DNA of 64,000 nt from Thermococcus sp. MAR1. GTDB lineage: Archaea; Methanobacteriota_B; Thermococci; Thermococcales; Thermococcaceae. The stretch's first letter is position 1. The number at the start of each line of letters is the position of its first letter. The stretch lies in assembly GCF_012027305.1 (NCBI RefSeq), contig NZ_SNUF01000002.1, positions 248,001 through 312,000 of the forward strand, given 5' to 3'. The position numbers were made by a program, and so were the translations under genes. Shown here piece by piece: positions 1 through 64,000 of this stretch. The notes beneath the pieces were generated by a model. The model searched no databases. It was not told the DNA's origin and saw only the letters and a list, made by a program, of their open reading frames with translations.

Positions 1-10
1 AAGTTAAAGC

Positions 11-3000
11 TCAGCGCCTCCTCCTGAGGAGGAGCGGAGCGATTGCAAGTGCGGCCATGATTCCTGGGCCGCATATTCCACCGCCTTCTTCAGGGGTGGT
101 CGTTGTGGTGGTTTCACTTGGACTGGTTGTTGATGGGGTGCTCGTTGTTTCGCTCGGGGTGGCTGTCGTCGTTTCGCTGTGTGTTGATGTGGTCTCGGTG
201 GCGGTCTCCGTCTGGGTCTCTGTTGGTGTCGGCTGCTCCTCGCCAGTTCCTTCAACGAGCGGTATCATGAGCACCGTCGCCAGGGTCTTCTTCTCAAGGT
301 CGTAGGAGCTTAGCTGCTCCTCCTGGGTCGGCTTGAAGCCCTCTGGAACGAGTTCGTCAACGACCCTCGGCGCGAGGTTGTCTATGACGGCCTGCGGATC
401 TGCCCCTCCGAGCTTCCACTGCTCAGCCTCGACCGCGACGGGCCTCCACTTGTCGGGACCGTAGCCGTCCTGGGAGCCGACAAGGATTGAAGCGTAGAGG
501 CCGTAGTCTGTGATGCTGAGGTACTTCTTCGGGACTTTGACCACTATAGCGTTCCTTGTGGGATCCGCGGATATCTGGAGCTCTCCCTGTATTGAGGTTC
601 CGTCCGGTAGGACTATCAGGTTGCCGTAGTCCCAGCCGGCTATTCTTAACGCCAAATCCCACGGGTGATTCGGATCGATGTTAACGTTAGCCCCCGGTCC
701 GTCGGGGAACATCTTGATGGCGCTCGTGTTTCCACCGTCTTTGAAGTCGAAGTAGGCCTCGATTATCTGGAGACTGAAGCCGTTGGGCCCGTTCCATGGG
801 TTGCCTCCAAGGTTCTTGAAGTAGAACTCCAGCGTCCAGTCGTCGCTTCCCTCCACCATCTTGAACTTGAGCAGGTCGAGGTGGCCCGGAACGAAGACTT
901 TATCTGTGGCGTAGGTGTAGGTTCCAGGCCCGTGGTCGTCTCCCTCCGGGTCGTTCACGACTATGCCCTTCTTGAGGAGCGGAAGCGCCTTGACCGTGGC
1001 GAGCTTTATCTCATTGGCGTCATAGGAGCTTAGCTGTTCCTCCTGGGTTGGCTTGAAGTCGGCAGGAGCGAGCAGATCCATGACGCGCGGGGCAACGTTG
1101 TTGATGACCGCCTGCGGGTCTGCTCCACCGACCTTCCACTGCTCGGCTTCCACTGCCACAGGTCTCCACTTATCAGGGCCGTACCCGTCCTGGCTTCCGG
1201 TGAGGACGACTCCCCAGAGGCCGTAGTCCTCGTTTATCCCGATGTACTTCTTCGGGACTTTGACTATTATCGCGTTCTTGACTGGGTCGGCCGAGATTTG
1301 CATCTCACCCTGGAGGGCAGTTCCATTCGGCAGGACTATGAGGTTTCCGTAGTCCCAGCCGGCTATTCTAAGAGCCAAGTCCCACGGGTGGTCTGGGTCG
1401 AGGTTGACGTTGCTTCCCGGTCCATCGGGGAACATCTTGATGGCGCTCGTGTTTCCACCGTCTTTGAAGTCGAAGTAAGCCTCGATTATCTGGAGGCTGA
1501 AGCCGTTGGGCCCGTTCCACGGGTTGCCGCCGAGGTTCTTGAAGTAGAACTCCATGACGTAGCTGTCGGTTTGCTCAAGCATCCTGAAGCGGAGGAGGTC
1601 GAAGGCTCCCTCAACGAAGACCTTGTCGGTCGGGTAGGTGTAGGTTCCAGGCCCGTGATCGTCCCCCTCCGGGTCGGTTATGTCAACTATGGGGACTCCC
1701 TTGACCTCCGTCGGGAGCCTGAGCTCCACCGGGGTGCTTATCACCTCAAGGTTTCCGTCCTTGACGGTCGAGACCGCGAAGTAGAAGTCATCGGGGGTCT
1801 CTATGTAGTCGAAGGGGACGACGACCTCGATCCCCCCGCTCGTCTCCTTGACGGTTAAATCCCCGAGCTTCTCATTGCCCTCGTAGTCGGTTGCACCGTA
1901 GATTTCCGCCCTGCCGTTTTTGTAAACAACATGCTTGGTTATCATTAGTCCGACGCTGTCCTTGGAGAACGGGAACATTGAGTAGCGAAGCTCGTTGGGC
2001 TTCTCCTGGAGGAGCGTGAAGGTGTTTCCGACGCGCTTGCCCTTCTCCCAGATGCTCACCTCAAACTCGTCGAGGTTGCCCTTAACGATGAAGTGCACCC
2101 CATCACCGTCGAAGTAAACGCTCACGCCGCTTGAGCTTGGCGACATGCTGGAGAAGTTCTTTACCTCCCCCTCCTTGAGTCCGACGAGGCCCCTCGTGGT
2201 GTAGGGCTCGCCGTCCGGGAAGTAGTTTCCGAAGAGGTAGCTCGGCGGATCGACTCCCGCTAGTTTGTAAATCTCGTAGAGGTACGTCTTGAGGTAGCGG
2301 TCGAAGGTGTAGTCCTGCCCGCTGTCCTGGTCGCTTCCGTACCACCAGAACCAGTCGCTCGCTTCGGCGCGGAGCAGGTACTCGTAGGCCTTCTCCCAGT
2401 TCGTCTGGCTCATTTTGTCCTTGTTCTCCATCAGGGTCTTTCTCGCCAGGTAGAGCCAGTACCAGCCGTAGTTCTCCTGGGGCTCGCCAATCCACGTGGA
2501 GAGGGTTCCGTCTATCCAGCTGCTCTCGGGCCACTGCATCTCCTCCTTCACGCCGACCATGTCGTAGAGCTCGCCGAGGCTCTGGGCCTTGAGGAGGGCA
2601 TTAACGTTGTCACCCGTAAGGTTCAGCCTCTCCATCATCTGAGGGGTGAGCTTGTTTGCCTTGTCTCCGTAGAGCTGGATGTACTCGCTCGGGGTGAGGG
2701 TTCTTATGAGGCCCTGCTCCTGGAGTTCGGTCAGCTTCTTGTAGAGCTCGGTGAGGAAGAGCTTGCCGTCGTATGGGTAGTTCTCCCACGGGTTCTCGCC
2801 GTCGAGGGTGACGACATAAACCAGAGAACCATCGTAGTTCTGCTTCTGGAGCTTGAGGAGCTCGTTGACGAAGTCATCAACGGCCTGGTACTGGTTCATC
2901 CCACCGTAGGTGAAACCAACGCGGTCGCTGAGCGCGTGGTCGCGCGGGAAGAGGTAGATTTTCTTCCCGTTGAACTCGGCCACCCAGGGTTTGTAGTAGT

Positions 3001-4063
3001 TCTCGACGGTTCCCTCTATTCCGAGCTTCCCGAGAACCATCTGGTCTGTCATGACCCACTGCCAGCCGTTCTCGGCTAGTATTTCGAGGGTTTTGTCGTT
3101 CAGTGCACTCTCAGCCGCCCATCCGCCCTTCGGAAGAGCCGTTCCACCGCCGAGGTACTGTTTGTACAGCTCGTCTGCCTTCTTGACGTGCTCATCAAAG
3201 TCGCTCTCCCAGCCGAAGTCGTTGAGTATCGGCCCTATCGGGTGCGCGTAGGGGACTACCGTAACCTCGACGTTGCCGTTTCCGAGGAGGAGGTTTATCT
3301 TCTCGTGCTCCTCGAAGGTGTGGTTGAGGAGCCACATCTGGGCGTCGAGAACGGTTTTGACGTCCGCCCTTGTATAGCCGCCCTCGTCAACCTTGTCGTA
3401 GAGGGCTTTGAGTTCGGGGTGGGTCATTATGTAGTTGTAGTCTATCCACGCGAGGTTGAAGAGCACAGCTAGGTCTATGTAGTCCTGCTCGGTGAACTCG
3501 TTGGTTACCGCAACCTTCTGCTCCTCAAGTGGCAGGTTGGCGTACTTGGCCTTGGCCGCCATCATCTTGTTCTTGAGCTCGGTGTAGCGGTCCCAGAAGT
3601 CCCTTATCGGGTTGCCGTTGGGGTCGGTTATCGGTTCGCCGTTCCAGGGGATGGTGTGGTCGAAGAACCCTCCAGGTGCCTGGAGCATGAACCACTTCTC
3701 GTCGACCGTCAGGGGCTCGCCGTTGGCTATCTTCTCCGTCACTATCTGGTAGGTGTCCTTCTTTCCGTTCATGTAGTCGGCGAGCTGGGCTATGAGCGAG
3801 CCCGATAAATCGATGGTGGCGTGGACGTCCGGGTACTGGCTGAGGTAGTAGGCCATCTTCCAGTAGTTGTTTGCCGCGTGGAGCCTGACCCACGGTCTGG
3901 TATAGATGTCCTGAACCGGGTCGTAGTAGTAGGGCTGGTGCTGGTGCCACACTATTATGACGTTGAGCGGCTTTGGTTCAGCCGCTCCAACGGTCTTAAC
4001 GTTCGCTCCAACGATGCTTCCAAGCATCAAAATTGCAATAAATAGGGCAACCACCTGTCTCAT
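11..4063 (-). CDS. apu: Amylopullulanase, GH57, secreted, CGP-CTERM anchored
   Basis: This 1350-residue secreted enzyme should cut alpha-1,4 and alpha-1,6 links in starch and pullulan outside the cell. It has an N-terminal signal peptide (about residues 1-27), a GH57 catalytic domain opening with HQHQP, the probable nucleophile Glu318 in GGWAAES and the probable acid Asp421 in TLDGENPW. A middle beta-rich region is followed by two near-identical domains of about 240 residues, each starting DPEGDDHGPG (glucodextranase-type C-terminal domains). A Thr/Ser/Pro-rich stalk and the ending GGICGPG, a hydrophobic helix and RRRR form a CGP-CTERM sorting signal, so the protein is probably held at the cell surface. 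It lies 9 bp downstream of malG and is probably last or near last in the malEFG operon. Assignment is firm; exact substrate range is inferred from family members. Confidence 0.95.
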   Translation of the reverse strand: MRQVVALFIAILMLGSIVGANVKTVGAAEPKPLNVIIVWHQHQPYYYDPVQDIYTRPWVRLHAANNYWKMAYYLSQYPDVHATIDLSGSLIAQLADYMNGKKDTYQIVTEKIANGEPLTVDEKWFMLQAPGGFFDHTIPWNGEPITDPNGNPIRDFWDRYTELKNKMMAAKAKYANLPLEEQKVAVTNEFTEQDYIDLAVLFNLAWIDYNYIMTHPELKALYDKVDEGGYTRADVKTVLDAQMWLLNHTFEEHEKINLLLGNGNVEVTVVPYAHPIGPILNDFGWESDFDEHVKKADELYKQYLGGGTALPKGGWAAESALNDKTLEILAENGWQWVMTDQMVLGKLGIEGTVENYYKPWVAEFNGKKIYLFPRDHALSDRVGFTYGGMNQYQAVDDFVNELLKLQKQNYDGSLVYVVTLDGENPWENYPYDGKLFLTELYKKLTELQEQGLIRTLTPSEYIQLYGDKANKLTPQMMERLNLTGDNVNALLKAQSLGELYDMVGVKEEMQWPESSWIDGTLSTWIGEPQENYGWYWLYLARKTLMENKDKMSQTNWEKAYEYLLRAEASDWFWWYGSDQDSGQDYTFDRYLKTYLYEIYKLAGVDPPSYLFGNYFPDGEPYTTRGLVGLKEGEVKNFSSMSPSSSGVSVYFDGDGVHFIVKGNLDEFEVSIWEKGKRVGNTFTLLQEKPNELRYSMFPFSKDSVGLMITKHVVYKNGRAEIYGATDYEGNEKLGDLTVKETSGGIEVVVPFDYIETPDDFYFAVSTVKDGNLEVISTPVELRLPTEVKGVPIVDITDPEGDDHGPGTYTYPTDKVFVEGAFDLLRFRMLEQTDSYVMEFYFKNLGGNPWNGPNGFSLQIIEAYFDFKDGGNTSAIKMFPDGPGSNVNLDPDHPWDLALRIAGWDYGNLIVLPNGTALQGEMQISADPVKNAIIVKVPKKYIGINEDYGLWGVVLTGSQDGYGPDKWRPVAVEAEQWKVGGADPQAVINNVAPRVMDLLAPADFKPTQEEQLSSYDANEIKLATVKALPLLKKGIVVNDPEGDDHGPGTYTYATDKVFVPGHLDLLKFKMVEGSDDWTLEFYFKNLGGNPWNGPNGFSLQIIEAYFDFKDGGNTSAIKMFPDGPGANVNIDPNHPWDLALRIAGWDYGNLIVLPDGTSIQGELQISADPTRNAIVVKVPKKYLSITDYGLYASILVGSQDGYGPDKWRPVAVEAEQWKLGGADPQAVIDNLAPRVVDELVPEGFKPTQEEQLSSYDLEKKTLATVLMIPLVEGTGEEQPTPTETQTETATETTSTHSETTTATPSETTSTPSTTSPSETTTTTTPEEGGGICGPGIMAALAIAPLLLRRRR
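240..1700 (-). repeat. Tandem duplicated C-terminal domain of amylopullulanase
   Basis: Two consecutive units of roughly 700 bp, about 240-965 and 966-1690, encode nearly the same 240-residue domain. Both contain DPEGDDHGPG, GGNPWNGPNGFS, AGWDYGNLIVLP and QDGYGPDKWRPVA. DNA identity is also high by eye over long stretches, so the duplication is recent or kept similar by gene conversion. Boundaries are approximate. Confidence 0.85.
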
Positions 4064-4072
4064 GATATCACC

Positions 4073-5341
4073 TCATTCCTTCAGGCCTCCGATCGTGAGG
4101 CCGCTCCTTATGTAGTTCTGGGCGAGCATGAACATCACGAACACCGGCAGGGCGAAGAGCAGGGCAGCCGCTGCGAAGTAGCTCCAGTCTATTCCCCTGC
4201 CTATGCCGCCCATGAGCAGATATATCCACACGGAGAGTGGCTGGTTCTTCTCCGTCAGGAGGAGGCTTGCCAGGATGAACTCGGTCCAGCCGCCTATGAA
4301 GGCAAAGATTGCCACGGTGGCTATTCCAGGCAATGCCATCGGAAGGAGCACGTGCCGGATTATCTGGAGGTAGCTGGCGCCGTCAACGAGTGCCGCCTCA
4401 TCGAAGTCCGGGCTTATTGAGTCTATGTAGCCTTTCAGGAGCCAGGTGTTGAAGGGAACGCCACCAGCCGCATATATGAAGGACAGCACCGGCAGCTTGT
4501 CATAGAGGCCGAGCTTTACGATCATGCCGTAGAGAGCTATAAGGCCCGCTATGCCGAGGCCTCCAGCGACCTGTGTGAACATCAGGTAGAAGTACAGCAC
4601 GTGGTCCCTTCCGAAGAACTTCATGCGCGAGAAGGCATACGCTGCTGGAACGACGAAGATGAGGGTCAGCAGCACCGCCAGGCCGGCTATTATGAGGCTG
4701 TTCTTGAGGTAGCCGAAGAACAACGAATTGACAAACATCCCTATGTGGGTGAAGGTTGCCTTCCCCGAGTTCCTGACCACGATGTAGTCTCTCCCGGTCG
4801 GTCCCTTGATGAGTATTCCCGAGAAGGACGTCCCGTCGAGCTCGCCGCCCGTAAGCTCAAGGTTCCTGACGAGTCCAAAGCCGATGCTTCCGTCGTCATT
4901 GACCTTGGTGAGGACGAAGAGTCCCTTAACGTTGCCTTTTAGCTGTCCCTGCACGTTTTCACCCGCAGAAACCTCGAAGACTGCACTGGACAGCGGTATC
5001 TCAAAGGTAAGCCCCGTAAATGGTCCGTATTTGACCTTCCCTACGAGCTTGCCGTTGATAACGTAGAGTTTCCCGTTCTCTATGTGGGCTGTCCCCTCGA
5101 TGGTCCCCGTGAAGTTCTCGCTTATCCTGCTGCCCTTGAATCCAAAGAGCACCTCCCTGTACGAGTCGAGGCTAACGTTCTGGGGAATCAGGTGAAACTC
5201 TGTCGTCGCGAGCGTCGAGCCCGGACTTATTGAGACCACGAAGATGTAGTAGACGGGGAAGAGGATTATGAACATGACGAATACTGCCAGTGCCGTGAGA
5301 ACAAGGCTCCTCATGAGTTCGCCCTTTCTCATGCGCCTCAT
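4073..5341 (-). CDS. malG: Maltose/maltodextrin ABC transporter permease MalG, with large external insert
   Basis: Inner permease subunit of a maltose/trehalose/maltodextrin importer. The 422-residue protein has an N-terminal membrane helix (about 13-35), then an unusual polar insert of about 130-140 residues, then the standard binding-protein-dependent permease core. The EAA loop is visible (EAALVDGASY ... LPMALPGI) and would dock on the MalK ATPase, which is not in the window. Ordinary MalG proteins are near 280 residues, so the insert explains the extra length. The insert is rich in short Gly-containing beta-like segments and should face outside. The gene overlaps malF by 4 bp, consistent with translational coupling. 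Confidence 0.92.
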   Translation of the reverse strand: MRRMRKGELMRSLVLTALAVFVMFIILFPVYYIFVVSISPGSTLATTEFHLIPQNVSLDSYREVLFGFKGSRISENFTGTIEGTAHIENGKLYVINGKLVGKVKYGPFTGLTFEIPLSSAVFEVSAGENVQGQLKGNVKGLFVLTKVNDDGSIGFGLVRNLELTGGELDGTSFSGILIKGPTGRDYIVVRNSGKATFTHIGMFVNSLFFGYLKNSLIIAGLAVLLTLIFVVPAAYAFSRMKFFGRDHVLYFYLMFTQVAGGLGIAGLIALYGMIVKLGLYDKLPVLSFIYAAGGVPFNTWLLKGYIDSISPDFDEAALVDGASYLQIIRHVLLPMALPGIATVAIFAFIGGWTEFILASLLLTEKNQPLSVWIYLLMGGIGRGIDWSYFAAAALLFALPVFVMFMLAQNYIRSGLTIGGLKE

Positions 5342-6237
5342 CCCTTAGCACCCTCCTGGAGCTTGGTTATCCTAACGTTGACGTACATGTACACCGCCAG
5401 AACGAGGGTCGCTATTATCATCACCGCCGCTGCCCTGCCGTAGTGCGGTGTGGCCCCGAAGGCCTTCCTGAAACCGTAGAGCAGTATGAACTTGTCCTCG
5501 AAGAGGCCCGCGTTGTATATGTAGGGCACCATGAAATACTGGAAGCTGGCCGCACTGGTCAGTATCGTGGCAAAGGCTATCGGTTTTCCGACTATCGGGA
5601 GAACTACGTGCCTTATCCTCTGCCAGTAGCTGGCGCCATCTATTATCGCCGCCTCGACCAGCGTCTCGGGAACCGACTGGAGTGCGGCGGTTATGACGGT
5701 TATCATAAACGGATAGGCGAGCCATACCTCGATGATGTTGAGTGCGAGAAAACCCCAAGTGGGGTCGTTAATCCAGTTGGGGAGTGTCTGAACTCCCAGG
5801 GATTTGAGCATCTGGTTTATGGGGCCAAAAATCGGGTCAAACATGAACTTCCACACGGTAACGGAGAACAGGAGAGGGAGCGCCCAGGGGATTATCAAAA
5901 GCGAGCGGTAAACCATCTTCCCCTTAACGTACTTGCTGTTGTAGAGCAGGCTGAGGAAGATTCCAGCGAGGACCTTGAGGGTGACGCTCGTCAGCACAAA
6001 CAGCCACGTCCACAGGAATGCGCTCCTGAACTTCTCGTCGCCCAGTATCCACCTGAAGTTGTCCAGCCCCACAAAGGTCAGCTTAGGCGCCTGCGGTGCC
6101 TGAATCGGGAAGTTCCCGAGCTGGGCGTTGGTGAAGGCGAGATAGATGGAGTACACTATCGGCCACAAGTTAAAGAAAAGGAACGCTGCTATTCCTGGCA
6201 GGATTAGAAACAGGGCAATCGTTGTGGTTTTTCTCAT
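5338..6237 (-). CDS. malF: Maltose/maltodextrin ABC transporter permease MalF
   Basis: Second permease subunit of the maltodextrin importer, 299 residues with about six membrane helices. The EAA loop reads EAAIIDGASYWQ ... VLPIVGKPI and contacts the ATPase. It lies 38 bp downstream of the binding-protein gene and overlaps malG by 4 bp, so the genes are probably one transcript controlled from the malE promoter. Length and topology fit the short archaeal MalF type, without the long periplasmic P2 loop of E. coli MalF. Confidence 0.93.
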   Translation of the reverse strand: MRKTTTIALFLILPGIAAFLFFNLWPIVYSIYLAFTNAQLGNFPIQAPQAPKLTFVGLDNFRWILGDEKFRSAFLWTWLFVLTSVTLKVLAGIFLSLLYNSKYVKGKMVYRSLLIIPWALPLLFSVTVWKFMFDPIFGPINQMLKSLGVQTLPNWINDPTWGFLALNIIEVWLAYPFMITVITAALQSVPETLVEAAIIDGASYWQRIRHVVLPIVGKPIAFATILTSAASFQYFMVPYIYNAGLFEDKFILLYGFRKAFGATPHYGRAAAVMIIATLVLAVYMYVNVRITKLQEGAKG

Positions 6238-6275
6238 CCTTATCCCTCCAAAAAGGTAGGAAAGGGGAAAGGACT

Positions 6276-7630
<1,355 letters not shown>

Positions 7631-7665
7631 ATCCTTATCACCCGCCTATATTTTGGGTGATATAG

Positions 7666-7700
7666 TATCATCGGCAGTGATATATATACCTTGCGCTTTC
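7666..7700 (-). promoter_or_regulatory. malE operon promoter with Tgr (TGM) operator
   Basis: On the minus strand, a purine-rich BRE-like stretch and a TATATATA box (about 7688-7681) overlap and precede TATCAC-TGCCG-ATGATA (7682-7666). This matches the Thermococcales glycolytic motif TATCAC-N5-GTGATA except at one base. A further GTGATA half-site follows near 7656-7661. The motif lies downstream of TATA, the arrangement known for genes repressed by TrmBL1/Tgr when sugar is absent. Confidence 0.8.
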
Positions 7701-7753
7701 CTGTTCAATCCTGTGTGGCATGATCATTATGGGACTCCGGTGAAAAGGTGAGT

Positions 7754-9700
7754 TCATCCTTCGAGCACAAGGAAAGACCAAGGGGCCAGCTCCACCTTCC
7801 CCCTTCCTTCGGGGATGTACCTTTCGGGCACTTCGACGGCCCTCCTCTCCCCGGAGTAGTTTATCCCGATGAAGACGCTTTCACTACCATGAATCCTCTC
7901 GTAGAGAAGAAGCCCGTCCTTGAAAGATATGGGTCTGAACTCCCCGACCTGGAGCGCCCTGTTTGCCCTCCTGAGCCGTATCAGCTCCTTTGTTGTTTTC
8001 AGTATCTCCCAGTCCCAAAGTTTCTCGTCCCACACCATGGGCGTCCTGCCGGAATCCAGCCCGCTACTCCTTGTGCCCCTGAGTCCGACCTCGTCGCCGT
8101 AGAAAATCGAGGGAATTCCCTTGTAGGTCATCAGAAACGCCAGCGCGCAGAGGTATCTATTTTTGTCGCCCACGAGGTCTATGAAGCGCTCTGTGTCGTG
8201 ATTGTCGAGGAAGTTGTACATGGCGTACTCTGCTGGCCCGTAGTAGGCGCTCAGAAGCTCTAGCCCGCTGAGGAACTCCTCCGCGGTGATTTCGCCCTCC
8301 ACGAAGAACCGCAGAATGAGTTCGTAGAGCGGGTAGTTCATGGTGCCATGAAAGACGTCGAACAGCCAGAGCCTCGCGTCGTCCATGACCTCCCCGACGA
8401 GGTATTCATTTCTCGGCATGGCTTTTCTTATCTCCCTCCAGAGCTCGGGAGGAACGCCGTGGGCAACATCTAGACGCCAGCCGTCGGCACCCTTCTCAAG
8501 CCAGTGTCGCATAACATCTTTGATAAACCGCTTTACCCCCGGGCTGTCGTGGTTAAGCCTCGGCATCAGCCACACCGAGTAGAAGCTCTCGTAGTTTCGT
8601 TTCATCCATTTAAGCTTTCTGTACTTCTCTGGCCACGGTTCCCTCGATTTCAAGACCTCTAGAAACTCTTCCGAGACGGCTGGAAATCCGGTGATTCTGT
8701 AGAAGTCCTTATACCTGCTCTTTTCTCCGTTGAGAATGACGTCCTGAAAGTGGCGGTGGAAGAAGCTCGTGTGGTGGAAAACCCCATCGAGAATCAGCCT
8801 GATGTCCCGCTTTTTGAGTTCCCTCACCAGCTCCCTGAAGACCACCCCTCCGCCGAGCTTTCTGTCGACCATGAAGTAGTCCGTAACATCGTAGCGGTGG
8901 TACGTCATGGACTCGAATATCGGGGTGAGGTAGAGGGCGTTTACACCGAGGCCCTCGATGTGGTCGAGCCTCTTTATTATTCCCGCCAGATCCCCTCCGT
9001 GGAACTGCTCGCTCCTGAGTGCCTCACCCCACGGTGTTCCCCACAGGCCTTTCTCGAACCTGTCGGGCATTATCAGGTAGAACACCCTCCCAAAGACCCA
9101 TTCTGGAGTCTCTAACCGGTAGGGTTCGGCATCAAACGGGCCGTACTCAATGGTTTCCCCTTCGGACTCTACGAGGAAAGAGTACTCGATTGACCCCTTA
9201 CCGGGAAGAACCGCCTCGAAGTACTCGAAGAGGTCATCGTGGGTCTTCGGTCTCATCATGATTTCCCTGTTCCCGGCCCTCAGGACTACCCTTGAGACCT
9301 TCCCCCTAAGTGAGCGAAAAACCACGTGGGTTCTCCCGGCGAAGGAGTAGAGGTATGTGGCGCTCGGCCTGTGGAAGAACCCGCCCTCCCCAATTATCCT
9401 CGCCACGCTCACTTTCTTCTCGAACTTGTACGATAGCCTTCTGTAGGTTTCCCTTTCCTGATTTTCCGGGTCGGGCAAAAACTCCCCGTCCACCGAAAAG
9501 CCGTAATGCCAGGTTCCCTCGGGGAGCTCCAGCCTTATGATCCACCTTTTTCCTTTCTGCCTCATTCGAAAGCTTCCTTCGTTGAATGCGTTGAAACTCC
9601 CGAGCAGATAAGCGTAGCTTCCCTTCGCGGGTATTGAGAACTCCACCTCGGCGACCCTGCCGAACCTCCAGTCAGGCTGGAACCCGAAAATTTTATACAC
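7754..9700 (-). CDS. GH13 glycosidase, cyclomaltodextrinase/neopullulanase type
   Basis: A 648-residue alpha-amylase-family enzyme expected to hydrolyse cyclodextrins, pullulan or imported maltodextrins in the cytoplasm. No signal peptide is seen. An N-terminal CBM48/GMF-like beta domain (about 1-100) precedes a second beta domain and the GH13 barrel. Catalytic residues are Asp411 (GWRLDVA), Glu437 (GEVMDD) and Asp502 (DNHDTE). The start chosen is GTG at 9700, preceded by GGTGGGGAAG; the open frame runs much further upstream but there it is antisense to the regulator gene. It diverges from tgr, matching the order known near the mal genes in Thermococcus. Substrate preference within the family cannot be settled from sequence alone. 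Confidence 0.9.
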   Translation of the reverse strand: MYKIFGFQPDWRFGRVAEVEFSIPAKGSYAYLLGSFNAFNEGSFRMRQKGKRWIIRLELPEGTWHYGFSVDGEFLPDPENQERETYRRLSYKFEKKVSVARIIGEGGFFHRPSATYLYSFAGRTHVVFRSLRGKVSRVVLRAGNREIMMRPKTHDDLFEYFEAVLPGKGSIEYSFLVESEGETIEYGPFDAEPYRLETPEWVFGRVFYLIMPDRFEKGLWGTPWGEALRSEQFHGGDLAGIIKRLDHIEGLGVNALYLTPIFESMTYHRYDVTDYFMVDRKLGGGVVFRELVRELKKRDIRLILDGVFHHTSFFHRHFQDVILNGEKSRYKDFYRITGFPAVSEEFLEVLKSREPWPEKYRKLKWMKRNYESFYSVWLMPRLNHDSPGVKRFIKDVMRHWLEKGADGWRLDVAHGVPPELWREIRKAMPRNEYLVGEVMDDARLWLFDVFHGTMNYPLYELILRFFVEGEITAEEFLSGLELLSAYYGPAEYAMYNFLDNHDTERFIDLVGDKNRYLCALAFLMTYKGIPSIFYGDEVGLRGTRSSGLDSGRTPMVWDEKLWDWEILKTTKELIRLRRANRALQVGEFRPISFKDGLLLYERIHGSESVFIGINYSGERRAVEVPERYIPEGRGKVELAPWSFLVLEG

Positions 9701-9713
9701 CTTCCCCACCCAA

Positions 9714-9760
9714 GTATCACTACTGATGAATAAACTATGGCGAGTGAAACTTAAAAGTTT
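9714..9760. promoter_or_regulatory. Divergent promoter region of the GH13 gene and tgr, degenerate TGM
   Basis: The near-palindrome AAACTTAAAAGTTT (9747-9760) can serve as TATA for the minus-strand GH13 gene. TATCACTACTGATGA at 9715-9729 has one good TGM half (TATCAC) and a poor second half. It sits between this TATA and the GTG start, a repressing position. The tgr ribosome site GGAGG is at 9761-9765. Confidence 0.5.
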
Positions 9761-9772
9761 GGAGGTCTTGGT

Positions 9773-10795
9773 ATGAAGGAAGAGGAAATCATTGAGAAAC
9801 TCCAGAGGCTTGGCCTCACCAAGTACGAGAGCCTTGCCTACATAACCCTTCTCAAGCTGGGCCCGAGCAAGGCCACGGACATAACCAAGGAGAGCGGCAT
9901 TCCCCACACGAGGGTTTACGACGTTCTTAGCTCCCTCCACAGGAAGGGCTTTGTTGACGTCATGCACGGCTCTCCAAGGCTCTACAAGCCGGTCAACCCG
10001 GAGGTAGTGCTTGAAAAGATAAAGGAGGACTTCATAGAAGACATTGAGAACCTCAAGGTGGCCTTTCTCGACCTCTACCGCGAGGTTCATGGGGAGGACC
10101 TGCCCGAAATCTGGACGATTCAGGGGTTCGACAATACCGTTGAGAGGGCGGAGTACGTCATAAGGACGGCCAAGCACGAAGTTCTCATAAACACCCCCTT
10201 CGAGTTTCTCAAGCTCCTTAAGGGCGAGATACGCGCAAGGAAGGACATTATCTTCGTCATTATAAGCAACTTTGAGAAGATACCCGACTGGCTCAAGAGG
10301 GACAACATAATACTCGCCAGGACCGGCGGTGCCCCCTGGCTCATGGCAAGCTGGATAATCGGCGACCTCAACTACGCCCTGTTCTTCGGGGCCCTTCCAA
10401 GGGACAAGAGGCGTGAGAAGTTCTATTCCTTCTGGGCGAAGAGCCCCAAGATAATTCAGAACTACATGCACTGGTTCTACACCATCTACTTTGACAACAG
10501 TGAGATTGTGAAGCCCATTAACTACGATTCCTTGGCGAAGCCGCTCTCGCTTGTGAACATAAGGACCCTTATAACGTTGCTGAAGTTCGTCGAGCTTCCC
10601 AAGAGGGCTGAGATAGTCGGGAGGCTCGTGGACACCAAGGAGCCGGTAACCCTGGACGGGGAGATAATCGCCTACGAGTACACGCCGCTGATGGCTAACG
10701 TAACTGCCAGGGCAGAGGGCAGGGAGTGGAAGGTCGGGGGCATAGGCAGCTACTTTGAGGACGTTGAGGGGGAGAAGTTCATTCTCCTCGAGTAA
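9773..10795 (+). CDS. tgr: Sugar-responsive transcriptional regulator TrmBL1/Tgr
   Basis: A 340-residue TrmB-family regulator. Residues about 1-75 form a winged helix (KYESLAYITLLKLGPSKATDITKESGIPHTRVYDVL split over two helices), followed by a coiled segment and a C-terminal sugar-binding domain. In related species this protein binds TATCAC-N5-GTGATA sites, represses sugar uptake and glycolysis genes without sugar, and activates gluconeogenesis genes. Its place between the mal cluster and glgA agrees with that role. GGAGG lies 7 bp before the ATG. Confidence 0.92.
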   Translation: MKEEEIIEKLQRLGLTKYESLAYITLLKLGPSKATDITKESGIPHTRVYDVLSSLHRKGFVDVMHGSPRLYKPVNPEVVLEKIKEDFIEDIENLKVAFLDLYREVHGEDLPEIWTIQGFDNTVERAEYVIRTAKHEVLINTPFEFLKLLKGEIRARKDIIFVIISNFEKIPDWLKRDNIILARTGGAPWLMASWIIGDLNYALFFGALPRDKRREKFYSFWAKSPKIIQNYMHWFYTIYFDNSEIVKPINYDSLAKPLSLVNIRTLITLLKFVELPKRAEIVGRLVDTKEPVTLDGEIIAYEYTPLMANVTARAEGREWKVGGIGSYFEDVEGEKFILLE

Positions 10796-10835
10796 GGTTC
10801 CTCCTTTTCAATTCATTGATTCATGGGAGTTGGTG

Positions 10836-12191
10836 ATGTCAATGCGAATTCTTATCCTTGGGTTTGAGTATTTGCCCATTAAGGTTGGCGGCCTCGCCGA
10901 GGCAGTAACGAGCATAGCGGAGGGTTTAGTCAAGCTTGGTAACGAGGTCGTCGTTTTCACTCCCGACCACGGGAAGAATCTCGGCGAAGTCTTCGGCTCC
11001 TTCAAGGTTTCGGCCTTTGGGGGAAAGGTCTCTGTAACAGTCAGAAAGCGCGAGCAGAACGGCGTTACTGTCTACTCCCTCGGAGGGGGACTCCTTAGTG
11101 AGAAGGATGTCTACGGCCCGGGCTGGGAGGCCCTATTACGAAAAACCGTCCTCTTTGGAAAGGCCAGCGTGGGACTTATGAACGGGCTGATTGAAACTTT
11201 TAAGCCGGACGTAATCCACGCCCACGACTGGCACACGGTCTTTGCCCTCGGCCTTTTGAAGAAGTACTTCGGTATAAGGAGTGTCTTCACGGTTCACAGG
11301 CTCAACAAGGCGAAAATTCAAGCCCACTACTTCCACGAGGCCAACCTCAGCGAGCTCGCCCCTTATCCTGACATAGACCCCGAGCACACTGCCTGCTACA
11401 TAGCGGACGCCGTAACGACCGTCAGCAGGAGCTATCTGTGGGAGGAATGGGGGTTCTTCAGGCACTTCGAGGGCAAGGTTACCCACGTCTTCAACGGCAT
11501 AGACTGCTCCTTCTGGAACGAGGAGCTCATGGAGACGAATGACCTGCCCAGGGAGGAAAGGCGGAGGCTCGTTCTGGAGCGCTTCGGCCTGAACGATGGG
11601 AAGGCCTTCATGTTCATAGGGCGCTTTGACAGGGCCCAGAAGGGCGTTGACACCCTTCTAAGGGCTATAGAGGTTCTCTCTGCTGATCCGGCCTTTAGGG
11701 AGATGAGGTTCATCATAATCGGCAAGGGCGACCCCGAACTGGAGCGCTGGGCAAAAGCCGTCGGGAACCGCTTCCCCGAGAACGTCAGGGTGATTACCGA
11801 GCTCCTCAGCAGAGAGACCGTCAGAGAGCTCTACGGCTCGGTGGACTTTGTTATAATCCCGTCGTACTTCGAGCCCTTCGGTTTAGTCCAGCTTGAGGCG
11901 ATGTGCCTTGGGGCAGTACCAATAGGCAGTGCCGTCGGGGGTATAAAAGACACGGTGATAGACATCAACTCCGGCCAGAACGCCACCGGAATCCTCGTCC
12001 CCCCGAGGGACGCCTTTGCCCTAGCCAGGGCGATGGTGTTTGCCAAGGAGCTGGACGAAGAGACATTGAGAAAGCTCCGCGAGAACGGAAAGAGGAGGGC
12101 GAGGGAGGACTTCACGTGGGAGAACGCCTGCAGAAGATACATGAGGGTTTACGAGGGCGCCGTTGACAAGGCCGTCCCCTTCCTCCTTTGA
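10836..12191 (+). CDS. glgA: Glycogen/starch synthase, GT5
   Basis: Transfers glucose from ADP- or UDP-glucose to the non-reducing end of alpha-1,4-glucan. The 451-residue protein has the N-terminal KVGGLAEAV nucleotide-sugar motif, HAHDWHT, and the C-terminal nucleotide-binding fold with the E-x7-E segment in SYFEPFGLVQLE. ATG 10836 is preferred because GGGAG lies upstream at proper spacing; ATG 10842 is a close alternative. The open frame extends back into tgr without a supported start. It follows tgr by 40 bp and may be co-transcribed with it. Confidence 0.92.
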   Translation: MSMRILILGFEYLPIKVGGLAEAVTSIAEGLVKLGNEVVVFTPDHGKNLGEVFGSFKVSAFGGKVSVTVRKREQNGVTVYSLGGGLLSEKDVYGPGWEALLRKTVLFGKASVGLMNGLIETFKPDVIHAHDWHTVFALGLLKKYFGIRSVFTVHRLNKAKIQAHYFHEANLSELAPYPDIDPEHTACYIADAVTTVSRSYLWEEWGFFRHFEGKVTHVFNGIDCSFWNEELMETNDLPREERRRLVLERFGLNDGKAFMFIGRFDRAQKGVDTLLRAIEVLSADPAFREMRFIIIGKGDPELERWAKAVGNRFPENVRVITELLSRETVRELYGSVDFVIIPSYFEPFGLVQLEAMCLGAVPIGSAVGGIKDTVIDINSGQNATGILVPPRDAFALARAMVFAKELDEETLRKLRENGKRRAREDFTWENACRRYMRVYEGAVDKAVPFLL

Positions 12192-12194
12192 GGT

Positions 12195-12206
12195 TTCCAT
12201 TTTTTG
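12195..12206 (+). terminator. Oligo-T terminator after glgA
   Basis: A run of six T residues (12200-12205) directly follows the glgA stop. Archaeal RNA polymerase often terminates at such runs. Confidence 0.35.
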
Positions 12207-12246
12207 CTAACTTGCTTATTGAGTAACTAAAATCTGAATAGAAAAT

Positions 12247-12295
12247 TCTTTTAAATACTCTTCTGGACAGGCTATAGTGTTACTGTATGGAGGTG
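12247..12295 (+). promoter_or_regulatory. Promoter and ribosome site of the orphan binding protein
   Basis: TTTTAAATAC (about 12250-12259) is a good TATA box, and GGAGGTG (12289-12295) is a strong ribosome site 6 bp before the ATG at 12302. Confidence 0.6.
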
Positions 12296-12301
12296 GAATA
12301 A

Positions 12302-15169
12302 ATGAAACGGTTCGCCGCGGTGTTGATGGTTCTGCTGTTGGCCGCTGCCGCCGTGCCTGGGGTGCGGGCAAAGGCGGTCTCAAGGGACGTCTATTACGGA
12401 GCCAACGCCCTTGGTCTAACTTACTACACGCCGGAGAGCCTCGGCCCGATGCTCAACTGGACCACTAAGGAGATTGGTTACCTCCTCTTCATGACCCAGT
12501 ACACTGACCCGGCTACCAACGCCACCGTCGTCATCAACAGTGCCGACCAGTACTGGGATCTTCAGAGGCTTGGACTGGCGATGGGACTGATGGACAGTGT
12601 CAGGATCTTCCTCATCGAGACCTGGGAGTTCTACCCGGTCAACAAACAGAGGGTTACCGACATCATCAGCGACCCGAGTGTTGGTATTGCCAGCAGGTGG
12701 AGCATAATGAGCGCTAAGACTCCAGACAAGCACCTAAGAGTGGGTCAGTTTGCTTCGATTGGGTCACTCTTTGCGGATCCGTTCAATCCCGTTGGGGGGA
12801 TTACGGACTATTACAGTAAAAAGGTCTGGAACCTCATCCATGACACCGGTGGAACCATCAACTTCGACGGTATCTACGTCCCGTACAGGTGCAAGTGGGC
12901 CCTCGAGAGGGGCAATTTCGTCGTCCCGAACAACGCCGTGATTTACAATCAAACAAGGGGCTGGATTGCAGCTCATGCCGGCGAGACAGCTAACGTCAAG
13001 GTTACCGTCACCTGTGACATGGGTGAGTGGCAGAACGGCGTGAAGATGACCGTTGACGACATAAAGAACTACATCGCCTTCTACTACGCCTGGGCTTACA
13101 AGGACACTCCGGACGACCCGTACTACGATAGTGCCCTGAGTGACACGGCCGCCAAATACCGGACCTACCTTGGCTTCCAGTTCACCGACAACGGTTACGT
13201 GGTTTACGGTAACTACGTCCACCCGTTCGCGGACGACGTTACCGCCGGCAACTACGTCATCTATCCGTGCATGCCGTGGGAGCTTTACTGGGCCATGGGA
13301 GAGCTGGTGGCCAATGGGGGTGCTTATGGAATCAGTCGCAGGTACTCCTTCAGTAGCAGCGGTGAGAACCTCGTGCAGCTGGACCTCCTCACCAAGGAAC
13401 ACGTCGATGACCTCGCCAAGGTTCTTCAGGCCATCTCCTCCAGCGGGGCCATGAGCACGTTCCCGGGCATCGACTGGAGCGCGGCCACGTCGAGGATAAA
13501 TGCTGACCTGGACTTCTACTCCACCTATGGCCACTTCGTCATCAGCAACGGTCCGTACATTCTTGACATGTACTCCCCGGAGAACCTTTACCTCAAGCTC
13601 ATCAAGTTCAATGGTCAGAGGAGCACCTTCAATGATGACCCAATGCTCCCGGAGGACGGTTACGCCGACGTTATCGAGTATCAGGGTGTCCAGAACGAGG
13701 ATACCCTTCTCCTCCTGGTTGCTGAAGGCGAGTTCGACATTGGTCTCTTCGCCTTCGGCGCCAACAAATATCTGGACCTTAGTCCTGACCTCCTGTCCAA
13801 CCTTAGTCTTTATAATGTCGCATCTTCCTCCGTTGATCTGACCCTCAACCCCTACCATGACCAGGACAAGGACGCTCCTATCGTGACCCTTGATACTGGG
13901 ACCTACTTCAATCCCTTCGCGGTCAGGGAGATACGCTTTGCCCTCAACTATCTCGTGAACCGCAGGTACATAGTTGATAATATCTTCCATGGTGGGGCTG
14001 CCCCGGCCCTTAGCGGCATAGCCCCGAGCGATCCTGCTTCCAAATACTTTACCCCTGTCTACCGCGCCCTCGGACTCACTGAGGAGGGGGACTTTAACTA
14101 CGCCATGAGACTCATTGACGAGGGAATGAAGAATGCTATGGAGCAGGTCGCCAGGTACGGCCACACCCTCGAGAAGAGGGACGACGGTTTCTGGTACTTC
14201 GATGGTCAGCCGGTTGAGGTTAAGTTCGTTATCCGTACCGAGGACGAGAGGAAGGACATTGGTCTGTACGTCTCTGATTTAATCGAAAACTACATGGGGT
14301 TCAAGGTTGATAGAATGCTCCTTAACAGGCAGAAGGCGAGTGAGATTGTTTTCAGGAAGCCGATCAGCACTTACGAGTGGACCCTCTACACTGGCGGTTG
14401 GGGTGCTGGTGGTCTTGGAAGCATGTACCCCGACTGGCAGATTTACTACTGGTACTCCCCACTCGGCTACTACCCGAACTTCCAGGACCCCAGACACCAG
14501 CCGGACGTCACCGTTGAAGAGGTTCTTGAGGCCATCGGAAAACAGTACGCCAGCGTTGATGCCTATGCCAAAGCGGTTCAGAACGCCAGCAGGGTCTACT
14601 TCGTCTTTAACAACCTCGGAACGCCAGATGCATTCTCGACCTCCCAATACGTTTCCCGCACGGTCCCGATAAGCACGAGAACCGTTTCCAAGCTGGCAGG
14701 GGAGTTCTCGATGACGGACGCTACTTCGAGCGATGTCATTGTTTCAGTGGGAGGCCCGTTGGTCAATCCTATAACCGCGGAGTACGACGATGCCGCTCTG
14801 GTTCACATGGCTATCGGTGATGGTGGGATAACCATTGTCACCCCTCAGGGTAATGTTACGTGGAGGGTCCCCAAACCCTGGTGGAACGTCACAGAAGGCT
14901 ATTTTATAATCCAGTTCTTCAATGACAGGACCACGGGAGCCCTCCTTGTGACAATCTATGGTACCGACGCTGACAGCACCGCGGCTGGAGCCTACTACTT
15001 CCTCACCCATATCTATCAGAACATCGACGCCTATGGAAGCCTCAACTACATAGTGGGCCTTTGGAGCGACACCGAGTTCGGTTCGGATATACCCCTTCCC
15101 GGTTCAAGCCAGGGTGACACCAGCGGATTCAGTGCTGGCGACGACATCATAATAGTAGCTATGGGGTGA
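12302..15169 (+). CDS. ABC transporter substrate-binding protein, family 5 (oligopeptide/oligosaccharide)
   Basis: A 955-residue secreted binding protein of the peptide/oligosaccharide family 5. It has a cleavable-looking signal peptide (residues 1 to about 23, ending GVRAKA) and the family arrangement with a long central domain (DVIEYQGVQNEDTLLLLVAEGEFDI region, FAVREIRFALNYLVNRRYI region). It is much larger than typical members (500-600 residues). No permease or ATPase gene is adjacent and no C-terminal membrane helix or CGP-CTERM is visible; the protein ends DDIIIVAMG. It therefore depends on a transporter encoded elsewhere or its C-terminal anchor has been lost. Substrate unknown. Confidence 0.85.
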   Translation: MKRFAAVLMVLLLAAAAVPGVRAKAVSRDVYYGANALGLTYYTPESLGPMLNWTTKEIGYLLFMTQYTDPATNATVVINSADQYWDLQRLGLAMGLMDSVRIFLIETWEFYPVNKQRVTDIISDPSVGIASRWSIMSAKTPDKHLRVGQFASIGSLFADPFNPVGGITDYYSKKVWNLIHDTGGTINFDGIYVPYRCKWALERGNFVVPNNAVIYNQTRGWIAAHAGETANVKVTVTCDMGEWQNGVKMTVDDIKNYIAFYYAWAYKDTPDDPYYDSALSDTAAKYRTYLGFQFTDNGYVVYGNYVHPFADDVTAGNYVIYPCMPWELYWAMGELVANGGAYGISRRYSFSSSGENLVQLDLLTKEHVDDLAKVLQAISSSGAMSTFPGIDWSAATSRINADLDFYSTYGHFVISNGPYILDMYSPENLYLKLIKFNGQRSTFNDDPMLPEDGYADVIEYQGVQNEDTLLLLVAEGEFDIGLFAFGANKYLDLSPDLLSNLSLYNVASSSVDLTLNPYHDQDKDAPIVTLDTGTYFNPFAVREIRFALNYLVNRRYIVDNIFHGGAAPALSGIAPSDPASKYFTPVYRALGLTEEGDFNYAMRLIDEGMKNAMEQVARYGHTLEKRDDGFWYFDGQPVEVKFVIRTEDERKDIGLYVSDLIENYMGFKVDRMLLNRQKASEIVFRKPISTYEWTLYTGGWGAGGLGSMYPDWQIYYWYSPLGYYPNFQDPRHQPDVTVEEVLEAIGKQYASVDAYAKAVQNASRVYFVFNNLGTPDAFSTSQYVSRTVPISTRTVSKLAGEFSMTDATSSDVIVSVGGPLVNPITAEYDDAALVHMAIGDGGITIVTPQGNVTWRVPKPWWNVTEGYFIIQFFNDRTTGALLVTIYGTDADSTAAGAYYFLTHIYQNIDAYGSLNYIVGLWSDTEFGSDIPLPGSSQGDTSGFSAGDDIIIVAMG

Positions 15170-15179
15170 TTCTTTCCCT

Positions 15180-15548
15180 TTATTTCCATCCGTATTCGGT
15201 CAGGAACTTCCTTTTCAGTCTTTTTATCGTCCCGGAAACTCCCAGCGTCCTGAAAATGGCCCTTGAGCCGTTTATATGGGTGACCAGCGCCAGGGCGAAG
15301 CGGAGCTCCTCCACGTGCTTCCTGTCAACCCTTACGATTCCTGTCTGGCTCTTTTCATCAAAGCGGATGAACCAGGGCTTGGCTTTGGCGGAGCCTAGGG
15401 TTCCGAGGGCGGAAAGGCTCGCGTCCCATATGGCCCTCTTTACCTCCTCCTTCTTAAACGGCCTCTCCCCGATGACCTGAAAGGCTATGTAGCGGTGCTT
15501 GTCCCTCAGGGTAGGTGGTAAATACTTCGGTTTCTCCCTCATAGGCAT
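15180..15548 (-). CDS. rnp2: RNase P protein component 2 (Pop5)
   Basis: Protein subunit of archaeal RNase P, which trims tRNA 5' ends. The 122-residue product starts [23 protein letters not shown] in two pieces (signature [13 protein letters not shown]) and ends [12 protein letters not shown]. Normal length for the family is about 120. Two starts are possible, ATG 15548 or ATG 15542; a TATA box centred near 15576 puts the transcript start near 15550, so the mRNA is probably leaderless. The frame stays open upstream but would run through the shared promoter. It converges on the binding-protein gene with an 10-bp gap. Confidence 0.9.
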
Positions 15549-15568
15549 CTGCACAACTTTGCCCGCCA

Positions 15569-15581
15569 ACCTTTTTAAGCC
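15569..15581. promoter_or_regulatory. Bidirectional TATA region between rnp2 and the radical SAM gene
   Basis: CTTTTTAAG reads as a TATA box on both strands. It gives a leaderless start for rnp2 on the minus strand and a start near 15601 for the plus-strand gene, whose GAGGTG ribosome site is at 15604-15609. Confidence 0.5.
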
Positions 15582-15614
15582 CTCCCCCGCGTTTAGGGTT
15601 AGCGAGGTGAGTCG

Positions 15615-16700
15615 ATGGTCTGGGAGACGCCTTACTTCTCCTATGCAGTTCGCGAGTTGCCGAAGGGCTGCCAGCTCTGCGTTAGGGGTGAGAAGCTCGT
15701 CCTCTTCACGACTGGAAAGTGCCCGAGAGACTGCTTCTACTGCCCTCTGAGCGAGACGCGGAGGGGAGACGTCGTCTACGCCAACGAGAGGCCCGTTAAA
15801 AGCCTGGACGACATCATCGAAGAGGCCCTTCTGATGGAGGCCAAGGGGGCTGGCGTCACCGGCGGCGACCCCCTGGCAAGGCTCGACAGGACGGTCGAGT
15901 ACATCAGGCTCCTTAAGGAGGCCTTTGGTGAAAGTTTCCATGTTCACCTCTACACGACGGGCGCTCTGGCCACCAAGAAGAACCTCGAAAAGCTCTACGA
16001 CGCTGGCCTGGACGAGATACGCTTCCACCCCGACCTTTTTAACCCAAACTCAAGGCTCTTCAAGGTCGAAATCGAGAACATTCGCAACGCCTTCGACTTC
16101 GACTGGGACGTTGGGGGAGAAATCCCCTCGATTCCCGGTCAGTTCGAGAGGATGAGGTGGTACGCTGACTTCCTCGACAATCTCGGAGCGAAGTTTCTCA
16201 ACGTGAACGAGCTTGAGTTCAGCGAGACGAACCTTAGGGCGATCCTCGACAGGGGGTACAGGCCGATAAGCGACGAGAGCGCCGCCATAAAGGGCTCCCT
16301 TGAGCTGGGCCTGAAGCTCTTAGAGTGGGGTGAGGAGAACACATCGCTGAGCTACCACCTGTGCACTGCCAGGCTGAAGGACGCCGTCCAGCTCAAGAAC
16401 AGGCTGAGGAGAACCGCTAAAAACGTGGCCAGGCCTTACATGGAGATAACCGAGGACGGGACGCTCCGGTTTGGGATTGCCGAATACGACGACCTCGACG
16501 AGCTCTACGCGCTTCTCGTTGAGGAGGCGGAGGTTCCTGCGGAGTGGCTCTACCTCAACCGTGAGAAAGGAAGGATAGAGATGCCTGAAGAGGTTGCCGT
16601 CGAGCTGGCAGAGGCGATTGAAGGCGACGTGCGGTTCTTCATCGTCGAGGAGTATCCGACCTTCGACAGGCTTGAGGTTGAGAGGATTCCGCTGCCTTAG
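15615..16700 (+). CDS. Radical SAM protein, COG2108-like, function unknown
   Basis: A 361-residue radical S-adenosylmethionine enzyme. The [4Fe-4S] motif C-x3-C-x2-C is at Cys36, Cys40 and Cys43 (CPRDCFYC), preceded by CQLCVRG that may bind another metal. [12 protein letters not shown] is the GGE-like SAM-binding segment. The rest follows a partial TIM barrel with a C-terminal extension of about 100 residues. Similar proteins are widespread in archaea without a known reaction. ATG 15615 has GAGGTG 6 bp upstream. Confidence 0.85.
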
Positions 16701-16794
16701 TTCATTCCCATTTCCCTGTGGTTTACTCTTTTGAGTTGCAGGTTCTGGGGGCGTAGGTAACTTACGGGGGCATAAGTTGTAGGGGTTTCGAAAA

Positions 16795-16824
16795 GGTTAT
16801 TTACCCCCGGGAATATTAACGGCC
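16795..16824 (+). promoter_or_regulatory. Promoter of the 259-residue membrane protein, leaderless
   Basis: GGTTATTTA at 16795-16803 is about 25 bp before ATG 16825, so the transcript probably starts at the start codon. No ribosome site is present. Confidence 0.45.
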
Positions 16825-17604
16825 ATGAGGGTTTTCATCAGGGACTACCTCATCCCGTGGCTTCTCGTTCCGGCCTTCTGGTTCGCCCTGTGGAGTCTCT
16901 CCTCCCAAACGAGGAAAAATCTCAACGCCGTGAACCTTTTCGCAGGTGTCCTGTTACTGGTTCCCTTTCTCCTCGTGGCGCTTCACTTCGTTGGAAAGGC
17001 CCTTGAACGCTACGGATACTCGCGGGAGGACATCAAAAGACTGCCCGAGATAATCGAAAAGACCCACGGGAGGCTTTACCTTTCCAGGGAGATCTTCGAC
17101 ATAATCGGAAAAACATTTGTCTTCTGGGGCCTATTCGCGAGCGCCCTGATGATGACCGGAGACCCGGTGAAAGGAATCCTGAACGGGGTTGCTATATTCG
17201 CCAGAATCTTTGCCTTCTTTGTTCTCCTCGTTTCCATGGTCATCTGGGTTATGGGGCTTCCTTTTGCCCTCTACGAGTTACTCAAGGGAAAGGAGCTGAA
17301 TAGAGGTTTCTTGATTGAGCTAACAATAAGACAGAACCTTTTTTACACGGCAGTCCTGGTTGCAGTCAGGCTAATAGCGCTCCACTCTGGTTATCCATCC
17401 GGTAGTGACCCTATAGGGGAGCTTATGGCCTTTGGGCGGAAAACGGAACTGGTGGTCTCACTCCTTGAGCTTTCCGGGTTAAACTTACTCTTTGGACTTG
17501 CTGGCCTCTACGGGCCAAAGAAAAGCAGAACGTTGACTTCTTTAATCTTAACGCTCATCGTTGTTGCCCAGCTGTGGGTGGCGTGGGAGATGCTCTTTGG
17601 ATGA
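16825..17604 (+). CDS. Uncharacterised multi-pass membrane protein
   Basis: A 259-residue protein with about six hydrophobic helices (near residues 9-24, 33-55, 98-118, 125-155, 170-190 and 235-257) and a charged segment after helix 2. I do not recognise the family. It stands alone between the radical SAM gene and a small frameshifted gene. Codon use looks like its neighbours. Confidence 0.7.
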   Translation: MRVFIRDYLIPWLLVPAFWFALWSLSSQTRKNLNAVNLFAGVLLLVPFLLVALHFVGKALERYGYSREDIKRLPEIIEKTHGRLYLSREIFDIIGKTFVFWGLFASALMMTGDPVKGILNGVAIFARIFAFFVLLVSMVIWVMGLPFALYELLKGKELNRGFLIELTIRQNLFYTAVLVAVRLIALHSGYPSGSDPIGELMAFGRKTELVVSLLELSGLNLLFGLAGLYGPKKSRTLTSLILTLIVVAQLWVAWEMLFG

Positions 17605-17640
17605 GGCAAAGGTTAAGTAGTGGGAGGCCAAGGTTTCAAC

Positions 17641-17812
17641 ATGGCAGGCAAGGAGCCCACTTCAAGGCGGGCAAAGAAAGGTAACCTTGACGTTTTGATG
17701 ATTGCGTTTGGGAGCATGAGCGAGGAAGAAGTTGAGAAGTTCAGAAAAAATGCTGAAAGAAGTGGAGAAATGGATGAATGAGTGGATCCCAGTAACAATT
17801 GATAAAGAATGA
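17641..17812 (+). pseudogene. Small helical protein gene, frameshifted in an A6 run
   Basis: From ATG 17641 the frame encodes 46 residues to TGA 17779-17781. Removing one A from the A6 run at 17745-17750 restores a smooth amphipathic helix that continues MLKEVEKWMNEWIPVTIDKE to TGA 17810-17812, about 56 residues. The N-terminal part is basic (SRRAKKGN), then DVLMIAFGSMSEEEVEKFRK. This size and layout resemble small antitoxins, but I cannot name a family. A 12-residue open frame starts at the overlapping ATGA (17809) and ends at 17847, perhaps the stub of a lost partner gene. Confidence 0.6.
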
Positions 17813-17853
17813 AAGAGTGGCTAAAGATAAAACTCGTGGAAAAGTGAGAGGGA

Positions 17854-20800
17854 CTAAACCCTCTCAATCCCTATCTTCGCCTGGACCTCTGGCCACTCAA
17901 CCACGTAGCCCTTCGCCTCGCCGAAGATTACCTCGGTTGCCCTCGTCTCCCTCTTCACGTAGTTGAGGTTCTCGCTGAGCAGCTCGCAGTTCTCTTCGCT
18001 TGTCTCTATGGTGACGATGATTCTGTCGTTCACGTCCAAGTCGAGCCTCTTCCTCATCTCCTGTATCCTTCTCACGAACTCCCTGGCGAGACCTTCAGCG
18101 AGGAGCTCCCTCGTGAGTGTCTTGTCCACGAAGACCCTTCCGCCCTCGAAGTCTTCGCTGACGAAGAAGTCCGGCAGCTTCTCCTCTATGCTGAGGTGCT
18201 CCCTGGTGAGGTGGAAGGTCTTTCCTTCGAGCTCGACGTCCATCTCACCGGCCTCATAGAGCTCCCTTCCGTGCTCGCTTATCCACGCTATTACGAGCCT
18301 GGCGTCGCCCTTGAACTCGGGGCCAACTTTCGCGAAGTTCGGCTTGATGACGAGCTCGCGCTCCACCTTTCCGACGACAATTTCCTTGGCGTTGAGCTGG
18401 TCGCGGAGTATTCTGTTGAGCCTCTCGACTGCCTTCTTTACGGTCTCGTCCTCGGTCTCGACGATTATCCTCCTGACCGGGTAGCGGAGCTTTATCTTGG
18501 CCCTCTGCCTTGCCGAAGAGCCTGCCTCGACTATCCTCCTGACGTACTCCATCTCGTGCTCAAGCTCCTCGTCCCTTGCCCCCTCATCAGCCTTGGGCCA
18601 GTCGAGCATGTGGACGCTCTCGACACCGAGGAACGGCCTCAGCATGTTCTGGTATATCTCCTCGGCTATGTACGGGGTAAACGGTGCCATGAGCCTCAGC
18701 AGGACGTCGAAGACCTTCCAGACGGTGTAGTATGCCGCCAGCTTGTCAGGGTCATCGCCCTCGACCCACATGCGCTTCCTGATGAGCCTCACGTACCACC
18801 TGCTGAGGTCCTCAACGACGAAGTGGTATATCGCCCTGGTGGCCCTTGTGAGCCTGAAGGTCTCAATTCCCTCGGTGACGTCGCCTATGAGCCCGTTGGC
18901 CCTGCTGAGTATCCACTTATCTTCCTCGCGGAATGGAAGCTCCTCCGGCTTGAGCTTCGTCGGGTCAAAGCTGTCGAGGCTCATGTAGGTCGCTGACAGC
19001 ACATACACGTTCCAGAGTATGTTGAGCATCCTCTTGACCTGTGCTAATCCCTTCCAGCTGAAGCGCAGGTTCTCCCACGGGTTCGTCGCCCAGAGCATGT
19101 AGAACCTGAAGGGATCCCTGCCCTCCCTTTGGACGACCTCCTCTGGCCGTATGATGTTGCCGAGGCTCTTGCTCATCTTGTCGCCCTTCTCGTCGAGGAC
19201 GTAGCCGTGCATCGCCACGTGCCTGTAGGGGACTGTGTCAAAGGCTATGACGCTGGCGGCCTGCTGGGAGTAGAACCACTTGGTTACCTGGTCCTCGCCC
19301 TCGACTATGAAATCTGCCGGCCAGAGCTTCCTGAAGTTCTCCTCCGTTCTCGGGTAGTCCAGCGAAGCCCAGCTGGCTATTCCGCTGTCAAACCAGACGT
19401 CAACGACGTCCTTGACGCGGCGCATCTCCTTGCCGTTGACCTTTATGATGAATGCATCGACGTAGGGCCTGTGTAAATCCTCCGGGCCGAGCTTCTCCTC
19501 TATAAGCTTGAGCTTCTCCTCATAGCTCTCGGGAAGCTCTATCCTCTCGCCGTTCACCTCTATTGCGACGCTGAGCTCCACCAGCTCCTTGAAGGAGCCA
19601 ACGACGTGTATATCGCCGTCCTCGCTCTGCCATATCGGTAGCGGTATTCCCCAGTAGCGCTGCCTGCTTATGACCCAATCGCCCGAGTTCATGACACCGT
19701 TGTCGTAGCGCACCTTCACCCAGTCCGGATACCATGTCACCTTCTCGTCGTTCTCCTTGATTATCCTGTCCTTCACCCTGCTGACCTTGAGGAACCACTG
19801 GTCGGTGGCGCGGAATATGAGCGGGGTCTTGCAGCGCCAGCAGTGCGGGTACTTGTGCTCTATCGTTCCGGCCTTCACGAGGTAGCCCTTGGCTTTGAGG
19901 TGCTCTATTATCTCCGGGTCTGCATCTTTAACGTAGGTTCCCTTCCACCTTCCCTCGGTGTAGCGTCCCTCGTCGTCGACCGGGCTGTAAACCGGCAGGC
20001 CGTATTCCCTGCCTATCTCGAAGTCCTCCTCACCGTGGCCCGGCGCGGTGTGGACTAAGCCGGTACCGTCCCCGAGGGTGACGTGCTCGCCGAGGATAAC
20101 CCTGTGAGCCCACTCGTACCCCTCGCGGAACTCCTTCTGTGCCGGGTACTCGTCCATCAGCACATGAACGTAGCGAAGTCCCTCAAGCTCCTCACCCCTG
20201 AACTCCTCGACTATCTCCCCCTTAACGCCGACCTCGCTCAGAACCCTCTCAACGAGGGCCTTTGCTATTATCCAGTACTCCTCTCCGTTCTCGGTCTCGA
20301 CCCTGACCTTGGCGTAGTCATACTCCGGGTGAACGGCAACCGCTAAGTTCGCCGGGAGCGTCCAGGGGGTAGTCGTCCAGATGAGGAGGTACTCGTTCTC
20401 CCTGCCCTCAACAGGGAACTTGACGTATATGCTCGGATCCTCCCTTACCTTGTACTCGCCGCGGACCTCGTGTTCAGCTAAGGCCGTCTCACAGCGCGGG
20501 CACCAGTGTAAAACCCTTTTGTCCTTCTCAAGGAGGCCCTTTTCCCAGGCCCTCTTGAGCGTGAACCAGCCCGATTCTATGTACTCGTTCTTTATTGTCA
20601 TGTAGGGGTTGTCCCAGTCCATCCATACCCCAAGCATCTTGAACTGCTCGGTCATGATTTTGAGGTTGTTGAGGGCAAACTCCTTACACTTGCGTATGAA
20701 GTTGTCAACGCCTATCTCTGTCTCTATGTCCTTTTTGGTCTTGAGGCCGAGGGCCTGCTCGACCTTGACCTCTATCGGGAGACCGTGCATGTCGAAGCCC

Positions 20801-21051
20801 GGCTGCCTGCGGACGTTGTAGCCCTGCATGGTCCTGAACCTTATCACCATGTCCTTGATTATCTTGTTCCAAGCCGTTCCGAGGTGTATTGCACCGCTGA
20901 CGTAGGGCGGCCCGTCGAGGAAGTAGTACTTCGGGCCGTTTGCCCTGCTTTCCTTAACCTTCTCATAGGTGCCCTTCTCCCTCCAAAAGCGCTCGACCTT
21001 TTCCTCAAGCTTCCCTGGGTTATACTCCCTAAACTCCGGTTCCTTTATCAT
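17854..21051 (-). CDS. ileS: Isoleucyl-tRNA synthetase
   Basis: Class I synthetase that charges tRNA-Ile and edits valine, 1065 residues as in archaeal enzymes. Visible are the HIGH-type HLGT near residue 57, the editing domain (WTTTPWTLPAN, DGTGLVHTAPGHGEEDF), and KMSKSLGN. The C-terminal anticodon-binding region and an archaeal/eukaryal-type tail follow. GGAGG precedes ATG 21051. It has a long leader (see promoter). A tRNA-Ile gene lies at 60.5 kb. Confidence 0.97.
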   Translation of the reverse strand: MIKEPEFREYNPGKLEEKVERFWREKGTYEKVKESRANGPKYYFLDGPPYVSGAIHLGTAWNKIIKDMVIRFRTMQGYNVRRQPGFDMHGLPIEVKVEQALGLKTKKDIETEIGVDNFIRKCKEFALNNLKIMTEQFKMLGVWMDWDNPYMTIKNEYIESGWFTLKRAWEKGLLEKDKRVLHWCPRCETALAEHEVRGEYKVREDPSIYVKFPVEGRENEYLLIWTTTPWTLPANLAVAVHPEYDYAKVRVETENGEEYWIIAKALVERVLSEVGVKGEIVEEFRGEELEGLRYVHVLMDEYPAQKEFREGYEWAHRVILGEHVTLGDGTGLVHTAPGHGEEDFEIGREYGLPVYSPVDDEGRYTEGRWKGTYVKDADPEIIEHLKAKGYLVKAGTIEHKYPHCWRCKTPLIFRATDQWFLKVSRVKDRIIKENDEKVTWYPDWVKVRYDNGVMNSGDWVISRQRYWGIPLPIWQSEDGDIHVVGSFKELVELSVAIEVNGERIELPESYEEKLKLIEEKLGPEDLHRPYVDAFIIKVNGKEMRRVKDVVDVWFDSGIASWASLDYPRTEENFRKLWPADFIVEGEDQVTKWFYSQQAASVIAFDTVPYRHVAMHGYVLDEKGDKMSKSLGNIIRPEEVVQREGRDPFRFYMLWATNPWENLRFSWKGLAQVKRMLNILWNVYVLSATYMSLDSFDPTKLKPEELPFREEDKWILSRANGLIGDVTEGIETFRLTRATRAIYHFVVEDLSRWYVRLIRKRMWVEGDDPDKLAAYYTVWKVFDVLLRLMAPFTPYIAEEIYQNMLRPFLGVESVHMLDWPKADEGARDEELEHEMEYVRRIVEAGSSARQRAKIKLRYPVRRIIVETEDETVKKAVERLNRILRDQLNAKEIVVGKVERELVIKPNFAKVGPEFKGDARLVIAWISEHGRELYEAGEMDVELEGKTFHLTREHLSIEEKLPDFFVSEDFEGGRVFVDKTLTRELLAEGLAREFVRRIQEMRKRLDLDVNDRIIVTIETSEENCELLSENLNYVKRETRATEVIFGEAKGYVVEWPEVQAKIGIERV

Positions 21052-21181
21052 GTCAAAACCCTCCAGAAATGATCTTTAGAATGGACTACCCTAGAACAGG
21101 GGGACTCAAGCCGCGAAACGGGCGAAGCGAAGGATAAAACACTCCCCCCTCATGGGCATCGGGGCAGAATTGGGAACTTCC

Positions 21182-21191
21182 CTTATAAGGT
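21182..21191 (-). promoter_or_regulatory. ileS promoter
   Basis: CCTTATAAGG is a TATA box on the minus strand. The transcript would start near 21160, leaving a leader of about 109 nt before ileS. I found no conserved riboswitch in that leader. Confidence 0.55.
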
Positions 21192-21222
21192 TTTTGGATG
21201 GAGAACTGCAGAATATAGGGTT

Positions 21223-21280
21223 GTGCCCTCCCCGACCGACCCCAGGTCACTTCTCCCAGGGGCGTGAGGGGGAGGGCCCG
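21223..21280 (-). ncRNA. Probable H/ACA guide RNA
   Basis: The minus-strand RNA can form a perfect 9-bp lower stem, GCCCTCCCC (21278-21270) with GGGGAGGGC (21234-21226), directly followed by ACA (21225-21223). Inside are two unpaired 6-nt arms, CTCACG and TCGGTC, around an upper stem CCCC/GGGG with a T-T mismatch and GG/CC, capped by GAGAAGTGA, which fits an archaeal kink-loop for L7Ae. The distance from the top of the pocket to ACA is 15 nt, as required for H/ACA pseudouridine guides (14-16). TTTAAA at 21304-21309 places transcription start near 21281, the RNA's 5' end. The arms would select a target of the form GACCGA-UN-CGUGAG; the actual target is not identified. Confidence 0.65.
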
Positions 21281-21303
21281 GTTGAATTTAGGGTGAGGAT
21301 GAT

Positions 21304-21309
21304 TTAAAC
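21304..21309 (-). promoter_or_regulatory. TATA box of the H/ACA-like RNA
   Basis: GGTTTAAATC on the minus strand lies about 25 bp before the predicted RNA start and overlaps the stop codon of the upstream gene. Confidence 0.5.
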
Positions 21310-21669
21310 CTGACGCTCCTCCTCGGGCTCGCCCTTCCTCCTGCTCTCGTTCTTTATGACCTGTCTCACGTAGTCTATGAACTTCCTGACCTCTTCAAGG
21401 TCTTCTTCCGGGATGTCGGCTATCTTCCTGTTCTTGGTCTTGTAGGTGAGTAGCTTTAGAAGTGCAAGCCTCCCGAGGGCGGTCCTGGTGCTTATCTCCC
21501 CCTCCTTCCAGTCGTGCCAGATGGCGTTCGCTATCCCGTAGAACTCCGGGATGCTGTCGAGGCCGGGAGCATTGACGTCTATGACCTCCTTTCCGAGGTA
21601 CTTGTAGCGCTTCTCCTTGTCCTCCTTTGAGAACTCCTTAGTCCGCTCCTTGATGTACGCGTGCACCAT
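21304..21669 (-). CDS. Conserved hypothetical protein, 121 residues
   Basis: A soluble, charged, helical protein (MVHAYIKERTKEF ... IPEFYGIANAIWHDWKEG ... end EPEEERQV). I recognise no catalytic motif. ATG 21669 is chosen because GGTGG lies upstream; upstream GTG codons overlap that site. It precedes the H/ACA-like RNA and ileS on the same strand. Confidence 0.75.
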   Translation of the reverse strand: MVHAYIKERTKEFSKEDKEKRYKYLGKEVIDVNAPGLDSIPEFYGIANAIWHDWKEGEISTRTALGRLALLKLLTYKTKNRKIADIPEEDLEEVRKFIDYVRQVIKNESRRKGEPEEERQV

Positions 21670-21779
21670 GGCCACCACCCCCGGAGAATAATTCTCCCCA
21701 AGAATTTATTAACCTTTTGTTTCTAAACGTCCATCAAAGATCGCGGTAGGAACGGGGAAGATTTCAATTGATTCCAGTG

Positions 21780-22610
21780 TTAATCTTGGTTCCTGACCTC
21801 GTTCCATATTCCCGCCATTATCAGCGCCGCGCCCAAGTACCCCTTGGCGCTTAGGATCTCTCCTATTGTTAAGAACGCCGCTATATGCCCGAATATCGGC
21901 TCGGCGGAGTAAATCAGCGCCGCCTTGTGGGCCTTCGTGTTCCTCTGGTGTTTCACCTGGAGGGTAAAGGCTATCACAGTGGCGAAGATTGACGTGTACA
22001 GCACCCCCGCCCAGGGCAGCGGTTCCTTGGGAACGATGAAGGGCTCAAACAGGAGGGCGAAGGCCAGCGAAAAGACAAAGTTCCAGGTTATCTGCCAGAA
22101 GGCTAAGCTGAGGTAGTCCTTCTCTCCAAAGCGCTGGACGAGGACTATCTGAAAGGCAAAGCTGAGGGCGCAGAGAACTGTAAGCAGGTCACCGTAGTTG
22201 AAGTTTAGGCTGGCTCCTGAGATCAGGTACAGGCCGGCGAGCGCTATCCCAAGGGAAGCCCCATCCCTGAGATTCAGCCTGTCCCCGAGCAGGAAATACG
22301 CTATGAAGGGCGTGAAGACTACGTAGAGCGAAGTGATGAAGGCGGAGTTTGAGGCGGTGGTGTATTTGAGACCCACTATCTGGAAGCCGTGGCCGAAGAA
22401 GAGTGTCAGCCCGAGGATGAAGCCCTCCCTGAAAGTCTCCCGCCTCAAAACCTTCGAGCGGAAAAGGAGGAGCATGAGGAGCGACGCTATGCCGAAACGG
22501 TAAGCCAAAAAGAGTATTGGGGGCAAATAGTCGAGGCTAACCTTCATGGCCGGAAAGGTAAACCCCCATATTGCGGTGATGCCGAGGAGTACGAGCTCGG
22601 AGCGGTTCAT
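21780..22610 (-). CDS. DMT-superfamily transporter, EamA type
   Basis: A 276-residue membrane protein with about ten helices arranged as two EamA repeats. Family members export metabolites or amino acids; the substrate here is unknown. Segments such as ITAIWGFTFPAMK at the start and SAEPIFGHIAAFLTIGE in the second half are typical. TATA at 22633-22641 lies 25 bp before ATG 22610, so the mRNA is probably leaderless. It diverges from the tungsten oxidoreductase operon. Confidence 0.88.
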   Translation of the reverse strand: MNRSELVLLGITAIWGFTFPAMKVSLDYLPPILFLAYRFGIASLLMLLLFRSKVLRRETFREGFILGLTLFFGHGFQIVGLKYTTASNSAFITSLYVVFTPFIAYFLLGDRLNLRDGASLGIALAGLYLISGASLNFNYGDLLTVLCALSFAFQIVLVQRFGEKDYLSLAFWQITWNFVFSLAFALLFEPFIVPKEPLPWAGVLYTSIFATVIAFTLQVKHQRNTKAHKAALIYSAEPIFGHIAAFLTIGEILSAKGYLGAALIMAGIWNEVRNQD

Positions 22611-22632
22611 CGCCGTCTGTAGTCTGCCCTCG

Positions 22633-22703
22633 TTTATAAGGCCTTCCCTTCGTATAAACTTACATCTTCACGTTTTTACCTTGGTTTCACAAGAGTTATA
22701 TAG
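22633..22703. promoter_or_regulatory. Divergent promoters of the DMT and oxidoreductase operons
   Basis: The minus-strand TATA CTTATAAAC is at 22633-22641. The plus-strand TATA TTATATAG is at 22696-22703 and predicts a start near 22724, just before AGGTG (22726-22730). This excludes ATG 22704 as the start of the iron-sulfur gene and supports ATG 22737. Confidence 0.6.
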
Positions 22704-22736
22704 ATGAAGTTCCAACCATGGAATCAGGTGTTCCCG

Positions 22737-23264
22737 ATGGGTGATGAAGCGGTGGAGAAGATTTGGATTCTGATAACCCCTGACAAGTGCAGCGGCTGCA
22801 GGCTGTGTGAAATCGCCTGCTCCCTGGAGCACGAGGGCATAATCTGGCCGGAAGCATCGCGTATAAGGATATACGAGCTCCTTCCGGGAGTCAACGTCCC
22901 CCACACATGCGTCCAGTGCCCCGACTACCCGTGCGTAAAGGCGTGCAACTTCGATGCGCTGAGCGTGGATGAGGCAACGGGTGCCGTTCTCGTCAAGGAA
23001 GAAAACTGCACCGAGTGCGGGGCGTGTGTTCTGGCGTGCCCCGGCAACGTCCCGAGGATTCCGGTGGGCAAGGGAAGCGTGGTAATCTGCGACCTCTGCG
23101 GAGGAAGTCCAAAGTGCGTCGAGGTCTGCCACGAGGCCGGGCACGATGCCCTAACGCTGGTGAAGGGCCAGTACCGCTCCGTCTACAGAACCTTCGCGAA
23201 GGATCCGGTTGAGAAAAGCGTAGAACTGGCGAGAAAGCTTTACGGTGAGGAGTTCCCGGGGTGA
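22737..23264 (+). CDS. Polyferredoxin subunit with four [4Fe-4S] clusters, tungsten oxidoreductase partner
   Basis: A 175-residue electron-transfer protein with four four-Cys groups: CSGCRLCEIAC, CVQCPDYPCVKAC, CTECGACVLAC and CDLCGGSPKCVEVC. It should carry electrons between the adjacent tungsten oxidoreductase and a carrier such as ferredoxin. Such a partner is known beside some AOR-family genes of Pyrococcus and Thermococcus. The stop is 4 bp before the next ATG. No membrane helix or signal is seen, so it is cytoplasmic. Confidence 0.9.
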   Translation: MGDEAVEKIWILITPDKCSGCRLCEIACSLEHEGIIWPEASRIRIYELLPGVNVPHTCVQCPDYPCVKACNFDALSVDEATGAVLVKEENCTECGACVLACPGNVPRIPVGKGSVVICDLCGGSPKCVEVCHEAGHDALTLVKGQYRSVYRTFAKDPVEKSVELARKLYGEEFPG

Positions 23265-23268
23265 TATC

Positions 23269-25137
23269 ATGTACGGCTACGCTGGAAAGCTTCTGGACGT
23301 TGATCTGAGCACTGGAAAGGTTAAAACCGTCGAACTAGATGAAGAAATGCTCCGCTTCTACGGCGGCAGGGGGCTCGGCACGTACCTCCTGTGGAGGGAG
23401 CTTGGAGAGAGGTGGGAAAAGGTAGACCCCCTCGGTGAGGAGAACCTCCTGCTGATCCTCACCGGCCCGCTGACGGGCTACTACCCGGGAATAAAAACGT
23501 CTGTGGTAGCCAAATCACCGGAGAGCAACGGGATCGTTGGCAGCGTCCTGAGCAGTGAGGTGGGGATAGAGCTCAAAGCGAGCGGTTACGACGGGATAAT
23601 AATCCGCGGGAGGGCGAAGGAGCCTGTTTACCTCTTCATAAACGACGACGAGGTAGAGATACGCGACGCCTCAAAGTACTGGGGAATGGGCGGCGTCGAG
23701 CTCCACAAGACCCTCCTCAAGGAAGTCCACGACGAGCTCAGGAAGAAGGCCAAGCTGAAGGGCGTTCCCAAGGAGCCCGCCATGATGTACATCGGAAGGG
23801 GTGGAGAGAAGAAGGTGCGCTTCGCCGCCATAATGAGCAAGCTTATGCACGCTGCCGGCTACGGCGGCTTCGGTGCGGTGATGGGGAGCAAGAACCTCAA
23901 GGCGGTTCTGGTTAAGGGCAACAAGGCCCTGCCAAAAGTCCACGACCCAGAGAAGTTTAAGTCCATGCTCCGTGAGTTCCAGAGGGAGCTCTTAACCCTC
24001 ACCACCTTCCGCCAGTGGGGAACCGGTGCCGGTGGCTACAGCGTAGGGAAAGACCGCTCAAGTCAGCCGGTCAGGAACTGGCAGGAAGAGTACCACGACG
24101 ACGAGAGGATAAGTGTGGTGAACTTCGAGCTGAAGGCCTGGGTCAAGAAGTACTGGGCCGACTACGGTTGCCCGGTCAACTGCATGAAGATATCCTACCT
24201 CCGCTACGGCGAGTACAAGGGGTCGATAACGGACGCGCCTGACTACGAGCTGATGGCCTACATGGGCACGAACCTGGGCATCTTCGAGCCCGAGAAGGTC
24301 GTCTACCTCTCCTACCTCGTCGATGAGCTTGGCCTCGACGGCATAAACGCGGGCAACGTCCTCGGCTTTACAGCGGAGCTTTACCAGCGGGGGATCCTGA
24401 CGGAGGAGGACATAGGCTTCAAGCTTGAGTGGGGTGATGAGAAGGCCTTCGCAAAGCTTCTTGAACTTATAGTGGAGAGGAAGGGCATCGGGGAGGTTTT
24501 AGCGGAGGGAACCTACAGGGCCGCTCTCAGGATTTCCGAGATGAAGGGTGTTGATGCCCTCAAGTACGCCGTCCACGTCAAGGGCATCGGCGTCGGTGCC
24601 CACGGAATAAGAAGCGACCTCGACTACACGAGGGACATAAGCTACGCCGTCTCAGTTCAGGGCGGCGACCACACGGCGACCGCTGGTTTGCCGGCGAGGA
24701 GCTACGAGGGCGAGCTGGTGAATGCCTTCTACGACTCGGCCGTTATCTGCATGTTCACGACGAGGCCGGGCTTCGAGAGGATCATAGAGTTCGGAAACGC
24801 GGTTACGGGCTTTGATTTAACCCCTGAGAAGTGGTTCAACGAGACCGGCCTGAGGATAATCCACCTCCAGAGGATTCTGCTCCTCCTCGGTGGGCCGGAT
24901 GTTTACTGGGGGCCAGAAGACGACGACAACCCGCCGAGGTTCTACGAGCCCCTCCCGACCGGACCGGTCAGAGGCAAAGCGCCGAGCAGGGAGGAGATAA
25001 TGGCTAAGGTGAGGCAGTACTACGAGGAGGTTGGCTACGACGAGCATGGAATCCCGAGGGAGGAAGTCCTGGAAGAGCTCGGCCTTGGGGAAGCAAAGCG
25101 CGAAGTCAGGCGCATAAGGAAGCGCCTCGGCCTTTGA
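23269..25137 (+). CDS. Tungsten-containing aldehyde ferredoxin oxidoreductase family protein
   Basis: Oxidises aldehydes or related compounds with a tungsten-bispyranopterin cofactor; 622 residues, the normal size. The N-terminus MYGYAGKLLDVDLSTGKV and GGRGLGTYLL are typical, as is the C-terminal domain. The cluster-binding region reads D298-YG-C301-PVN-C305 with Cys494 downstream. In standard AOR this is C-x2-C-x3-C plus Cys494, so Asp298 replaces the first ligand. A neighbouring polyferredoxin and a MoaD-like protein form an operon with it. Which of the five WOR/AOR types it is cannot be decided by eye; WOR4 and WOR5 are candidates. Confidence 0.9.
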   Translation: MYGYAGKLLDVDLSTGKVKTVELDEEMLRFYGGRGLGTYLLWRELGERWEKVDPLGEENLLLILTGPLTGYYPGIKTSVVAKSPESNGIVGSVLSSEVGIELKASGYDGIIIRGRAKEPVYLFINDDEVEIRDASKYWGMGGVELHKTLLKEVHDELRKKAKLKGVPKEPAMMYIGRGGEKKVRFAAIMSKLMHAAGYGGFGAVMGSKNLKAVLVKGNKALPKVHDPEKFKSMLREFQRELLTLTTFRQWGTGAGGYSVGKDRSSQPVRNWQEEYHDDERISVVNFELKAWVKKYWADYGCPVNCMKISYLRYGEYKGSITDAPDYELMAYMGTNLGIFEPEKVVYLSYLVDELGLDGINAGNVLGFTAELYQRGILTEEDIGFKLEWGDEKAFAKLLELIVERKGIGEVLAEGTYRAALRISEMKGVDALKYAVHVKGIGVGAHGIRSDLDYTRDISYAVSVQGGDHTATAGLPARSYEGELVNAFYDSAVICMFTTRPGFERIIEFGNAVTGFDLTPEKWFNETGLRIIHLQRILLLLGGPDVYWGPEDDDNPPRFYEPLPTGPVRGKAPSREEIMAKVRQYYEEVGYDEHGIPREEVLEELGLGEAKREVRRIRKRLGL

Positions 25138-25157
25138 TTTCCTTTTTGGTGGTGGCT

Positions 25158-25379
25158 ATGAAGGTGAGGCTGGTTCTCTACGGCGAGCACGCCTTAAGGC
25201 ACGGCTCTAAACTTGAGCTCGAAGTTGAGGAGGGCAAGACCGTTGGGGAACTGCTTAGGGAGCTCGGGATAAGCACGAGTGAGCACCACATACTCGTGAA
25301 TGAGATAAAGGTCGATGAAAGCCACGTCCTAAAAGACGGCGACGTCCTTAAAATCCTCCCCGTGGTCTATGGAGGCTGA
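25158..25379 (+). CDS. MoaD/ThiS-family sulfur carrier
   Basis: A 73-residue beta-grasp protein ending VVYGG, the Gly-Gly tail that is activated as thiocarboxylate. It most likely supplies sulfur for the tungsten pterin of the preceding enzyme, since it lies 20 bp after that gene. ATG 25158 has GGTGG upstream. A role in tRNA or thiamine sulfur transfer is possible, but context favours pterin. Confidence 0.88.
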   Translation: MKVRLVLYGEHALRHGSKLELEVEEGKTVGELLRELGISTSEHHILVNEIKVDESHVLKDGDVLKILPVVYGG

Positions 25380-25691
25380 TCACTCCCCGGGCCCGTGGAT
25401 GCAGGACATGTTCATGGCTAAGAGCATCTCGACGAAACCGCTTTCTAGGTTTTCCTTTATCTTGTCTGCCAGCGATTTGAACTCGTCCAATGTGAGTGGC
25501 CTCTTCGTTTTAAGCCACTTGATCTTCCCATCGTTCTTGTCGAGTATTACTATCTCCCCCTCCGTGATCAGGGGCACGTAGTTCATCTTTATCCCGTAGA
25601 GCTCCTCGGCAAAGGCCAGCTTGGCCCTCATGAGTTCGAGGTAGTTAGCCAGGTCTTCGCCCAGAATCTTCCTGAATTCGCGCTCCATCAT
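25380..25691 (-). CDS. Conserved hypothetical protein, 103 residues
   Basis: A small soluble protein with a helical N-terminus (EFRKILGEDLANYLELMRAK) and a beta segment (YVPLITEGEIVILDKNDGK), ending SCIHGPGE. Two ATG codons stand together at the start. It converges directly with the moaD-like gene: the two stop codons are adjacent. No function is recognised. Confidence 0.65.
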   Translation of the reverse strand: MMEREFRKILGEDLANYLELMRAKLAFAEELYGIKMNYVPLITEGEIVILDKNDGKIKWLKTKRPLTLDEFKSLADKIKENLESGFVEMLLAMNMSCIHGPGE

Positions 25692-25769
25692 CCCACCGCC
25701 GGTATCTCAATGCACAGGTTTATTAACCTATCGGGCAGGTGTGGGTAAAAATGTCCTTTAATTCTTCCG

Positions 25770-25810
25770 AAATTCAAATAAGTGCCGGCGATGTATCACT
25801 CCCGGTGAGA
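25770..25810 (+). promoter_or_regulatory. GH57 gene promoter with TGM-like operator
   Basis: TTCAAATAA (about 25772-25780) is a plausible TATA. TATCAC-TCCCG-GTGAGA at 25794-25810 differs by one base from TATCAC-N5-GTGATA and lies downstream of TATA, just before ATG 25813, predicting repression by Tgr without sugar. Its right half also forms the ribosome site GGTGAG. Confidence 0.65.
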
Positions 25811-25812
25811 TA

Positions 25813-27549
25813 ATGGAGATGAAGTACGCCCACCACTTCCACGCCTACCAGCCAGGCGACATAGTTTACGTTAAAGACGGCGACGGGAGCAAGTCCATCG
25901 AGTACGAGGAGAGGAAGAGCCCCGTCGCGATAAGAATCCGCGGAGAAGAAGTTAGGGGTGAGAACTGGACACAGGCGATGCTATATTCCTACGAGCACAT
26001 AGCTGATACCCTCTCGCTCATGACGGGGGTCAGCATTGACATAGAACCCTTCACGTTTCTGATGCTCCTCCGCTACCATAAAAGCACTTTCGAGGACGCC
26101 GTTGAACTTCTCAGGAGGTTCGACGCCGTTCCGACGACGCCTTTCCACCCGATAGTGCCCCATCTCGATGAGTTTGAGCAGAGAATCCTCGCGAGGGTCT
26201 CCTTCGACTTCTACGCTCCGCTGATTAGTGATAAGCCCGTAATCGGCTACTGGCTCCCCGAGGCCGTGATAACGAGAAGAACCGCCGAGATCATCGAGTC
26301 CTCAACGGACAAGAAGCTGGTCTTTCTCCTCGACGAGAGGCAGCTCCTCTACGACTTCCCCCAGGCGAAGCACTCCTGCAACCGCTACGGCAACTCCTTC
26401 GTCTTCGGAAGGGAGTGGGGCATAAGCGACGCCTTTGCCTTCAACACCCTCGACGTTCCCGGTCTGGTCTCGGCGACCCTATCCCATCGCGACGACCACA
26501 AGGAGAACCTCGGCGTCCCCTATCTAATCTTCACGGCCAGTGACCTTGAGAGCCTTCTCGGCAATCCGGCACAGCTCGACCGCTTCACCGCCTGGATGGA
26601 AGGGCTTGAGGCGAACGGCGTCGAGAGGGTCTCGGCTATGGAGTTCGTGAGGAGGAAGCTCTCCGGGGAATACAGGCGCCTTAACGGCGAGTGCTCCTTC
26701 GAGATTGGGGTTAAGGACTACTCAGCCTGGAGCGACTACTTTGACCTGAGCACCGACGGCAAGACTAGCGACTCCAGATGGCTTGGCTACAGAAGAGCCG
26801 ACGGAAAGGTCTTCGCAAGGGAAGTAAACGGCAGGAAGATTTCTCAGCTCTGGAAGGTCGCCTTCACGAGGCTCTTTGAGGAGCTGAACAGGACTGTCAG
26901 GTTAGGTGTTCTGAAGGGCCTCAGAAACCTTGGGGTGGAGTTCCCAAACGCCCAGGAGTTCCTCGTCCGCTACGCGAGGATTTTCTTCAGGGGCTACTAC
27001 GACCACTTTGATATGGAAACGTCCCCCGATTACGTTCTCGAGCCGGCCAACGGGGATAGGAATGCTTTAAGGCTCGGAAGGGCCTACTATCTCATGCTCC
27101 TCGCCAACCACTCCTGCCCGCGCTTCTGGGAGAACCTGGACACGCGCGTCGCCTTCGGCAATGTCTCGGTCATGGCCAAGGCTCTCATCGAGCTTATGGA
27201 GTACTTCGACGGTGATGGACTCCAGAGCCTCTTCGTGGGGTCATACCTAAGACTCCTCAACTTCGAGGGTCTCTACCACCTGTGGAACCTTGGAGCGATG
27301 CCTTCTCTGGAGGGCTGGGAGACTGATGAGAGAGCGTGGCTCGATGCGCTGAAACCCGAGGTCCCCAACAGCGGCTACAACGTCGTCACGAGAGCAGCTC
27401 TTTACGTTGGAAAGCGCGATTTGAGGGGCGAGCTCAGGACCCTGATAGGGCACTACAACCTCGACTGGGCCGTAGCGGACACGGGCCATATACCGGGAGA
27501 GGTTCACGGGCACTGGGAGAACAGAGAGTGGTGTGAGCACAGGTTATAG
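25813..27549 (+). CDS. GH57-family glycosidase, substrate unknown
   Basis: A 578-residue cytoplasmic protein with the GH57 opening YAHHFHAYQPGD and the probable nucleophile region GYWLPEAV (Glu after Pro). Later conserved-looking parts include FVFGREWGISD and CPRFWENLDTR. No signal peptide is seen, so it acts inside the cell. Family members cleave or transfer alpha-glucans; this subgroup is not one I can assign. The TGM-like site upstream ties it to maltodextrin metabolism. It is alone in its transcript. Confidence 0.85.
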   Translation: MEMKYAHHFHAYQPGDIVYVKDGDGSKSIEYEERKSPVAIRIRGEEVRGENWTQAMLYSYEHIADTLSLMTGVSIDIEPFTFLMLLRYHKSTFEDAVELLRRFDAVPTTPFHPIVPHLDEFEQRILARVSFDFYAPLISDKPVIGYWLPEAVITRRTAEIIESSTDKKLVFLLDERQLLYDFPQAKHSCNRYGNSFVFGREWGISDAFAFNTLDVPGLVSATLSHRDDHKENLGVPYLIFTASDLESLLGNPAQLDRFTAWMEGLEANGVERVSAMEFVRRKLSGEYRRLNGECSFEIGVKDYSAWSDYFDLSTDGKTSDSRWLGYRRADGKVFAREVNGRKISQLWKVAFTRLFEELNRTVRLGVLKGLRNLGVEFPNAQEFLVRYARIFFRGYYDHFDMETSPDYVLEPANGDRNALRLGRAYYLMLLANHSCPRFWENLDTRVAFGNVSVMAKALIELMEYFDGDGLQSLFVGSYLRLLNFEGLYHLWNLGAMPSLEGWETDERAWLDALKPEVPNSGYNVVTRAALYVGKRDLRGELRTLIGHYNLDWAVADTGHIPGEVHGHWENREWCEHRL

Positions 27550-27661
27550 GGTTATGAAATTTTCCGAGTCTCTTACTTTAGGTTTCCTAATTTTATTAGC
27601 CTAATGCTTAAAAGCATTGAGGAATATACTGGTGGTACCTGCCGGGTGGGAGGTGGATGTA

Positions 27662-27889
27662 TTGGGCAGAAAAAGGGGGAACAAAGACAGGGGTGAAGAA
27701 GTGCCTCCCTTTGCTTATCTACTGGGCAAACTTGGTGGAAAGGAGTACCTGAAGCTCAAGCGCATACTCAATGACGCCGAAAAGAAGGGGATTGGGAAGA
27801 AGACCCTTCTGCTAGCCCTTCAGGTTCCACTTCTCTCTGCTCAGGAAGAGGTAGGCCTCGTCCTCCAGCTCCTTCGGGACGTAGTTTAG
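27662..27889 (+). CDS. Possible 75-residue protein with TTG start, overlapping cca
   Basis: GGAGGTG at 27649-27655 lies 6 bp before TTG 27662, and GCTTAAAAGC (27605-27614) could be the TATA. The frame encodes a basic, helical protein (FAYLLGKLGGKEYLKLKRIL ... KKTLLLALQ). Its last 26 codons run antisense over the end of cca, so it may be a truncated gene reading into a neighbour. No family is recognised; it may not be translated. Confidence 0.4.
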   Translation: MGRKRGNKDRGEEVPPFAYLLGKLGGKEYLKLKRILNDAEKKGIGKKTLLLALQVPLLSAQEEVGLVLQLLRDVV

Positions 27890-29179
27890 AAGGACGTCCG
27901 CCCCCCTAATCGCTTCCCTTACACCCTTTCCGAGCGCCACCTGGTTCTTTTCAATGAGCTCAGTTATGACGTCTATGACGTTTTCCTTAACCCTTTTCTC
28001 CGCGAAGAGCCTCTTCCCTATAATCCACACCCGCTCGTTCTTCCGGTAGAAGTCCCAGCCCCTCTCCGTGAAGAAGTCCGGGCCGGGCTTTATCTTCACC
28101 CTCTCCCTTTCCCTGCGGTCCACTTCCAGCATTATGAACGCCTTCCCCGAGGAACGCCCGACGTTCCAGCCGAGGACGTTGAATCCTTCCCTTGAAAGGG
28201 CCTTCTCAAAGCCCCTCGCGCTCCTCTCCAGCTGGGGAAGGAGTATGTCCTCCACCATGTCCGGGGCCTGAAAGACCAGCGTCACGAGGTGCGTCCCCTT
28301 CCTCCTCAGCTCCCCGAGATAGCTCCCGCTTTTCCTATTCTCTGGGAAGAAGAACTCCCTTGAGGGGGTTTCCAGGAACTGATGGGCCTTGAAGTAGAAA
28401 AAGCCATAGCGCTCCCAGCCCAGATTGGCGGCAACATTACGCCTCGGGTCAACAGGGTCTATGACTATCAGGGGCCTGTCTGTTTCTGCCTCGCGTCTGA
28501 CCGTTTTCATGGCTAGCTCATACTCCCGCTTGAGCCAGTTACCGGGGTCGATTATCTTCTGCCTCAGCATGAAGTCGGCGTTTTTGAGGACGTCCAAGAA
28601 GGAGCCGTATTTGATAACGAGGATCTCCGCGAGATATCCAGAAAAGCCCCGGATGTATATCTCGCTCCCGTATGCTCTAATCCCCTTCAGAAAGCGCTTG
28701 AGGAGCCTCACTTCATCGTTCCTGTCCCCAAGGTTTTCGAGAACCCAGCGGTTGTGGAGTATCGAGCGGTCCACGGCTGTTCTCACGTCCCTCCAGCTCT
28801 TCACGTCGTAGCAGGGCACTAAATCAACGCTGACCCCCCTGTATCTCGCCCGAACGTATGGATGTTCCGCGTAGGCGATTTCGTAGGAGTCGAGCTTCTC
28901 CGCGATGGCTTTGCCGAGTTCCAGACCTTTTTCCCGGAGCTCTTCGAGGGGGATGTCGGGAGGGAAAGCCAAGAAAAGGTCAACGTCGTGGTCTCCGGCC
29001 AGGTAGGTGTCCTTGGCTAGGGAACCAACGAAGTAGGGCTTAACGTCGAGGCCCAGGCTTTCGATGGTTTCCTCTGCTATGGCCTTCAGTTCCATCATCA
29101 GGCCTTCCACGAAGGCCCTCTCCTCCTCGGTTGGGCTTATTCTCGGGAGAACTTTTTGAAGCACGGCCTCGGCGTCCAT
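27812..29179 (-). CDS. cca: CCA-adding tRNA nucleotidyltransferase, archaeal class I
   Basis: Adds or repairs the 3' CCA of tRNAs. The 455-residue protein has the polymerase-beta signature VGSLAKDTYLAGDHDVDLFL with catalytic Asp residues in DHDVDLF, then the tRNA-binding tail domains typical of archaeal enzymes. Length is normal. It is followed upstream on the same strand by thpR with a 9-bp gap, forming an RNA-processing pair. Confidence 0.96.
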   Translation of the reverse strand: MDAEAVLQKVLPRISPTEEERAFVEGLMMELKAIAEETIESLGLDVKPYFVGSLAKDTYLAGDHDVDLFLAFPPDIPLEELREKGLELGKAIAEKLDSYEIAYAEHPYVRARYRGVSVDLVPCYDVKSWRDVRTAVDRSILHNRWVLENLGDRNDEVRLLKRFLKGIRAYGSEIYIRGFSGYLAEILVIKYGSFLDVLKNADFMLRQKIIDPGNWLKREYELAMKTVRREAETDRPLIVIDPVDPRRNVAANLGWERYGFFYFKAHQFLETPSREFFFPENRKSGSYLGELRRKGTHLVTLVFQAPDMVEDILLPQLERSARGFEKALSREGFNVLGWNVGRSSGKAFIMLEVDRRERERVKIKPGPDFFTERGWDFYRKNERVWIIGKRLFAEKRVKENVIDVITELIEKNQVALGKGVREAIRGADVLLNYVPKELEDEAYLFLSREKWNLKG

Positions 29180-29188
29180 TTCTACACC

Positions 29189-29743
29189 TCACCCGGCCAG
29201 CTCGAACCTCGCGACGGTCTCATAGATTGGGCCCTTTGGAGTCAGCGTGCTCTTCTTCAGCTCTATGGCTTTAACCTCAAACTCGCCGAAGTCTTCATTG
29301 GCAAGGTCTTTGAGCGCCATCGCCAGCTCAACCTTATCGCGCACGAACTTCACCCTGCCGATAGTTATGTGCGCCACGAAGTCCTTGTCCTTTTTGAAGC
29401 CCAGGCGGCGCATCTCCTTCTCCACATCGGCCGCTATCGCCTTTATGCCCTCGTCGTTTTCTATTCCAGCCCAGATGACCCTAACATAGTTCGGGTTCGG
29501 GAAGACGCCTATACCCTTAACGCGAACGCGGTGCTTCTTATGTTTTTTAGCTATCTCTGCTAAAGCCTTCTTGACCTCTTCTGCCGTTGCCTCGTCAATC
29601 TCCCCCAGGAACTTGAGCGTTAGGTGGAAGTTCTCGCGCTCGACGAACTTTATCTTTGCTGACTTGCTCCCTATTCTCTCCTGGGCCTTAAGGAGGTTGT
29701 CCCTAACGCTATCGCTAACCTCAATGGCTATGAACGCCCTCAT
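29189..29743 (-). CDS. thpR: RNA 2',3'-cyclic phosphodiesterase (2'-5' ligase family)
   Basis: A 184-residue 2H phosphoesterase with both HxTx motifs, HLTLKFLG and HITIGRVK. It opens 2',3'-cyclic phosphates, and in vitro related proteins ligate tRNA halves with 2'-5' bonds. It sits directly before cca on the same strand. Confidence 0.95.
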
Positions 29744-29782
29744 ACCACCACCGAGAAAAGTTGGGGGGAGGGGTTAAAGAAG

Positions 29783-30244
29783 TTACTCCCTCACCACAAC
29801 CGGGAACTCCTCCCAGGGGAAGACTATCCACTTGTCGGTGCGGAAAACGTAGAAGTCTGGCACAACCTTCGTCCAGGGCTTCATGCTGAGGCAGGCCACC
29901 TTAACCTCGCTCGCCCCGGCCTTCTTGACCTCCTCGATGACGACTTCGAGGGTCTTTCCCGTGTCGCTGACATCATCAACGATAACGACCTTCTTGCCCT
30001 CCAGGGAGCCGTGGAGAGGGATGGTTATGAGCGGCTTCTCCATCCTCTCCTCGATGTCCTTGTAGAACTTTACATCTATCACCTTGACCTCCAGGTCGCC
30101 GAGGATGTGGCTGAGCCTCACAGCCGGGATGAGCCCACCTCTCGCTATGCCGACTATGACGTCGGGTTTATACTCCCTCAGCCTGTCTGCGAGCGCAAAG
30201 ATGGCCCTGTCAATCTGCCACCAGGTGAGGTAAACCTTGTCCAT
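29783..30244 (-). CDS. Purine phosphoribosyltransferase, Gpt-like
   Basis: A 153-residue type I phosphoribosyltransferase with the PRPP motif VVIVDDVSDTGKT and an N-terminal IVGIARGGLIPAVRLS segment. It should salvage guanine, xanthine or hypoxanthine to the nucleotide. Base specificity is not certain. It stands 39 bp upstream of thpR and may share its transcript. Confidence 0.88.
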   Translation of the reverse strand: MDKVYLTWWQIDRAIFALADRLREYKPDVIVGIARGGLIPAVRLSHILGDLEVKVIDVKFYKDIEERMEKPLITIPLHGSLEGKKVVIVDDVSDTGKTLEVVIEEVKKAGASEVKVACLSMKPWTKVVPDFYVFRTDKWIVFPWEEFPVVVRE

Positions 30245-30376
30245 GTTAACACCTCCGAATAGCGTGAGTTTTGATTCTCGTAACTTAAGGCTTTCGGGTG
30301 ATGGATAGAAGTTAAAGTCCTTCGCTTAAAAAGCCTCCGTTAGCAGGAAAATGTCAAAATCAAGAAAAGGTGGGGA

Positions 30377-34531
<4,155 letters not shown>

Positions 34532-34658
34532 CTATGCCGACCACTCCTACATATACCTTACCCCGTTGGAAGTTGCCGAGATGACGAATTTACACCCTAA
34601 ACTTTGCCTGGTATGTAATGTGGTAGAAAAGGGAGATGTCGGATAATTTATCCAGATG

Positions 34659-35093
34659 TCAAAGGGTCTCGTAGACCAGCTTGAGCCTGTAGGCGTGTTT
34701 GAGCTCCTCTCCGGCCATCATTCTGAATATGTGTCCCAGGGAACCGTCCAGTATTTTGGAGAGCCTGGTGTAGAGCTCGTAGGCGTGCTTTTCCCTCACG
34801 AGGGCTTCGAGGATCAGCTCTTCGAGGCTCTCCGGCTCTGCCCGCTCATCGCTCAGCATGGGTTCGAGGGAGAGTGAGTCGAGGTAGTCTATGACCGCCG
34901 TTTCCTCCAGCGTCCCCTCGGAGAGCATTCTTTCAATGGTCTTCCGGTGCCTCAGCTCCTCCTCGGCAATCAGCTGGAAGGTCTCGACTAACTCGGGTCT
35001 CTCAAAGGTAGCGAAGGTCTCACCGAGCTTGTGGAGGTTGTAGAGCTCGTTCTCCTGCCAGATCAGCCTCTCCAGAAGTTCCTTTAGCCTCAT
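34659..35093 (-). CDS. Ferritin-like (rubrerythrin-type) diiron protein
   Basis: A 144-residue four-helix bundle with likely metal ligands in EENE/NELYNL, EEELRH, REKHAYELY and GEELKHAYRL (E...ExxH pairs). It may act in peroxide reduction or iron handling. It lacks the rubredoxin domain of true rubrerythrins. The start codon overlaps the stop of the preceding HAD phosphatase gene by 4 bp, so the two are translated together. Confidence 0.8.
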   Translation of the reverse strand: MRLKELLERLIWQENELYNLHKLGETFATFERPELVETFQLIAEEELRHRKTIERMLSEGTLEETAVIDYLDSLSLEPMLSDERAEPESLEELILEALVREKHAYELYTRLSKILDGSLGHIFRMMAGEELKHAYRLKLVYETL

Positions 35094-35908
35094 TCCTCTT
35101 CCTCCATGAACGTCTCCAGGTAGTCGAGCAGTTCCTTAACGCTCGGAAGAACGAGGTCTGGCCTTATCCCCGTCTCCTCGACGTCCTTCAGCGTGCTTAC
35201 CCCCGTCAGAACCATCACCGCCTTCATGCCGAAGCGCCTGGCAAAGGCTATGTCGGTATCGAGCCTGTCCCCGACCATCCATATCTCATCAACACCGTCA
35301 AGCTTGCTCCTCGCCACCTCGTAGGCCGGCTCGTTTGGCTTGCCTATTATCAGGGGATCCCTTTCGGTCGACGCCTTCAGCGCGGCTATTATTGAACCGG
35401 CGCCGGGATAGAGGCCCTCCTCAGCAGGGTATGTCGTGTCCGGGTTCGTGCCTATGAAGGTGGCACCGTTTCTTATTGCCAGCGTGGCGTACTTGAGCTT
35501 CTCGTAGGTTAAATTGGGATCGAGGCCGACGACGACATAGCGGACTTTCCCCCATGCACCTTTTCTTGCCTCTTCGATGCCCACGATTTCCCAGCCCAGC
35601 CTTTCCATTTCCCTGTGCAGGCCCTCCCCGCCGATGACGAAAACCTTTCCGGGTTCGAAGTGCCGTTCCATGTAGAGCCTCGTTGCCAGGCCTGATGTTA
35701 CTATAACTTCCTCCGGGACGTCGATGCCCATGGAGAGCAACTTTTCCCGGTACATGGAGGGGTCCTTGGTGGAGTTGTTGGTGAGGAAGATGAATGGGAT
35801 TCCTTTCTCCTTCAGAAGGTATATCAGCTCGCGGGCGCCTTCAACGGGCTCGCTTCCCCGGTAGATGACACCGTCCATGTCAAAGATGATGCCAATTCTT
35901 CTCCGCAT
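35090..35908 (-). CDS. HAD-superfamily phosphatase, NagD/4-nitrophenylphosphatase type
   Basis: A 272-residue hydrolase with nucleophile motif FDMDGVIYRG, motif II TNNS, and GKPNEPAYE with GDRLDTDIAFAR. These fit NagD-like sugar-phosphate or nucleotide phosphatases. True substrate unknown. It overlaps the ferritin-like gene by 4 bp. Confidence 0.9.
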   Translation of the reverse strand: MRRRIGIIFDMDGVIYRGSEPVEGARELIYLLKEKGIPFIFLTNNSTKDPSMYREKLLSMGIDVPEEVIVTSGLATRLYMERHFEPGKVFVIGGEGLHREMERLGWEIVGIEEARKGAWGKVRYVVVGLDPNLTYEKLKYATLAIRNGATFIGTNPDTTYPAEEGLYPGAGSIIAALKASTERDPLIIGKPNEPAYEVARSKLDGVDEIWMVGDRLDTDIAFARRFGMKAVMVLTGVSTLKDVEETGIRPDLVLPSVKELLDYLETFMEEEE

Positions 35909-35939
35909 GAAAGAAAGAAAGGGCGTGGGGTTTAAAAGT

Positions 35940-36536
35940 TCACTGCTCGGCGTTGAGCTTCATGTCGACAACGACCTTATCGGTCTGGCACTCGTTGCCG
36001 GCTTTTTTAGAGAACTCCACGGTCATCGTGACCTTCAGAACCTCGTCCTCCTTGAGGGGCTCCTTGAGGAGCCCTATTTCCTTCCCGTTCAGTTCCTTTA
36101 GGCTCTTGTCCTTTGTCCACTCTATCTCCCAGGAATCGTCCCCGAGGTAAACCTTCAACTCCTTCACAATAAGGTATTCACTGAGCTCGCCCACATCGGT
36201 CGTGTTGTCAACGGCCTTTTCCGCCGGGCTCATGGAGCCGTCCTCAAGGTCGCTGACGTGGAGAACCATCGTCAGCCGGGAAACATCGGTGTCGCCGCGG
36301 TTTTTGATGTAGAATGTGAGTGTCCTCTCATCGCCCGGTTTGAGATTTGAGAACTCAAAGAGCTTAAGGTCGTTGTAGAACCTGCTTCCGTCCCTGCTTA
36401 TGGCTATGTCGAACTTCCCGGAGCTTATCTCGTTGTTCTGAGAGAGGGCGACGTCTGTGAAGAACGACTTCGCTGGCCCGGCCAGCACCAGCAGGGCCGC
36501 GAGAATGCCAGCTGCTACAATCCATGCACGTTTCAT
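35940..36536 (-). CDS. TasA/camelysin-like secreted protein
   Basis: A 198-residue exported protein. An N-terminal hydrophobic helix (WIVAAGILAALLVLAG) ends in a signal-peptidase-like site before SFFTDVALSQNN. The mature part is beta-rich with NLKPGDERTLTFYIKNRGDTDVSRL, the pattern of the TasA/CalY (SipW-dependent) family. Some family members form extracellular fibres. ATG 36536 follows GGTGG; a longer frame has no supported start. It lies 82 bp after a DUF1616 membrane gene on the same strand. No signal peptidase of the SipW type is in the window. Confidence 0.7.
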   Translation of the reverse strand: MKRAWIVAAGILAALLVLAGPAKSFFTDVALSQNNEISSGKFDIAISRDGSRFYNDLKLFEFSNLKPGDERTLTFYIKNRGDTDVSRLTMVLHVSDLEDGSMSPAEKAVDNTTDVGELSEYLIVKELKVYLGDDSWEIEWTKDKSLKELNGKEIGLLKEPLKEDEVLKVTMTVEFSKKAGNECQTDKVVVDMKLNAEQ

Positions 36537-36618
36537 CGACACCACCTTATATAGTATTTTCGGAGGGATTACACAAGTGGAGCTTATAAAATTTTCTCTC
36601 AAAATGGTAAGAATGGAC

Positions 36619-37620
36619 TCACGGTCTGACGTTCACGTTGAGTTTTAGGGACTGGATTGTGCCGTTTATGGCTTCGATGATGAGGTTTTTGGCGTCCGTT
36701 TCGGCGTAGTTTCCATCGGGAGGTGCCGGGGGAAGTTCTGGCTGGGTGCCCTTGAAGAGGAGGAACCAGACCTGCCACCTGCCGGGCTTATCGATGCTGA
36801 AGGTGTAGTTGGTCTCGAACTGCGGCGTCCAGTTCCCCTCTATGTTGACGGGGACGTTAGGCAGGGTTACGTTGAACCAGCCGGGCATCGGGTACATCTC
36901 GTGGATCACCGTTGTGTTCGTGGTGTTGTCCCAGGTGAGGTTGACGAGCCATACTTGGACGTAGTAGGTCACGTTCCTGTGCTCATGGTTGACTATGCCG
37001 ATTATGACCGTCCCGTTTTCTCCCGCAAAGAGGTCGGTTGGGTAGTCGGCGGCCTTTCCTCCCGGCCCGAGGATGTAGAACTCTGTGAACGCTTCACCTG
37101 GCTTTGGGTGCGTTATGACATAGGCGAGGGTTCCGATTGAGGTTATTATGGCGATTATCAGAATAACCGTCAGTGCTTTGTCGAGTTTGCCCGATTCCTC
37201 CCATTCGAGCTCTTCCTTTATTTTTTCAACCGTTGTCCACGGAATCCATGGCTCTATTGCGTTCTCCCTGCGGTAGATCGCTACAACCGCGAATATCAGG
37301 TTGAAAACCGTCAGGCTGACGAGTATTGGGATGAGCCTTATCCCCCAGGGAGTGTAGTTTAATGCTAAGCCTATAAGCGGGACTATGGCTATGCTCAGTC
37401 CGAAGCTTAAAGCTAACCTTTCAAGGTTGTCCAGCTCCTTCTTTTCCGGGAACAGGGTGGTTATGAATACGTAGCCAGGAAAGAATAGGACGAAAGCTAA
37501 ACCGAGGGCTTTTCTCAGAATGCTCTCCGGATACAGCCATATCAGGAGGTCAAGGACCACCGAGAGTCCGATGATCATCAGTAAATCCCAGTACCTCCAG
37601 GGGCCCTTTGGTTCATCCAC
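36619..37620 (-). CDS. DUF1616 membrane protein
   Basis: A 333-residue protein with about five N-terminal membrane helices (to about residue 115), one more near 150-170, and an external beta-rich domain (residues about 180-333) that looks like a DUF1616 region with NVTYYVQVWLVN and GRWQVWFLLFKG. DUF1616 proteins are archaeal and of unknown function. It starts with GTG 37620, overlapping the end of the small upstream gene. It probably belongs to one operon with the TasA-like gene. Confidence 0.8.
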   Translation of the reverse strand: MDEPKGPWRYWDLLMIIGLSVVLDLLIWLYPESILRKALGLAFVLFFPGYVFITTLFPEKKELDNLERLALSFGLSIAIVPLIGLALNYTPWGIRLIPILVSLTVFNLIFAVVAIYRRENAIEPWIPWTTVEKIKEELEWEESGKLDKALTVILIIAIITSIGTLAYVITHPKPGEAFTEFYILGPGGKAADYPTDLFAGENGTVIIGIVNHEHRNVTYYVQVWLVNLTWDNTTNTTVIHEMYPMPGWFNVTLPNVPVNIEGNWTPQFETNYTFSIDKPGRWQVWFLLFKGTQPELPPAPPDGNYAETDAKNLIIEAINGTIQSLKLNVNVRP

Positions 37621-37858
37621 CGCTCAGCACCTCGTAGACCTTTTTCGTCACTATTATGGCGAATATTATCAGGAGGAGCTCCACCATTGGTTTGAGGTTT
37701 TCCTTCTGCTCCCTGCTCATAAAGAGGCCGCCAACTTCCATGGCTATAAGCAGGCCTATTAGCGTAAGGGTTAGGAAGACGTCGACGCTCTTGACGGTTA
37801 GGGCTGAACCCAAGATCCAGAAGGATAGGAAAAGCAAGGTGTAGTCCTCTACATCCAC
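37613..37858 (-). CDS. Small membrane protein, 81 residues
   Basis: A protein with three likely membrane helices (about 8-22, 27-46 and 56-76). Overlaps of 8-10 bp with both neighbours show translational coupling. No family is recognised. It probably works with the DUF1616 protein. Confidence 0.75.
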   Translation of the reverse strand: MDVEDYTLLFLSFWILGSALTVKSVDVFLTLTLIGLLIAMEVGGLFMSREQKENLKPMVELLLIIFAIIVTKKVYEVLSGG

Positions 37859-38595
37859 TCTTCAACGCCCCCGAGCCTTTCAACCTCTATCTCGAACCCG
37901 TAGTCCTTTTCCTCGACTCTCCGGGTGTAGAGCACTTCCCCCGTGGCCCTGGCCAGAGCGAGGAGGATGGAGGAGCATACAGGGCACGCTATCTTTTCAC
38001 ATATTTCGGGGTTGCATTCCACATCCGGCTGGACGACAACCCGGAAGCCGTTCTCCAGCTCCTCTATATAGACCCTGCTGGCGAGTCCCAGGGCCTTCAG
38101 CACAGCCCCGGCGGCCGACTCAACGGTGCCGGGACCGCTCCCTCTGAGGGGGTATTCAAGGTGCTCTTCATACTTCTTCAGAAGGTCCAGGCCAATGGGC
38201 CCTAGGAAGAGCCCCATGGCCCTGTCGTTAGGGACATCCGTCAGGAAGACCGTTTCGGTGTCCAGCCTCGCAAGGTCTAGCTCGAATCTCTCGTGGAGGG
38301 GCACAAAAATACCCCCCTCTGGGAGGTTCTCAAAGGGGGGTATGTACACAGCGTTGCCCTCTAAGTTAAGGTTCCTCACGAATGACTCGAAGAACCTTTC
38401 GTAGGAGCCCGTCACGTACCTGAGGGCGTCACGCTTAACGTAGGAGGAAGGTTTAAAAGTAAGGATAACGGCTCCCAGGAACATGCCGGCTATCCCGAGG
38501 TTGATGTGGTTCGAAAGAGCGTTCAGGAAGCCGTGGAGGGCCAGGACTCCCCCCGAGACCACTAGGGCTCCTCCGATGATGTCCTTCGTCTCCAT
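37849..38595 (-). CDS. Membrane-anchored protein with four-Cys cluster, function unknown
   Basis: A 248-residue protein with two N-terminal membrane helices and a cytoplasmic-looking or external domain of about 190 residues. It contains CNPEIC-x4-CPVC (two Cys pairs), which could bind a metal, and GPIGLDLLKKYEEHLEYPLRG. ATG 38595 is chosen because TATA at about 38630 predicts a start near 38605; an upstream ATG at 38622 is a weaker option. It is first in the operon that includes the DUF1616 and TasA-like genes. Confidence 0.65.
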   Translation of the reverse strand: METKDIIGGALVVSGGVLALHGFLNALSNHINLGIAGMFLGAVILTFKPSSYVKRDALRYVTGSYERFFESFVRNLNLEGNAVYIPPFENLPEGGIFVPLHERFELDLARLDTETVFLTDVPNDRAMGLFLGPIGLDLLKKYEEHLEYPLRGSGPGTVESAAGAVLKALGLASRVYIEELENGFRVVVQPDVECNPEICEKIACPVCSSILLALARATGEVLYTRRVEEKDYGFEIEVERLGGVEEWM

Positions 38596-38623
38596 CCCTT
38601 TCCCCACGCTCACAACAACCATT

Positions 38624-38636
38624 AACCTTAAAAGAT
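38624..38636. promoter_or_regulatory. Shared divergent promoter
   Basis: CCTTAAAAG is a TATA box on the plus strand and CTTTTAAGG on the minus strand, so one element may drive both membrane clusters, with transcription starts near 38605 and 38655. Confidence 0.5.
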
Positions 38637-38663
38637 TTGTCTTATGATGAGTTGTTGATTGAA

Positions 38664-40442
38664 ATGAGGAAGCGAATCGCTCTAATGGTGGTGCTCATAC
38701 TGCTTCTCGGCCTTCCTGCAGTTGCGGGTGAAGGCTCCAACTATTACTCCGCTAGGCCCGATGAGTACGGGACTTACGTTTACTTCAGCTCAATGCTATG
38801 GGAATTCTCCTCCGTTTTGGATGGGGTTCTGAACGGCGAGAACGGCACGGTTGAGAGTGCCCTTGAGCTGTACGCCCTCGCGAACACAACCTACGAGACC
38901 CTGGTGCTCTACTCCGGGGCGGGTATCGATGAGAGGCCCCTTGAGCTGGTTCCCTACTTCCTCTCCCTGGGCTCGGCTGCCTTTGAGGTGGCCTCTGGGG
39001 AGGCTTCCTTCAGGGCGAGCTTTTCAGAGGGGGAGTACGCGGCCGCACGGGCCGCCCTCGTGCGTATGAAGAGGGGACTGAGGGAGTCCCGTGATGCTCT
39101 GAGTGCCATATCAAAGATAACCCTTAAAGGGAAGAACGGTACGGTGCTGACCTTTAACACTGCGGATCTCTATCCGAAGCTCGATGCCCTTGAGGCCCTT
39201 GCCGGCAGGTATGAGGGGCTCCTTGATCAGGTCCAGGTTCCCGAAAACTTCACCCTCTTCATTTCCAACCCCTCCCCCCTGGCCCTGGAAAACGTTACCT
39301 TCTACGGCTTTACCCTCGGCCTGAGGGACATTCACGTGGTCGTCTCGGGAGAGAACCTGACCGCTAACGTCACCAGCGGCACTTTCCATCTGGATTACTC
39401 CTTCCCGAGGCCCGGAACTTACAAAGCTTATACCGTTGGCTTCAACGGCACTTCTGAGGTCATTTCAAACGTCCTCACGATCAACGTGAGCGGCGTGCCC
39501 ACGAAGCTTTTGGTTACCGCGATCTCTGACGGTGGGGTCTTGGTCGAGGGCCACCTCGTGGACTACTTTGGAAGGGCCCTTCCGTGGAAGAGGGTCATCC
39601 TTACGGCGGACAGCTCCACGTACTACGGCATAACCGACGAAAACGGGAGCGTCAGGTTCTTCATCGCCAACGTCTCCGGGACCGTTAACGCTACTGTCCT
39701 CTTCCCGGGTGACGGGATACACCTCCCGACAAGCGCTGGCTTGGTGTTGACACCCCCTCTGAGAAGGCCCGCGATACGGCTGTTCCATGAGGGGAGCCGA
39801 GTCAGGGCAGGAGAGGAGGTGGTAATACGGGGTAAAGTCGATAGCACCTACCCGCTGCCCCTCACAATCTATGTGGACGGGAAGAGGTATTCCACACTCG
39901 TGGCAAAAGGGGAGTTCACATTCACCCTCAGCTTTTCCCCCGGGAGGCACGAGGTCTACGCGTACTTCGCCGGGAGTGAAACCCTGGCACCGTCATCGTC
40001 CAACGTCCTGACCCTGGAAGCAGCCCCTGTGGACTACACAAGGAGGTTCCTTCTTTTCGTGTTCCTTCTCCTTCTGGCCTTCACCGCCTACAGGTTCACA
40101 GCCAGAAGACGGGTTGGAGGGGTGCCTTCCTCACAGGTACCTGAAGCACCAGCGTTCCCACCTATTGGGGAGGAAGGAGAGGAAAGACCGGATATTGGAA
40201 AGGCTTACCGCACCGTCTACGGCCTCCTGAAGAGGCTGTACGACCTTCCTGGGTCCACAACTCCCCGTGAGCTGGTGTCCGCCTTAAGGCATGAGCCCTT
40301 CGCGGAGCACCTTAAAATCCTCACCCGCCTCCATGAGGTTACAGTTTACGGTAAGAAAAAGTTCGGGCTCCGTGAAGTCCTCCGTGCGGTCAAGCATGCC
40401 TCGCTCATTATAGTGGGAGTTTTCGTGAGGGATGAGCTGTGA
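38664..40442 (+). CDS. Secreted/membrane protein with Ig-like region and DUF4129-like C-terminus
   Basis: A 592-residue protein with signal peptide (residues 1 to about 22), an N-terminal helical domain, two or three Ig-like beta domains (about 190-440), one membrane helix (near 455-475), and a C-terminal cytoplasmic DUF4129-type segment. The last part (YRTVYGLLKRLYDLPGSTTPRELV split) is typical of proteins next to MoxR and DUF58. Start ATG 38664 lies just after the predicted transcript start. Stop overlaps the next GTG start. Confidence 0.75.
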   Translation: MRKRIALMVVLILLLGLPAVAGEGSNYYSARPDEYGTYVYFSSMLWEFSSVLDGVLNGENGTVESALELYALANTTYETLVLYSGAGIDERPLELVPYFLSLGSAAFEVASGEASFRASFSEGEYAAARAALVRMKRGLRESRDALSAISKITLKGKNGTVLTFNTADLYPKLDALEALAGRYEGLLDQVQVPENFTLFISNPSPLALENVTFYGFTLGLRDIHVVVSGENLTANVTSGTFHLDYSFPRPGTYKAYTVGFNGTSEVISNVLTINVSGVPTKLLVTAISDGGVLVEGHLVDYFGRALPWKRVILTADSSTYYGITDENGSVRFFIANVSGTVNATVLFPGDGIHLPTSAGLVLTPPLRRPAIRLFHEGSRVRAGEEVVIRGKVDSTYPLPLTIYVDGKRYSTLVAKGEFTFTLSFSPGRHEVYAYFAGSETLAPSSSNVLTLEAAPVDYTRRFLLFVFLLLLAFTAYRFTARRRVGGVPSSQVPEAPAFPPIGEEGEERPDIGKAYRTVYGLLKRLYDLPGSTTPRELVSALRHEPFAEHLKILTRLHEVTVYGKKKFGLREVLRAVKHASLIIVGVFVRDEL

Positions 40443-41467
40443 ACAGGGTCGTGTACGGCATACTCCTGGTCGTCGGCGTGGGGCTCCTGGTTATGCCCCT
40501 ATCGGTTCCGGTCTTCAAGAGCGACGCCGCCTACAGCGTGCTCAACACCAACTGGAACGGTCTTTCCAGCTTCGGGAAGCTCCTCTACTCCACCGGAGAA
40601 ATAACCCCGCTCCTTGCTCCCTACGACTCCTCGGGTTTGGAGAACTTCAAGGGCACGCTCGTGGTCGTTGGGCCGAACCTCGACTTCTCGGGGGGTGAGA
40701 TAGACTCCCTGAGGAGGTTCCTTGAAAATGGCAATACTTTACTCCTTGCCGACGACTTTGGGACGGGCAACCAGGTGCTTGAGGGCCTCGGGCTCAGGGT
40801 AAGGTTCTCAAAGGTTCCCCTCATCAGCCTGACATATTCCAAGAACTCGGACTTCCCCCTCACGGTTGATATCCGCGATGCGGAGCTTGCCGGGGGCGTT
40901 ATGAGGCTGGTGATGAGCAGACCCTCGGCAGTCCTCAACGCCGGGAACTCCACGGTTCTTGTGTACTCCAGCAACGCCTCGATGCTTGGAAAGGAGTACG
41001 GTGCATTCCCCCTGGTTGTGGAAGTTCCTTACGGGAAGGGACGGATAATTCTCGTCTCCGACCCTGATATCTTCACCAACTCCCTCTTCCGGGAGAACGA
41101 GGCCTTTCTGAGGAACCTTGTTTCTTCCCTCCCTGAAAAGACCTTCTACATAGACGAGGCCCACCATGCGGACTTCAACCCCTACTCCTCGGGGACGATG
41201 GTCATAAGGCGGGCGGTCAACAGGGAGCTCGTCTTCTACTACGTCCTCTTTATAGCCCTGCTGGCACTGGCGGTCGAAAGCGGCCTCACCGGATGGCTTA
41301 TGCACCGCTTCGCTCTCCTCCTCATGAGGCTTTTCCCCGGGGAGGAGGAGCCGGTTGAAGAGGTCGTGAAGAGGCTTGAGGAGAGGGGCCTCGACGGGGA
41401 TAAGTTAAAAACCATCCTCCGGGAAATAGAGACGGGTTCAAAACTGGGTGGTGCCCATGGACGGTAA
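40439..41467 (+). CDS. DUF4350-type membrane protein
   Basis: A 342-residue protein with an N-terminal membrane helix, a large external domain with glutamine-amidotransferase-like fold segments (FKGTLVVVGPN, LRRFLENGNTLLLADDFG), and a second membrane helix near 265-285. It matches DUF4350 proteins that accompany MoxR/DUF58/DUF4129. GTG start overlaps the preceding stop. It overlaps the MoxR start by 11 bp. Confidence 0.8.
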   Translation: MNRVVYGILLVVGVGLLVMPLSVPVFKSDAAYSVLNTNWNGLSSFGKLLYSTGEITPLLAPYDSSGLENFKGTLVVVGPNLDFSGGEIDSLRRFLENGNTLLLADDFGTGNQVLEGLGLRVRFSKVPLISLTYSKNSDFPLTVDIRDAELAGGVMRLVMSRPSAVLNAGNSTVLVYSSNASMLGKEYGAFPLVVEVPYGKGRIILVSDPDIFTNSLFRENEAFLRNLVSSLPEKTFYIDEAHHADFNPYSSGTMVIRRAVNRELVFYYVLFIALLALAVESGLTGWLMHRFALLLMRLFPGEEEPVEEVVKRLEERGLDGDKLKTILREIETGSKLGGAHGR

Positions 41468-42386
41468 GGAATTCATGGAGAGGCTGAGGAAAGAGATAAG
41501 TAAGGCAGTCGTTGGAAAGGACGACGTGATAGAGCTGCTGACGGTGGCCCTTCTCTCCGAGGGGCACGTGCTCATAGAGGGAATCCCTGGAGTGGCAAAA
41601 ACGACTATAGCCAAGGCCTTTGCGAACGCCATAGGGCTGAGCTTCTCCCGCGTACAGCTCACCCCCGACCTCCTGCCCGCTGACATAATCGGCGTTGTCT
41701 ACTACGACCAGAAGACCGGCCAGTGGAGGACCAAGAAGGGTCCGATATTCGCCAACATCGTTCTGGCCGACGAGGTCAACAGGGCCCAGCCCAAGACTCA
41801 GAGCGCGCTCCTTGAGGCAATGCAGGAGAGGCAGGTCACCATAGAGGGCACCACCCATACGCTGCCCGAGCCCTTCCTCGTCATAGCAACCATGAACCCG
41901 CTGGAGCACGAGGGAGTGTACGTCCTCCCCGAGGCCCAGCTGGACAGGTTCCTCCTCAAGATAGAGATAGGCTTCCCAGACAGGGAAGAGGAGATATCCC
42001 TCCTCAAGAGAAAGAGCCTCGGGGAGTTCTACGAGGTCGAGCCGATAGTGACCCATGAGGAGCTCATAGGGCTTATAGGCCAGGTAAAGAGGGTTAAAGT
42101 CAGCGACGAGGTCATAGAGTACATATACTCCCTGGTATCCGCCACAAGGGCGGATGAGAGGCTTCTCTTCGGCGCATCGCCTAGGGCAGGAGAGCACCTG
42201 CTCTTCGCTTCCAAAGCAGCAGCTTTTCTTGACGGCAGGGACTACGTCATACCTGACGACGTTAAGAAGGTCGCGGTCCCGGTGCTCGTCCACAGGCTCC
42301 TCCTGAAGGCGGAGTACGAACTTGAGGGGATCAGGGTGAGGGACGTCATCCTCGACGTCCTCAGGGAGACTGAAATCCCGGTGTAG
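41457..42386 (+). CDS. MoxR-family AAA+ ATPase
   Basis: A 309-residue AAA+ ATPase: Walker A GIPGVAKTTIAKAF, Walker B IVLADEVNRA, sensor I and arginine-finger regions later. MoxR proteins act as chaperones that activate or assemble partner proteins, often with DUF58 proteins as found directly downstream. ATG 41457 has GGGTGG upstream. It is cytoplasmic. Confidence 0.93.
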   Translation: MDGKEFMERLRKEISKAVVGKDDVIELLTVALLSEGHVLIEGIPGVAKTTIAKAFANAIGLSFSRVQLTPDLLPADIIGVVYYDQKTGQWRTKKGPIFANIVLADEVNRAQPKTQSALLEAMQERQVTIEGTTHTLPEPFLVIATMNPLEHEGVYVLPEAQLDRFLLKIEIGFPDREEEISLLKRKSLGEFYEVEPIVTHEELIGLIGQVKRVKVSDEVIEYIYSLVSATRADERLLFGASPRAGEHLLFASKAAAFLDGRDYVIPDDVKKVAVPVLVHRLLLKAEYELEGIRVRDVILDVLRETEIPV

Positions 42387-42389
42387 CCG

Positions 42390-43697
42390 ATGAAGCGCGA
42401 AGACCTGTTGATCCTTCTATCGTTCCTCCTCGTCCTTGAGGGCTACCTCGGGGGGAACGTGGCCCCGGCCCTGCTGGGGGTCTTCCTCCTCCTGTACCTC
42501 TACGGACTCAGGCTGGTAACCAGGATTGGGGTCTCGGGCGAGAGGGCCATCGAGGGCACAAAGCTTGAGGAGGGGAAGGCTGTAACCGCCGCCCTGAGGC
42601 TCAGGAACACCGGGGGAGACGTCTTCGTCAGGGTGCGCGAGGAAACCCCCGGCTTTGAGGCCGAACCCGTCGAGATTTTCCTCGGTTCCGGGGAGGAGAA
42701 GACCGTCACATACTCCATCGTCCCTAAGGCGAAGGGGAGGTTCACGCTAAGGCCCCCGAGGGCCATCGCCCTTGATCCGAGGGGCCTGTACGTGGAGGAG
42801 TTCGTCCTTGGAGAAGGGTTGGGGGTTCTGGTTCGTCCGAGCATTGAGAGCATAAGGGACGCGGTGAGGGCCGACCACAACCTCCGCCTCGCCGAGGCCT
42901 ACAGGAAGGGGGCCTTCCTCGGGACAGAGAGCCTGGAGATAAAGGACCTGAGGGAGTACCAGCACGGGGACGACTTCAAGAGGATAGACTGGAAGGCAAC
43001 AGCCAGGCTCGGCGAGCTGGTTGTGAAGGACTTCCTGCGGGAGGAGAACGCGGACGTCTACATATTCCTCGACAACACCTCCGAGATGCGGAAGGGCATA
43101 AAAAGGGCAAAGATAGACTACGCCTCGACCCTTGCCCTGCAGCTTGCGGCCAACCTCGTTAGCAGGTTCCGGGTCGGCATGGTCATCTACGACGATGCCC
43201 GTGCAGAACTCCTCCCGCCCGGAAAGGGCCCGTCCCAGGTGGAGGCCATCAGGGAGAGGCTCTCAATCAAGGGAAAGGGCGGGGCTATGAGCATGCGCTT
43301 TGAGTTTGACATCCGGATGGGCGAGAAGGCCAGGGAGTTCCTCGGCAAGGTTCTGCCCCTGAGGAAGGGCAGGAAGGGCCCCACCGGGGTCTTTGAGGGG
43401 CTGTCCCTGGTAAAGAACCCGTCGTACATAATATTCATAACAGACCTCAGCAACCCGCGGGAGCTCTACCGGGCCATAGCGACTGCCGTTAGAGCCCACA
43501 GGGTCATGGTGCTCTCCCCCAACCCCGTGCTTTTCTACTCCGGGAGGCTGGACGAGAAGACCCTTGAGAGGCTCTACAGGGCTTACGTTGAGAGGGAGAA
43601 CCTCCTGAGGAAGTTCAACCTCCTGGCGCCTACGATAGACCTCGGCCCGAGCGACTACCTAAGGGAAATCATGAAACTGGAGGGGTGGGGGAGATGA
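42390..43697 (+). CDS. DUF58 domain protein with vWA-like fold
   Basis: A 435-residue protein with two N-terminal membrane helices, a beta domain, the DUF58 signature REYQHGDDFKRIDWKATAR and a von Willebrand A-like region (DVYIFLDNTSEM). It follows MoxR by 3 bp and is its likely partner. The cellular role of the MoxR-DUF58 pair in archaea is not settled. Confidence 0.9.
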   Translation: MKREDLLILLSFLLVLEGYLGGNVAPALLGVFLLLYLYGLRLVTRIGVSGERAIEGTKLEEGKAVTAALRLRNTGGDVFVRVREETPGFEAEPVEIFLGSGEEKTVTYSIVPKAKGRFTLRPPRAIALDPRGLYVEEFVLGEGLGVLVRPSIESIRDAVRADHNLRLAEAYRKGAFLGTESLEIKDLREYQHGDDFKRIDWKATARLGELVVKDFLREENADVYIFLDNTSEMRKGIKRAKIDYASTLALQLAANLVSRFRVGMVIYDDARAELLPPGKGPSQVEAIRERLSIKGKGGAMSMRFEFDIRMGEKAREFLGKVLPLRKGRKGPTGVFEGLSLVKNPSYIIFITDLSNPRELYRAIATAVRAHRVMVLSPNPVLFYSGRLDEKTLERLYRAYVERENLLRKFNLLAPTIDLGPSDYLREIMKLEGWGR

Positions 43698-44236
43698 TAG
43701 GGGTAATATCCGCGGTGATTGCGGGCCTGATGACCGGGAGCCGTGTCCTCCTCCTCGCTCCACTGGTCTACATAGTCTCCAGGAAGAATCGCGACGCGGG
43801 GCTGATGGCCTACTTCCTCCTCTCCCTCTACACCGGCGGAGAGGTCTTCTCTTCAAGCCTGTACACCTACGATGGCCTGGTCACCGCCCTGGTCTACGCC
43901 TCCTCCATGGTGCTCCTCCTCGACGACTCCCTCCTCGGGAGGAGAATATCGAGGCTTGAGCTCTTCGTTGTTCCGTTCCTGATTGCTGGCATCCTCTTCC
44001 CGGAGGCCTTCATAGCCGGAAGCGTTTTCTACTTCGCGGTGAGGTTCAGGATAGACGCCAGGGTTGCCGGTGTTGTTGGTGCCATGCTCCTCCTGTTCAC
44101 AGCGGCAAGGGGCTATCTGGACGTCCCGGGGGGCGCTTCCAACCAGGCCGTTGTATTGGCAGGTTTCGCCCTGTTCCTGGCCGTCATGACGACCCTCAGG
44201 GGAAATCTTAAAAAGGTTGATCTGTTTAGGGAGTGA
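43694..44236 (+). CDS. Multi-pass membrane protein of the MoxR/DUF58 cluster
   Basis: A 180-residue protein with about five or six membrane helices and few polar loops. ATG 43694 overlaps the stop of DUF58 by 4 bp. Only context suggests function: last gene of the MoxR cluster. A downstream run of T is absent. Confidence 0.75.
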   Translation: MIGVISAVIAGLMTGSRVLLLAPLVYIVSRKNRDAGLMAYFLLSLYTGGEVFSSSLYTYDGLVTALVYASSMVLLLDDSLLGRRISRLELFVVPFLIAGILFPEAFIAGSVFYFAVRFRIDARVAGVVGAMLLLFTAARGYLDVPGGASNQAVVLAGFALFLAVMTTLRGNLKKVDLFRE

Positions 44237-44309
44237 TGAAAAGGGAGTTGTTGCGTTACCTGCGTGTCCTCTGCGCTGTGTATCCCCCCAAATTGTAACG
44301 GTGAGTTCC

Positions 44310-45182
44310 ATGCGGACGCTGATACTCATCCCGGCCTACAACGAGGAGCTGACGGTTGGTTCGGTCGTTGCCTTAGCCAAGAAGTACGGGGACGTTTTAG
44401 TCGTTGACGACGGCTCAGCCGATAGAACTTCCGAGATAGCCCAGAGGGCCGGGGCGGTTGTGATACGACATTCAGCTAACAGGGGGAAAGGGGCAGCTTT
44501 AAAAACGGGCTTCGAGTACGCTTTGAGCCGGGGATATGAGATTGTCGTTACGCTTGACGCCGACGGCCAGCACAATCCCGACGAGATACCCCTCCTCATG
44601 GAGCCCATAATCAGGGGCAAGGCGGATCTCGTGATAGGGTCGAGGTACCTCAACGGGAGCAAAAAGGGAATCCCCGTCTACAGACGGCTGGGGCTGTGGG
44701 TGCTGAACAAAAGCACCAAAGTGGCCTCGAACGTTGATGTCGATTCGCAGAGCGGCTTTAGGGCGCTGAACAGGAGGGCCCTTGAGAGGTTGGACTTAAA
44801 CAGTGATGGCTACTCAATAGAGACGGACATGATAGTGAAGGCGAGCGAGAGGGAGATTAAACTCGTGGAGGTGCCGATAAGCGTCCGCTACGATGTCCCA
44901 AACAGGCACAAGAAGAACCCTCTTACTCATGGTCTTGGCGTGCTGGCGAGCATTATCGGGCTTATAGGGTACAAACGGCCTCTGCTGCTGTTCGGGGTTT
45001 TGAGTCTGATATCATTCATCACCGCAGGCATCCTCGGGTATATGGCGCTGAAGCCATACTATCAGGGAGGTAATGTTTATCTGACCCAGGCAATAGGCGC
45101 CGGCATCTTCGTGATCATCGGGATTCAGCTGTTCATCGCCGGGCTGACGCTGAACGTCTTAGCGAGGATGGTGAGGGAGTGA
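44310..45182 (+). CDS. GT2 glycosyltransferase, dolichyl-phosphate sugar synthase type
   Basis: Transfers a sugar from a nucleotide donor to dolichyl phosphate, giving a lipid-linked donor for surface glycans. The 290-residue protein has the GT-A motifs PAYNEELTV, VVDDGSADRT, LDADGQHNPDE, and two C-terminal membrane helices (about 222-245 and 262-284), as in archaeal DPMS III type. It begins the glycan cluster. The upstream extension of the frame has no start supported by a ribosome site; GTGAG lies before ATG 44310. Confidence 0.9.
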   Translation: MRTLILIPAYNEELTVGSVVALAKKYGDVLVVDDGSADRTSEIAQRAGAVVIRHSANRGKGAALKTGFEYALSRGYEIVVTLDADGQHNPDEIPLLMEPIIRGKADLVIGSRYLNGSKKGIPVYRRLGLWVLNKSTKVASNVDVDSQSGFRALNRRALERLDLNSDGYSIETDMIVKASEREIKLVEVPISVRYDVPNRHKKNPLTHGLGVLASIIGLIGYKRPLLLFGVLSLISFITAGILGYMALKPYYQGGNVYLTQAIGAGIFVIIGIQLFIAGLTLNVLARMVRE

Positions 45183-45186
45183 GTTC

Positions 45187-45270
45187 ATGGCGATCGGCTT
45201 TGTGATGAGCTACCTGTTTAAAGTGATGGTCGAGGTCAAGAAGAGCATAAGGGAGCTGAAGGAGGGTTAA
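45187..45270 (+). CDS. Possible 27-residue small protein
   Basis: From ATG 45187 the frame encodes MAIGFVMSYLFKVMVEVKK and a charged tail, ending TAA 45268-45270. It looks like an amphipathic membrane peptide. GGAGGG inside its end is the ribosome site of the next gene. It could be a small subunit of the glycosyltransferase or a chance frame. Confidence 0.4.
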   Translation: MAIGFVMSYLFKVMVEVKKSIRELKEG

Positions 45271-45272
45271 AA

Positions 45273-46529
45273 ATGAGAATCTCAGTCCTCGGTCTTGGAT
45301 ACATAGGGTTACCAACCGCCTTGTTATTTGCCTCGGCTGGATACAATGTCGTGGGCGTTGACGTTAACGATAAAAAAGTTAAGCTCCTCAACGATGGAAA
45401 ACTACCCTTTCAGGAACCGGGACTGGAAGAGCTGTTTGAAAAAGCAAAACAAAACTTTAAGGCGACAACAGAGGTCGAAGAGAGCGATGTATTCCTGATA
45501 GCAGTTCCAACGCCACTTGACGAAAAGACAAAGGCGGCTGATTTAAGGTACGTAAGATCCGCGTCAGAAATGATAGTTCCACACTTGAGGAAGGAAAATC
45601 TTGTAATACTGGAATCCACAGTTCCGCCAAAAACAACGGAACGTCTTCTCATCCCGATCCTTGAAAAGAGTGGTCTAAAAGCCGGGAAAGACTTCCACGT
45701 TGTTCACTGTCCGGAGAGAGCAATCCCCGGCAAAACGATTCACGAGATGATCTACAACGACAGGATAATCGGTGGTATCACAAAGGAATCGGCTGAACTC
45801 GCTAAAGAGCTGTATTCCTCCTTTGTTAAGGGCAACATTTACATCACCGATGCCACAACTGCAGAGTTTGTAAAGCTGATAGAAAACACCTACCGCGATG
45901 TTAACATCGCCCTCGTCAATGAGTTAGCTCAGATAGCAGAGGAGTACGGGATCAACATCTGGGAGGCGATAGAGCTCGCCAACAGGCACCCAAGGGTTAA
46001 CCTCCACAAGCCCGGGCCGGGGGTTGGGGGACACTGCATAGCCATCGACCCGTGGTTCCTCATCCAGGACTCCTCAAACGGTAAGATGATAGCACTGGCA
46101 AGGCACGTGAACGATACCATGCCCAATTATACCCTCCGTCGGGTCAGGGAGATGTTAAAAGGTGTGGACTATCCGACGATCACCGTTTTTGGCGTTGCCT
46201 ATAAGGGAAACGTTGACGATGCTAGAGAAACTCCAGCGCTGAGGTTCATACGCTTGGCGAAGAACGATGGATTCAAGGTTAAGGTGTACGATCCCTTTGT
46301 CAATGAGTTTGAATACCCGATTCTAGGCCTCGAAGAGGCAGTTAGGGACAGCGACTGCATCGTTGTAATAACTGACCACGACGTTTTCAGGTTCCTCGAT
46401 CCGGATGATATAGGCAAGCTAATGAGAAACAGGTGCGTCTTTGATGCGAGGAACGTACTCGATCATGAGAAGTGGAGGAGAGCAGGGTTTAAAGTCAGGG
46501 TGCTTGGAGATGGAAAGGAGAACCTATGA
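45273..46529 (+). CDS. wecC: UDP-sugar 6-dehydrogenase, WecC type (UDP-ManNAc dehydrogenase)
   Basis: Oxidises UDP-N-acetylmannosamine (or a related UDP-sugar) to the uronic acid with two NAD. The 418-residue protein has GLGYIGLPTA (NAD site), IAVPTPLDEKTKAA, and catalytic Cys255 in GGHCIAIDPWF. The usual partner, UDP-GlcNAc 2-epimerase WecB, is not adjacent; the next gene is DUF354. The end overlaps that gene by 20 bp. Confidence 0.92.
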   Translation: MRISVLGLGYIGLPTALLFASAGYNVVGVDVNDKKVKLLNDGKLPFQEPGLEELFEKAKQNFKATTEVEESDVFLIAVPTPLDEKTKAADLRYVRSASEMIVPHLRKENLVILESTVPPKTTERLLIPILEKSGLKAGKDFHVVHCPERAIPGKTIHEMIYNDRIIGGITKESAELAKELYSSFVKGNIYITDATTAEFVKLIENTYRDVNIALVNELAQIAEEYGINIWEAIELANRHPRVNLHKPGPGVGGHCIAIDPWFLIQDSSNGKMIALARHVNDTMPNYTLRRVREMLKGVDYPTITVFGVAYKGNVDDARETPALRFIRLAKNDGFKVKVYDPFVNEFEYPILGLEEAVRDSDCIVVITDHDVFRFLDPDDIGKLMRNRCVFDARNVLDHEKWRRAGFKVRVLGDGKENL

Positions 46530-47547
46530 CCTCTGGGCCGACGTTGCTAACACTCCACAGGTTCATGTGATTGCCTCCATAGTCAGGGAGCTTAAGGATT
46601 ACTCAATCTATATAACTGGCTTTAGCAGGGGAGAAACCGCGCAGTTGATAAAGATGTACGGCCTCGAAGGGGAGGTTTTTGGCTCCGACAGATACAACCC
46701 CCTAATGAAGTCTCTGTCGTTCGCTGGAAGAACTTTTCGTTTGCTCTACAAAGCGCCGAGGGCAAAAGCGTTGCTGAGCTTTGAAAACGCGATGCCGATT
46801 CCTGGGGGAAAGCTCAGGGGGATGAAGGTTATACTGATGCTCGACAACGACCTAAAGTTTGTGGGCAAAAAACCCCTATTCCAGAGGGTTGAATCAAGGA
46901 TAAAGAAAATGGCCGATGTGGTTTTAGTTCCAGAAGTTGCGGAGGAGCCGTTCAGAGGGTACTTTGGGGATAAGGTAATGACTTATCCCGGCTACAAGGA
47001 GCACATATACATAGCCGACTTCACGCCCGATCCGGACTTCATAGAGAAGAGCGGAATTCCCTTTGATGAATACGTGGTCATAAGGCCCGAGTCGCTGACG
47101 TCTCTGTACGTCCTTCACGGCAGGTCCCTGGTTCCCGATTTGCTGAGATTGTTCGAGAAAGAGAACATAAACGTCGTTTATCTTCCGAGAAACGATGAAG
47201 AGAAGGCACTCGCGAGGGGTTTTGAGAACGTTTACATTCCTCCTAAAGCTCTTGATGGCCTCAACTTAATCCATCACTCAAAGGCAACACTCACAGGTTC
47301 GGGAACAATGGCAAGGGAAGCTGCAGTCATGGGGGTTCCGGCTGTATCGTTCTTCCCTGGCGAGAGGCTGCTTGCCGTTGACAGGGATTTAGTTGAGAAG
47401 GGGAAAATGCTGCACTCGAGGGAGCCTGAGGAGATCGTGGAGTATGTGTTAAATAGTTTGGGTAAAAACTATAGAAAAGACTTTGAAAGGGCGAGTGAAG
47501 TTAAGAATTTGGTTATTAGGCATGTAATAAACACGATAGGGGGTTAA
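46510..47547 (+). CDS. DUF354 protein, UDP-GlcNAc 2-epimerase-like fold
   Basis: A 345-residue GT-B fold protein with DLWADVANTPQVHV near the start, a feature of DUF354. These archaeal and bacterial proteins resemble UDP-GlcNAc 2-epimerases and glycosyltransferases. Beside WecC it may supply the missing epimerase step or act as a transferase. ATG 46510 is inside wecC; the frame remains open further upstream without a good start. Confidence 0.75.
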   Translation: MERRTYDLWADVANTPQVHVIASIVRELKDYSIYITGFSRGETAQLIKMYGLEGEVFGSDRYNPLMKSLSFAGRTFRLLYKAPRAKALLSFENAMPIPGGKLRGMKVILMLDNDLKFVGKKPLFQRVESRIKKMADVVLVPEVAEEPFRGYFGDKVMTYPGYKEHIYIADFTPDPDFIEKSGIPFDEYVVIRPESLTSLYVLHGRSLVPDLLRLFEKENINVVYLPRNDEEKALARGFENVYIPPKALDGLNLIHHSKATLTGSGTMAREAAVMGVPAVSFFPGERLLAVDRDLVEKGKMLHSREPEEIVEYVLNSLGKNYRKDFERASEVKNLVIRHVINTIGG

Positions 47548-47548
47548 C

Positions 47549-48775
47549 ATGGAGCAGGGGCTGCTCTGGAAGTCTGTGGATTCATTGTACTCTTGGGTTA
47601 AAAAGGAGAAATATAGAGGATGGGATCCTTACGATGGGCTTAGTGGAAACATCTCCCAAAGATTTGCTCACAAAAAACTTCTAAATATAGCACTTATACA
47701 GGTAAACCTTTATTCTCCCTTAAACTTAAGGCCCCTCTTTGGAATCAGGTCGGGTCGTTCAAATAAAGCGTTGGCCCTTTTTTCGAGGGCGTATTTATAT
47801 TTATATTCCATGACGGGTCTTGAGGAGTTTAAAATCGAGGCTAAAGGTCTTTTGAAACAACTGGAGAACCAAAATCTTAGTAAAAATAAGGATAAGTTCT
47901 CCTGCGCAAGCTATTATTTTCCGTATATTGCTCCAAAGCATTATCTGTCTGCATCATTACCTGACATAATATGCGTTACCGAGACTATAAAATCAGCTAT
48001 AACCGCATACGAAGTTCTTGGAAAAAAGCACTACCTTAATTTTGCCATCAAAGGTCTGAATTTTTTAATTGGGGATCTATTGGAGGAGTCTAATGGGATA
48101 GCGTATTTCAAATATACCCCCGAAGAACAGGGGAAGGTCGTTTTCAACGTCTCTGCCCTGGCCCTTGAAAGCACAGCCCGTTTATTGAAGTACACTTTAA
48201 ATGACGAGCTTATTGAAATTGGAGAAAATATAATGAAACTCCTGTTAGAGCATCAAAGGGAAGATGGTGCTTGGCCATACTCCCGTTACTTCGGCTCCAA
48301 CCTTTATTACTGGCAAATTGACTACCATCAGGGATTCATACTAGATGGGCTGATAGAATTTCTGCCATACCTCGAGGATGATAGTCTTAAACGGGATTGT
48401 GTGAAGGCAATACTCAAAGGGGCTGAGTTTTACATGAGAAAACAGTTTACGCCGGAAGGAGTATCATATTATAGGTACCCCGTGAAGTATCCCATAGACA
48501 TTCATAATCAGGCACAGGGAATAATAACGTTTTTAAAACTCTACAGAGTCTTCTATGAGTCCAAATATTTAAATTTTGCAGAAAGAATAGCCGAATGGAC
48601 GATCAGAAATATGCAGGACCCGAGTGGATATTTTTATGCCCACAGATGGCCCGGGTTTGTGAATAAGATTCCATATATGAGATGGGCTCAGGCTTGGATG
48701 ATGCTTGCATTGGCTACCCTAGTAAACTCTAAGATCGGTGATAATGATGAAAGTTTTAATGATCGGTCCAATTGA
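47549..48775 (+). CDS. Unknown protein, probable (alpha/alpha) barrel carbohydrate enzyme
   Basis: A 408-residue soluble protein made of repeated helix pairs with aromatic and His-rich loops (DGAWPYSRYF, QIDYHQGFILDGLIEF, FYMRKQFTPEGVSYY, YAHRWPGF, RWAQAWMMLAL). This layout suggests an (alpha/alpha) barrel like epimerases or unsaturated uronidases. I do not recognise the family. It starts the AT-rich part of the glycan cluster. Confidence 0.6.
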   Translation: MEQGLLWKSVDSLYSWVKKEKYRGWDPYDGLSGNISQRFAHKKLLNIALIQVNLYSPLNLRPLFGIRSGRSNKALALFSRAYLYLYSMTGLEEFKIEAKGLLKQLENQNLSKNKDKFSCASYYFPYIAPKHYLSASLPDIICVTETIKSAITAYEVLGKKHYLNFAIKGLNFLIGDLLEESNGIAYFKYTPEEQGKVVFNVSALALESTARLLKYTLNDELIEIGENIMKLLLEHQREDGAWPYSRYFGSNLYYWQIDYHQGFILDGLIEFLPYLEDDSLKRDCVKAILKGAEFYMRKQFTPEGVSYYRYPVKYPIDIHNQAQGIITFLKLYRVFYESKYLNFAERIAEWTIRNMQDPSGYFYAHRWPGFVNKIPYMRWAQAWMMLALATLVNSKIGDNDESFNDRSN

Positions 48776-49832
48776 GAAGGCGGGAGGAGTTTCAACTCAT
48801 ACAAAAGAACTGACAAGAGCTCTTCGAAAGCTGGGGGTTAATGTTGAGGTCTATAACATTAGCCCTGACAAAGAATACTCCCTTCCTATTTCTGCATTAA
48901 TTAAATTGTACAAGAGAACCCTGGGACTTTCATTTAAACTATTGAAAGATTCTAAGAAGTTCGATGTTATCCATATCCAGTCTTCCGGACCAATCGGGGG
49001 TTTTCTGCCCGCAATAGTGGGGGCATTGTGGAAGAAGTTGCTGGGATTTAAACTTATAGTTACTTTTCACTATAGGCCTGACAAAAGGTTTATACAAAAA
49101 TGGAGATGGGTATTCAACTTTGTGCTTTCTAATAGTGATCGTTTGTTTGTAGTCTCTCAGCAACAGAGAGATAATATAAAGCATATTTTTGAAGATGAAA
49201 ATGTAAGAAAGGTCTTGGTTATTCAAAATGGTTTCAACTCTTCCCTATTTAATCCAGTGGACAAGTTTGAAGCCAGGAAGATTTTGGGCTTGCCCTCCGA
49301 TAAGAGGGTGATTCTTAACGTTGCTAATCTCGTGCCCGTTAAGGGTCACGAGTTTTTGATAAGGGCGTTTTCTAAAGTTGTTAAGGAGAGAAAGGATGTC
49401 CTGCTCATTATAGTTGGCGATGGTTCCGAGAGGAAGAAGCTGGAGAGGCTAATTTCTGAGTTAGGACTTGAGAATTATATTAAGCTTGTTGGTTCTAAGC
49501 CTCACGACGAGATTCCCCTGTGGATGAACGCCGCCGACATCTTTGTCCTCCCTAGCCTGAGCGAGGGCAACCCAACGGTCATGTTTGAGGCTCTTGGAGT
49601 TGGTTTGCCCTTTGTTGGGACTGCCGTTGGCGGTGTTCCTGAGATAATAACCTCCGGGGATTATGGGTTGCTCTGTCCGCCAGCTGATCCAGAGTGCTTG
49701 GGAGAGAAAATTTTAATAGCCCTCGATAAAGAATGGGACAGGGAGAAAATAAGAGAGTATGCGGAGCAGTTTACTTGGGAGGAGATTGCAGAGAAGATAT
49801 TGGGGGTTTACTATGAAGTATTCAAGAATTAA
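48747..49832 (+). CDS. GT4 glycosyltransferase
   Basis: A 361-residue GT-B enzyme: N-terminal GPIEKAGGVSTHT, C-terminal LNVANLVPVKGHEFLIRAF and the donor-site SLSEGNPTVMFEALGVGLP (E-x7-E like). It adds a sugar to a glycan intermediate in the cytoplasm; sugar and acceptor unknown. Its start lies in the end of the previous gene (GGTGAT, then ATG 48744 or 48747). Confidence 0.88.
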   Translation: MKVLMIGPIEKAGGVSTHTKELTRALRKLGVNVEVYNISPDKEYSLPISALIKLYKRTLGLSFKLLKDSKKFDVIHIQSSGPIGGFLPAIVGALWKKLLGFKLIVTFHYRPDKRFIQKWRWVFNFVLSNSDRLFVVSQQQRDNIKHIFEDENVRKVLVIQNGFNSSLFNPVDKFEARKILGLPSDKRVILNVANLVPVKGHEFLIRAFSKVVKERKDVLLIIVGDGSERKKLERLISELGLENYIKLVGSKPHDEIPLWMNAADIFVLPSLSEGNPTVMFEALGVGLPFVGTAVGGVPEIITSGDYGLLCPPADPECLGEKILIALDKEWDREKIREYAEQFTWEEIAEKILGVYYEVFKN

Positions 49833-51558
49833 ATTTCTACTACTTGAAATTGCATTTACCGTCCTGTTTTTAGCATCCCTCTATCTATATCAGAATAGGC
49901 AACACCCTTATATTAGGCCCACATCGTATTTTGTTCTCCTCGCTTTTATGGCTGCTGTGGTTTTTTTACAGTCTCTTAACTGCTCATCTGGGAACGTAAG
50001 GCGGGCTTTGATTATCTTAAATATCCTTCTCATTGCCTATTCGTTCATTCTTACTCAGCAGGCGTTATACAAGACTGTCTTAAGTAGAGACCCTTGGGGG
50101 CATATGGTATTAACTTACCAGATATTGAAGGGGGGTCACATTCCTTCCCCTGAGAGTGCTTGGACAGCTGGTGTTTACACTAAAATGCCTGGGTTCCATC
50201 TAATTTTGTCCGTTCTTATAAATATACTGGACGTCTCATACAAATGGGCCTCGGTAGTATTGGGGCTGGGCATTCTAACGGGTGTGGTGATTTGGGGGTA
50301 TCTTTTTTCAAGAACAGTTTTGGATAATAAAAAACTGGCCCTTATAGCATCCCTATTAATTGCAGTCTCCGATAACGTTTTGAGCATGACCGGAATAAAT
50401 ATAGTGCCAAATTCCCTTGGAGTTCTAATGGTTCTAACTGCTTTCTACATTCTTTTCAGAGTATTTACGGAGAATGAAGTACAACATTCGTTAGTTGCTC
50501 TATTAATAGTGGTGATTCTCATTATGGTGTCCCTATCTGTTATGCATAGCGTCAGTTATGGGTTCATGTTAATCCATTTGCTGATATTTATGATGTTGGG
50601 CGTTTTATTATTCAGGAAAATTCCAAGTTGGGTTTCAATACTATCCCTTTTAGGGGGGATAGTGGCCTTTTTTGAGTGGGGAATGAGGAGCAACTATTAT
50701 TTGCCTCAGCTGATACTCCTGCTTAAGTTTCTGTTTCTTGGCATTGGTGTCGAATATTATGAGAAAAACGTCTCAAATATTCCATTTTCCCTAATCATCC
50801 TTGCAAGGATGGGGATGTTGATTTACTTTGCACTAGCAGCGTTCTCAATACTCCTGGAGATACGCAGATTTTTTGAGAGTAAGGAGTGGAGTCGAAAAAG
50901 GATAGTCTACTTAATTCAGGGAGGATTTTTTACTGGAATTGCACTTCCGATAACATTCTTCTGGGCCGGGATAGGGCATAGATTCTGGTATTATGGGGAA
51001 ATCTTGGGGGCCCCTTTTGTCTCCAAGCTGATAGGGGGGATTAAGAGGTCTGTTGGATTGTTATTAGTAATATTTCTAAGTTTTTTGATGTTCACATCCT
51101 CAGTGGCTAATGATGATAATCCCCTTGTTCCGCAGTATACGCTTAGAACTGGATGGTATGATTCTGAGCTTGCATCTGCAAGGTTCATACTCTTAGATGT
51201 AGACTCCCCAATAGCAGCATCTGACTGGGGCTACATTCATCATATCGAGAAGCACATTAGTAAGATATATGGACACTCAGTAGTGAAATCCAAGAGGCTT
51301 GAGTCGATTAGGAGAATATCACTTCAACCAGAATGTTTGTTAGTTGTTAGAAAAGACATAATTGAAAGTCGGCTTTTTGAGCTTAAAAACCCTCGGGATT
51401 TGAATTTGCCATTGGAAAATGAGGCTGTGAATATTCTAAGAGGACTATCAACCACTCAGAACGTGATTTATACAGATCGTAATGTTTTAATATTTTTGGG
51501 AACTCAAAAATATGAGGAGCAAACATCTATAAGAACTGCGGGTGAGATTCATGGTTAG
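49813..51558 (+). CDS. Multi-pass membrane glycosyltransferase-like protein
   Basis: A 581-residue protein with about eleven to thirteen helices and a C-terminal external domain. A loop with SRDPWGHMVLTYQIL after helix 4 recalls the Asp-containing first loop of GT-C enzymes and polymerases. It may polymerise glycan units or transfer a lipid-linked sugar. I cannot assign it further. It starts within the end of the GT4 gene and overlaps the following gene by 8 bp. Confidence 0.65.
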   Translation: MKYSRIKFLLLEIAFTVLFLASLYLYQNRQHPYIRPTSYFVLLAFMAAVVFLQSLNCSSGNVRRALIILNILLIAYSFILTQQALYKTVLSRDPWGHMVLTYQILKGGHIPSPESAWTAGVYTKMPGFHLILSVLINILDVSYKWASVVLGLGILTGVVIWGYLFSRTVLDNKKLALIASLLIAVSDNVLSMTGINIVPNSLGVLMVLTAFYILFRVFTENEVQHSLVALLIVVILIMVSLSVMHSVSYGFMLIHLLIFMMLGVLLFRKIPSWVSILSLLGGIVAFFEWGMRSNYYLPQLILLLKFLFLGIGVEYYEKNVSNIPFSLIILARMGMLIYFALAAFSILLEIRRFFESKEWSRKRIVYLIQGGFFTGIALPITFFWAGIGHRFWYYGEILGAPFVSKLIGGIKRSVGLLLVIFLSFLMFTSSVANDDNPLVPQYTLRTGWYDSELASARFILLDVDSPIAASDWGYIHHIEKHISKIYGHSVVKSKRLESIRRISLQPECLLVVRKDIIESRLFELKNPRDLNLPLENEAVNILRGLSTTQNVIYTDRNVLIFLGTQKYEEQTSIRTAGEIHG

Positions 51559-52819
51559 TGGTGGTAAAATAAAACTTTTTTTAATTAAAAAGCAACCATT
51601 TACTGAATATTTTCCCGCGTGGCCAGAAGTGAATGGGGTTTATAATAAATATCTTCCATCTATGGGATACGAAATATGGTGGATATCTCCATCGCCAGAT
51701 GTCAATAAACCTACACTCAAAAAATGGGAGAATGTAAATTTGTATCTAGTGCCCTTTGATAATTCGTCTGTTTTTATGAAGTTCATAAGTCAAATTAGGT
51801 TCGCTATCTCAGCATTCAAGTTCATACATGACCAGTTAAAGAACTCCAAGAAAGGTTTGCAAATAGTCCAAGTACGGGATAGTGTGGAGGGGGGACTCGC
51901 TGCGTTGGTTCTTAAGTATAAGCATCCAGAAGTACCAGTAGTTTTTAACTATTCATTTTTGTTCTATGAGGGGGCGTATGAGGAACTGAAAGATGGCCGG
52001 ATAAGCTTTTTTAAGTTCATTTATTGGTGGTTTTTTTATAAGTTTATTCTCTACTATCTTCTGCTTCCACATTTTGATTTGATTTTGCCCATCAGCAGGG
52101 AGATGAGGGTAAAGTTCGCTCGTGAACTGGGGATTCCAGAAGACAGGCAGGTTCCACTTCCTTTGGGTTTTGATCCATACGTATTCCATCCGCCTTCAAA
52201 ATCAGAAAAAATAGAACTTCGCAAATTGCTAGGATTTGGGAGTAAAGACGTTATTCTATTGTATTCAGGCAGCATAAACAAGTCAAGACAGGTGAGTAAA
52301 TTTGTAAGGGCGTTAACTCCAATCTTAAAAAAATATAAGAATTTAAAACTTTTGTTAGTTGGCGATGGAGACGAGATAGTTGAGTTAAATCAGTATCTCA
52401 ATAGTGTGGGTGTTAAGGATCAAGTAATACTTACAGGTAGAATCGCCTTCAAGGAAATACCCAAGTATTATTGGATCAGCGATATTGGATTATCGTTTAT
52501 AAAACCAAAAGAAATGTATCTTGTTTCTTCTCCCTGTAAACTTTTTGAATACTTAGGAAGCGGTCTGGTGGTTATTGCAAATTCAGAGGTACCAGAACAG
52601 AAACGTGTTATGTCCTCGTCGAAGGGGGGCATATTGATGCCATGGAACAATTTAGAGGATAGTCTTATTATTGTCGTTGAAGAGCTTGCGGTATCACCCA
52701 AGTTAAGAAGGAAAATGAGTATTCTTGGATATAGGCATGTAACTAAAAACAGGTCTTTTAAGAATTATTCACAACTAGTAGACAATCAATATAGGCGAAA
52801 TATGGGCGATATGAGATGA
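51551..52819 (+). CDS. GT4 glycosyltransferase
   Basis: A 422-residue GT-B transferase with a long N-terminal acceptor domain and a C-terminal nucleotide-sugar domain (VILLYSGSINKSRQVSKF, LLLVGDGDEIVEL, VILTGRIAFKEIPKYY). The usual E-x7-E is less clear than in the GT4 at 48.7 kb. GGTGAG precedes ATG 51551. It is the last plus-strand gene of the AT-rich segment. Confidence 0.8.
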   Translation: MVSGGKIKLFLIKKQPFTEYFPAWPEVNGVYNKYLPSMGYEIWWISPSPDVNKPTLKKWENVNLYLVPFDNSSVFMKFISQIRFAISAFKFIHDQLKNSKKGLQIVQVRDSVEGGLAALVLKYKHPEVPVVFNYSFLFYEGAYEELKDGRISFFKFIYWWFFYKFILYYLLLPHFDLILPISREMRVKFARELGIPEDRQVPLPLGFDPYVFHPPSKSEKIELRKLLGFGSKDVILLYSGSINKSRQVSKFVRALTPILKKYKNLKLLLVGDGDEIVELNQYLNSVGVKDQVILTGRIAFKEIPKYYWISDIGLSFIKPKEMYLVSSPCKLFEYLGSGLVVIANSEVPEQKRVMSSSKGGILMPWNNLEDSLIIVVEELAVSPKLRRKMSILGYRHVTKNRSFKNYSQLVDNQYRRNMGDMR

Positions 52820-52876
52820 TAAGTTTTCAAGAGCTTATGATAAAAATCCTAGACACGTTATATCAAATTTGAATTC

Positions 52877-54079
52877 TTAAAGGCTGGGAATAATAAAAAT
52901 TAATAAACCAGTATATGCTCCAATCCACCCCCATCCAACCCCCTCAATCCCAAACCTCGGGATCAAAAGATAGCTCAACCCCAAGAACAGCACAGCCTTG
53001 AGAACGTTTATTACCAAGACCTCCCTAACCCTCTTCTGAATATTCAGTATCGTTATTGAAAAGTTAACGGGAACTACAAAGAACCCGCCAATCACCATCA
53101 GCTTCAGCAGACCAAAGCCGTTGACGTACTCCGGCCTGAAGAGCCCTAGAACGTATTCCCCGAAGAGCCACACGAAGACAGTTACCAGTGTTAAATAAAG
53201 GTAGCTGAAAACGAGGGCTTTCTTCAGCGTCCTCTTAACGTCCTTTAAACCGTGGCTCCCCTCGACGAAGAAGGAAGTGTTTATCGCGTTGGGGACGAAG
53301 AGGATTAACGTGCCAATCGCAAAGGCGATGTAGAAATAAGCCGCTTCCTCCTTCCCGAGCATCGTCAATACTATTGTGGGCATTAAGTAGTTCGGTGCAA
53401 CGTTCGCTATGCTCGCTATGTAGTTGCCGAGGGAAAACCTGAATGAATCCCTGATGTATTCCTTATCAATTCCAAGCTTCAGGTCGTCTATAAATATTAT
53501 CCCATAAACAACGCCAAGTAATAGCCCCAGACCGAAGGAGCCGACTATTCCAAAAACTCCGAGGGAAACGAAGAGGAAAAGAAAGGCAAACCTAAGCGCG
53601 AAGAGAACAGCTTGAACAAAGCTGTGCTCGGCCTTTCTTTTGGCTATAGCGTAGGTGGATATGATGGTGTATGCCGTCCCCACCACAGAGAAGCCTACAA
53701 ACATCGCCAGAAATTCAGCTGAGAAAACCCCGCTGAAGCTTTCGGAGTTCTTCATTATGAGGCCATATATGAGGGAAAAGGCAAAAGATGCAGTGATAGC
53801 AAGTACAAGAGAGCTCCCTATGGCCCTCTCCCTGTATTGCGGATAAAACCTTATCAACGCGAAGTTGAGGCCGAGCATCGAGAGGGTGAAGGTTAGGTTT
53901 ATCGCCGATACCACGGCAGAGGCTACCCCGACCTGGGATGAGGGATAGAGCCTCGCTGCCACGCTCCAGAAGAGGAAGCCGGCTATAGCAGTAACCAGCG
54001 AGGTCATTGATATGTAGATTGAATTCCTGTAGAGGGGGCTTTTGAGGTTTTTGAGCTCCTGCTTTATGATTTCTATCAT
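52877..54079 (-). CDS. Wzx-type polysaccharide flippase
   Basis: A 400-residue MOP-superfamily protein with about twelve membrane helices. It should flip lipid-linked oligosaccharide across the membrane. Start ATG 54079 (or 54082) follows GGAGGGAT, and a TATA TTTTTAAACC near 54115 puts the transcript start at about 54089, ruling out a longer form. The C-terminus ends GAYTGLLIFIIPSL, so the last helix may be cut short. Its higher GC contrasts with the preceding plus-strand genes, with which it converges. Confidence 0.85.
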   Translation of the reverse strand: MIEIIKQELKNLKSPLYRNSIYISMTSLVTAIAGFLFWSVAARLYPSSQVGVASAVVSAINLTFTLSMLGLNFALIRFYPQYRERAIGSSLVLAITASFAFSLIYGLIMKNSESFSGVFSAEFLAMFVGFSVVGTAYTIISTYAIAKRKAEHSFVQAVLFALRFAFLFLFVSLGVFGIVGSFGLGLLLGVVYGIIFIDDLKLGIDKEYIRDSFRFSLGNYIASIANVAPNYLMPTIVLTMLGKEEAAYFYIAFAIGTLILFVPNAINTSFFVEGSHGLKDVKRTLKKALVFSYLYLTLVTVFVWLFGEYVLGLFRPEYVNGFGLLKLMVIGGFFVVPVNFSITILNIQKRVREVLVINVLKAVLFLGLSYLLIPRFGIEGVGWGWIGAYTGLLIFIIPSL

Positions 54080-54257
54080 CATATCCCTCCAGAGGGGTTC
54101 ACGTTTCTGGTTTAAAAATTTCATCATATTTCATCCTGCCTGGTTTCTAATTAGATGTTAACTTAACAAAAAATTCATATAATTCCAGAGAGTGCAAAAT
54201 CAGAACGTTAGCGAACAAGATCCCAATTTTTGCTTCGAAATTCCAATCCAAATGAAT

Positions 54258-54278
54258 CAGCGTGAAAACTTGACGCTG
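54258..54278. repeat. Inverted repeat upstream of the wHTH gene
   Basis: CAGCGT-N9-ACGCTG lies in the 270-bp gap between the flippase and the regulator. It is 75 bp from the regulator start and could be an operator. The rest of this gap shows only the two promoters. Confidence 0.3.
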
Positions 54279-54352
54279 GATCTCGCTGGTCGAGCGGTTT
54301 CCTCAGAACATGTTAAAAATTTGAATAGTCATCACTTAATTGGGTGATGACC

Positions 54353-55090
54353 ATGCAGAAACCTATGGTGGATTACAAGTGGTTGCTTCTGATGCTCGCT
54401 GAATTATACGGAAGTGATGAGTTCGATTCAAAAACCGTATCCGAGGACCTCACGCTGGTCATGTTCAACCTCACCAGTGACCCTAAATGGATAGAGCGCC
54501 TTCAGCCAAAGCTAGTCTCAAACGACCTGAGGCGGCTCTACACCATGGGCTTCCTCAGGAGGAGAAAGGTGGAGAGAAAGTGCAGAAACAGGAAGGGGAG
54601 GGAGTACAACTGCGGTTATAAGTACATGTACCAGATAAACAATCAGGGATGGAAATATCTCGGGTTCCTCCTTCAGGAGTTCATGAAGAGAGATGCACCA
54701 CTCTCCAAGCAGGTTCTGAATGAATTTCGGGAATTCAACGAGGATTTGGAAAACATGAGAATTGCGACATGGAAGTGGATGGCGGTTAAGTACTTCGAAG
54801 AGGGAAAATTAAAGGAGGCAAAGCTACTTCTCGACACTGCAAACGAGTTCATGGAGGGGAAGTTCGAGGGGAAGGGTTACATGCGTTTTGCTGAAAGCAG
54901 GAGAATCTACGCGGCGGTTATGAGACACCGAGTGGGGGAGGTCGAACTCATTAACATGATAAACTCCCTGCGTAAAGAGCTGGAGCAAAAGGATGAAACC
55001 ATTGAACGCCTCCAAGAGGACTTAGAAAGATGCAGGGAAATGCTCAGGGAGTTATCTGAGCGTAACCGGATAGCACATCCTCGATCCTGA
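54353..55090 (+). CDS. Winged-helix protein with C-terminal coiled coil, possible regulator
   Basis: A 245-residue protein. Residues about 5-110 look like a winged helix with a basic Cys-containing insert (RKVERKCRNRKGREYNCG), followed by helices and a long coiled coil (EQKDETIERLQEDLERCREM). It could regulate the glycan genes, but this is only from context. ATG 54353 is used, with GGTGAT upstream and GTTAAAAAT as TATA. It ends inside aglB on the opposite strand (47 bp overlap). Confidence 0.65.
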   Translation: MQKPMVDYKWLLLMLAELYGSDEFDSKTVSEDLTLVMFNLTSDPKWIERLQPKLVSNDLRRLYTMGFLRRRKVERKCRNRKGREYNCGYKYMYQINNQGWKYLGFLLQEFMKRDAPLSKQVLNEFREFNEDLENMRIATWKWMAVKYFEEGKLKEAKLLLDTANEFMEGKFEGKGYMRFAESRRIYAAVMRHRVGEVELINMINSLRKELEQKDETIERLQEDLERCREMLRELSERNRIAHPRS

Positions 55091-57413
55091 ACACGCCCCT
55101 GTCGAGCACGGTCTTCTTCTGGACGTAGGTGTAGCGGATGACAGCGCTTCCATTCAGGTCACCGGGCAGGGTAAATTTGTCCTTCCCTTTAACCCCGTAC
55201 CACTTCTTGAAGACGAGGGTGCCGTTGTCGAGGTAGCCGTAGATGCCGATGCCAGTTCCTGTGGCGTTTGTGAACCTGAGAACCACTGAGCCGTTCTCAG
55301 CGGTTACGAAAACGTTCGGGTGCTCAAAGTGGAATATCTTGATGTAGCCCCCGTCAGAGTAAATGAGCTTGTAGCGGCTTGGGTACTCATCGGTGAACAT
55401 TAGCCTCGACAGCGGTGTGTTGAATGCTTTCCCGTTCATCAGCACGGCGTAGCCGTAATTCAGGTTGATGTAAACGTAGGCATTGGCGTTAGGCTTGCCG
55501 GTGAGGGGTACACTCTTCAAGGATTTTTCCCGCTCAACGAAGACCTTTTGAGGGGTCACTACGGCGCCCCCCACGTTAACCTGAACGCTCCAGTGATCGC
55601 CCTTGGGCACTGCCATTATCGAATACTCCCCTGCGGAAAAGAGGAGCATTCCACCTGCGGACGACACAAGGGGCATTGGGAGCATTGCGTACTCTGTTGG
55701 AGAAGCACCTGCTGTCTCAAGAACAGCTCCGAACTTCATCACGGTATCATAGGAAGCAATAATGTAATCAACTCCTAGTTTCATAAGACTCTCATTGCTT
55801 ACGAATCCGAGATAGTATTTGGCGACCCATCCGTTTGCACTTCCCTGGGCAACGGGTGCTCGTCCAGCGAAGTAAGTCACCCAGTGTCCCTGATCCCACC
55901 AGGTCAGGACGACGTCGTTCATGTGAGAGCTTTTTTGAAGATAGGTCAAAGCTTCCTCCCAGTATTCGTTGGTCAGAGGTTCAACCCCAAGAGTGGCCTG
56001 GAACCCCTGGTAAGTCCCCGCGAGGGGTATGAGGATTAGCAGCCCAGACAACGCCAGTGCGGAGCTTTTCCTTGGGGAAAGCCTTGGGCGGAGAACCTCG
56101 TAAAGTGCGACTAATCCAATTCCGGCACTTAATGCTATCGAAATAGAGCCTATGAACAGGAACCTCGTCCACAGGATGACCATCGGAACCTGAACCAGAA
56201 GGGTTCCGAGGAGAAGGAAATCGCCGGCTTTTACCCTGGATGGGAAAAACCTCAGTGCAAAGAGCGGCAGGGTCAGCCCCACTACACCGTAGGCCTCCCA
56301 CCAGTCTTTAAAGGCTGTCCTCTGTGTCTCGACTATTGGTGCCTCTGGGAACAGCCTCAGAAGGAGCTCGCTGATCCTCCCATAGTACGTCACCGTCAGC
56401 CACAGAAACAGGACGAATCCGATACCAACGATAATTAACCTTTCCTTCTTCCCTTTGAGAAACCTTGAAACAACAAGGAGCAGCAGAATGGTCAGAACTG
56501 CCAGCGGGATGACGTACTTCAGGTAAACCAGCAGAAAGACATCCTTAATCCACCCAAAGTTCAGCCCCAGTTCCTCAGCCAGTTTTTTGCCCATCCCGCG
56601 GTTGTAGCCGACCATGCCGTAGCCAAAGGTTCCACCGAGGGAGTTTGCAATCACCGCCCCGAGGGCTGTTGAGGTTGTAAGGGCCAGGGAGTCTATTAGG
56701 TATTCTTCGCTTTGGAGGAGGAAGGCCCCGACCCCAAGGAGAATGGCGTTTGCCAGGAGAAACGCGAATATCGGGTAGTAGGCCTGCCAGAACATTGCCG
56801 AGAGACCGCTCGCAAAGGCAGGTATCAGGTAAAATGCTAACCTTTCGTACTTCCATTTTCTCGGCTTCCAAGTTAGGGCTAGTGCAATCCCAGACAGGGC
56901 CACGCTGTACCAGAAGAGCATGTAGTTATCTCCCCTGTAATAGCCGGCCATCGAGCGGAAGACGTGGCCGAAGAGAACCGCCAGGAAGAACGCCGAGAGA
57001 AAGGCCTCCCTTCTACCGTAGAGCCTTAGAATCGTCAGATATAGGAAGACCACCGTCAGAACGCCGAAGATGACGGGAGTTAAGCGGAATGCGGTGTAAA
57101 GGGAAACCCCAAAAGGCTTCAGAATCCTGTATACAAATGCCGGCGCCATCCAGAGGCCCAGGGGATGGGAGTTATATATCTGGAAACCCCACGGACCGAT
57201 AGCATAGGGGAAAAAGTTCACCCAGCCGTGGGTCAGGGCGTAGCGTATGTAGGCAAGGTGGAAGTATGGGTCATAGCCGAGGAGGTATCTAAAACGCATC
57301 GGGAGGAGCCTGATGGCCGATGCCAGGATAACGAGAATAAGAAGGGTGTACTTTGGCTTCATTATTAATTCGTAGGCCTTCACCAATCTTTTCCGGATAT
57401 CATTAACCTCCAT
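55044..57413 (-). CDS. aglB: Oligosaccharyltransferase AglB/STT3
   Basis: Transfers glycan from a lipid carrier to Asn of secreted proteins. The 789-residue membrane protein has about twelve N-terminal helices, the first-loop Asp motif GYDPYFHLAYI, and the WWDxG motif (WWDQG at residues 505-509) in the external C-terminal domain. GAGGTG lies before ATG 57413; ATG 57428, overlapping the preceding stop, is an alternative. Length is normal for the short archaeal type. Confidence 0.95.
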   Translation of the reverse strand: MEVNDIRKRLVKAYELIMKPKYTLLILVILASAIRLLPMRFRYLLGYDPYFHLAYIRYALTHGWVNFFPYAIGPWGFQIYNSHPLGLWMAPAFVYRILKPFGVSLYTAFRLTPVIFGVLTVVFLYLTILRLYGRREAFLSAFFLAVLFGHVFRSMAGYYRGDNYMLFWYSVALSGIALALTWKPRKWKYERLAFYLIPAFASGLSAMFWQAYYPIFAFLLANAILLGVGAFLLQSEEYLIDSLALTTSTALGAVIANSLGGTFGYGMVGYNRGMGKKLAEELGLNFGWIKDVFLLVYLKYVIPLAVLTILLLLVVSRFLKGKKERLIIVGIGFVLFLWLTVTYYGRISELLLRLFPEAPIVETQRTAFKDWWEAYGVVGLTLPLFALRFFPSRVKAGDFLLLGTLLVQVPMVILWTRFLFIGSISIALSAGIGLVALYEVLRPRLSPRKSSALALSGLLILIPLAGTYQGFQATLGVEPLTNEYWEEALTYLQKSSHMNDVVLTWWDQGHWVTYFAGRAPVAQGSANGWVAKYYLGFVSNESLMKLGVDYIIASYDTVMKFGAVLETAGASPTEYAMLPMPLVSSAGGMLLFSAGEYSIMAVPKGDHWSVQVNVGGAVVTPQKVFVEREKSLKSVPLTGKPNANAYVYINLNYGYAVLMNGKAFNTPLSRLMFTDEYPSRYKLIYSDGGYIKIFHFEHPNVFVTAENGSVVLRFTNATGTGIGIYGYLDNGTLVFKKWYGVKGKDKFTLPGDLNGSAVIRYTYVQKKTVLDRGVFRIEDVLSGYAQITP

Positions 57414-57424
57414 CCACCCACACC

Positions 57425-58420
57425 TCATTCTCCCCTCTGTATCTTTGCATGGCCTCCAACGAGGCTCTTCCTCAGCTCGAGGTTCCTAATCTCGCACTTC
57501 TCGTCGATGATGGAGCGCCATATGGTGGAGTTTTTGATAATGGTGTTCCTGAAGATTATTGAATCGCTGACGTCGGAGTTCTCTATGACACACTCCTCCC
57601 CTATGTAGGCGTAGGGCCCTATCATCGACCGGCCGAGTATTTTGGCACCGCGCTTTATGACAACCGGAGGTATTATCTTCGCGTAGGGACTGATCTGGAT
57701 CTCCTCCACATGGCTTTCCTTCAGGAGGGTCTTCAGTGCCTCAAGGTAGCTATCGGCGGAACCGATATCGTACCAGTAGTCCGAGAAGCGGTAGGCCTTT
57801 ATGGACTCCTTTCTCTCCAGCAGCCACTGGAGGAAGTAGCCGGGGGAATCGCGGTTGCCGTTGGAGAGGTACTCATCGATGCGCTCCATAACCCTTCTCG
57901 GAAAGACATAAACGCCGGTGCTTACAAGGGTTGACCTCGGCTCGGCAGGCTTTTCTTGGAACGAGAGGACTTTGTCGCCCTCCAGAACGACTACGCCGTA
58001 GCGTTTTGCAAGCTCCATATCCCCAACGTCATAGACGGCTATGAGGGTTTTCCCATCGTATGCCTCAAGAAACTCCCGGAGGGAGAAGGAGAACAGGTTG
58101 TCACCCGCTATAACAAGGTAATCATCGAGGCCCAGCTCTTCAACGGCCCTTTTCATGGCCCCAATCGTTCCGAGCTTTTCGCTCTCGTGGAGGGTGTCCT
58201 CCACTATAAGCTTGATGCCCCTTTTCTCCGCGTAGGGCCTGAAGTGAGCCTCAAAGAAGCGGTTTGTAGAAATGTACACCTCCATATCAAGCTCCCCGAC
58301 CTTTTCAAGGATGTAGTCCAGTATTGCCCTGTTCCCCACTGGCAACAGAGCCTTGGGGTTGTCCTTCGTGATCGGCCACAGCCGGGTCGCGTAGCCGCCG
58401 GCCATTATGAGGATCTTCAT
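57425..58420 (-). CDS. Sugar-1-phosphate nucleotidyltransferase
   Basis: A 331-residue enzyme that makes NDP-sugars. It has GGYATRLWPITKDNPKALLPVG and, at the C-terminus, hexapeptide repeats forming a left-handed beta helix (PPVVIKRGAKILGRSMIGPYAYIGE split). The base and sugar (glucose or mannose) are not certain. It is directly upstream of aglB, so it may supply the N-glycan sugars. Confidence 0.9.
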   Translation of the reverse strand: MKILIMAGGYATRLWPITKDNPKALLPVGNRAILDYILEKVGELDMEVYISTNRFFEAHFRPYAEKRGIKLIVEDTLHESEKLGTIGAMKRAVEELGLDDYLVIAGDNLFSFSLREFLEAYDGKTLIAVYDVGDMELAKRYGVVVLEGDKVLSFQEKPAEPRSTLVSTGVYVFPRRVMERIDEYLSNGNRDSPGYFLQWLLERKESIKAYRFSDYWYDIGSADSYLEALKTLLKESHVEEIQISPYAKIIPPVVIKRGAKILGRSMIGPYAYIGEECVIENSDVSDSIIFRNTIIKNSTIWRSIIDEKCEIRNLELRKSLVGGHAKIQRGE

Positions 58421-58438
58421 TTCACATCCCCCAGTTAA

Positions 58439-58564
58439 TTATTTGATTATTCCCACAATCCTCGTGAGGAATCTTCTCAGATACTTCGCCAGCTCATAAA
58501 GGGCATCCAGTGCGTTCCTGGCTTCCACCATAAGCCTGGTTACTTTTTTGGTGTCATATTCCAA
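58439..58564 (-). pseudogene. Truncated HEPN (HepT/DUF86-like) toxin remnant
   Basis: Starting TTG 58564 (GGGGAGG upstream, overlapping the MNT gene end) the frame encodes 41 residues, EYDTKKVTRLMVEARNALDA and LYELAKYLRRFL, resembling the start of DUF86 HEPN proteins. It stops at 58439, without the R-x4-H catalytic region of the toxin. This is probably a decayed partner of the MNT gene. Confidence 0.55.
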
Positions 58565-58958
58565 GGGCCTCCCCCCGGTACATTTCGAGATAGCGGGAAT
58601 AATCGTGGTATTCCCTCATGGTCCGCTCTTCAAAATCACACCTGGCCCTTTCGTCCCTGCTGAAGAGGAGCTCTCCGCTGATAACGTGAAACCTAAACTC
58701 CACGGGAGCATCGTTCAACAGTCTCACATCAACAGGAAAGCCAGTTAACCCGGACAGCTCGTCCTCAAGCTCCATCTCGTAGAAACGGCCCGGTTTTGAC
58801 CTTACGAAAACCGCAACGTCTATGTCTCTAAAAGGACGGCCTTCCAGGAAAGAACCATGAATATAGGCGAAGAGAACGTCCTCCCGGGACATAAGGTACG
58901 CCCTTATCCGTTCCTTAATGACGTCCCGCTCCGGGATCGAGAGGTGGTACACTTTCAT
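58554..58958 (-). CDS. MNT-type minimal nucleotidyltransferase (MntA antitoxin)
   Basis: A 134-residue protein with GSFLEGRPFRDIDVAVF, the nucleotidyltransferase signature. In HEPN/MNT systems this protein AMPylates and disarms the HEPN toxin. The overlapping toxin frame is cut short, so this gene may be an orphan. Start ATG 58956-58958. Confidence 0.85.
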   Translation of the reverse strand: MKVYHLSIPERDVIKERIRAYLMSREDVLFAYIHGSFLEGRPFRDIDVAVFVRSKPGRFYEMELEDELSGLTGFPVDVRLLNDAPVEFRFHVISGELLFSRDERARCDFEERTMREYHDYSRYLEMYRGEALGI

Positions 58959-59040
58959 GGGGTTAACTCCGTTGGACAGATACAAAAAACTTTCCCCAAA
59001 GTTTAATAGTCTGACCACGCCAATGGGTTTGGTGGTACGA

Positions 59041-59994
59041 ATGAAGGCACTTGTTACCGGAGGTGCAGGGTTCATAGGCTCACATCTTGTCGATAGACTG
59101 ATGGATCTCGGCTGGGAAGTCAGGGTTCTGGACGACCTGAGCGCCGGCAGTTTGGACAACATAAAGCGCTGGTTGGGCCATAAACGCTTCGAGTTCATCG
59201 AAGGGGATATGAGGAACCCAGAGATAGTCGAGGAGGCCGTTGATGGTGTGGAGGTAGTCTTCCACCTAGCCGCCAACCCTGAAGTAAGGATTGGCTCCCA
59301 GAGCCCCGAACTCCTTTACGAGACCAACGTGCTGATAACCTACAACCTGCTCAATGCGATGAGGGGTTCAAGCGCCAGGTACCTCGTTTTCACGAGTTCT
59401 TCAACGGTCTACGGCGATGCTTCTCTCATTCCCACGCCGGAGGACTACGCGCCACTGGAGCCGATAAGCGTCTATGGTGGGGCGAAGCTCGCGGCTGAAG
59501 CCCTGATCAGCGGCTACGCTCACACATTCGGGTTCAGGGCCCTGATCTTCCGCCTCGCCAACATCATAGGCGAGCGCTCGAACCACGGGGTAATCTACGA
59601 CTTCATAAACAAGCTGAGAAGAAACCCGGAGGAACTTGAGATACTCGGGGACGGAACGCAGAGGAAGAGCTACCTCCACGTGAGCGATACTGTTGATGGA
59701 ATGCTCCACATTTTCGAGCACTTCATGAAGGAAGGCAAAACCTACGACGCTTACAACCTTGGAAACGACGATTGGATTACAGTTAAAGAGATAGCGGAGA
59801 TAGTGGGCGAGGAGATGGGGTTGAAGCCGACCTTCATATTCACCGGCGGCGTCGACGGAGGGAGAGGCTGGAAGGGTGACGTTAAGTTCATGCGCCTGAG
59901 CATAGAGAAGGCAAAGAAAACGGGCTGGAAGCCAAAGATGAACAGCTACGAGGCCGTGAGAAGAACCGTTAGAGAGATTTTGGGGACTATTTAA
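59041..59994 (+). CDS. NAD-dependent nucleotide-sugar epimerase (GalE-like)
   Basis: A 317-residue SDR enzyme with GGAGFIGSHLVD at the start, and catalytic SSS and YGGAK (Y-x3-K). It probably interconverts UDP-glucose/galactose or their GlcNAc forms for glycans. GGTGGT and AGTTTAATAG (TATA) precede ATG 59041. Confidence 0.9.
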   Translation: MKALVTGGAGFIGSHLVDRLMDLGWEVRVLDDLSAGSLDNIKRWLGHKRFEFIEGDMRNPEIVEEAVDGVEVVFHLAANPEVRIGSQSPELLYETNVLITYNLLNAMRGSSARYLVFTSSSTVYGDASLIPTPEDYAPLEPISVYGGAKLAAEALISGYAHTFGFRALIFRLANIIGERSNHGVIYDFINKLRRNPEELEILGDGTQRKSYLHVSDTVDGMLHIFEHFMKEGKTYDAYNLGNDDWITVKEIAEIVGEEMGLKPTFIFTGGVDGGRGWKGDVKFMRLSIEKAKKTGWKPKMNSYEAVRRTVREILGTI

Positions 59995-60006
59995 TGCAGA
60001 AGAATA

Positions 60007-60053
60007 GTGAGGAGCGCCATACGAAAGAGGCCGGAGTGAAGTTCCACTCCTCA
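60007..60053 (+). repeat. Two mutually exclusive hairpins after the epimerase gene
   Basis: GTGAGGAG (60007-60014) can pair with CTCCTCAC (60046-60053), while GGAGTG (about 60032-60037) can pair with CACTCC that uses the same downstream bases. The pairings compete. The 390-bp stretch from 59995 to tRNA-Glu holds no gene; it also contains a hairpin TGAAGC-TTTC-GCTTCA at 60130-60145 and the tRNA promoter CTTTTTAAACC near 60351-60361. Confidence 0.5.
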
Positions 60054-60387
60054 CAAACCCTTCCCTGTTAATTGCAGTTCCATGTTCCGTTATGGTTCAT
60101 GAAACCACTCGGGTCGGGTTTGTTCAGGGTGAAGCTTTCGCTTCAGTCTCTCCCGCACGGCACTCCTCAAATACCATTGGGTGCTTTAACTATATAAACC
60201 TTTGCTTTTATTTAGAGCAAAATTTCTTGCCAACTATCCGAAATAATTTCACAGAATTGGGTATTCTCCACTGTTCTGAGGGCCTTTTTACTGCGGTTTT
60301 ATGAACCCTGCTGCTATTTATTCACCCTGGCCGTTGGAGGTTTACCGAAATCTTTTTAAACCCTCCCTCCTCCCTAATCTCGGACGC

Positions 60388-60465
60388 GCCCCGGTGGTGT
60401 AGCCCGGTCAATCATGCGGGACTCTCGATCCCGCGACCCGGGTTCAAATCCCGGCCGGGGCACCA
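60388..60465 (+). tRNA. tRNA-Glu (anticodon CTC)
   Basis: Acceptor GCCCCGG pairs with CCGGGGC; anticodon loop CTCTCGA gives CTC; T arm has GGTTCAAATCC; CCA is encoded (60463-60465). A TATA box lies about 30 bp upstream. Confidence 0.97.
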
Positions 60466-60478
60466 GAATCCTTCTCGT

Positions 60479-60556
60479 GGGCCCGTGGCTCAGCCTGGTC
60501 AGAGCGCCCGCCTGATAAGCGGGAGGTCCGGGGTTCGAAGCCCCGCGGGCCCACCA
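60479..60556 (+). tRNA. tRNA-Ile (anticodon GAT)
   Basis: Acceptor GGGCCCG pairs with CGGGCCC; anticodon loop CTGATAA gives GAT; T arm has GGTTCGAAGCC; CCA is encoded (60554-60556). It is 13 bp after tRNA-Glu and probably in the same transcript. Confidence 0.97.
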
Positions 60557-60560
60557 GTTA

Positions 60561-61135
60561 CAAACTTCGCCTGCGCGAAGTTTGATCAAGGTCGGTGATT
60601 CCTGTTTGGGTCGTCTTTTTGGGAGTGTTTGCCTTTCAAGCCAAACTCTTTGGGTTGGAATTCCTTTTAATTGGGGTAATCGTGTTGAGGTTTACACTCT
60701 TCCGCGCTCCGAAGGAGCGCTTTTAGAGTTAACCTCTTGTTTTGATGCCTTGGAGAGTGAATTCATGATTAAGAGGGCCGTTTGAGAGCGCAAACGTTCT
60801 CCAAGTTGCATTTTTGAAAGGAATCACGAACTTTGATGAAACTTTTCTCAGAAAAGTTTCCTTGGTGAAGCTTTTCCCAAAAGCTTCAGAGCTGGCGGAA
60901 GACAAGATGCATTTTTAAAAAGTGTGCGTTTTGAGGCGGGTTTCCTTCTCATGTGCTTCTTGGGAAGTGTTTCACTCAAGAAGGCGTCCTTTGGACGCCA
61001 AAAACAAAGTTGAAACTGCTTGGAAGGCTTCGTTTAGTGTTAAACCCTGCTCAAAATTGCATTTGACTAGTGCACGACTGACTCTTGCCCTTTGACGAAA
61101 AGGGCAATCCCTTCACCAGCCTTTCTTAAAGGCTG
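60561..61135. repeat. Array of short perfect hairpins in a gene desert
   Basis: Between tRNA-Ile and the AbiE pair lie 700 bp without a convincing gene. It holds at least six perfect inverted repeats with 1-5 nt loops: 60561-60584 (10 bp), 60704-60720 (7 bp, inside an imperfect hairpin 60687-60736), 60838-60860 (up to 11 bp), 60866-60888 (10 bp), 60983-60999 (7 bp), 61085-61107 (9 bp) and 61117-61135 (8 bp). The word TGCATTT recurs three times (about 60807, 60908, 61058). A protein-like stretch without stops (about 60785-60920, ending ASELAEDKMHF) overlaps two of the hairpins and may be a relic of a coding repeat. Stem sequences differ from each other. Confidence 0.85.
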
Positions 61136-61230
61136 AGCGCAAAGTTTCTTGAGGAGTGGAACCCCGCATCTCACCATATCAAGTGAGTGGTTATAGAATG
61201 CCACAGGTTACACCCCTTTAACCCCTTCCG

Positions 61231-61267
61231 AAAATTTTATTAGGATCCTGACCAAAATAGTCAGGAT
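61231..61267 (+). promoter_or_regulatory. abiE promoter and autoregulatory-type operator
   Basis: AAAATTTTAT (61231-61240) is the likely TATA. ATCCTGAC (61245-61252), seven bases, then GTCAGGAT (61260-61267) form a perfect 8-bp inverted repeat ending at the ATG. It overlaps the predicted transcript start near 61261, as expected for a repressor site. Confidence 0.7.
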
Positions 61268-62059
61268 ATGAAGAAATATTACTACCTTACAAAAACTGAA
61301 CAGGACATCATGAGGGCAATACGCGGAGCTGATATAGTGAGTGTTGACGAACTACAGGAACTCTTTCCTAATCTTACCGCTGAAATGCTCTGGAAGGCTC
61401 TTTCGAGCCTCTCAAAAAAAGGGTACCTCACAAGGCTGAAGAAAGGCCTCTACCTCGTCAACGAAGGGCCAGGTAACCCCTCAATAAAAAACTTCTACCG
61501 GATAGCCCTTGCCATATTTCCAGGATATATAGCCTTCTCTTCCGCCCTGAGGCTTTATGACCTACTCGACTACGAGCCGTTCACGATATTCGTGGCCACA
61601 CCGAGAAAATCAGGCGAAAGAGCCATTGGAGAGTACACGATCAAGGCAGTTGCCCTGGGAGAAAAGGCCACAGGAATGACGCTTAAGGATGGAATCTACA
61701 CATCCACCCTTGCAAAGACGTTCTTTGACTGCTTCTACAAGCCGAGATACTGCGGGGGCTACTCCGAGATAACCAAGGCCCTTTATGAGGCCGGAAAACC
61801 CGACTGGGACGAATTCTTGGGCTACTTCGAACGCTTTGCCAGCGACTCCCTCTGCCAAAGGACCGGCTATGTTCTGGAGCTCCTCAAAAACGAGCTGGGG
61901 ATAGACATCCCCGAGGAAGTTCTTAACTATCTAAGGGGCAGGGTTAGAAGCTGGACGAAGCTCGTTCCAACTCTCCCCTCCAGCGGGAGGAGCATTAAGG
62001 GGTGGAAAGTGATAGACAACCTTGGAAAGGAGAGGATACTGGGGTGGGCGTATGGATGA
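61268..62059 (+). CDS. AbiEi-like antitoxin of a type IV toxin-antitoxin system
   Basis: A 263-residue protein with an N-terminal winged helix (LTKTEQDIMRAIRG ... KALSSLSKKGYLTRLKKGLYLV in parts) and a C-terminal antitoxin domain (VATPRKSGERAIGEYTIKAV ... YTSTLAKTFFDCFYKPRYCGGY). AbiEi proteins repress their own promoter and neutralise AbiEii toxicity without binding it. It overlaps the toxin gene by 8 bp. Probably leaderless. Confidence 0.88.
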   Translation: MKKYYYLTKTEQDIMRAIRGADIVSVDELQELFPNLTAEMLWKALSSLSKKGYLTRLKKGLYLVNEGPGNPSIKNFYRIALAIFPGYIAFSSALRLYDLLDYEPFTIFVATPRKSGERAIGEYTIKAVALGEKATGMTLKDGIYTSTLAKTFFDCFYKPRYCGGYSEITKALYEAGKPDWDEFLGYFERFASDSLCQRTGYVLELLKNELGIDIPEEVLNYLRGRVRSWTKLVPTLPSSGRSIKGWKVIDNLGKERILGWAYG

Positions 62060-62843
62060 GGAAATGCTCCGGTATCTGGCAGCGAAGACCGGGCTGGGTC
62101 TGAACTACATCGCCAAGGAGGAGCGTATTTCCTTCCTGATGAGCCAGCTGTGGGAAATCTTCGGCGAGAAGGCGATACTCAAGGGCGGCACTGCCCTCAA
62201 CAGGGTTTACCTTGCAAAGATTGGAGCGGCAAGGTTTTCCGAGGACATAGACATTGACTACTTCAACGGCGACGTTGGCACAGCGGCTGAGGAGATAAAA
62301 GAGGGCATGAAGCTCGTCGAGGGATTTGACATTAAGGGGCCGAGAGTTTTGCACAGAACTTTCCGCTTCGACTGCTACTATATTAACCCCCTTGGAAACA
62401 GAGACCGGGTTAAAGTTGAGTTCTACCTCAGCAGGCCGCCCTACGTTGAGGCCAGAGTTGAGCTGGTCAAGTCTCCCTTTGTCAGTGAGTATCCAACCAT
62501 GTTTAGGGTCTATTCCTTTGAGGACCTGCTCGCCAAGAAACTCGCTGCCCTTTACAACCGCACTGAAGGCAAGGACATCTACGACTCTTTCCATGCTTTT
62601 AACATGGAGTTTGATGAGAAAAAGCTGAGAGAGTCCCTAGAGCTAACTCTTGAATTCTATCACATCGAGGATGAGTTCTGGAGAGGTTTGATTGAGAAGC
62701 TCAATTACGCAAAGAAAAATGCCCGATACATCGGCAACTCCACCAACCACTTTATCCCCAAGAGCTTACGTCCAAACTGGGAAGAGATGGTAGAAAGCCT
62801 GAAGCTCAGAATTGAAGAACTTGGCCAGGTGATCCCTCTGTAG
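62052..62843 (+). CDS. AbiEii-like nucleotidyltransferase toxin
   Basis: A 263-residue protein with ILKGGTALNRVYL and ARFSEDIDIDYF, the nucleotidyltransferase motifs of AbiEii/DUF1814. Related toxins add nucleotides to tRNA acceptor ends or other targets and stop growth during phage infection. The gene lies close to two tRNA genes, a common site for mobile defence modules. Confidence 0.88.
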   Translation: MDEEMLRYLAAKTGLGLNYIAKEERISFLMSQLWEIFGEKAILKGGTALNRVYLAKIGAARFSEDIDIDYFNGDVGTAAEEIKEGMKLVEGFDIKGPRVLHRTFRFDCYYINPLGNRDRVKVEFYLSRPPYVEARVELVKSPFVSEYPTMFRVYSFEDLLAKKLAALYNRTEGKDIYDSFHAFNMEFDEKKLRESLELTLEFYHIEDEFWRGLIEKLNYAKKNARYIGNSTNHFIPKSLRPNWEEMVESLKLRIEELGQVIPL

Positions 62844-62862
62844 TTCGCGCCTTTTCCCAGAG

Positions 62863-62874
62863 AAAGGTTTATAA
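62863..62874 (+). promoter_or_regulatory. Promoter of the zinc-ribbon/aEF1B pair
   Basis: GGTTTATAAGCC is a TATA box, predicting transcription from about 62895. GGAGGTG at 62920-62926 is the ribosome site for GTG 62933. Confidence 0.55.
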
Positions 62875-62932
62875 GCCAACTCCCTCAATGCCCACCAGTG
62901 ATTAAAAACCACCTTTCTCGGAGGTGTTCGCA

Positions 62933-63112
62933 GTGGAAGCCAAGTTCGAGATACCCGTATGCACATCATGCGGAAAGGAGATAACCCCAAGGGAGCACGC
63001 CACTCACTTCGTCTGCCCGAACTGTGGCGAGGAGATCATCTGGCGCTGCGAATCCTGCAGGGTCTTGAGCGTCCCCTACAAGTGCCCCAAGTGCGGCTGG
63101 GAGGGGCCGTGA
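62933..63112 (+). CDS. Small double zinc-ribbon protein
   Basis: A 59-residue protein with four Cys pairs: CTSCGK, CPNCGE, CESCR and CPKCGW, binding two zinc ions. The start is GTG 62933 with GGAGGTG 6 bp upstream. Similar small zinc-finger proteins are common in archaea, often encoded before aEF1B; the role is not known. Confidence 0.85.
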
Positions 63113-63131
63113 AGTTTAGGAGGTGAAAAAG

Positions 63132-63407
63132 ATGGCTGACTTCAACCTTGTTGGCGTTATAAAGGTCATGCCGACCGACCCGGAGGTCAACCTCGACGAG
63201 CTTGAGGAGAAGCTGAAGGCCGTCATCCCCGAGAAGTTCGGCCTCGCCAAGGTCGAGCGCGAGCCTATCGCTTTTGGCCTCGTCGCCCTCAAGTTCTACG
63301 TCCTCGGTAGGGACGAGGAGGGTTACTCCTACGACGAGGTTGCCGAGCTCTTCAGGCAGGTCGAGAACGTCGAGAGCGCGGAAGTTGAGACCGTTTCGAG
63401 GATCTGA
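63132..63407 (+). CDS. Elongation factor 1-beta (aEF1B)
   Basis: Guanine-nucleotide exchange factor for aEF1A, 91 residues, the exact usual length, with MPTDPEVNLDELEEKLK, PIAFGLVALKFY and VENVESAEVETVSRI. AGGTG lies upstream of ATG 63132. It follows the zinc-ribbon gene by 19 bp in one operon. A T-run at 63417-63424 may end the transcript. Confidence 0.96.
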   Translation: MADFNLVGVIKVMPTDPEVNLDELEEKLKAVIPEKFGLAKVEREPIAFGLVALKFYVLGRDEEGYSYDEVAELFRQVENVESAEVETVSRI

Positions 63408-63413
63408 ATCCTC

Positions 63414-63425
63414 ATTCCTTTTTCT
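63414..63425 (+). terminator. Oligo-T terminator after aEF1B
   Basis: CCTTTTTCTC follows the stop codon by about ten bases. Only the T-run is visible; no hairpin. Confidence 0.35.
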
Positions 63426-63520
63426 CTATCCGAACCGCATCCTATTTTGGGCGCCTTCAAAAACGCAGAAACCACAATGTTTTTAGTTTTTTAAAAATTT
63501 TTAAAAATGATTAAGTTTTG

Positions 63521-63797
63521 ATGGAGATCGTCCTACCTGAACATGCAAAAGAAAGGCTTAAAGAACGGAAAATTGACCTCAAAGAAGTGGAGGCGGTCAT
63601 TAATTTGCCCATTCTATGATCTGCGCTCGGGCCATTTCATTGCAGTTGGCATGAGGAACATTCCAGGACACTGGCTGATAATAGCCTACGACAAAAGAGA
63701 GGATACTGTTGAAGTTATAACCGTTATAGACACCAGTAAGGGCCTCAATAAAATCATTGAAAGAAGATTATCATCTCGGAGGTGGGTAAAGTTATGA
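63521..63797 (+). pseudogene. DUF4258-like toxin gene, frameshifted
   Basis: From ATG 63521 the frame encodes MEIVLPEHAKERLKERKIDL, KEVEAVINLPIL and stops at TGA 63617-63619. The remainder of the domain (FYDLRSGHFIAVGMRNIPG ... VITVIDTSKGLNK) follows in the next frame, ending 63797. Joining them needs one base less, or two more, near 63608-63616. DUF4258 proteins have a RelE-like fold and often pair with antitoxin-like genes such as DUF2283, which follows here with an ATGA overlap. Confidence 0.7.
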
Positions 63798-64000
63798 AAG
63801 TGAGATACGATCCAAAGGCTGACATCCTCTACATCCTCATTAGGGAGGGCCCCGTGGCCGATACCGACGAGGTTGATGAAGATGTGTGGTTTGAGTACGA
63901 CGAGAATGGAAACGTCGTCGGAATCGAAATATGGGACGCTGGAGAGAACGTCATCAGGAAAAGTCTTCTTGAGATAGAGCGCTACACAAAGGGATTAGAG
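63794..64000 (+). CDS. DUF2283 protein, 3' end beyond the window
   Basis: At least 69 residues: MKVRYDPKADILYILIREG, then VWFEYDENGNVVGIEIWDAG, the DUF2283 pattern, continuing past the window end. It overlaps the DUF4258-like gene by 4 bp, so it is its likely antitoxin partner. The true end is not visible. Confidence 0.8.
   Translation, partial: MKVRYDPKADILYILIREGPVADTDEVDEDVWFEYDENGNVVGIEIWDAGENVIRKSLLEIERYTKGLE

Follow-up and report, generated by a model that had tools for sequence, protein, structure and literature searches.

Do the four minus-strand genes located at 35940-38595 of a 64,000-nucleotide stretch of the genome of Thermococcus sp. MAR1 (the window) encode a single surface-fibre or export system? 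This was the proposal of a preliminary description, which recognized a fibre-type secreted protein, a DUF1616 membrane protein, a small membrane protein and a protein with a cysteine cluster, encoded by genes with overlaps or short gaps. An open reading frame check of the window bears out this layout: all four frames are in place, with overlaps of 8-10 nt and one gap of 82 nt. Read along the minus strand, the gene of the Cys-cluster protein CysP (37849..38595, starting at ATG 38595) overlaps by 10 nt that of p81, an 81-aa membrane protein in which alignment shows two clear transmembrane (TM) segments (37613..37858), and the latter overlaps by 8 nt the DUF1616 gene (36619..37620). The DUF1616 assignment was well founded (Pfam E 2e-87), and the protein, 73-98% identical across Thermococcaceae, has 4-5 TM segments followed by a putative extracellular Ig-like part. 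Then come an 82-nt intergenic region (36537..36618, minus strand) and the gene of the TasA/camelysin-like secreted protein (35940..36536). Judging from the sequence, CysP, p81 and DUF1616 form an operon-like block.

What the preliminary description missed is a plus-strand operon standing head-to-head with this cluster, across a divergent intergenic region of only 68 bp (38596..38663). It begins with a secreted or membrane protein made of an Ig-like domain (Pfam Big_3_5, E 4e-9) and a weak DUF4129 match (E 0.0017, below the cut-off; 38664..40442). There follow a membrane-anchored DUF4350 protein of the arCOG01314 type with a TM segment at both ends (PF14258, E 6e-25; 40439..41467), a MoxR AAA+ ATPase (Pfam AAA_3, E 2e-63; 41448..42386), a vWA-like DUF58 protein with two N-terminal TM segments (Pfam E 1.3e-18; 42390..43697) and p183, a polytopic membrane protein with no Pfam match (43685..44236), whose position after DUF58 is conserved in relatives. 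This MoxR/DUF58 operon is the real partner of the minus-strand cluster. We consider it highly probable that CysP, p81 and DUF1616 make up one arm of a divergent module of eight components, the other arm of which comprises the DUF4129/Ig protein, DUF4350, MoxR, DUF58 and p183, and that the TasA-like protein stands apart from it.

The evidence comes from searches for five of the genes across 94 Thermococcaceae genomes, followed by a comparison of positions. With DUF4350 counted only at E <1e-20 (five weak matches elsewhere, at E 1e-4 to 1e-5, being treated as unrelated), CysP and DUF4350 never occur one without the other in the 94 genomes: 71 have the two of them, and the rest have neither. They lie on one contig in 70 of the 71, invariably divergent and within 2.9 kb of each other, never on the same strand. 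The 75 genomes that are at least 90% complete form a high-quality set, in which counts were made per genome with kinship ignored: 63 have both CysP and DUF4350, 12 have neither and none has only one of the two (Fisher p=4e-14). DUF1616 and CysP occur together in 63 of the same genomes, with DUF1616 alone in five, CysP alone in none and neither in seven (p=4e-7). In the loci that we retrieved, CysP and p81 are head-to-head with the DUF4129-DUF4350-MoxR-DUF58-p183 arm, while DUF1616 is found either behind p81 or behind p183. In a Thermococcus subclade (sixteen loci), the DUF1616 gene stands at that end of the plus-strand arm which is remote from CysP, and CysP lacks most of the motif cysteines. 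A genome that has no DUF4350 (G018) retains a 31-residue CysP remnant adjoining DUF1616 (C1:708352-708444), which suggests that the module was lost there. Between the two arms, the CysP-DUF4129 intergenic region contains in most relatives a single A/T-rich element at some 25 nt from either start codon (AACCTTAAAAGATT in the window; AACCTTATAAAAGGTT in some relatives, which are the clearest cases), and this one element probably drives both arms.

The association extends beyond the family. In haloarchaea, for which our evidence consists of plasmid records, a plasmid of Halorussus aquaticus encodes a p81-like protein, DUF4350, MoxR, a CysP homologue, a 162-aa membrane protein, DUF58, an Ig/DUF4129 protein and DUF1616, and taken together the haloarchaeal plasmids encode DUF1616, Ig/DUF4129, DUF58, a membrane protein of 160-190 aa, CysP, MoxR, DUF4350 and p81. 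Profile comparison supports homology for CysP (hhalign score 99.6, against a maximum of 23 for shuffled controls) and for p81, whose haloarchaeal homologue sits beside DUF4350 (47.9 against 15.9); the same comparison detects no homology between p183 and its positional counterpart in haloarchaea. Among eight further plasmid loci centred on CysP, DUF58 is annotated beside it in seven, and MoxR is within 10 kb in four. A scan of genome contigs with one haloarchaeal CysP returned the query itself as its sole match. In a genome from another family of the class that includes Thermococcaceae, the genes for CysP, DUF1616 and a divergent secreted protein of 598 aa all lie within 7 kb. The link of CysP and p81 to the module thus holds in two archaeal classes.

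What might such a module do? By analogy with NorQ/NorD and RavA/ViaA, MoxR would be a hexameric ATPase acting through DUF58. DUF1616, DUF4350 and the DUF4129/Ig protein would make up an envelope complex, which the MoxR/DUF58 pair would remodel or bring to maturity. CysP and p81 may be membrane adaptors on the cytoplasmic side, CysP by a topology predicted from its sequence. This fits the distribution of N-glycosylation sequons, of which DUF1616 has ten and CysP and p81 none, as befits an extracellular and a cytoplasmic exposure, respectively. The overall role would be the assembly or export of surface proteins, and 'export', as the preliminary description had it, does match a published prediction, although for the module without TasA. 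A different role deserves attention, in which the module, instead of secreting proteins, would serve to make a surface glycan or S-layer component or to attach it, with DUF1616 and the DUF4129/Ig protein as glycosylated scaffolds (they carry 10-12 sequons) the assembly of which is regulated by MoxR and DUF58. Genes for a GT2 glycosyltransferase and a UDP-sugar dehydrogenase come directly after the plus-strand arm, with STT3 further along, and glycosyltransferases are also seen beside haloarchaeal modules. However, they are not adjacent in all relatives among the retrieved loci, and the module itself has no enzymatic glycan domain, so that we regard this role as a serious possibility, if not the likelier one. 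Secretion, chaperone and S-layer or glycan roles may all be compatible with the genome. The neighbouring region of the window (44217-58420) is a glycan/N-glycosylation locus encoding GT2, UDP-sugar dehydrogenase, GT4, a flippase-like protein, STT3 and an NTP-transferase, within which the G+C content falls to about 40% at 48-54 kb.

CysP raises a question of its own. It has no Pfam match, nor does p81, and its AlphaFold model (pLDDT 87.6) consists of an N-terminal TM hairpin followed by a globular alpha/beta domain. The cysteine cluster noticed at the outset is present, as C-x4-C-x4-C-x2-C at residues 194, 199, 204 and 207, and is found in many Thermococcaceae, but it is not a stable trait: alignments show it to be missing from the Thermococcus subclade mentioned above and from the haloarchaeal homologues. 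For the same reason we rejected the view of the cluster as a family hallmark of iron-sulphur or zinc type. Could CysP be a divergent ligand-binding protein of the V4R/TRAPP-Bet3 type, its cysteines binding a metal or sensing a hydrophobic ligand in order to control MoxR/DUF58? The top Foldseek matches are indeed TRAPP subunits and H-NOX domains (E 0.013-0.2, probability up to 0.99), and in the model the last long helix and the closing pair of strands come after the cluster. Yet Foldseek gives no match at E<=0.001, the TM-score is 0.29 by query length (0.29/0.41), and comparison with the V4R profile by hhalign yields a probability below 2%, with scores near those of reversed and shuffled controls; the absence of the cysteines from the subclade and from haloarchaea weighs on the same side. 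We therefore hold this identity to be unlikely, and treat the V4R/TRAPP fold as a weak lead, suggested by Foldseek without profile support.

There remains the TasA-like protein, for which the fibre-type assignment stands. This 198-aa protein with an N-terminal signal helix matches Pfam Peptidase_M73 (PF12389; E 1.9e-8, 34.8 bits for a cut-off of 22.5), while it misses the NCBIfam TasA equivalog cut-off (24 versus 450 bits). Its start is ATG 36536; a longer TTG frame reaching 36602 was discarded, finding no support in relatives. With its AlphaFold model (pLDDT 78.5) as query, Foldseek ranks first the TasA fibre (8aur; E 5e-8, TM 0.59) and second the bundling pilus of Pyrobaculum (7ueg; E 6e-4), with Sulfolobus threads further down and, lower still, Pyrodictium cannulae. 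Residues 19-39, at the N-terminus, are disordered in the monomer model, which is consistent with donor-strand fibre formation without being proof of it. The alignment shows no conserved HExxH motif, so that 'camelysin peptidase' is here the name of a family, not of an activity. By its fold, the protein would be a Sec-exported, donor-strand-type fibre subunit, independent of the module.

Is it nevertheless the substrate of a four-gene system, with DUF1616, p81 and CysP as a dedicated exporter or assembly platform? The arrangement is certainly not peculiar to this strain, a point on which the preliminary description had made its proposal depend: TasA and DUF1616 directly adjoin each other in 31 of the 54 genomes where this could be tested (31 of 94 overall), in five genera, always on the same strand and with gaps of 82-240 nt, and TasA is a protein of fibre fold. 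But the two do not co-occur beyond chance. In the high-quality set, TasA and DUF1616 are both present in 60 genomes, TasA alone in seven, DUF1616 alone in eight and neither in none (p=1); the corresponding figures for TasA and CysP are 55, 12, 8 and 0 (p=0.34). Eight of these genomes thus have the module without TasA, and seven have TasA without DUF1616. The TasA gene adjoins a HAD gene (44/65) more often than DUF1616 (31/54); it sits beside HAD, rubrerythrin and ribonucleotide reductase (RNR) genes in some relatives and in unrelated places in others. (In the window, a ribonucleotide reductase gene split by a LAGLIDADG intein, according to Pfam, is found at 30377-34468.) The gene also has a predicted promoter of its own in the 82-nt region, the BRE/TATA-like element GAGAAAATTTTATAAG, which recurs upstream of TasA in many relatives whether or not DUF1616 is the neighbour, and it is in this respect a separate transcription unit. 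Finally, orthologues are present in 77 of the 94 Thermococcaceae genomes, missing from 21 genomes elsewhere in the phylum and unseen among the annotated neighbours of haloarchaeal modules; across these 94 and 21 genomes, the TasA-like protein is confined, within its phylum, to Thermococcaceae. A four-gene fibre exporter is therefore very unlikely, and the neighbourhood analysis that the preliminary description called for gives a clear partition, CysP and DUF1616 going with the MoxR/DUF58/DUF4350 operon and TasA with neither. The position of TasA beside the module, which is seen in part of the family, is no more than local synteny. In four Pyrococcus-like genomes a second, paralogous MoxR/DUF58 cluster lies about 10 kb or less from the TasA gene; together with the adjacency of TasA to DUF1616 in five genera, this leaves room for a loose functional link, which may exist. 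Also very unlikely is the composite picture of an ancient archaeal MoxR-DUF58-DUF4350-DUF4129-DUF1616-CysP-p81 machine under a shared bidirectional promoter, with CysP as its membrane-anchored V4R/TRAPP-like regulator and the TasA-like protein as a lineage-specific substrate acquired in Thermococcaceae.

If TasA is exported independently of the divergent module, which peptidase processes it? The window contains no SipW, as had been remarked, and the search elsewhere does not supply one: no SipW-fused peptidase is found in this genome at E<=1e-20, although the genome has three archaeal-type signal peptidase matches outside the window. Among the 94 Thermococcaceae, 11 carry a SipW-fused peptidase over its length, and two more do so at threshold; in the genomes examined it has an operon to itself, apart from two or three TasA-like proteins that are encoded there too. 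Genome content had been considered as a link between TasA and SipW, and this was rejected, the peptidase being present in 11-13 of 94 genomes and TasA in 77. The general archaeal signal peptidase, by comparison, is found in 91 of the 94. As SipW itself is an enzyme of the ER/archaeal type (PMC10269814), the general peptidase could cleave the TasA-like protein of the window, and we infer that it probably does. The TasA/SipW operon of Thermococcus relatives (six loci; 5126-9864 in L156, also L157-L160 and L175) is complete, located upstream of an alaS-like gene, and encodes an HTH regulator, two TasA-like proteins, in some cases a third protein with an alternate signal, a SipW-like peptidase that has a long extension at its C-terminus, and a membrane protein of 344 aa.

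How does all this compare with known systems? It is that second, distinct operon, with its two or three TasA-like proteins and SipW-like peptidase, that resembles the SipW-TasA operon of Bacillus; it is not part of the window, and the search of this genome did not find its peptidase. The TasA-like protein of the window shares with Bacillus subtilis TasA and the bundling pili of Pyrobaculum calidifontis a jelly-roll fibre fold, an F-x-D segment after the signal peptide and an LKPGD motif. Unlike Bacillus TasA, it has no adjacent SipW or TapA, and it differs from both in being encoded by a near-universal, usually single-copy gene in Thermococcaceae, with a conserved C-terminal NECQTD...AEQ segment specific to this family. 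As for the module, a MoxR-type AAA+ ATPase encoded with a vWA-like partner, here DUF58, recalls NorQ/NorD and RavA/ViaA, but here the genes that accompany the pair code for membrane proteins and extracellular Ig proteins rather than for a soluble enzyme complex. The Haloferax DUF1616 protein HVO_2173 is N-glycosylated (PMC8241124), and arCOG02884/HVO_2173 is listed again in PMC6393860.

The closest counterpart is the putative novel archaeal secretion system that Makarova, Galperin and Koonin (2015; PMC5898192) described around arCOG01314, with DUF4350, MoxR, vWA and DUF1616 proteins and a Thermococcus example, TON_1832. The same neighbourhood of DUF4350, MoxR AAA+ ATPase, Ig/vWA protein (here of the DUF58 type), DUF1616 (pfam07760) and small membrane proteins is found here, which makes the module a putative arCOG01314-type system, secretion being a prediction in that article as well; the DUF58 protein of the window may be the counterpart of arCOG02742/02747. 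The main text of that article does not describe CysP or p81 individually, nor does it count TasA among the components, and CysP and p81 may be among the entries that it gives as 'membrane protein with 2-3 TMs'. Their placement may be new, unless it is already within the supplementary tables of that article. What our analysis contributes to the published system is the strictness of the co-occurrence, the assignment of CysP and p81 to it in two classes of archaea, a promoter element that both arms probably share, and the removal of TasA from the picture. Two proteins without Pfam match are thereby assigned to a widespread archaeal membrane machine with a predicted core, and one 68-bp promoter region with two operons, given the workable genetics of Thermococcus, offers a clean genetic test of it.
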